A DNA stretch of 27,635 nucleotides from a virus. Positions 1 to 27,635 of this stretch are shown here, in pieces. Location: positions 1 to 27,635 of the IMG/VR virus record IMGVR_UViG_3300009285_000767. One strand, written 5' to 3'. The notes under the pieces are model-generated. The model worked only from the letters and a program-made list of their open reading frames with translations. It ran no database searches and was not told where the DNA came from. Each line of letters starts with the position of its first letter. The first letter of the stretch is position 1. A program made the translations under genes and the position numbers.

Positions 1-963
1 AATGTTCCCTTGGTCTGGAAGTATGATAGCAGATTGGATGATATTTATACTCATGATCCTGACGAGGTTCCTTGTGGGTTTATCCCTGAATCTGCAATTA
101 TAAAAGATTCTAGATTGCCTGACGGTAGAGTTATGCTTTCCGTTATCGCGTATGTGTGGAAAAAATATTCTGGAAAAATTTTAGAATTTTTCAAACGCGA
201 TGGAGATAAACCTGTTAGCGTAGAAATGAGTGTTTTTGAAACAGAAAAAAATGGAGATATTGAAGAGTTAAAAGATTTTAAATTTGAGGCAATTACAATT
301 TTAGGTTCTTTTGTAACTCCGGCTATACCTATGGCAAAAGCTACCGTTTTACAATTTGCAGAAGAATATAAAGAAATTGTAAAATTAGAATTTGGAAAAT
401 ATGATGAACTAAATTTTAAAATTCCTAATGTAGTTAAAAATAATGCCAAAGAAGGTTTAGATTTATATAAACAACATGGTCTTGGAGGAACAGGAAGAAA
501 TTTAGCAATTGCCACACATCTAACAAAAAGTGATGTTACAAACCCTGAAAAAATACGAAATATTGCAAAGTATTTTTCTCGCCACGCTGAAGATAATTTA
601 GATGACAAGGTATCAAGTAGTTGGATTGCTTGGCAATTGAGAGGGGGAAATGCGGGGCGTATTTGGTCAATGAAACTTTTGAAAAAAATAGCTGAAATTG
701 ACAATATGGAAATGGCTTATTTTGATGAAGATTTTATGACCAAAAATAATTTTGCAAAGGAGGAGTTACCTGTGACCGAAGAAGAAAAAACAGAAGAAAT
801 GTGCAATCGAAAAATGTCTGAGGAATCAGAAGTAGAAGATAAAGATAAAACTTCTGCGAAAGAAGAAGAGTTTCAGAAAGAAGTAGACGAAGAAAAAAAA
901 GAAGAATTTGAAGATCAAGAAAACAAAGAAGAAAGCAAATCTAATGAGGAGGTAGTAAAATGA
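1..963 (+). CDS. putative capsid-maturation protease-like protein, 5'-partial
   Basis: The frame is open to the window edge, so the real start lies upstream; a TTG at position 10 is not a credible start. The N-terminal half (about 130 residues) has features I associate with phage prohead proteases: a pattern like VSVEMSVF and a segment ending VTPAIPMAKA. It is followed by a domain around GLGGTGRN...FSRHA...WIAWQLRGGNAGRIW. A similar RARDL/FFARH/WGGDAGRxWA-type domain recurs in phage head proteases and head-associated proteins. The last 75 residues are very acidic, mostly Glu, Lys and Asp, as in scaffold or delta domains. Codon use is more AT-rich than in the following genes. The gene lies more than 20 kb from the head genes and on the opposite strand. 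Function is inferred from remembered family patterns; no catalytic residues are assigned. Confidence 0.5.
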   Translation, partial: NVPLVWKYDSRLDDIYTHDPDEVPCGFIPESAIIKDSRLPDGRVMLSVIAYVWKKYSGKILEFFKRDGDKPVSVEMSVFETEKNGDIEELKDFKFEAITILGSFVTPAIPMAKATVLQFAEEYKEIVKLEFGKYDELNFKIPNVVKNNAKEGLDLYKQHGLGGTGRNLAIATHLTKSDVTNPEKIRNIAKYFSRHAEDNLDDKVSSSWIAWQLRGGNAGRIWSMKLLKKIAEIDNMEMAYFDEDFMTKNNFAKEELPVTEEEKTEEMCNRKMSEESEVEDKDKTSAKEEEFQKEVDEEKKEEFEDQENKEESKSNEEVVK

Positions 964-1289
964 GCGAATTGCTATGGAGGGGTAGCGTGAAAGAATTGTG
1001 TGAGAAAGGTGTGTGGAATAATTTGAGAAAACTTACAGGAAATATGTATAGAGCATACCCACCTGATACAGACATAATCACCCTCGACCAGAAAACTGCG
1101 GAGGAACTTGGTCTTATCTCGCCATATGCTACTTTAAATTATGAGGAATTAAAATACATTATTGAGCAACCGCCGAAATCCGAGCAACCATGCGATGATT
1201 GTCATGGTAAGAACGCTCACCCAGAATGGTGTAAAGTCTGCACAGGCATTGAGCCAAATCCAGAAGTCGGCAAGGAAGAAGGGAAATGA
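960..1289 (+). CDS. small zinc-motif protein, unknown function
   Basis: A 109-residue soluble protein. The ATG overlaps the upstream stop as ATGA, and a strong GAGGAGGT ribosome site lies inside the end of the previous gene, so the two are translationally coupled. The C-terminal third holds CDDC followed ten residues later by CKVC, a likely single zinc-binding site. No recognised catalytic motif is visible. It begins a run of tiny coupled genes. The end of the gene (Glu/Gly/Lys-rich, GAAGGGAAATGA at DNA level) resembles the junction at 1623-1635, which suggests copied translational junctions. Confidence 0.75.
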   Translation: MSELLWRGSVKELCEKGVWNNLRKLTGNMYRAYPPDTDIITLDQKTAEELGLISPYATLNYEELKYIIEQPPKSEQPCDDCHGKNAHPEWCKVCTGIEPNPEVGKEEGK

Positions 1290-1447
1290 TTAAGTGTGAG
1301 GAAGGTGGAACTATTATCTGCCGATATCTTACAAGTAAAGGATATTACCGAAGGTATAAAGTTAATTTAAAGATAGGTAGAACTTATACAGTGGCTATAA
1401 TAAAATGCAAGGCAAGACAGCCAAAATCCAGTAAAGGAGAGGTGTAA
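1286..1447 (+). CDS. 53-aa basic protein, unknown function
   Basis: A 53-codon gene (MIKCEEGGTIICRYLTS...) beginning with an ATGA overlap on the previous stop, preceded by GGAAGAAGGGAA. It is rich in Lys, Arg and Tyr and has three cysteines (residues 4, 12 and 41) without a clear metal-site spacing. The predicted pattern is alternating beta strands. The stop overlaps the next ATG as TAATG. The calling evidence is exact coupling at both ends plus a ribosome site; function is unknown. Confidence 0.6.
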   Translation: MIKCEEGGTIICRYLTSKGYYRRYKVNLKIGRTYTVAIIKCKARQPKSSKGEV

Positions 1448-1635
1448 TGATGAAGGTATATGTCGTATTGCAAGAAGATATAGTGCGTGGCAGGATTGAC
1501 GGTGTTAAGGCTATTTTTGCTTCTATTGACAAGAACGAAGCTGTAAAATTAGTAGAACACAATGATTATGCTTGGGTAGAAGAATTAGAATTAAAGATCA
1601 ACGCAGGAAACAAGAAAGAGGAGGAAGGGAAATGA
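1447..1635 (+). CDS. 62-aa protein, DUF7336-like in appearance
   Basis: A short protein beginning MMKVYVVLQED with a GGAGAGGTG ribosome site. The start could be either of two adjacent ATGs (1447 or 1450). The layout is a beta strand, a loop with an isoleucine/aspartate-rich strand, then an acidic helix with DKNEAVKLV. Small phage proteins of this type, with a strand followed by a ...EA helix, are common and uncharacterised. The C-terminal INAGNKK is shared with the next gene, as is the underlying DNA. It overlaps the next gene by ATGA. Confidence 0.65.
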   Translation: MMKVYVVLQEDIVRGRIDGVKAIFASIDKNEAVKLVEHNDYAWVEELELKINAGNKKEEEGK

Positions 1636-1820
1636 AGATAACGGCGATAAAAAGAAAATGCTTAGAAGAAAGTTATTACATTATGTTTAATTTTCATAAC
1701 AAGAGAATAGTTGACGGCAAAGATATGATAACCAGAAGTAATATTATTCACGGTGCTACTTATCTTACCAAAGACGAAGCATATGAAATCTGCAAGCGTA
1801 TCAACGCAGGAAACAAGAAA
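1597..1820 (+). repeat. exact 21-bp duplication at the ends of two adjacent small genes
   Basis: Positions 1597-1617 and 1800-1820 are identical and encode the INAGNKK ends of two neighbouring small proteins. Together with the similar protein architecture this points to tandem gene duplication, or to recombination that reuses the same 3' end. Confidence 0.7.
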
Positions 1821-1823
1821 TAA
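1632..1823 (+). CDS. 63-aa protein, apparent paralogue of the upstream gene
   Basis: The start is the ATG at 1632, which overlaps the upstream TGA (ATGA) behind GAGGAAGGGAA; a longer open frame further upstream is not needed. The protein MKITAIKRKCLEESYY... ends with a helix TKDEAYEICKRINAGNKK. The preceding protein has DKNEAVKLV and the same INAGNKK ending, so the two look like diverged tandem duplicates of a small domain. Function is unknown. A 26-bp gap separates it from the next gene, the only real gap in this plus-strand run. Confidence 0.65.
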   Translation: MKITAIKRKCLEESYYIMFNFHNKRIVDGKDMITRSNIIHGATYLTKDEAYEICKRINAGNKK

Positions 1824-1849
1824 AGCAAGTGTGAGCAATGGGGTGATAA

Positions 1850-2107
1850 ATGTCCGAGAGGGAGGGGGAAGGTATGATAACTGAAAGTGGAATAAACTAT
1901 AAAGACCATGTATCATCTGGTAGTTATGGATATTTCTGTGGATTCTGTGGATATAGGTTAATAGTTGAAGTCGGAGGTCATAATGACGAGCCGTCAACAA
2001 CAATAAAAGGAAAACCTGTAATGATGTATTGTTGTAATGAGAAGTGTAGTAGCGAACATCATGTAAGAAACATAGATAAGGTTGAGCCGAAAGGAGATAA
2101 CAAGTGA
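1850..2107 (+). CDS. small zinc-finger-like protein
   Basis: 85 residues from the ATG at 1850, preceded by GGGGTGATAA. An alternative ATG at 1874 (77 aa) has a stronger GGAGGGGG site and may be the true start. The protein carries CGFCG near the middle of the N-terminal half and CCNEKCSSEHH near the end. This gives a plausible four-ligand zinc site separated by about 30 residues, as in zinc ribbons. Function is unknown. Its end overlaps the next gene by GTGA. Confidence 0.6.
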   Translation: MSEREGEGMITESGINYKDHVSSGSYGYFCGFCGYRLIVEVGGHNDEPSTTIKGKPVMMYCCNEKCSSEHHVRNIDKVEPKGDNK

Positions 2108-2253
2108 AATGTTCTAAATGTGGGAAGTTAAAATCTAATCCTGCCAAAATATTAGGATTTCAGATCAAGGGTAGCGGACTATGTATCAAATGTTATCGTT
2201 CCACTCGGAGGCACTCATTATGGGGAGCTGGTAAACTAGGAGGTAGCAAATGA
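2104..2253 (+). CDS. 49-aa zinc-finger minigene with GTG start
   Basis: The start is a GTG overlapping the upstream TGA (GTGA), preceded by AAAGGAGATAACAA. The translation carries CSKC at residues 3-6 and CIKC at 27-30, followed by a basic tail (YRSTRRH...). The spacing fits a treble-clef or zinc-ribbon fold. A small basic zinc protein could bind nucleic acid, but that is inference. It is coupled to the next gene by ATGA. Confidence 0.6.
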   Translation: MKCSKCGKLKSNPAKILGFQIKGSGLCIKCYRSTRRHSLWGAGKLGGSK

Positions 2254-2387
2254 AATGTGATAATTGCAAACAGGAAGTGATATCGGTGGTACTATGCGAC
2301 TATTGTCAGAGTGCTATATGTGACGATTGCAAGGTGTTAAGGACAGATTTGGTATTATGTCCGCAGTGTGACGAGGTGACAGTATGA
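2250..2387 (+). CDS. 45-aa cross-brace-type zinc protein with eight cysteines
   Basis: A 45-residue protein with four CxxC pairs: C3/C6, C16/C19, C24/C27 and C37/C40. The spacing is x2-x9-x2-x4-x2-x9-x2. Eight ligands with four residues between the second and third pair is the arrangement used by cross-brace folds that bind two zinc ions, such as FYVE and related RING/B-box forms. The start is ATGA-coupled with AGGAGGTAGCAA upstream. No other domain is present. Binding partner is unknown; the fold assignment is by cysteine spacing only. Confidence 0.65.
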   Translation: MKCDNCKQEVISVVLCDYCQSAICDDCKVLRTDLVLCPQCDEVTV

Positions 2388-2518
2388 GCTTGATAAGGCA
2401 GATAGTGCAGAAAGACATATGCCAGAAGTGTGGATGTGTCATTGACAAGGATACATATGTCGTACATGGCAAGAGATTATGTAAGAAGTGTTTTGATAAA
2501 GTGTGGGGTGGCAAATGA
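2384..2518 (+). CDS. 44-aa zinc-ribbon minigene
   Basis: A tiny protein starting at the ATG that overlaps the previous stop (ATGA). It has CQKCGC at residues 13-18 and CKKC at 33-36, typical of a minimal zinc ribbon or half-LIM module, with a basic C-terminal end. The ribosome site (GACGAGGTGAC) lies inside the upstream coding sequence. It couples to the VRR-NUC gene by ATGA. Function is unknown. Confidence 0.6.
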   Translation: MSLIRQIVQKDICQKCGCVIDKDTYVVHGKRLCKKCFDKVWGGK

Positions 2519-2802
2519 AACCTCGCAAGATATTAGAGAAACATATAAAATCTCAGATTAAAGATTATCTTAATATCAAAGGATACTTCCACTTTCATTT
2601 AATGGCAGGTATGGGTAGTTATATCGGCGCACCCGACAGGATAGCAGTTAAGAATAGCAAGGTATGGTTTATCGAAGTGAAATCCCCTACCGGCACACAA
2701 AAAGATACACAATTATCGTTTCAGAACAGATTACAGTCAGCTGGCGGTACATATGTCCTGGCGAGGTCAGTTGAGGACTTAATACAAGCAGGTGTTATAT
2801 AA
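2515..2802 (+). CDS. VRR-NUC domain nuclease
   Basis: A 95-residue stand-alone VRR-NUC protein (PD-(D/E)XK superfamily). The visible active-site pattern is GAPDR (the Asp), then FIEVKSPTG (Glu and Lys of ExK) and a downstream Gln in TQLSFQNRL, followed by the usual GGTYVLARSVEDL ending. The start is the ATG at 2515, which overlaps the upstream TGA and has GGGGTGG behind it. Stand-alone VRR-NUC proteins are common in phage early regions and are expected to cut branched or structured DNA; the substrate here is inferred. The 3' end overlaps the convergent minus-strand gene by 8 bp. Confidence 0.88.
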   Translation: MKPRKILEKHIKSQIKDYLNIKGYFHFHLMAGMGSYIGAPDRIAVKNSKVWFIEVKSPTGTQKDTQLSFQNRLQSAGGTYVLARSVEDLIQAGVI

Positions 2803-3334
2803 GTAGTGCCAGGTGTAGACCGAAATTCTCTGCATTGAAAATAGGTGTTGATGTACGCATAATATGAGGATCGAGTAGTGTGTTATACGACACGCCAAGA
2901 AACAACCCACCGATAATATTCTTATACGCGCCAATCGACACTATATCTGGATATCCATTAACATGTATATACCCGCCAGATATCATCCACTGACTGATAT
3001 TACTGAACACCGGTTCAGATTTAGAATTACCAATTGTCGTATTATCAGTAGTAGTTGTCACTTCTGATTTCGTATTAGATACAATGCCAGTTTCAACAGT
3101 TGTCGTGGTTCCGTCAGGAGTAGTTGTAGTAGTGCGAGTATCAACTTTCTCATTTTTATCCTCCGACTTGACATAGACAATCTCGGTTGTAGTTTTATTA
3201 TATGATGATTTTCTTGGGTTGGAATATGCCGCTTCATTGGTTTTTCGTTCTTGATATGATGTGAATGCTTGACATAGGAATATGATTACAGCACCACCCA
3301 CTAATGCATATATATAATTAAGATACTTTGTCAT
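2795..3334 (-). CDS. membrane-anchored periplasmic protein, spanin-like position
   Basis: 179 residues. An N-terminal transmembrane anchor (YIYALVGGAVIIFLCQAF) is followed by a polar, threonine-rich linker with runs such as TTTTTPDGTTTT. The C-terminal part is compact, Gly/Tyr-rich and ends in hydrophobic residues (AENFGLHLALLI). It is the last gene of the lysis block, overlapping the holin-like gene by 17 bp with its own GAGAGGAAAA ribosome site. Position and topology suggest a spanin-type protein bridging to the outer membrane, but there is no lipobox or nested second gene, so the role is only a hypothesis. Confidence 0.55.
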   Translation of the reverse strand: MTKYLNYIYALVGGAVIIFLCQAFTSYQERKTNEAAYSNPRKSSYNKTTTEIVYVKSEDKNEKVDTRTTTTTPDGTTTTVETGIVSNTKSEVTTTTDNTTIGNSKSEPVFSNISQWMISGGYIHVNGYPDIVSIGAYKNIIGGLFLGVSYNTLLDPHIMRTSTPIFNAENFGLHLALLI

Positions 3335-3509
3335 TTTTCCTCTCGATTATTTTATCCGATTGCATAGAAAATCCCATGCCTGTTAATACGGCAACGGTAA
3401 ATAATGTCCATTCTGTATATGTAGCATGTAATGGAAACGCCATTACAATACCGATTATCAATGCAACGGATCCGAGTCTATTTTTTCTACTTTGAAAAAA
3501 TGGTATCAT
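3318..3509 (-). CDS. two-TM holin-like protein
   Basis: 63 residues starting MIPFFQSRKN. The ATG at 3509 overlaps the endolysin stop (ATGA), with AGGAGG eight bases upstream; a longer in-frame reading has no such support. Two hydrophobic helices (about residues 13-27 and 34-50) are separated by a short loop with Thr-Glu. The tail is charged (SDKIIERKNDKVS). Size, topology and position next to the endolysin fit a small class II-type holin, which would form membrane lesions and release the endolysin. Not assigned to a named family. Confidence 0.65.
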   Translation of the reverse strand: MIPFFQSRKNRLGSVALIIGIVMAFPLHATYTEWTLFTVAVLTGMGFSMQSDKIIERKNDKVS

Positions 3510-3907
3510 GGCTTTGCCTCCTGTAGCGACTTTGATAATTCGTAATGCGGCATGTCGACGAAATCCACCCAATACGCGCCTATGTTGATTTTGACATTGA
3601 AATATTCCTTGACTATTCCAGCTAAAAATTTGTAGTAATGATAATGCTTTGTATCCCAACTCCACCCTGTATTTTCGGTATAATACACAAAATCAACAGC
3701 GTATCCGCTCTGATGATTACTCTTGATATTAACACCGTCGCATTTACTGTTACCCAGTTTAAATAGTTCCTGTTGCCTCTCGGCCGTCCGCAAAGTTTCA
3801 AATATACGCATAGGCAAATTGTGATACTTAATGAGATTCAATATCTGTGTAACATACGGTACAAATTCAGGTTTCAGTTTGAGTATATCTCTTTCAATAA
3901 TAGACAT
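3506..3907 (-). CDS. M15-family endolysin (L-Ala-D-Glu / VanY-like peptidase)
   Basis: 133 residues, close in length to the phage T5 endolysin. It shows RTAERQQELF, then SNHQSGYAVDF, giving zinc ligands His65 and Asp72, and a final DMPHYEL supplying His121. These are the conserved M15 zinc residues. It should cut the peptide stems of peptidoglycan at the end of infection. The ATG at 3907 is chosen because GGGAGGG lies just upstream and it overlaps the stop of the zinc-ribbon minigene (TGATG); an in-frame extension to 3943 lacks a ribosome site. No signal peptide, so release depends on a holin. Confidence 0.88.
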   Translation of the reverse strand: MSIIERDILKLKPEFVPYVTQILNLIKYHNLPMRIFETLRTAERQQELFKLGNSKCDGVNIKSNHQSGYAVDFVYYTENTGWSWDTKHYHYYKFLAGIVKEYFNVKINIGAYWVDFVDMPHYELSKSLQEAKP

Positions 3908-4002
3908 CAATACCCTCCCGCAATCCAGCCACAATTCGGGCAAGTATTTCTTTCATCTTTCCGGAAATAGCACCCACATTGAGGACATTTAACTTCAATC
4001 AT
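3907..4002 (-). CDS. 31-aa zinc-ribbon minigene in lysis block
   Basis: A 31-codon gene with CPQCGC near the N-terminus and CPNCGW near the C-terminus, a classic minimal zinc ribbon. It starts with an ATGA overlap on the XhlA-like gene. It ends with TGATG overlap on the endolysin start, and its last codons supply the endolysin ribosome site (GGGAGGG). Both overlaps and the clean paired CxxC motif support a real gene. Its place between a holin-like gene and an endolysin is unusual; the role is unknown. Confidence 0.6.
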   Translation of the reverse strand: MIEVKCPQCGCYFRKDERNTCPNCGWIAGGY

Positions 4003-4274
4003 AACGGCAACCCTCTATGCGTGATAAACGGAACGATAAATGTCAAGACCGTCCATAGTACGCCAATAACTGCTATCCCACCGATTATCATGTAGACATA
4101 TTTATACAAGTCATCTACCCTGTCGACAAGTCCAGGCTTGCCATTACCTGTAAGTGCCTTTTCAATCTTATCAATCGACTTAGCCACACCGTCATAATGC
4201 TCTTCTAATCTTGCTATCTTGACACATATCATTGTCATGTTATTGTCACTATCGCATCTCTGTTGCTCAGTCAT
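3999..4274 (-). CDS. XhlA-like membrane protein (holin-associated)
   Basis: 91 residues. The N-terminal half is soluble and helical (MICVKIARLEEHYDGVAKSI...), a likely short coiled coil. A single transmembrane helix follows near residues 60-83, and the cytoplasmic or external tail is very short. This matches the layout of XhlA/haemolysin-type accessory holins. The ribosome site GAGGAG sits inside the 24-aa upstream gene, four bases before the start region. It overlaps the next minigene by ATGA. Role by analogy: assists membrane permeabilisation. Confidence 0.65.
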   Translation of the reverse strand: MTEQQRCDSDNNMTMICVKIARLEEHYDGVAKSIDKIEKALTGNGKPGLVDRVDDLYKYVYMIIGGIAVIGVLWTVLTFIVPFITHRGLPL

Positions 4275-4277
4275 AGT

Positions 4278-4352
4278 TTACTCCTCTGAAACTAAAATAA
4301 TTACAAGTGCCGCAATTACAAATAATAATATGATAAGTGGCAGTGCTGTCAT
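4278..4352 (-). CDS. 24-aa single-TM micropeptide
   Basis: MTALPLIILLFVIAALVIIL plus four residues (VSEE) and a stop. This is one complete hydrophobic helix with a short charged end. The ATG overlaps the tail-fibre stop as ATGA. The final codons GAG GAG act as the ribosome site of the next gene (start at 4274). Coupling on both sides and uninterrupted hydrophobicity support it. It could be a holin/antiholin-type modulator, or merely a coupling leader; nothing in the sequence decides. Confidence 0.5.
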   Translation of the reverse strand: MTALPLIILLFVIAALVIILVSEE

Positions 4353-6292
4353 TTATAAGTCCAATCGGTGATTATCCCATTCTTAATAGTTATTTCGTTC
4401 ATGTTCTTCCCTGCTCCCGTATAATATTTAATATAATTCCATTGGGTATTGATATTTGCGGTTCCGCCGCCATTTTCGTCACCAACCACTAAGTTGTTCG
4501 GATTACCGCCGGAAGTCAAAGTGCTATTCAATCTCAACACTCCATCAACATACACCTTTGCATTTGTTCCAAGAACAACTATGCGGTAAATATGGAATGT
4601 ATCAGTTGTGTCCATTGAATAGGTTGCTGTTCCAGCCGAAGCATATTCAAATTGTATATTACTTGTCTTTATTTCAAAATAGTCACCCTTTGCTCCCCCA
4701 ACATTCTGAAACCAAATATAAACAAATCCCGTACTTTCAACTGATACGAGTTGCATTTTTAATTCAATTGAATAACCGATAGTGCTATCGAATGCCGGGT
4801 CAATTAAATACCTACAGTATACAGCACCGGCACCCGTATTATTCATTGTAAGTATCCCATTCGATACCGAACACGCAGTTAATTCTCCAATGGTGCCACT
4901 ATAAGTCCAGCCATCAGCACTTGGCAATACCGACATATCGGTTATTTTTGTCCAAGTACCAACAGATACCAACTTAGTGATACCAGAACTTCCGTCAGAT
5001 GATTGGTACGCGGCAGTAACACTAGTTGCGGTGAGATTTATTATATTGGCACTTGTCGCGTTGATACTCAGTGCGTTGATACCAGCGTATGCGTATACTG
5101 TTGATTGCGCCAATAAATCACCGTCAACTTCTAAATGTCCGCTGACATTCAGCACACCGCCAGTGCCAGTTATCACTTCCGATTCGACATTTATGGTAGT
5201 AGCATTTATAGTATCTATACTGCCATTTGTTGCAGAAACAAGTATAGCATTAGTTGCAGATGAGTTTATTACTACAGCATTAACAGTTGTGCAATTAACG
5301 GTGATAGCACTTGCTGTTGATAAAAACACTTCTGCGAATGTCGGGCTGCCGGTTGTCTCTAAATCAGTTAATTGATTATGCACATGTGTCTGTGCAGCTG
5401 CCGTTTCCCATGTTGTCACTTGTGTACCTGATATGGAATTACATGTCAACGCAGCACATACGAATGTGTCGTCTGTCTGTAATACATTTGCTGTTAGACG
5501 ATATAAATTAGTGTCAACTGGATTAGTGCCGTTACCCCAATACAGATCACCGTCGCCATATATTTCTAATCTATATGCACCCTCACCTGTTATCCATGAC
5601 CGAAACGCATATGACGCAGAAGAACTGACTTTTGCCACTACGCTATTTGATACCATGTCACCTGTTATATATGTCGCAGTGTTAATAAACAATAGCCCAC
5701 CGACACCTTCCATTTGTATGTCACTTGGTGACGCAGGTATGATAAAATATGGCGATTTAACAAATGTCGTAGCGACATATCCAGCATCTGTCGTGACATC
5801 ACCTGCATTACCATATAAATTAACAGGTGTACCAGCTTGATTGAATATTATTTTATCATCTGCGAATATATCGTTTACTACTTCAAGATAGTTGCTTACC
5901 TTAACAACAGGCGTACCAGCACCCAATAATGTTTCATCTCTATTGATTGTCTGGTCGAGAAGTGTTAAGCTACCACCTGTCAGTGTGAGGTTGGCAAATC
6001 GTGGACTGCTGCTTGTCAGTAACGGCTGGTCTATGTAAGTCGCCACATCAGTATGGTCGGTTGTCGATAGGAATGTGTGACCTCTCGTATGCTGTAATGT
6101 AACAGCGCCACTCCATGCTGTCTGATTAGATATTGTCGGTATGCTGTATCCGCTTGCAGTTACTATATGCTGGTTGGTAAGCCCTAATCCGACAACTGAT
6201 AATGTGACAGCGTCATGACTGGTACTAGAATATGATATCTGTAAATCGTGAACTGCCTTCCATAACGCTCTGATATCTGTTAGGAAACTCAT
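4349..6292 (-). CDS. tail fibre with LamG/ConA-like C-terminal domain
   Basis: 647 residues. The N-terminal part (to about residue 320) contains the familiar fibre motifs DQPLLTSSSPRFANLTLTG and LTDLETTGSPTFAEVFL. A middle region of short Asn/Thr/Ala/Ile strand repeats (330-430) suggests a trimeric beta shaft. Residues about 447-635 look like a concanavalin/LamG jelly roll, with FHIYRIVVLGTNAKVYVDG as the most recognisable segment; this is a carbohydrate-binding fold. The protein is a likely host-receptor binder. The start overlaps the previous stop (ATGA). No chaperone or self-cleavage domain is seen. Confidence 0.8.
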   Translation of the reverse strand: MSFLTDIRALWKAVHDLQISYSSTSHDAVTLSVVGLGLTNQHIVTASGYSIPTISNQTAWSGAVTLQHTRGHTFLSTTDHTDVATYIDQPLLTSSSPRFANLTLTGGSLTLLDQTINRDETLLGAGTPVVKVSNYLEVVNDIFADDKIIFNQAGTPVNLYGNAGDVTTDAGYVATTFVKSPYFIIPASPSDIQMEGVGGLLFINTATYITGDMVSNSVVAKVSSSASYAFRSWITGEGAYRLEIYGDGDLYWGNGTNPVDTNLYRLTANVLQTDDTFVCAALTCNSISGTQVTTWETAAAQTHVHNQLTDLETTGSPTFAEVFLSTASAITVNCTTVNAVVINSSATNAILVSATNGSIDTINATTINVESEVITGTGGVLNVSGHLEVDGDLLAQSTVYAYAGINALSINATSANIINLTATSVTAAYQSSDGSSGITKLVSVGTWTKITDMSVLPSADGWTYSGTIGELTACSVSNGILTMNNTGAGAVYCRYLIDPAFDSTIGYSIELKMQLVSVESTGFVYIWFQNVGGAKGDYFEIKTSNIQFEYASAGTATYSMDTTDTFHIYRIVVLGTNAKVYVDGVLRLNSTLTSGGNPNNLVVGDENGGGTANINTQWNYIKYYTGAGKNMNEITIKNGIITDWTYK

Positions 6293-8739
6293 CTTTCGTA
6301 CTCGTATCCCTTAACTTTGGGTGATTTGCTTGTTGGCATACCGATAACTCCTGATATTTTAGATTGCGTTGATTTGTTTTTATCGAATACCGATGGTGCT
6401 GACATTGGAACACCAAGATCAACGCTTGCATCCAATATTCTCTTACCTGTACCAATGGCACCTTCATATTTATTAAACGGTGTTGGTCTTATCTGTCTTG
6501 CACTAGCTTGAATCCATGGAGCTAATTTGTTTATAGTCTTACCAATTGGGTCTGATAACAATTCAGGTACTTCAAATATAGATTTTAACGGTCTGAGGTA
6601 TACTTTTCTTCCGTCTGGTTCATTCCATGGTGCGCGAACAGAAAATGAATTGTTTCCATCGTTTTGAATCATGGCGTTTCCTTCACCATCCATATATTTA
6701 GTCATTGTAAAATTATATAAGTTAGCGGCTGCGTATATTCCTAAAGCACTATACAAATAATCTCTATATAATTTAGCAGTAGGTGCAGCCCTGCCACTTT
6801 TTGTAAATATACTTTTCGCTATATCTGCAACCATCCCAATATGAGCCTTCTGCCACTGCGGAGATATTAACGCTGTCTGCCATGCCTTACGAGCTTCTGG
6901 TGAATAGAAATTTTTTGCCATCCATTGATTGGTTTGCAACAATGCGCTCCTGTAATCCTCACCGGAGAATAATCTATTTGTGTAATTAACTACTTCCTTT
7001 GCAAGTGTATCTTTTTCGGCTATTGTCAATGCCCTGCCTGCTGATTTTTCACCACTTGCAATTAAGTTATCAAATATTGTCATAGACACATTCGTCTTTA
7101 TTCCTGGATGCACAACATTAAATGTTAAATCTTGAACAACTGACAATGTTTTACCAATTGTTTTTCCTACTATATTCTTGCTTTCTTTTAAATTCTGAAA
7201 TACATTACCACGATTTGGGTTTACATCGGAGAATCCTTTCAATTCTAATCCATTTCTATAAAGCAACCTTAGATTATCGCCACCCTCTTTCAATTGACCC
7301 AAACCTTTATATACATTATATCCAGGAACCCTGCTCAATCCTTTACCACCAGCTAACCCCTGCCAACCCAATGATTGAATATGAAACCCACTCATTAACT
7401 TTAATGACTTTGACATAAAATTAAGTTGTGCAGCTTTACCAAATGTAGGATTTTCAAAATAACCCCTTACATACGGATATAATTCTTTTGTTATACCAAT
7501 ACCAGATGGATCTATTTTATTTATTGCTGGATTGAAATACCTTTCATATCCATCTGTTAATCCCTCTTTTTGTAATTTGCTCCAACCCTCTATTAATTTT
7601 AATGGTACTTCCTTTGTTTCTTTTCCAACTTTTCTAATTATACCTTGTTCCATTTCTGTATTCATCAGTGTCTTTAACATTTCCCTACTGGAAGCTGCCC
7701 TCGATAGCGATATCATACTCATTTCAACCAATTCTGCTGGGTTAGATGTAGCTGGTATTTCTCCAAATGCTATACCCTCTTCCCTTGTCTTGTGAACCCT
7801 TGCCTGTAACTGAGGAGCCTCTTCACTCAATCTACCATACATGGGTGCATACGGCTTTCCTGTGTTAGGATTTTTCCACCAATGGAATATATAATTCTTC
7901 TCTACTTCAGCTGGTGTCAATAGACCAGTTTCAACCGAGAATTGAGTCAAGTCGCTACTGACTACTTTCAATGCGTCGTGTATCTCTTTTTCAACTGGCG
8001 TAAGTTTACTTAGATATTTATTTGGTTGTTCTAACGCATTGGTTATAAGTTCCTGTCTATCTGCCGGTATCCTTAAATCATCAAATGATTTTCTTATTTC
8101 ACTTGCTATAAATTCAACATCCCTAGATGACTTATGATGTTGTGCCATTGATTCTATTCCAGACTTGACGCCTGTGTCTTTTGGTGTTTCCAATGTTGAC
8201 TTAATGCTATTTAAAGATTCTTTAACTTTAATAGATAAATCTTTAATTGGTTGAAGTAATGTTTTTTGTTCTGGGGTTACAACCTGTTCTGCCGCTGGTA
8301 TTATATCTTTTGCGATAGAAGGTTCCATGGATGCTATATTTTTTTCTTTAGAAATAATACCTCTGCCCATCTTGGGTATTGTTTTAGTGCCAAGTTTAAC
8401 AACAGATCCAACGGGAGAAAGTCCGGCTACAATTCCAGCCGATTCCATCTCTAGTTCCTTAGACTTATTTATCATCTCCATATCTGGTCTCAAACTATTT
8501 TTTTCGTATGCAAGTTGTCTCAATTGTTCGGCTTTCATCCTATCTTCTATAGCCGTTAATGGTGAAATTGCTATTTGATATAAGGATGTTTCCTTTAACT
8601 TATCCATGAATGATTTCTGGGGCTCGGAATCAGACTCGATAGGTTCAGTAAATTCAAACGGTTGTTCGTCGGTAAATTCAAATACATCATTTGAATTATC
8701 GGTAAACTCGAATAAATCTTCTTTCTGCTGAATAGGCAT
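6289..8739 (-). CDS. large internal virion / ejection-type protein
   Basis: 816 residues, the largest protein here, with a TAATG overlap to the gene before it. The N-terminus carries three copies of a short acidic-aromatic motif (FEFTD, FEFTD, FEFTE). Most of the rest is helical, with a Gly/Pro-rich hydrophobic stretch near residues 100-125 (AGIVAGLSPVGSVVKLG). The central and C-terminal parts (FHIQSLGWQGLAGG..., YTNRLFSGEDYRSALL...) look like the large virion proteins that podophages eject with their DNA. No transglycosylase motif was recognised. Position after two other ejection-type genes supports the call. Confidence 0.6.
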   Translation of the reverse strand: MPIQQKEDLFEFTDNSNDVFEFTDEQPFEFTEPIESDSEPQKSFMDKLKETSLYQIAISPLTAIEDRMKAEQLRQLAYEKNSLRPDMEMINKSKELEMESAGIVAGLSPVGSVVKLGTKTIPKMGRGIISKEKNIASMEPSIAKDIIPAAEQVVTPEQKTLLQPIKDLSIKVKESLNSIKSTLETPKDTGVKSGIESMAQHHKSSRDVEFIASEIRKSFDDLRIPADRQELITNALEQPNKYLSKLTPVEKEIHDALKVVSSDLTQFSVETGLLTPAEVEKNYIFHWWKNPNTGKPYAPMYGRLSEEAPQLQARVHKTREEGIAFGEIPATSNPAELVEMSMISLSRAASSREMLKTLMNTEMEQGIIRKVGKETKEVPLKLIEGWSKLQKEGLTDGYERYFNPAINKIDPSGIGITKELYPYVRGYFENPTFGKAAQLNFMSKSLKLMSGFHIQSLGWQGLAGGKGLSRVPGYNVYKGLGQLKEGGDNLRLLYRNGLELKGFSDVNPNRGNVFQNLKESKNIVGKTIGKTLSVVQDLTFNVVHPGIKTNVSMTIFDNLIASGEKSAGRALTIAEKDTLAKEVVNYTNRLFSGEDYRSALLQTNQWMAKNFYSPEARKAWQTALISPQWQKAHIGMVADIAKSIFTKSGRAAPTAKLYRDYLYSALGIYAAANLYNFTMTKYMDGEGNAMIQNDGNNSFSVRAPWNEPDGRKVYLRPLKSIFEVPELLSDPIGKTINKLAPWIQASARQIRPTPFNKYEGAIGTGKRILDASVDLGVPMSAPSVFDKNKSTQSKISGVIGMPTSKSPKVKGYEYER

Positions 8740-9983
8740 TATCTCACCTTAGCAGTTCTCTTGCCTATTGTTATCGGTGTTCCTTTTTGTATCTTGTATT
8801 TTTTAATCGCAGCCGCTGCCTCTTCTGGAGTATTAAATGATGTTGGAATAGTTTCAGCTGAAACATCTCCAATTTGCTGAACTCCATTTGGTATATTTTT
8901 ATTTCTAATTCTATTGACTGCAAAACTTCTAATGCCATTAATATACGACCTTTGTTCTGGTGCCATTTTGTCACCAGCTTTTTTATCTGCGTCATCAGCA
9001 AATCTTGCTAACCCAGCAAGTCGAGTTTCTATAACATCTATACTGTCGGCTTCTGTATTAATAATACTATTATATTCATCTCCAAGATATTCCGTCATGG
9101 TTGCGGGTGAAATATTAAACCATCTAGTCAAAGATGGTTTCCATTCGCTAACAGGAACTATGCTGACCTTATTGAATGCCTCTTCCTTTGTCATTCCGGC
9201 TCCAATCAACTGTTTAGCGTAACTTATCTTTGTTGCTTTATCTTTTAATGTTGCAGGGTTATTAAAATTCAACATTATTTTATTTATATTGGCTTCTATT
9301 TCTTTCAATCTATTCAATTCCGTATTAACCTTACCAGTCTTGGCTGCGTCATTTCCTAATTTTTCCAACATTACTCTATAGTTATTATTTATAACAGTAT
9401 CCTTACTTACCGGAGTAAGATAAACCGGCGCATCTTCACCGCCCATAGATTTTGAGAAACTAGTTGCTTCTTCTGGCTCGAAATATTCTGCTGTGTATTT
9501 TTTGTCCGCAATATCTTGTTTTTTATTCTCTAAAAATCTTTCATCCATTTTATCTGCAAGCTTGTTAAGGTTCATATCTGTCCCCAACACTTGCATAGAT
9601 TTTACAGCTGTTGCTCTTAAATATTGAGCTTTCTGGCTTAAATCTAACTCTTCGTCTGGTATCTGCATTATTTTTGTCATGGAGTCGTATACTTTCTGTT
9701 TAACTTCTTCCATTTTCTTCTGTTTATCTACCTCTTGCTGATTGAATTTATTTATAACTGCACCCTGTAGCATGCTAATAATTGGAGATAGCATTTCTTT
9801 TGAATTTGGTTTAGAAAATTCACCCATAGCAAGCGCTGCCAAATCTTTACCAACTGGTTGGTCTGGCGATGCCGTTGCTATCTTGCCCAATAAATTTAAT
9901 TGGCTATTGGGATTTGTTAATTCTTCAGAAGCCGTATCCTTTGGTTGCTCTGACAATGTTGCCAATTTTTCTAAATTATCCAT
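8739..9983 (-). CDS. helical virion protein, ejection-type
   Basis: 414 residues, mostly amphipathic helix with Gln/Lys/Glu-rich stretches (NKFNQQEVDKQKKMEEVKQK). It ends with FNTPEEAAAAIKKYKIQKG and a short TPITIGKR...KVR strand, a C-terminal layout I recognise in podophage structural proteins. It starts one base after the preceding stop and shares the TAATG junction with the 816-aa protein. It is probably an internal virion protein or part of the DNA-ejection apparatus; family assignment is not secure. Confidence 0.6.
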   Translation of the reverse strand: MDNLEKLATLSEQPKDTASEELTNPNSQLNLLGKIATASPDQPVGKDLAALAMGEFSKPNSKEMLSPIISMLQGAVINKFNQQEVDKQKKMEEVKQKVYDSMTKIMQIPDEELDLSQKAQYLRATAVKSMQVLGTDMNLNKLADKMDERFLENKKQDIADKKYTAEYFEPEEATSFSKSMGGEDAPVYLTPVSKDTVINNNYRVMLEKLGNDAAKTGKVNTELNRLKEIEANINKIMLNFNNPATLKDKATKISYAKQLIGAGMTKEEAFNKVSIVPVSEWKPSLTRWFNISPATMTEYLGDEYNSIINTEADSIDVIETRLAGLARFADDADKKAGDKMAPEQRSYINGIRSFAVNRIRNKNIPNGVQQIGDVSAETIPTSFNTPEEAAAAIKKYKIQKGTPITIGKRTAKVR

Positions 9984-9984
9984 T

Positions 9985-10809
9985 TTATTTCACCCCAGTG
10001 CTGTATCTTTTCGTAGCCTCTAGATTCGCAATCATCCTTGCTGTTTCTGCGTCTCCATCGGATGTATTGTTATCTATGATACTAGTTGTTTGAGATGGAC
10101 TTCCACCAAGCGCATTAGCCCATGTTGATACTTTCCCCAATCCCATAGCTAAATCATTCCAATTAAATGCTTCTTTTTGGATTGCACCTACTCCCTGCGA
10201 TCTTGCAAGATTATTATTTGCCACATCTAGTAAACCCGATGGTATTTTCAATTTAGAATTATATGCATTCATCATTGAACTTGCTATATTTGATTTTTCA
10301 CTGAATATACTCTTGGCTAGTTCTTCCTTCCCTAATCTAGCCTGAGTAGCAGCCCTACCTTTTAATTCTGCCATAGTATCTGCCTGAACACGACCACCAG
10401 CAAGACCTCGTTTTGCAAGCGATTGGTATGTGTTTGGTTCTGTCAATCTCAAGAATTCGTCGTATAATCCCTTCTCGTAATCCTGCAATCTTCCTGTTTC
10501 TGTTTCAGACCAGACACCTAAAGCCGTGAGCGCCTTATTATAATCTTCCAATCCCAGTCTTTCGGCAGTAGCCAATGCTGTTTCTTTTGATTTAACATCT
10601 TCTTCGGCTTTAATTTTCTTTAAAATCTCATCTGCGTATTGCTTTTCTTCTCCTGTCAATTTCCCAACATCACCACCAGAACCCTTCAGTTTATCATAAG
10701 CCATTCTGTAATGCTCTCTTTGTGATGTACCTGGAAACAATTGAGAACCTATACCAATTCCAGTACCTATAATTGATGCTCCCGCTGCAACAGCTGGTAA
10801 AAATGCCAT
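9985..10809 (-). CDS. small ejection-type virion protein
   Basis: 274 residues. The N-terminus is a Gly/Ala/Ile hydrophobic segment (VAAGASIIGTGIGIG), as in P22 gp7-like and T7 gp14-like ejection proteins. The central region is helical, with LAKRGLAGGRVQADTMAEL followed by LKGRAATQARLG. This GLxGG/A-rich pattern is common in internal virion proteins of podophages. The ribosome site TAGGAGGAATTATT precedes the ATG. It is followed immediately by the two other ejection-type genes, giving a three-gene set similar to P22 7-20-16. Confidence 0.65.
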   Translation of the reverse strand: MAFLPAVAAGASIIGTGIGIGSQLFPGTSQREHYRMAYDKLKGSGGDVGKLTGEEKQYADEILKKIKAEEDVKSKETALATAERLGLEDYNKALTALGVWSETETGRLQDYEKGLYDEFLRLTEPNTYQSLAKRGLAGGRVQADTMAELKGRAATQARLGKEELAKSIFSEKSNIASSMMNAYNSKLKIPSGLLDVANNNLARSQGVGAIQKEAFNWNDLAMGLGKVSTWANALGGSPSQTTSIIDNNTSDGDAETARMIANLEATKRYSTGVK

Positions 10810-10820
10810 AATAATTCCTC

Positions 10821-11360
10821 CTATTTAGTAATTGCCATAATGATAATATCTTCTAGCTTATCGCCAACTTTCATATACTTTCTGAGAATTCCTTCTCGTT
10901 TGAATCCACATTGACGACATAAATTATATGATAGTTTATCATTTTTTATTACTATAACATCGACTCTTGATAATCCCAATCTATTAAATGCGTATTCTAT
11001 AAATGCTCTCGATGAATCCTCTGTATATGTATATTTTTGTTTCATCTCATCATCTAAATTCCTCAAAAATTGTAAATCTAACATATAGTGCATGGTCGCT
11101 TTATGCGGCTGCATATCCGACAAGAAAGTAAATCCCATTTTGCGAAACGACTTACCCTGTTGAGTAACGACAGTAAATATCTTCATAAATCCCTGCTCGA
11201 CAAGTGTCACTATGGTATCCGTCAATTCGTCATCTGTCTTTTCGTCAATACCAAGTGCCGGCATATGATTCTTATACAGCCGTAGCAGTTTGATAAATAA
11301 CTCCATGTCAGTATTATCAAACGGGAAGATAATTGTTTTCTTGCCGATTATTGGTTTCAT
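10821..11360 (-). CDS. GNAT-family N-acetyltransferase
   Basis: 179 residues from the ATG at 11360, which follows the spike stop by one base; an extension to 11387 has no ribosome site. The C-terminal third reads AFNRLGLSRVDVIVIKNDKL, then SYNLCRQCGFKREGILRKYM. This is the GNAT pattern of strand 4, the N-x-x-S helix and the GFxxEGxxR motif that completes acetyl-CoA binding. GNAT genes are often found between tail and ejection genes of podophages. The substrate is unknown: a virion protein, a sugar or a host protein. Confidence 0.75.
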   Translation of the reverse strand: MKPIIGKKTIIFPFDNTDMELFIKLLRLYKNHMPALGIDEKTDDELTDTIVTLVEQGFMKIFTVVTQQGKSFRKMGFTFLSDMQPHKATMHYMLDLQFLRNLDDEMKQKYTYTEDSSRAFIEYAFNRLGLSRVDVIVIKNDKLSYNLCRQCGFKREGILRKYMKVGDKLEDIIIMAITK

Positions 11361-11361
11361 G

Positions 11362-13596
11362 TTATTTATCACTCCCGACTTCGCCATAGAAAATTATCTT
11401 CCTGACTTGTCCGCAATTTATTAATCTGAATGTCCAGGATTTCCCTCTCTGCTGAACTGGTGCTTTTAGATTATAGCCAGCTCCGTAAGTGCCACCTGAC
11501 ACCTTCGTCACATTGACACTTCTCGCTGTCGTATCTCTATCGACATAATAATATATGCTACCTGCCGATTCGGCGTATGGGATTGTCAGCGTGCTGGCTG
11601 CCACTACTGATGTAGCATTACCACCCGAGTATGCGATAAACGATACTGCTTCAGATGTGCAGTATCCAATATCAAATCCCTTGATAGTTTTAGTCCAGTT
11701 ATTACCAGCGTCATTCAATAACTGCCATTGTGTATCGTTGACATTCATTATTACCATCTCTGAACTCGTTGCCGTACATCTTGCTGTTGTGTACTCACTA
11801 CCCGTGATACTGTAATCCGTCAATCCGTAATTTGTGATAACGGGATTTGATGAGGTTGTGGTAAAATCACCCTCTGCTGATGTTTCCCATGTTTGCGTAA
11901 GCCAATTCCATGACTCGCAAATATAATAATATATAGTTCCGGCCTTGATGTTCGCCAATGCTATCGAAGGTGTTTTTGTCGAAGTATGAGCCGACCCGCA
12001 CCCCATGAAATCCGACCAATTATCATGCTTATATTCCGACATTGTATATACACCCGATGTCGTGCCGTAACGGACGCGATGTTCAGTGTGCATTGTCGTA
12101 GCCCAGCTGATAGTTATTCCGTTGTCGCCTAACCCACTCTCGACGATACTTGTTGGTGTAGCGTTGTGATAGCAAGCCGACCTCATACCCGTTACACTAC
12201 CGACTAATGCGAATTGTGCAGGTGTGTCCGTAGACGCGTAATTAAACGAAGTACCGTCACCACCGTCTGCGGTCAAGTCAAAGTTTCCTCTGCTTGCTCT
12301 GTTACAAGCCGAGATTGAACATCTTACAAGTACACCTGTTTTCCATACTCCATAAGAATTTACATTAATACCCATGAAATCGCAATCTGTTATTGTTACA
12401 TTCCCGCCAGCTGCGTCACCTTGTATTAAAGCGTATGCCGACAATGTTCCCGACTGAGTGAATATCGAAGTGTCAATATTGCAATTCGCCAATACAGGAT
12501 TTGTACCTTGTAATCTTATTGCTTGATAGTATCCCATTTGATTAAGGACATATGTATCGTCTATATCAAGTGTTCCTGTTGAGTTATTAAACCACATCAA
12601 CCCCCAACCGCCGCCTGTATCATGTGAGGTTGCACCTTCTTTGAGTACACGAAGTAACTTAATCGAAGCACTACCTGTACAGACAATCGAACCACAGTCA
12701 TACATATGGAAATCCTGCAAGGTTGTCGAACCCGCTGAAAGTGTCAATGCCCCACTTGCAGTGTTGCAATGCTCCATTTTACTATTAGCAATAGTCACCG
12801 TTGCACCTGCGTTGTAAATACCATATCCCTCGACGATATGGATATGATTGAATACAGGCGTACCGGCAATAGCATTAACAAAATCTAACGACCTATCGGC
12901 ATAACTTATATCGGTATATGTAATTGAACACCCTGCGTCTGCACCGCTGAATGAAAATGCAAGATTATATATACTGCCAATCGTTGCGTATGCGGGGTCA
13001 TTTGCCGATACTACAATTCGACTTGCAGCCGTTCCATTACAGATAATCGTTCCGTTGATAACTAGCGAATAATCTCCGTCGAATAGTATCTGACACCCTG
13101 CTTCAATAGTAAGTGTGTTTGCATTAAGTACCGTGCAAGTTCCTGTAATGTGATGAGGGCTGTTTGCTAAAGTCCAAGTTTCGGTTGAGATGTTGCCCGT
13201 GTGATTAGCTGCGTATTTAAAATATATTTTCCCTAATCTTTCGAGTTTCGGGGCAAGCGTCATCACCGTAACTGATTGTTTCTCCGTGGGATTTGTGACA
13301 CCTAATTTAAGTAATACCGCCTTTTCCTCGTCTGTAACTTTAATCGGTACATCTCTCATTTCGACAGTCGTATTCTCATACCTCTGTTTCAGGAACGCTT
13401 CGGCTTCCTCTTTGCTCAATTCCAAAGCGTCTTTATGGTCTATCTCGATGGGCGATATGACGAAAGCATAATCATCACCGTCATATGTGCAGTATCTGCC
13501 GCCGACTTCCCATTTGTCAATCAAATCCTTCAACCACTGCGGCTCTTCTGTCCATGAAGATGACATCCGTTCCGTTGCTATTTTATAATATTTCAT
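11362..13596 (-). CDS. beta-helix tailspike with FN3-like domain
   Basis: 744 residues. Residues 1-130 form a mixed N-terminal region, perhaps a virion-attachment part (a charged helix SKEEAEAFLKQRYEN is visible). Residues about 135-480 show short repeating strands typical of a right-handed parallel beta-helix, opening with LTIEAGCQILFDGDYSLVIN. About 481-582 is an FN3-like domain (ITISWATTMHTEHRVRYGTT ... IYYYICESWNW). The remaining 160 residues are another beta-rich unit. Beta-helix spikes usually bind and cut surface polysaccharide. No catalytic acid pair can be assigned. It overlaps the upstream stop by TAATG. Confidence 0.75.
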   Translation of the reverse strand: MKYYKIATERMSSSWTEEPQWLKDLIDKWEVGGRYCTYDGDDYAFVISPIEIDHKDALELSKEEAEAFLKQRYENTTVEMRDVPIKVTDEEKAVLLKLGVTNPTEKQSVTVMTLAPKLERLGKIYFKYAANHTGNISTETWTLANSPHHITGTCTVLNANTLTIEAGCQILFDGDYSLVINGTIICNGTAASRIVVSANDPAYATIGSIYNLAFSFSGADAGCSITYTDISYADRSLDFVNAIAGTPVFNHIHIVEGYGIYNAGATVTIANSKMEHCNTASGALTLSAGSTTLQDFHMYDCGSIVCTGSASIKLLRVLKEGATSHDTGGGWGLMWFNNSTGTLDIDDTYVLNQMGYYQAIRLQGTNPVLANCNIDTSIFTQSGTLSAYALIQGDAAGGNVTITDCDFMGINVNSYGVWKTGVLVRCSISACNRASRGNFDLTADGGDGTSFNYASTDTPAQFALVGSVTGMRSACYHNATPTSIVESGLGDNGITISWATTMHTEHRVRYGTTSGVYTMSEYKHDNWSDFMGCGSAHTSTKTPSIALANIKAGTIYYYICESWNWLTQTWETSAEGDFTTTSSNPVITNYGLTDYSITGSEYTTARCTATSSEMVIMNVNDTQWQLLNDAGNNWTKTIKGFDIGYCTSEAVSFIAYSGGNATSVVAASTLTIPYAESAGSIYYYVDRDTTARSVNVTKVSGGTYGAGYNLKAPVQQRGKSWTFRLINCGQVRKIIFYGEVGSDK

Positions 13597-15809
13597 TAGT
13601 CACCATCCACAACGACTTCTATCATTTTAATTTTCTTATGTGCTGACGGATCACCGAAATACATGACAACCGGCTCTATCCAATAGTCAATCGCCGTTCC
13701 GTCATCGGTAGTACCACTATACAATTGATATATATACCCTGCACTTGTTCCGAAGTATACGATACCGTCTTGTGTTGACATGCAACTTGTTATATTAACA
13801 GCTCCTGCTTCTAAATTAGCATTTTTGAAATAACTCCATGCTTTATCTGATATACTGAATACATACATCATTACTTCTTGATTCACAAGGTCATTTGATG
13901 TTATCAGCATCAAGTTCCGTATCTTATCATATACCATATGTATTCTGTCAAGGTTGGTATCTGATATTGCTATATTATCAGACCAGAAGTTGTCGATTGC
14001 ATCACTGACATTATTCACATTCAAATCCTCATTCGCCATCGAACTCCTTAGACTACGAAGTCCGAATTTAGTCGGGAACCATAAGTCATTGCCTACTTGT
14101 ACTATGTTATTTGATAAGCTGCCGGTGCCTCGTATATGCTGGACAAGTGCGAATTCGTCAGGGTCTGTACCGACATGATATATTAATATATTTTCTTTAA
14201 AGAAAAATGCCATAAGTGACTGAGCGAACGACCTCATACCAGTCGGTGTATCGTATATTTTGATGATATTCCCGAAGTTCAAATACCCTGCGTCATTTGC
14301 CGTAGTCCAATCAGTACAGGCATCCGTCGCGGAATAGAACGCATACATACGATAGACATCTGTATCAAATCCAAATGCCCATAACTTATGCTGATGTGTT
14401 TCTAGGAATTTCGGTACAGAATCAAGCAATATCTTCTGTACATAGACAGGATTCGAGTAATATACGATATACGCATATTTACTTCTGATAAATATAGGAC
14501 TCTTAATTGCCGTACTCTGTAGTAAATTATTAGACGACTCACGCCGTGCGAAGAATGTGAAGTCTGATAGTTTTATAGTCTCTATCATAGTAGGTGCCGC
14601 TTCGTTTATACCAAGTACATATAAAAAATCGTCACCTTCATCCATGGCAAGAGAACCAATGGTATCTGTTAGTGTTATACCTGTCGATACGGTAAATGTC
14701 GATAGTGCTATTTTGTATAATGTCCTTCCAGCCGACCCCTGCCCGTCACCTGCGTATAGGAATGTGCTGGTTGAATCTATCGCTAAACTTGTCATGAACG
14801 CTGCACCTGCCAGCGTAGCTTCTGTCGTGAAATCTGTCAATGATAGTTTAGTGATATATCCTGGACTTATGAAATGTGATATATATAAAAATGTATCAGT
14901 ATGGTCGATTACCATATCTGATACTGTCAGTTTTGTTAATGTCTTTATTATCGGTACTGCCGTAGCGAATGTACCCGTCAAGGATAACTTGACTGCATGG
15001 GTAGCAGCACCACCACATGCCGCGTATATATTGGCATCCGTCGAATCTATAACCATTGCTCTGCAATTGCCTGCCGTCAGTAATGTGTTTATGGCTGATA
15101 CTGCAAATGTAGATAAGTTGATTCTTATTATCTGTGCCGGTGATGTAAGCGTACCGACATACATATAATTGTCAAGTGAATCAATAGCCGTAGCCGATAC
15201 CTGAGCGTTAGTACCTGTAAGTGTAAGTGTGCCGACTGTTACCATGTCGCTTGTCCGAACTTTCGTTATCGCTGATGTCGCACCTGTGTTGGCTATATAT
15301 AAATACAACGCCGCATTATCCACTACGCAAGAAGTAGCGTTGGCACCAGACGCGTTAGTATTCGACAATATGTTTATATCATTTACTATCGTGCCAAGAC
15401 TTGATAGTGTCGTTCCGTCATACTTCTTAACTTCATCTGCTCCATTTGCTATAATCGCATATGCCTTGCTGCTGATATCAAATTGCGACATGTCAATTGC
15501 TTTATCTGTGATACCAGAAAATATCGCTGTCTGCGTAGCAATAGCCGTACTGCAATCATACCATTTACTGCCTGCTTCTACGATAATACGCTTCGTGCCG
15601 TCATCAATTTGTATCTCTTTCATAGACAACACGGCACCATTCAACGCTGTCGGATTCATCTTAACACTACCAGTTCTCATCATATACGCGTTATCATTCA
15701 CATAATAATTCGCAAGTGTGTTGCAATACTCAGGCGATAAGTTGACTGTTACATCGTCAACCCGACGCATGCCACGAAACCGTTCAATTATCCATTTTCT
15801 TATAGCCAT
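13596..15809 (-). CDS. gp10-like tail hub protein with inserted beta-propeller
   Basis: 737 residues. The beginning (FRGMRRVDDVTVNLSPEYCN) and the part after residue 465 (HKLWAFGFDTDVYRMYAFYS, VGNDLWFPTKFGLRSLRSS) resemble the P22 gp10-type tail accessory/stabilisation family. Between them, residues about 140-465 are six or more repeats of a YVTN-like blade (IDSTDANIYAACG, IDHTDTFLYISHF, IDSTSTFLYAGDG), i.e. a beta-propeller spliced into the scaffold of the family. It follows the adaptor gene by one base. It likely seals the tail below the portal; the propeller may add host contact. Confidence 0.7.
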   Translation of the reverse strand: MAIRKWIIERFRGMRRVDDVTVNLSPEYCNTLANYYVNDNAYMMRTGSVKMNPTALNGAVLSMKEIQIDDGTKRIIVEAGSKWYDCSTAIATQTAIFSGITDKAIDMSQFDISSKAYAIIANGADEVKKYDGTTLSSLGTIVNDINILSNTNASGANATSCVVDNAALYLYIANTGATSAITKVRTSDMVTVGTLTLTGTNAQVSATAIDSLDNYMYVGTLTSPAQIIRINLSTFAVSAINTLLTAGNCRAMVIDSTDANIYAACGGAATHAVKLSLTGTFATAVPIIKTLTKLTVSDMVIDHTDTFLYISHFISPGYITKLSLTDFTTEATLAGAAFMTSLAIDSTSTFLYAGDGQGSAGRTLYKIALSTFTVSTGITLTDTIGSLAMDEGDDFLYVLGINEAAPTMIETIKLSDFTFFARRESSNNLLQSTAIKSPIFIRSKYAYIVYYSNPVYVQKILLDSVPKFLETHQHKLWAFGFDTDVYRMYAFYSATDACTDWTTANDAGYLNFGNIIKIYDTPTGMRSFAQSLMAFFFKENILIYHVGTDPDEFALVQHIRGTGSLSNNIVQVGNDLWFPTKFGLRSLRSSMANEDLNVNNVSDAIDNFWSDNIAISDTNLDRIHMVYDKIRNLMLITSNDLVNQEVMMYVFSISDKAWSYFKNANLEAGAVNITSCMSTQDGIVYFGTSAGYIYQLYSGTTDDGTAIDYWIEPVVMYFGDPSAHKKIKMIEVVVDGD

Positions 15810-15810
15810 A

Positions 15811-16506
15811 TTAGAAATTATAAGTTACCCGAATCTTATCGAGTTTACTGCTGCCGTATATACGCTTCATGCGATTAAACGACCCTTCTTTCTTATCGCC
15901 ACCTGCTATACCGCCATATAGCTCTATGTAATATCTCTGTGCCTCGCTGTCACCCTCATATGCCAATACTTTATAGACGGCAAGATTGACAACAACCGCC
16001 TCTTCAAATATCTCGGGTATGTCGCATGTCGTTGTGCTGGTTGCCGTACTAAATACTGTCGGTATCTTCCAATAACGATACTGAATAGTTTTACTCGCAT
16101 TTGCCGACCCTGGAATAGTGTCAATTACGAATTGATTATTGTATTTTGTTACTTGTGTCGGATATCCGGTGTTGGAAATAGACGGATTGTCAATATCGAA
16201 CTCCTGTGGATCGACATATGCAATGTTAGTGCTGTTAGCAGATAATCTAAAACTGAATATGTCCTCTTCCATCATATCGGTTGCTACTGCATATGCAGTC
16301 GTCGATGTAAGAAGTGTTATCGTTCCGCTTGACTCTGCAAACTGCCACTTGCCACTGTTGTTGGTATATATCTCGTAAAGTGCCTCATTGAGTGCGTTCC
16401 ATGACATTAAGTTTCTGCCAGACAGACTTGTGAGAACTGTCACTTCTGGTTCACCTATTTTTTCAAGCACACGATTCAACAATTGTAAACATGTTTTCTT
16501 AGCCAT
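15811..16506 (-). CDS. head-tail adaptor, gp4/tail tubular A-like
   Basis: 231 residues. It begins TCLQLLNRVLEKIGEPEVT, the usual opening of podophage adaptor proteins. It continues with a W-containing segment (SWNALNEALYEIYTNNSGKW) and a strand region around YPTQVTKYNNQFVIDTIPG, ending with a helix (VVNLAVYKVLAYEGDSEAQR). This matches P22 gp4 / tail tubular A-like connectors that bind the portal. The start overlaps the methyltransferase by 8 bp, with GGAGGATATAA upstream. The gp10-like gene follows directly, the normal order. Confidence 0.75.
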   Translation of the reverse strand: MAKKTCLQLLNRVLEKIGEPEVTVLTSLSGRNLMSWNALNEALYEIYTNNSGKWQFAESSGTITLLTSTTAYAVATDMMEEDIFSFRLSANSTNIAYVDPQEFDIDNPSISNTGYPTQVTKYNNQFVIDTIPGSANASKTIQYRYWKIPTVFSTATSTTTCDIPEIFEEAVVVNLAVYKVLAYEGDSEAQRYYIELYGGIAGGDKKEGSFNRMKRIYGSSKLDKIRVTYNF

Positions 16507-17245
16507 TTATATCCTCCACTGCTACAGCATTATAATCTGTTCCTTTCTGAACAACTATATGCAAATTATTCCATGCCGTGAATCTCGAACTGTAATTTTC
16601 ACGCATGACGATAATATCAAATCCTATTGTCTTTAATACTTCCGTCAATTTACTCTTTGAAAAGTATATGTTGTTTTCTGATAAGTTCCAATTCCCCCAG
16701 TTCTTTAATCCCACCGAATACATTAGTTCCGTGAAGGGTGTGCTGATGAACGCCAAGCCGCCAAGATTCAATAGCTCATGTGTTTTAATCAGCATGCCGC
16801 CAGGAGAGTCGAAACTCTGCAATATATTACCCAACCAAATAAAATCATATTTCTTATTGCCGAAATTATATTTCTCATAATCACCGACGATATAATCATT
16901 TGGCATTAAATCTATGCCGTCTGTTATCCAACCTCTGTTACGAAGATAGTCTATTTTGTATGGGTGCGTGAATCCTACATCAAGGAACTTCCTGCCGTAT
17001 GTCGATTCCTCAACTATCGGGAGAAAAGTTTTCAGTATATACTCCTCTCGTGATACTATTCCCTTGATATTTTGGTATCTGGTGCGATACTCTTCATTGA
17101 ATACTGATTTGTCTATATTCCCGCTCTTGTTCTGTACACAACCACACCTGCAAAAACAAAAGTCACCTTTCTTGCCGGTAGTATCAGGAAGGTTAATGCT
17201 AAATCCCATCTGATTCTCACATATCGGGCAATGTCTAATTTCCAC
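16499..17245 (-). CDS. class I SAM-dependent methyltransferase with N-terminal zinc motif
   Basis: 248 residues from a GTG start that overlaps the GT9 gene end. The N-terminus has CPIC (residues 6-9) and CFCRCGC (about 30-36), a putative zinc-binding head also seen in sugar C-/O-methyltransferases. The Rossmann core shows FLDVGFTHPYKIDYLRNRG (motif I region), DGIDLMPN (acidic residue after strand 2), YDFIWLGNILQSF (motif post-II) and LLNLGGLAFISTP. Motif I lacks the usual GxGxG glycines (VGFTHP), so activity is not assured. Its gene neighbours suggest a sugar substrate. Confidence 0.75.
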   Translation of the reverse strand: MEIRHCPICENQMGFSINLPDTTGKKGDFCFCRCGCVQNKSGNIDKSVFNEEYRTRYQNIKGIVSREEYILKTFLPIVEESTYGRKFLDVGFTHPYKIDYLRNRGWITDGIDLMPNDYIVGDYEKYNFGNKKYDFIWLGNILQSFDSPGGMLIKTHELLNLGGLAFISTPFTELMYSVGLKNWGNWNLSENNIYFSKSKLTEVLKTIGFDIIVMRENYSSRFTAWNNLHIVVQKGTDYNAVAVEDING

Positions 17246-18230
17246 TTGACACCTTATCTATTACACTGAATATATGGTCTCTGACGCGTTCCATAGGCAA
17301 TCCTTGCGACATACATAAACAAGTATGTGCGATACTGTCGAATGGGCATTGCACATCGCCGTTATATATTAATCTAAAGCAGGGTGCGCAATCACATTTA
17401 GCTTCTATCGAGTAATCATTCTCAAATGTCTTTGTTATGTTCTCGATTGTCGTATGTCCGAGTAATCCTATTTTGGGGGTTGGGTAACAGCCAGCTGCGT
17501 GTAGCAAACCAGTATCAGGCGACACCACTAAGTCACAATGCTTGGTGGCGAGCATGGCTGTTCCCATATCCCAAATTCCCGACTTTCTAATGATTCTATC
17601 GTTATCATATCCGAGTTCTAAAACTTGACAATTCTGATCACCAACTGTAATAATTTTCGCATTAGGGTATTTATCAAGGACAGCAGCTTGCACATAAGTA
17701 GTCCAAGGATAAGTCTTATTCCTACCGCTACCAGACAAACCCCAAACAACAACAAATCCATTAAGGTTCTTAAGACCGTGAATATAATCAAACATTTCAT
17801 CATCAGCTTTTTTTTCAAAGAATAATTCTCCATGTTTTCCAGTCACCCCCGAATATCCTGCATGAGTAAATGTGTAATCATAATAATTTATATCGCACTC
17901 TTTTTTTCTTTCTTCTTTACTTAAATTATATCTCGGATCCGTGGGGCTAAGTGCCAATCTGCACTCGATTGACTCCGATAAGTTAATTGTCTTATCCCAC
18001 TCATACGCCTTAGCTGTTGCCGACCAGAATTCATCAAGTTTATCAGGTGCTATCGAATTAGATACATATGGTATCAACTTATCTATAAACGGGTTATTGG
18101 CAAGTATCTCCACACCCCTTTCACTTGTCATTAGATGAACTTCGTTACCTTGCTCTTTGAGATAACGCAATAGTGGAGTAATAATCACGCAGTCGCCAAA
18201 AGCACCGAGCCTGATTATTCCTATCCTCAT
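17235..18230 (-). CDS. GT9-family glycosyltransferase (heptosyltransferase-like)
   Basis: 331 residues. It begins MRIGIIRLGAFGDCVIITPL, the N-terminal signature of ADP-heptose:LPS heptosyltransferases (GT9). The second signature is VVSPDTGLLHAAGC (PDTG at 238-241). A cysteine cluster near the C-terminus (C279, C281, C284, C295, C304, C306) is common in GT9 variants. Fold: GT-B. The donor may be ADP-heptose or another nucleotide sugar; the acceptor is unknown. The start overlaps the preceding stop by ATGA. It lies inside the structural operon with a methyltransferase and a GT-C-like membrane protein. Confidence 0.88.
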   Translation of the reverse strand: MRIGIIRLGAFGDCVIITPLLRYLKEQGNEVHLMTSERGVEILANNPFIDKLIPYVSNSIAPDKLDEFWSATAKAYEWDKTINLSESIECRLALSPTDPRYNLSKEERKKECDINYYDYTFTHAGYSGVTGKHGELFFEKKADDEMFDYIHGLKNLNGFVVVWGLSGSGRNKTYPWTTYVQAAVLDKYPNAKIITVGDQNCQVLELGYDNDRIIRKSGIWDMGTAMLATKHCDLVVSPDTGLLHAAGCYPTPKIGLLGHTTIENITKTFENDYSIEAKCDCAPCFRLIYNGDVQCPFDSIAHTCLCMSQGLPMERVRDHIFSVIDKVSSGN

Positions 18231-18547
18231 ACAATTGCCGCCTTGTGAATTTCTCTGAATATATTCTTCGATTTGTTAATTAACTTTTTTACCATTTCTG
18301 GACTATTAACAAATTCTTTAAACGCATTATCCAATTCAACCTTTCTCAAACTATGCTTTATATATCTGAGATTAAACTCTTCACATCCGCTCTTGCCGCA
18401 GTGTGCCGGCTCTTTACCCTCGACATTATACCATCTGCCGCAATATCTGCAACGACCATGAAAATATAACTTATTGTCTACTGTAAAGTAGTGTCCGAGA
18501 AACCTACCATTACCGTCGAGTTCTACTACCTTCTTGCCGATGTGCAT
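18227..18547 (-). CDS. small zinc-binding protein in the glycosylation cassette
   Basis: 106 residues. A beta-rich N-terminus carries CRYCGRWYNV and then CGKSGCEEF, a plausible four-ligand zinc site at about residues 33-56. A Lys-rich helix (KKLINKSKNIFREIHKAA) forms the C-terminus. The ribosome site AAGGAGAATT lies within the end of the upstream gene, with a 22-bp overlap, and its own stop overlaps the GT9 start as ATGA. Function is unknown; the tight coupling suggests a partner of the glycosyltransferases. Confidence 0.65.
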   Translation of the reverse strand: MHIGKKVVELDGNGRFLGHYFTVDNKLYFHGRCRYCGRWYNVEGKEPAHCGKSGCEEFNLRYIKHSLRKVELDNAFKEFVNSPEMVKKLINKSKNIFREIHKAAIV

Positions 18548-19743
18548 AATTCTCCTTGTAACATCTCATGACATTTTTGTTTTAAAACTCTCACCACTGG
18601 TGTTATATCTCCCTTTGTCGGTATCGGATTCTTTTCTGCAATCTCTAAATGGAATATCGCCTCTTTATGTTTGCCTATTGTATACAGTATCTCGCTAACA
18701 AAGAAATTCAATCTGTTATCACATGCCCTGCCACGAAGCCCTTGCATATATGTCTGAAGTGCCATAGTCCAATTACCAGATATCTGTTCGGTTCTGCCCT
18801 TGATAACTGCGCACATGACGCTATCTTTGAAGTTATTGTCATGGAAGTTATATTCAAGAAACATACTATTAGTCTTATACGCGCGTATGTGCATAAGAAA
18901 TCTTACAAAGTAGAATGTAAAAAAGCATACAACTATATGCGAACTGCATACAGACGCAAGTCCTATCATCAACCCGACATTAGCTATATACACATCTCTC
19001 TCGGCTACCATCTGCGATACTATCTTGGGATAATTAAGGAACGGCAATATGGCAAGCATATACCAGCCAAGTGCCACCCTCAATCCCCATGCGTCATATG
19101 CTATTATCAATACCGACGCTATTATAACAGATGCTCCTATCCAGAAATGTTTGTCGAGTGCGAATCCTTTATTATTTTCTACTTCGTCTAATCCGAAATT
19201 CTCCATTAACTTATGATACATGCCAAGTCTTAATGGGAATAAACAAAATAGAAAATAATATCCGTATAGCTTTATTGGTACTGCCAATTTCCTGATGCTT
19301 ACTTCTGCATTGATAGGTGTCATCTCGCACCTGCCGGCTACCCTACATAACCTAATCTTTTTATACCATATAACTAATATGGCTGGTATGGCAAGACCTA
19401 TGCAATTCGCAAGTAATACTATCGTTAAATATCGTGAGTATATCTTACCAGATATCCAGACGCTTGCCTGGCTATTAGCAGGATTAATTGAGAATAGACA
19501 TGCTGCTATAAATGATATCTGCGTTGATCCGAATGATATGTATATAAGTATACAATTAACGGTATGATTTAGTAATGTCAGTAGATGTTCAACCTGAACA
19601 TTATTACCGGCATTGCCATGTACTATCCGTCTATACCAATTACCCTTCTCTTTAAATCCATCCATGTCATCTGATACGAGTTCGTATCTCAATGTTCGAT
19701 AGAAAAATATCAAGTTGAGTAATATAATTATCTCTATATACAT
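18526..19743 (-). CDS. multi-pass membrane protein, TMTC/GT-C-like with TPR end
   Basis: 405 residues with about eight or nine transmembrane segments in the first 310. Features recalling GT-C/TMTC-type mannosyltransferase-like proteins are a short acidic motif SDDMDGF in the first loop, NH at the start of a membrane helix, LFSINPANSQASVWISGKIY (compare ALHPVxxEAVAWxSGR) and AERDVYIANVG (compare ADRYxYLPxxG). The C-terminal 90 residues look like TPR helices (GNWTMALQTYMQGL, GKHKEAIFHLEIAEK). A lipid-linked sugar transferase acting across the membrane is inferred. It is a rare kind of gene to find in a head-tail operon. Confidence 0.6.
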   Translation of the reverse strand: MYIEIIILLNLIFFYRTLRYELVSDDMDGFKEKGNWYRRIVHGNAGNNVQVEHLLTLLNHTVNCILIYISFGSTQISFIAACLFSINPANSQASVWISGKIYSRYLTIVLLANCIGLAIPAILVIWYKKIRLCRVAGRCEMTPINAEVSIRKLAVPIKLYGYYFLFCLFPLRLGMYHKLMENFGLDEVENNKGFALDKHFWIGASVIIASVLIIAYDAWGLRVALGWYMLAILPFLNYPKIVSQMVAERDVYIANVGLMIGLASVCSSHIVVCFFTFYFVRFLMHIRAYKTNSMFLEYNFHDNNFKDSVMCAVIKGRTEQISGNWTMALQTYMQGLRGRACDNRLNFFVSEILYTIGKHKEAIFHLEIAEKNPIPTKGDITPVVRVLKQKCHEMLQGELCTSARR

Positions 19744-19759
19744 AGTTTATTCCCGTTTA

Positions 19760-19790
19760 GGGGTAGAGGGCTTTAATGTCCCTCCACCCC
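19760..19790 (-). other. GC-rich hairpin between decoration and membrane-protein genes
   Basis: On the minus strand, GGGGTGGAGGG pairs with CCCTCTACCCC across a 9-base loop, with one mismatch. It lies between the stop at 19801 and the ATG at 19743. No T-run follows in the direction of transcription, so it is not a standard intrinsic terminator. It may be an attenuator or an RNA-processing or stability element separating abundant virion genes from the modification cassette. Confidence 0.6.
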
Positions 19791-19800
19791 AATTAACAAA

Positions 19801-20175
19801 TTAGTAAGTTGAACGATACTTGATGTACGGTGTAACTGCACCAGCATTACCTGCCGAAGCAAGAACAACACAAAGTAACGCGCCACTTGTGGCTGTTGAT
19901 GTGCATGCCGCTGAAGTGAACAGCGTACCAACTGCTGCGGTTGCTGCTACTGATGTGCATGCAACAGATGCCAGTGTTGCCGATGTGCTACCGCTGAATG
20001 TAATCGTGGTGTTGCAACCAGAAAGTGCAGTTGAAACCATCAATCCCATTTCAGTGATATACATATCAGTCGGAGCAATAAATCTTACAACGGTACCGGA
20101 ATTAGTTACTGTAACCGATGCCAATGTCATGATTTTAGTTACTCCAAACTTTGAATCATCATATAGATTAGACAT
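19801..20175 (-). CDS. head decoration-like protein, paralogue B
   Basis: 124 residues, beginning MSNLYDDSKFGVTKIMTLAS and ending TPYIKYRSTY. It is clearly paralogous to the next upstream gene (shared YDDSKFGVT, MYITE(M/L)G(L/I)MVST and PYIKY). The protein is beta-rich, Thr/Ser/Ala-rich and small, with no signal or membrane segment. Position directly after the coat protein suggests a capsid decoration or head-fibre protein; the family is not recognised. The ribosome site AGGAGGAAGTAGT is strong, as expected for an abundant virion protein. Confidence 0.6.
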   Translation of the reverse strand: MSNLYDDSKFGVTKIMTLASVTVTNSGTVVRFIAPTDMYITEMGLMVSTALSGCNTTITFSGSTSATLASVACTSVAATAAVGTLFTSAACTSTATSGALLCVVLASAGNAGAVTPYIKYRSTY

Positions 20176-20194
20176 ACTACTTCCTCCTATGTGT

Positions 20195-20221
20195 GGGAGG
20201 TGGCGTTTTACGCCACCTCCC
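20195..20221 (-). other. perfect 11-bp GC-rich hairpin between the decoration genes
   Basis: GGGAGGTGGCG and CGCCACCTCCC flank a 5-base loop, an uninterrupted stem in an otherwise AT-rich region. It lies in the 54-bp gap between the two decoration paralogues, just before the ribosome site of the second. The minus-strand reading is followed by ACACATAGG, not by T residues. It may protect or separate transcript segments, or tune read-through. Confidence 0.7.
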
Positions 20222-20229
20222 TATTTTAA

Positions 20230-20598
20230 CTAACTGTAATACTCTTGATACTTGATATAGGGTCTAAATGCACCCGCTACCAATGCTACCGAGTTCGTGA
20301 TAATCAACGAACTTCCTTGCGACAACGATATCGTCAACGCACCAGTCGATAACAGTATTCCTACTGCCCGAGTTGCGTTAGACGATAACAATGTAATTGC
20401 CGAACTTGACTGGTCGCTAATCTGGCATACCGTCTGATCGCCGGTAAGCAAAGTCGAAACCATAATACCAAGTTCAGTAATGTACATATTCACAGGAGCA
20501 ATTATCTTACAAACTCCACCTGTGTTGGTACCCGTAACCGTTGAGAATGACAAAACTTGCGTTACGCCAAACTTAGAATCATCATATGTACTTGACAT
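20230..20598 (-). CDS. head decoration-like protein, paralogue A
   Basis: 122 residues: MSSTYDDSKFGVTQVLSFST at the start and RPYIKYQEYYS at the end. It aligns over its length with the 124-aa product of the following gene (shared N-terminal YDDSKFGVT, central MYITELGIMVST and C-terminal PYIKY). The composition is beta-rich and low in charge. It follows the major coat gene by 12 bp, with an AGGAGAGTTAT ribosome site. A virion surface role is inferred from position, composition and duplication. Confidence 0.6.
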   Translation of the reverse strand: MSSTYDDSKFGVTQVLSFSTVTGTNTGGVCKIIAPVNMYITELGIMVSTLLTGDQTVCQISDQSSSAITLLSSNATRAVGILLSTGALTISLSQGSSLIITNSVALVAGAFRPYIKYQEYYS

Positions 20599-20610
20599 AT
20601 AACTCTCCTA

Positions 20611-21549
20611 TTATACGGATGAGGTCATGAACAATTCATGCTCTTCGCTGTCCGTGCTGTAATCCCATATCTTCTTAAAGCCGAGCAGTGCGTACCACGC
20701 AACACCTTTGCTACGACCATAATCGGTAGGAATCTTCATGCGGAGTTCCTCAGGAACTGCAACTGCTTCCATAAGTGCGTCTCCACCCAAGAACAACGCT
20801 TCTCCTGAATTAGCAGAGAAACCCTTGATGTTGGAAAGAACATTGTTCTCTTCAACAAACCGGCAACCGTAGTATTTGCCCTTTTCCTGATTGAACATAT
20901 ATTCAGGAGTCGTATACGCCATCAATGCTTGCAGATAGTCATAAAGACCTCTCTGTGCATTTACGGTAGCGATACTGATGTAATCAGAACCGTTCTCGTA
21001 TTTCGGAATCTTTTTGATTTTCATGTAATCAATGATATCCCGAACATTCTTGTCTGACATGTTGCCATGTGCAGTGTGATTAATCGTTCCATTGGTCGAG
21101 AACGAAGTCGTTGCTGTGTTGATAACAATGGCAAGTAAATCTGCCGCAGTCGCAACAGTCGCAACCGCACGGTCAAGAACATCGTGCATGTCGTCACGAA
21201 TCACAACGGAAGTCTCATCATTCACATTGAACTCTGAGAGTGTCTGAAGTTTTTCGCTGTACGGAATTGAATTACCGTACTCATTAACCGTAATACTGTC
21301 CTGTGAAACTGTGAAATTTGTTTCCGGCATTGTGGTTGTCTCGGTAAGTGTTCCACCGCGTGTAGAAATACGGCTCATCTTATCGAAATAAACCTTGTCT
21401 GCCTTACCATGTCCAAACGCTTCTTTGATCTTGCAGAACTGTCTGAAAATGTATAACGGTGAAGCTGCATGCCTCATCGCCTTGCTGAGTGTGGGATTAG
21501 CCAGATATCCACCCAAGGAACTGGTAGTCCAATTTTGTCCTACTGCCAT
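20611..21549 (-). CDS. major capsid protein, N4-gp56/P22-coat-like
   Basis: 312 residues. Family-like landmarks are a Phe/Tyr-rich N-terminal arm (PLYIFRQFCKIKEAFGHGKA), VNEYGNSIPYSEKLQTLSEF in the E-loop/P-domain region, a long helix (VIRDDMHDVLDRAVATVATA), NAQRGLYDYLQALMAY, and YGCRFVEENNVL. These match the N4-gp56 family of HK97-fold coat proteins. The upstream neighbour is a scaffold-type protein, the expected order. A good ribosome site (GGAGATGAATTAAC) precedes the ATG. No cleavable N-terminal delta domain is obvious. Confidence 0.82.
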   Translation of the reverse strand: MAVGQNWTTSSLGGYLANPTLSKAMRHAASPLYIFRQFCKIKEAFGHGKADKVYFDKMSRISTRGGTLTETTTMPETNFTVSQDSITVNEYGNSIPYSEKLQTLSEFNVNDETSVVIRDDMHDVLDRAVATVATAADLLAIVINTATTSFSTNGTINHTAHGNMSDKNVRDIIDYMKIKKIPKYENGSDYISIATVNAQRGLYDYLQALMAYTTPEYMFNQEKGKYYGCRFVEENNVLSNIKGFSANSGEALFLGGDALMEAVAVPEELRMKIPTDYGRSKGVAWYALLGFKKIWDYSTDSEEHELFMTSSV

Positions 21550-21562
21550 GTTAATTCATCTC

Positions 21563-22279
21563 CTATTTAGTTTTTTGCGCACTCTGCTGTCGTCTGAAGT
21601 TCCGTTCATTAATAAACTCCTGATATTGTTCCTGTTCCGTCAATACCTTTTCTTGTTTTTGAACAATAGGAGCTTGATTAAATCCAGTTTCACCCCTGAC
21701 GCCCGCCGGAGGTGTTGCCACTACCGGTTGCGGAGTTTTCGCTTCCTGCTTTGGTACTGCACCCCGTATCTCTTCAACTGACTGGTTCACAGCCTGTTGA
21801 AATGCTATGCCTTCCGACATTAGCATCTGAGTCCTTGCCATTATTGTTTTTTCCAATGGTATAAGGTCAGGATTCTTTGCTTTTAACTCATTGACGAATG
21901 TAAGATTGCTTACGGCGCTTTCGATAACAGGTATCATTTCTCTTTTACCAGCTTCCCTGCTCTCGTGCAACAATCTCGCCAACTCTTCTGGAGCCTGAGT
22001 GTCACCAGATGCCATCTTCTCAGCGGCGGTACGCAGTCGTGCGATTTCCTCTTCATTCCGCTTATGCTGGTCGACTCTTTGCTGGCTAATCTTGGTCTCC
22101 CTATCTCGTGCTTCTATGGTAGCATTAATCGTCGACAGTTCCCGTATTTTATTCGCTGCCTCAGACAACCTACTTTCCAACTCTTTGTTCTTTGCTTCTA
22201 CTGCCTTTGTTGCATCCAATTGCCCAACTTCCGGCGCAACTTCAACCGGTTGTACAGGTGTAATTGTTTTTTCTGCCAT
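21563..22279 (-). CDS. scaffolding protein
   Basis: 238 residues, directly upstream of the coat gene. It is highly charged, with a coiled-coil segment (residues about 30-110: NKELESRLSEAANKIRELST, then Arg/Glu-rich heptads). A proline-rich linker follows (EAKTPQPVVATPPAGVRG), and the C-terminal helix is basic and Gln-rich (EQYQEFINERNFRRQQSAQK). A helical body with a short basic C-terminal coat-binding end is the usual scaffold plan. The ribosome site is GGAGAGGTGAG. Confidence 0.75.
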   Translation of the reverse strand: MAEKTITPVQPVEVAPEVGQLDATKAVEAKNKELESRLSEAANKIRELSTINATIEARDRETKISQQRVDQHKRNEEEIARLRTAAEKMASGDTQAPEELARLLHESREAGKREMIPVIESAVSNLTFVNELKAKNPDLIPLEKTIMARTQMLMSEGIAFQQAVNQSVEEIRGAVPKQEAKTPQPVVATPPAGVRGETGFNQAPIVQKQEKVLTEQEQYQEFINERNFRRQQSAQKTK

Positions 22280-22308
22280 TTTTACTCACCTCTCCTATAT
22301 TATAACCA

Positions 22309-22587
22309 TCAGACACTCGTGTCTGTATGGATTTCAAACTTCTCAATATACTCTTTTCTTGCCTCCGATCCCATCTTTATGCCCATCGTAATCTTACGAT
22401 AGACTTCTTCTATAATCTCGATTCTCAACCTATCTTCAATGTTATCTTGCTTTATTCTATTGTCAAGTGAATTTTTATACATCTTTAAAAATATATCATG
22501 TATATATTTCCACGACGCTGATTTGATTATACTCTTGATAGCGTCACCTTTCTGACTTCTACCTATCAATTCGTCTTTCTTATCCAT
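22309..22587 (-). CDS. 92-aa helical protein, unknown function
   Basis: A Lys/Ile/Glu-rich, all-helical small protein (RSQKGDAIKSIIKSASWKYI at the N-terminal side, then IKQDNIEDRLRIEIIEEVYR). It starts inside the upstream 41-aa gene (8-bp overlap) and ends 29 bp before the scaffold ATG. No motif is recognised. Its place between portal and scaffold makes a head-assembly role possible, but that is only positional. Confidence 0.6.
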   Translation of the reverse strand: MDKKDELIGRSQKGDAIKSIIKSASWKYIHDIFLKMYKNSLDNRIKQDNIEDRLRIEIIEEVYRKITMGIKMGSEARKEYIEKFEIHTDTSV

Positions 22588-22705
22588 ATTTTCTCATTGC
22601 CATATGTGCTGGCTTGGCATTTCCTTGATGCCGATATGACGGATGCTCAGGATTTATCGGTTTCTTTACCTTTTCAGTAATTTTCTTATCTTTATTCTTT
22701 TTCAT
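22580..22705 (-). CDS. 41-aa strongly basic peptide after portal
   Basis: MKKNKDKKITEKVKKPINPE, then HPSYRHQGNAKPAHMAMRKYG. It is rich in Lys, Arg and His with almost no acidic residues. The ATG follows the portal stop by one base, with GGGGAGGATAAT as ribosome site, and its end overlaps the next ATG by 8 bp. Small basic peptides next to portal genes occur in podophages. A nucleic-acid or portal-binding role is only a guess. Confidence 0.6.
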   Translation of the reverse strand: MKKNKDKKITEKVKKPINPEHPSYRHQGNAKPAHMAMRKYG

Positions 22706-22706
22706 A

Positions 22707-24617
22707 TTATCCTCCCCTTGTCTCACTACGCATAGTCTGTGGCATACCGCTACTATCCATCACGCCTTGTTCGGCTGTTGGTCTTTGACTTCCTGCTTGA
22801 TTAGCGATGTTCTGTTGTGCTAATCCCGTTGCAGTAGCGTCGTCGATAGGATTAACTAAATCCTGCCATTCAGGTATTTCACTCATCTGCATAAATCTCT
22901 TGAACATCTTGGGCAGATTAATAACTTGTGCATATAGCGGATTAGTAACTGCTTTAGTAAGCAAGCCATCCAACTTCTGTAATAGTGACATCTTCTCCAT
23001 GAAATGTGTCACACCTGTTATTCTGAATTTCATATCCAAATCTATCTTGCTGCGTAATTCTTCAAGACTGAGTTTTGACTCTTCCTCAATTTTAAATCCG
23101 ACAGGCTCGCTTGTCTTAGGGTCAAGTATCGCTATCTTATTCTGTTTCTTACCAAGTAGCTTATCTATTTTCTCTTGGTCGAATATCTTAGGATTAACTA
23201 TAATCTTAAACAAATATCGTATCAACGGCAATATGAAATCTATCTCTATGGCATACGCTTGGTCTAAGAACCTATTGTCAACCATCTGAAGTTTCGATTG
23301 ATATGCGCCAAGTGTCTCTTCGCCACCACCCGATGTGCCAGGTACCGATTGCGTACCCTGTGCCTGACGAGTAGCCCCCGTAGCATCTTGATGCATCCCA
23401 TCTAACATAGCCACACCCTGTAGTATGTCACGAAGTGCCGACATACCACTCCTTGTGATTTTGGCACCATTGACATCCTTCATCTTCCATATCGCAAGTG
23501 GCTTATACTGTATACTGGTCTCATCTGCTATCTTACTCTCGTCAATTATTGCAATATCCATGCTCGATATTTTCAAACTATCAAATCCTAAACATACCAT
23601 CGAATTCATTAGTTCTTGTAAATCGGTAACATTTTCAAAGTATCCCCTGCCATAAGTATCATACTTCCGTTTCTTGGTTCTTGCAATGACGACCGGTATA
23701 AATCCAAAGTCGTTCTTATCATTACGAAGTACCGCCCGTTTATTTGCAATAGTGACCACCCGCTGTTCGTATTCATAATATTCCACATCCGCATTTGACG
23801 CTTCGTCTCTGAATGTCTTTTTTACTTTAACGACACCCCAATATTCGTGAATTGCCACCTTTGTAAATTCTTTTGGTACAGTGATGTTACCGGTACCATC
23901 TATTGTCCTTATGGTCTCAAGGTTGATACCACTTTGATTAATCTCTTCTGTCGGATTTGATTTGACTTCTCCGCTCGCAAGCAATCTCTGTACTGCATCT
24001 TTGTCGTATAACGAATTCGGCTTGCTAGCTTCATTTACCAAGTCGCCTAAATCTTTTGTATATTCATCTATCCAATATTTCGATAGGTAGAAGTCATGTT
24101 TCGCCTGCGGATCTATCAAACAGTTATACGGCGACCGCCATGTGAAATTAACACCATTGCCATCCTGATTGACAAGTATCTTTAGGAATGATGTTCCTAT
24201 GTCAATCGCCTCTTGCAACGCGAAATCTTTCTGTACATTAAACCCGCCTTTAGACTTAATAGCGTCGATAAGTTCCATTAGATAATCGTCTTGCTCTCTC
24301 TCTGCCTCTCCCGAACCTGCTATATCAAAATTCCTATCAGTTCCGAATATCATCTTGTTAAGATAACTCTTGACAACTTCACTCGTCTTACTCTGTAATG
24401 GTAGAAATACTTTTGTTTGCCATTTTTCTTTTAACGACCAATCCGATGGATGTACACATCTTAACTGCTCTTCAATCAGCTGCCATCCTTGTGTAAACTG
24501 ATTACGATAATTCTCAGATGCCTGTATGCAATTTGTTATGTATGCAACAAGCTCATTATCTTCTGAAAATTCCTCAGGTGTTAAATTTGCCTCTTTTGCT
24601 AAATCTCTGAATTCCAT
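22707..24617 (-). CDS. portal protein
   Basis: 636 residues from the ATG at 24617, chosen because GGAGGAAAATA lies directly upstream; an in-frame extension to 24638 has no such site. Visible portal features are a helical N-terminus with WQTKVFLPLQSKTSEVVKSY, a conserved WRSPYNCLIDPQAKHD stretch, YEYEQRVVTIANKRAVLRND, a long helical stem region (about residues 340-400) and a Gln/Gly-rich C-terminus. The length and context (after the terminase, before the scaffold) fit a podophage portal of the P22/N4-like group. It forms the dodecameric DNA entry ring. Confidence 0.85.
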   Translation of the reverse strand: MEFRDLAKEANLTPEEFSEDNELVAYITNCIQASENYRNQFTQGWQLIEEQLRCVHPSDWSLKEKWQTKVFLPLQSKTSEVVKSYLNKMIFGTDRNFDIAGSGEAEREQDDYLMELIDAIKSKGGFNVQKDFALQEAIDIGTSFLKILVNQDGNGVNFTWRSPYNCLIDPQAKHDFYLSKYWIDEYTKDLGDLVNEASKPNSLYDKDAVQRLLASGEVKSNPTEEINQSGINLETIRTIDGTGNITVPKEFTKVAIHEYWGVVKVKKTFRDEASNADVEYYEYEQRVVTIANKRAVLRNDKNDFGFIPVVIARTKKRKYDTYGRGYFENVTDLQELMNSMVCLGFDSLKISSMDIAIIDESKIADETSIQYKPLAIWKMKDVNGAKITRSGMSALRDILQGVAMLDGMHQDATGATRQAQGTQSVPGTSGGGEETLGAYQSKLQMVDNRFLDQAYAIEIDFILPLIRYLFKIIVNPKIFDQEKIDKLLGKKQNKIAILDPKTSEPVGFKIEEESKLSLEELRSKIDLDMKFRITGVTHFMEKMSLLQKLDGLLTKAVTNPLYAQVINLPKMFKRFMQMSEIPEWQDLVNPIDDATATGLAQQNIANQAGSQRPTAEQGVMDSSGMPQTMRSETRGG

Positions 24618-24757
24618 TATTTTCCTCCGTAATTCCACTTATGTTTTTTAATCCAATGACATTTTTTACACAAAGTAATTCCGTTATTTATATCCCATAG
24701 CGGAGTATATATTTTCATTACTTCATATATATCAAGTAATGGCAAATTGTCAATCAT
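24617..24757 (-). pseudogene. HNH endonuclease remnant (C-terminal fragment)
   Basis: An open frame of 46 residues from the ATG at 24757, ending PLWDINNGITLCKKCHWIKK and so on. The pattern (NNGITLCxxCH...H) is the second half of a Cys-containing HNH nuclease. The first His pair and the first CxxC are missing. The frame runs back only into the end of the terminase gene and is closed by a stop there. The stop overlaps the portal start (TAATG), and its tail supplies the portal ribosome site. HNH genes next to terminases are common in phages; this one is most likely a relic. Confidence 0.5.
24726..24753 (-). promoter_or_regulatory. possible internal sigma70 promoter before portal
   Basis: TTGACA (24753-24748), a 16-base spacer and TATATA (24731-24726) on the minus strand, within the HNH remnant and upstream of the portal. 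The -35 is perfect; the -10 is weak. In AT-rich DNA, chance matches are common, so this is tentative. Confidence 0.3.
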
Positions 24758-24785
24758 TTCTTTTAATATATTCCAACAGGCATAA

Positions 24786-26225
24786 TCACCAACCTCCAGC
24801 GCCCGAAGAAATCATATTACTTGTATCTTTAATTCTATGACACCGACGAGAACCGCCTGTCGATGCGTAAACAGCCAACGATAAACTGTCAGCTCTATCA
24901 GGTGATGTCGAGCCAAGTCCTTGTGCGTGGAGCCGTTCCTTAGGCGTGACTTTTATCCTACCCTTCTTATCCATTTCATATTTCAAACTTACCAACTGTC
25001 CAGATAACTTCATGTCATCTTTCGGTATCTGAATTATACCGGTTCTGAATCTCTCTCTAAGGTTCCAAAATATCTCCGACCTCAAGTCGAAAAATTTCTC
25101 GTCAAGATCAGCACGGCTTCTGAGAATCACCGGTATGACATTATATCCCTGCTCACTTAATATATCTGATACGCCACCGCCAAGTCCTGTATCGTCTATC
25201 GCAATCGGAATAGTGTATGCATTAAAATCAAAATACTCGTTACTCTTATCCGCCATGTCGCGCAACACATTGATTATTAGTCCTGCCAATTCTGTAGTGT
25301 TCCTCTTTTTAAACACTTCCATTCTGTCAACCTTAAATCCATTGAATACCGTTATCACACTTTCATTATCGCCATATCTCGCAACATCAACGCCAATCGA
25401 CACTTGTTTATACATCTCTATTTCTTTGTTCCTGGCATTTTCTATCCATGACAGAGGTATCAATGTGTCGGTTGCTTCTATCGGGAACTGACCCAATATC
25501 TTACTATACCACATCGGGTTCTCTTCACCCAACTCGTTACGCATCTCTTCTACCCATTCATATCCAGAGATACCAGGAAACACATCTTTCTTAGCTTTAT
25601 AGTTCGGATTATCCAAACAAGATATCGTTACCTGGTGCCACTTACTGCCGTCAGTGAAACAATTATAGAAGTCTCCAGTCGGTGACAACGGATTACCCAC
25701 CACCAGGACTCTGTTGTTCGTCGCTGTAGCGAGACCTCTTGTCGCGTTCCATATTTTAGTATCCACACCACCAGCCTCGTCGAATATCACCAGCAAATTC
25801 TCGCTATGAAAACCTTGGAACCGATTCTCGTCATCTGTCGATACGCCAAGTGCGTACCATTCTTTGTCAAATCTTAATTCTGTCTTTGTCAAGTTCCCGC
25901 CGATGGGAATCTTACTTTTCTCATACAGCGTAGCTAACTCCGACCATATAATTTTCTCCACCTGAAGAAATGTGGGAGCTGTTGTAATAACCTTGCTCGG
26001 GTAATACGAATACAGCCACCACAGAATAATCTTTGCTATTACATGTGACTTCCCGTTCCCATTCCCACTTTTCACCGCTACCCTTCTGTGGTTGGCTATC
26101 GCTTCCCATACCTCTTTCTGTTTCTCCCATATGTCACCACCCAATACCTGCGAGTTAAACGCCAGCGGATTAGTCTGATAATACTTCTGTAATTCTATCG
26201 CAGCTTGATAGTCGACTTCAGCCAT
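24786..26225 (-). CDS. terL: terminase large subunit
   Basis: 479 residues. The ATPase part has Walker A SGNGNGKS (53-60), Walker B LLVIFDEAG (144-152) and a coupling motif around VLVVGNPLSPTGDF. The nuclease part has Asp280 in SIGVDVARYGD, a second acidic pair in IAIDDTGLGGG (344-345) and a third site in SPDRADSLSLA near residue 450. This is the RNase H-like headful or cos-cutting nuclease of phage terminases. It pumps DNA through the portal and cuts it. It sits after the small subunit gene and a small unknown protein; only an HNH remnant separates it from the portal. Confidence 0.93.
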   Translation of the reverse strand: MAEVDYQAAIELQKYYQTNPLAFNSQVLGGDIWEKQKEVWEAIANHRRVAVKSGNGNGKSHVIAKIILWWLYSYYPSKVITTAPTFLQVEKIIWSELATLYEKSKIPIGGNLTKTELRFDKEWYALGVSTDDENRFQGFHSENLLVIFDEAGGVDTKIWNATRGLATATNNRVLVVGNPLSPTGDFYNCFTDGSKWHQVTISCLDNPNYKAKKDVFPGISGYEWVEEMRNELGEENPMWYSKILGQFPIEATDTLIPLSWIENARNKEIEMYKQVSIGVDVARYGDNESVITVFNGFKVDRMEVFKKRNTTELAGLIINVLRDMADKSNEYFDFNAYTIPIAIDDTGLGGGVSDILSEQGYNVIPVILRSRADLDEKFFDLRSEIFWNLRERFRTGIIQIPKDDMKLSGQLVSLKYEMDKKGRIKVTPKERLHAQGLGSTSPDRADSLSLAVYASTGGSRRCHRIKDTSNMISSGAGGW

Positions 26226-26228
26226 TGT

Positions 26229-26465
26229 TTATATTGTCCCCTCAATTAATTTTACTAATTCTATAAATTCTTTAACTGATAATTTTTCAATTATCTTTTT
26301 CTCAAGCAATTTACTTACCACATTGAACGCAGATTTAAATTTATCAGGATATACATATTGTGTATATGGATATGTATATGTATATGGAACCCATGTATTT
26401 GTTGAAACATCTAAATATCCTAAATTATTAGTTGTCATACTATATTCCAATTTATTATCATTCAT
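26229..26465 (-). CDS. 78-aa Tyr/Thr-repeat protein between terminase genes
   Basis: The start overlaps the terS stop (ATGA) with GAGGGGG just upstream, and the end lies 3 bp before terL. Residues 27-40 are a Tyr/Thr/Pro repeat (YTYTYPYTQYVYP) encoded by near-tandem TATATG units, a DNA stretch prone to slippage. The C-terminal half is a helix (KSAFNVVSKLLEKKIIEKLS and so on). No family is recognised. Perfect coupling to both terminase genes argues for a packaging-related or accessory role, though nothing in the sequence shows it. Confidence 0.6.
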   Translation of the reverse strand: MNDNKLEYSMTTNNLGYLDVSTNTWVPYTYTYPYTQYVYPDKFKSAFNVVSKLLEKKIIEKLSVKEFIELVKLIEGTI

Positions 26466-26986
26466 ACTTTTACCCCCTCTATATCTATGGTTGGTTTCCT
26501 ATTCTTAAGTTCCTTATGTGCATTAGTGATTATCTGCTGCCATGTGAAATTCTGATTAACTGTCACATTGCTCTCAGTCAATAGTCCTCTCATCCTCGCC
26601 AATAACTCGATCGCCTTTATCCCAGGTGACGCTTCATTACCGGCTCGTAATGTCTTAACTCTATCCCACAACTCAAGTTTCAAATTGTCATCTGTTATCT
26701 GACCCATCCGTATCTTATTATACTTATTACCAACTGACAGCTTCCTAACCATCGCACGACCCTTGACATGCGCTATCTCACTCGACACATTGTCAAACGC
26801 TATCTCGCTAGCTTCATTCTCTCCCATGTTATTTTTTATTAGCTTTATGAATTCTCTCTCCCGATCCATGTCAGTTCTAATCTGGGGGGGTGTCATAACG
26901 GCCGGGGTGTCATTCTGAGATTCGCCAAATGCGAGTTTTGTATCTGCGAGTTCTTGTGTGCCGAGTTTTAAATTGCTATTATCCAT
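26462..26986 (-). CDS. terminase small subunit, probable
   Basis: 174 residues from the ATG at 26986. A longer open frame (to 27067) would read through a consensus promoter and is rejected. The N-terminal 50 residues are polar; the rest is helical, with SEIAFDNVSSEIAHVKGRAM, a central basic helix and KAIELLARMRGL then ESNVTVNQNF. This pattern recalls small terminase subunits with a C-terminal portion following a helix-turn-helix. Position before terL supports it. The predicted transcription start is only about 3 bases before the ATG and no ribosome site is seen, so translation may be leaderless. A run of seven C residues lies in the N-terminal coding part. Confidence 0.65.
   Translation of the reverse strand: MDNSNLKLGTQELADTKLAFGESQNDTPAVMTPPQIRTDMDREREFIKLIKNNMGENEASEIAFDNVSSEIAHVKGRAMVRKLSVGNKYNKIRMGQITDDNLKLELWDRVKTLRAGNEASPGIKAIELLARMRGLLTESNVTVNQNFTWQQIITNAHKELKNRKPTIDIEGVKV
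26887..26913. repeat. direct repeat GGGGTGTCAT in terS, candidate pac-like signal
   Basis: Two copies of GGGGTGTCAT (26887-26896 and 26904-26913, 17-bp period) lie inside terS, and a third at 27058-27067 just upstream. The core TGTCAT is the same hexamer repeated in the adjacent origin-like region. Packaging-start sites often lie within or beside terS in headful phages. No direct evidence of cutting. Confidence 0.35.
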
Positions 26987-26995
26987 CTTGCAATC

Positions 26996-27024
26996 ATTAT
27001 ACCACAAGATATAGTATGTGTCAA
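26996..27024 (-). promoter_or_regulatory. perfect-consensus sigma70 promoter of the late operon
   Basis: On the minus strand, TTGACA (27024-27019), an exact 17-base spacer and TATAAT (27001-26996). Transcription would start near 26989, a few bases before the terS ATG at 26986. It points into an almost gapless minus-strand operon reaching to 2795. Perfect consensus on both boxes is uncommon in phage late genes and implies strong recognition by host RNA polymerase without an activator, unless it is repressed by something binding the repeats next to it. Confidence 0.85.
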
Positions 27025-27141
27025 TAGAATAATACACTATTTTATATGCCATCCGTAGGGGTGTCATGCGACAGATGATGAATTGCGATTATCGATAGGC
27101 GAGTGTCAGGTGATATCTATACACTTTCACCATGTTACATA

Positions 27142-27153
27142 TGATACGTATCA
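27142..27153. promoter_or_regulatory. 12-bp perfect palindrome, possible operator
   Basis: TGATACGTATCA is its own reverse complement. It lies about 120 bp upstream of the late promoter and 25 bp before the first TGAGTTATGTCAT repeat. It could bind a dimeric regulator. No regulator gene is in the window. Confidence 0.35.
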
Positions 27154-27170
27154 ATTCCCTCTTTGCTATT

Positions 27171-27303
27171 TGAGTTATGTCATCTCATACATGAGTTATG
27201 TCATATGATTATGAAATATCACACTGTCATATGTCATCAACCATACTACACTATGCTATATGTCATCATGTCATCATCAATCTGTCATATGTTATCATGT
27301 CAT
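27171..27303 (+). repeat. TGTCAT iteron-like repeat array
   Basis: Eight direct copies of TGTCAT begin at 27178, 27199, 27225, 27232, 27261, 27269, 27283 and 27298. A 13-base unit TGAGTTATGTCAT occurs exactly twice, 21 bp apart (27171 and 27192), i.e. about two helical turns. An inverted copy (ATGACA at 27325) forms 9-bp arms ATGTCATAT/ATATGACAT at 27297-27305 and 27323-27331. No gene is present. Such spacing and repetition is expected for a Rep/initiator-binding array. Confidence 0.75.
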
Positions 27304-27369
27304 ATGATTATTAACAATTATGATATGACATACATTAATAGGTATATTGAACTATGCCTAATAGCCGCC

Positions 27370-27378
27370 TGTGGATAA
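27370..27378 (-). promoter_or_regulatory. DnaA box 1 (TTATCCACA)
   Basis: The minus strand reads TTATCCACA, an exact match to the classic high-affinity DnaA box. It is the first of a tandem pair with 11-bp period, placed between the repeat array and the AT-rich tract. Confidence 0.8.
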
Positions 27379-27380
27379 CC

Positions 27381-27389
27381 TGTGGATAA
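27381..27389 (-). promoter_or_regulatory. DnaA box 2 (TTATCCACA)
   Basis: A second exact TTATCCACA on the minus strand, same orientation as box 1 and 11 bp away, so both lie on the same face of the helix. Tandem boxes at the edge of the iterons occur in plasmid origins such as that of P1. Confidence 0.8.
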
Positions 27390-27459
27390 CTATTGATAAA
27401 ATGAAAAAACAGAATTGTCATTTATAATACCAATTTTTTTGACCTCGTGTCGTATTTTC

Positions 27460-27579
27460 TTTTTTTAAAAGTTTTTTTTAATAAGAGCGTATTACAGTAT
27501 TTATCATATTTCGTCATATATACTATCTGTTATACTTATACTACTATACTATCTTATTAAAAAAAAGTTTTTAAAAAAA
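27460..27579. repeat. long AT-rich inverted repeat
   Basis: The arm at 27460-27485 and the arm at 27553-27579 are near-perfect reverse complements. Both read CTTATTAAAAAAAA, one base (C or G), four or five T, then an A run. They are separated by 67 bp. The pair frames the AT-rich tract and may form a cruciform, act as an unwinding element or bracket a divergent control region. Confidence 0.6.
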
Positions 27580-27635
27580 AAATTAAGAAATATATATCAG
27601 AATATGAATATGCATATAATTGTTGTTATGAAATC

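Follow-up and report, generated by a model that had tools for sequence, protein, structure and literature searches.

Little is known of how replication begins in most environmental phages and whether it involves the host initiator. One viral contig combines direct repeats, tandem DnaA boxes and an AT-rich tract at its far right end, upstream of the late operon. An earlier note read this combination as an iteron origin in a phage genome, with its elements in the order used by P1 and RK2, and raised either a phage-plasmid lifestyle or a replication mode dependent on the host initiator. Is this locus a plasmid-like origin, or does it point to another use of DnaA boxes next to the packaging genes of a phage?

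Organization of the window

The window, i.e. the whole stretch of DNA analysed (27,635 bp), is an entire IMG/VR virus record classified as linear. Its minus strand carries a late operon running from 27067 to 2795 that comprises a candidate small terminase, the large terminase, an SU10-type portal and a PTXU04/N4-like capsid protein (Table 1), the last with approximately 38–40% identity to the capsids of podovirus PTXU04 and Vibrio phage D279. A short plus-strand block at the left end, whose last gene encodes the resolvase-like nuclease, meets this operon head-on at 2802. The structural operon also contains a methyltransferase (PF13489) and, as judged by eye, a glycosyltransferase-like ORF common to several capsid relatives (both within 16499–18230). 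A search for tRNA genes in the window found none, and a dif/Xer site is absent (best candidate 15/22).

Replication genes of the phage are absent from the contig, and we infer that an early/replication operon lies beyond its right end. As the AT-rich tract runs off this end, the feature as a whole is truncated. Family searches with the small-terminase candidate, the first gene of the late operon, gave no match and its structure model was uninformative (pLDDT 32). A full-consensus sigma-70 promoter directed into the packaging/late operon sits between two possible starts of this ORF, which makes a start at 26986 likelier than one at 27067.

Table 1. Features of the window, with positions counted from its first nucleotide
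Feature	Position	Strand	Basis or remark
VRR-NUC/Holliday-junction-resolvase-like nuclease	2503–2802	+	phrog_93, E 5e-16; phrog_5702, E 2e-10
Major capsid protein, PTXU04/N4-like	20611–21549	−	phrog_1357
SU10-type portal/head-tail adaptor	22707–24638	−	phrog_332, E 5e-30; PF23899
Large terminase subunit	24786–26225	−	phrog_2, E 3e-44
Putative small terminase ORF	26462–27067	−	assigned from position alone
Three further TGTCAT copies, GGGGTGTCAT context	26891, 26908, 27062 (26891–27067)	+	both sides of the late promoter
Sigma-70 promoter, consensus TTGACA-17-TATAAT with TG extension	26996–27024	−	12/12 match
Eight direct TGTCAT hexamers	27178–27303 (126 bp)	+	motif scan and shuffle test
Inverted TGTCAT copy	27325–27330	−	motif scan
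Two perfect DnaA boxes, 2 bp apart	27370–27378, 27381–27389	−	TGTGGATAA on +, TTATCCACA on −
Degenerate third DnaA box, TATTGATAA	27391–27399		7/9 match, directly after the perfect pair
AT-rich tract, candidate unwinding region	27390–27635		80% A+T; cut by the contig end

Anatomy of the right-end region and its relatives

The basic components described in the earlier note were confirmed. No perfect DnaA box other than the tandem pair occurs in the 27.6-kb window, and none of 2000 shuffles of the intergenic region had two. The adjoining tract of 246 bp is very AT-rich compared with the contig as a whole (61% A+T), reaching 85% in its richest 100 bp. It contains four TATACT copies (27519–27550), long A/T inverted repeats (27450–27500 and 27538–27588) and, as part of the contig end, low-complexity A/T runs. 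At least eight direct copies of TGTCAT had been claimed; exactly eight lie on the plus strand within 126 bp, at spacings of 21, 26, 7, 29, 8, 14 and 15 bp, and another plus-strand copy is found at 27416. Dinucleotide shuffling of the intergenic region (2000 replicates) gave at most four copies of any four-letter hexamer per 126 bp.

Scans of viral contigs with single proteins found no close relative of the phage. Among 80 contigs with a relative of its large terminase, only the 7.6-kb contig L026 has tandem boxes upstream, and the box element is thus neither universal nor required. L026 carries an SU10 portal, a large terminase, a gene in the small-terminase position, DnaA boxes and an AT-rich tract in the same order as the window. 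Its boxes form a tandem of three, its AT-rich tract likewise has four TATACT copies, and the 15-mer TATACTTATACTACT is common to both tracts, a length of match reached in 2 of 100 shuffles. The right-hand neighbour in L026 is a lytic transglycosylase-like gene. Between its boxes and the small-terminase-position gene lies a small minus-strand ORF (6045–6317) with very weak similarity to Arc-like repressors.

A wider view is offered by G066 (L083 plus L299), a podovirus-like record of 36,327 bp that is classified as linear. Given the exact end overlap of 127 bp, which lies inside a cluster of nine DnaA boxes, it is probably complete. The cluster separates a plus-strand, T7-like replication operon from a minus-strand late operon. 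The former encodes a gp2.5-like SSB, a T7-like primase/helicase, PolA, a Cas4-like exonuclease, endonuclease I, RNR and ThyX; those of its genes that were scanned include neither Rep nor DnaA nor a phage RNA polymerase. The two operons converge once, near 14.1 kb, and the GC skew changes sign there and at the boxes. The plan of the window matches that of G066, with convergence at 2802 and the extremes of cumulative G-C, a minimum at 27553 and a maximum at 2882, at corresponding points. Cumulative GC skew had been proposed as a check for an origin. The position of its minimum agrees with one, but as evidence the skew is confounded with gene strand, which accounts for it as well as replication would.

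Chance or an assembly artefact would be conceivable for a feature at a contig end with low-complexity A/T runs. The shuffle tests, the recurrence of the placement in independent contigs (see below) and the identical element order of L026 argue against it, and we regard this explanation as practically negligible.

Comparison with iteron plasmid origins

Iteron plasmid origins such as P1 oriR, RK2 oriV and those of F and R6K combine three elements within a single noncoding region, namely direct repeats, DnaA boxes and an AT-rich tract, and so does the window. The element order attributed to it did not hold up: the window has repeats, DnaA boxes and AT-rich tract in succession, which differs from both model plasmids. 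In P1, boxes are followed by the AT-rich tract and then by the iterons. In RK2 the order is DnaA boxes, iterons, AT-rich tract (PMC4980987). Iterons are repeats of 17–22 bp, alike throughout the unit, that are bound by a Rep protein (PMC4980987) and are generally in helical phase (PMC5043065). In contrast, the unit of the TGTCAT array comprises just 6–7 bp, with flanks 34% identical versus 30% by chance, and its irregular spacing is not helically phased (phase concentration 0.26, p 0.6).

That no Rep gene is visible was correct for the 27.6-kb contig, which ends inside the region: the Rep_3 profile found none there, and none in 26 records of capsid relatives. Of 50 box-bearing IMG/VR contigs of at least 10 kb among the matches listed, one was above the Rep_3 cut-off, eight carried a family A polymerase of their own and none reached the cut-off for the DnaA family, so contamination by chromosomal oriC regions is unlikely. 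The capsid lineage gave 379 matches in viral contigs. A second scan, of another size and with other patterns, covered cellular genomes of 84,980 species and gave a single match, which lies in a metagenome-assembled genome (contig of 4.7 kb). Nothing indicates that this lineage has a prophage or plasmid form resident in cells. Whole-region DNA comparison with phages and plasmids returned weak AT-rich matches only and no plasmid homologue. A phage-plasmid would be marked by maintenance genes such as Rep and Par or by an occurrence in host genomes or plasmids; the Rep_3 profile gave no match on the incomplete contig, and the one cellular match is the sole such occurrence encountered.

A P1/RK2-like iteron origin was rejected on these grounds, i.e. 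a repeat that shares the hexamer alone, its lack of phasing, the failure to find Rep_3 on the contig or in the capsid relatives and the rarity of the capsid lineage in cellular genomes (1 in 84,980). One might still assume a true iteron replicon, with TGTCAT bound by a phage Rep or O-like initiator encoded past the contig end and the genome maintained as a plasmid; the joint presence of the three elements and the missing right flank would fit. We consider this very improbable in view of the properties of the array, the Rep_3 results, the scarcity of cellular and plasmid matches, and the neighbour in L026, where the lytic transglycosylase-like gene occupies the place in question and not a rep gene.

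Recurrence of DnaA boxes upstream of terminase genes

The earlier note assumed that podovirus-type phages usually lack DnaA boxes. This is contradicted by box matches in T7-like and N4-like isolates and by the nine-box cluster of G066, which has its own primase-helicase and polymerase. The tandem-box 22-mer CCTGTGGATAACCTGTGGATAA occurs in at least 120 IMG/VR contigs; its reversed version, of the same composition and tandem structure, occurs in none. A 32-nt tandem-box query matched, often partially, 413 records of an annotated phage collection, including T7-like Autographiviridae, N4-like Litunavirus, T5-like Demerecviridae and phages of Streptomyces and Lactococcus. Eight of these records were examined; the noncoding stretches that hold their perfect boxes have one to six each. 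The T7-like phages phiEap-1 (L294, 71–174) and FBKp16 (L292, 4093–4252) have five or six co-oriented perfect boxes, spaced by 21, 22, 30 and 22 bp in phiEap-1, where none lies beyond the first 175 bp of the record.

In the viral contigs the boxes lie predominantly just upstream of terminase genes. Profile HMMs of two terminase families located the large terminase in 73 of 120 fetched loci, and among these listed matches the boxes were found 0–3.5 kb upstream in 69, at a median distance of 938 bp (range 239–3151, measured to stop-to-stop ORF edges). Uniform placement, a null that ignores gene density, predicts 33.2 of the 73 loci and gave at most 48 in 20,000 simulations. The loci are not independent, since the largest lineage has 37 members, and the same placement was seen in 12 of 15 lineages defined by protein clustering and with both terminase families (among the matches listed). 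PHROG assignments added several further groups with boxes upstream of phrog_38-type terminases. At 1141 bp upstream of the large terminase, the boxes of the window fit this pattern. Dependence on the host initiator, the other possibility raised in the earlier note, is a sensible interpretation, given the huge excess of tandem boxes in viral contigs and their recurrence at the same place.

Other properties vary. Neither the orientation of the boxes relative to the terminase nor the presence of an AT-rich tract is conserved across lineages, and capsid relatives of the window, many of them fragments without replication genes, showed no tandem boxes. In a GC-rich group of 13 members the boxes separate the small terminase gene from the large one and are not placed at an early/late divergence. 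Members of this group (L031, L033, L070, L073, L076, L097, L098, L102, L105, L115 and L117; e.g. L076:5418–5445) have three or four tandem boxes together with a dif-like Xer site roughly 100 bp from them; this site, AGTGCGTATAACACCCATTATGTTAAAT, matches 19–20 of 22 arm bases and 10–11 of 11 in the XerD arm. No phage integrase was detected in the nine records of the group tested; Xer-mediated integration or dimer resolution is a possible role of this site.

Tandem boxes also occur in microvirus-like contigs (L025:2458, L091:1597, L068 and L079), directly upstream of a Rep gene (phrog_942) in the first two. Of the 120 box contigs among the matches listed (L003–L122), 18 have their boxes at most 300 bp from a contig end (8.3 expected) and 14 at most 100 bp (2.8 expected), an excess that may reflect genome ends or assembly breaks.

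Possible functions of the region

Our best reading is that the region is a divergent noncoding control region of a tailed phage, set between the late operon and the presumed early/replication operon and carrying a putative binding site for host DnaA. Beyond this, we tentatively predict, with a confidence that comes close to even, that it is a phage replication origin opened by host DnaA. In such a scheme, DnaA of the host would bind the tandem boxes, the adjoining AT-rich tract would be opened, and a helicase of phage or host would be loaded there. The recurring placement in many unrelated phages suggests that host DnaA is recruited to these sites, probably for starting phage replication. The variable box orientation, the inconstant AT-rich tract and the boxes inside the terminase gene pair of the GC-rich group speak against one uniform origin model.

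These same observations bear on a role of DnaA in transcription. DnaA might repress or time the packaging/late promoter, or the boxes might titrate it, with replication starting elsewhere. The conserved partner of the boxes is indeed the terminase operon and not a replication gene, their orientation is flexible, they fall within the terminase gene pair in the GC-rich group, and in the window the consensus late promoter is only about 350 bp away. However, the boxes usually lie some 250–1500 bp from the terminase start and not over a promoter, the AT-rich tract of the window and L026 would be left unaccounted for, and the microvirus-like contigs have their boxes directly upstream of a Rep gene. 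Taken together, a regulatory function in place of an origin appears rather unlikely.

The TGTCAT array calls for separate consideration. It is the strongest short-repeat array in the compared set, and no equal counterpart was found, L026 included. Lineage-specific hexamer arrays accompany boxes in 7 of 72 and 10 of 62 flanks at p≤0.02 (among the matches listed). A short-repeat array common to the boxes of relatives was rejected, given that such arrays occur in a minority only and none is as strong as TGTCAT.

The small terminase gene, or the stretch directly before its start, commonly contains the packaging site. The array could accordingly be a pac or cos site recognized by the small terminase, with the DnaA boxes as a separate element. 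TGTCAT copies extend from inside the small-terminase-position ORF to 27421, in keeping with this location, and both the modest enrichment of hexamer arrays beside boxes and the excess of boxes within 300 bp of contig ends would be compatible with it. Against this stand the assignment of the small terminase from position alone, the missing counterpart of similar strength in L026 and the fact that contig ends also arise from assembly breaks at repeats; we judge a packaging site to be unlikely.

Relation to known origins and implications

Several known systems resemble the locus in part. The basal unwinding system (BUS) of bacterial oriC is defined by co-oriented DnaA boxes with a gap of no more than 3 bp (PMC8287927), an arrangement shared by the perfect pair of the window with its 2-bp gap and a GC-rich spacer on one side. 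At least three DnaA-trios within 16 bp of the boxes belong to the BUS as well. On the array side, trio-like triplets follow the GC spacer as judged by eye (3'-GAT AAT CCG TAT CAA-5'), but this run of two trios, a break and two trios is short and interrupted, and the locus resides in a phage beside a terminase gene. Lambda likewise has an origin with repeats and an adjoining AT-rich stretch; its initiator is the phage's own O protein acting on 19-bp inverted-repeat iterons, not DnaA (PMC5043065). The lytic phages phiEap-1, FBKp16, PA26 and Sugarland (T7-, N4- and T5-like) resemble the window in their perfect boxes in noncoding stretches, but these were not seen by the terminase, and several are near genome ends or terminal repeats.

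For Pseudomonas phage PseuGes_254, Ori-Finder predicted an origin in a noncoding, AT-rich segment that contains DnaA boxes and borders a primase/PolA/SSB/ThyX/RNR module (PMC11512268). This is a prediction for a single genome, and the available part of that report mentions neither a link to terminase genes nor recurrence. DnaA boxes in phage origins are a known feature, and for single phages there are Ori-Finder-based predictions of origins (PMC11512268). In the open literature, to which our search was confined, we found no systematic report of box placement upstream of terminase genes.

A more far-reaching interpretation would be that clusters of consensus DnaA boxes arose independently, just upstream of the terminase operon, in many unrelated tailed phages, some of them lytic and equipped with a primase-helicase and polymerase of their own, and that host DnaA both opens the origin there and couples replication to packaging. 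We regard this as possible, if on the doubtful side. T7 opens its origin by transcription; in relatives such as G066, whose early operon showed no phage RNA polymerase, DnaA could take over this task.

To infer a plasmid lifestyle from the DnaA boxes of a phage would be wrong. Tandem boxes upstream of terminase genes, a signature that recurs across lineages, offer a concrete candidate, open to testing, for a step of phage replication or packaging that depends on host DnaA, and they are a candidate origin marker in metagenomic phage genomes.
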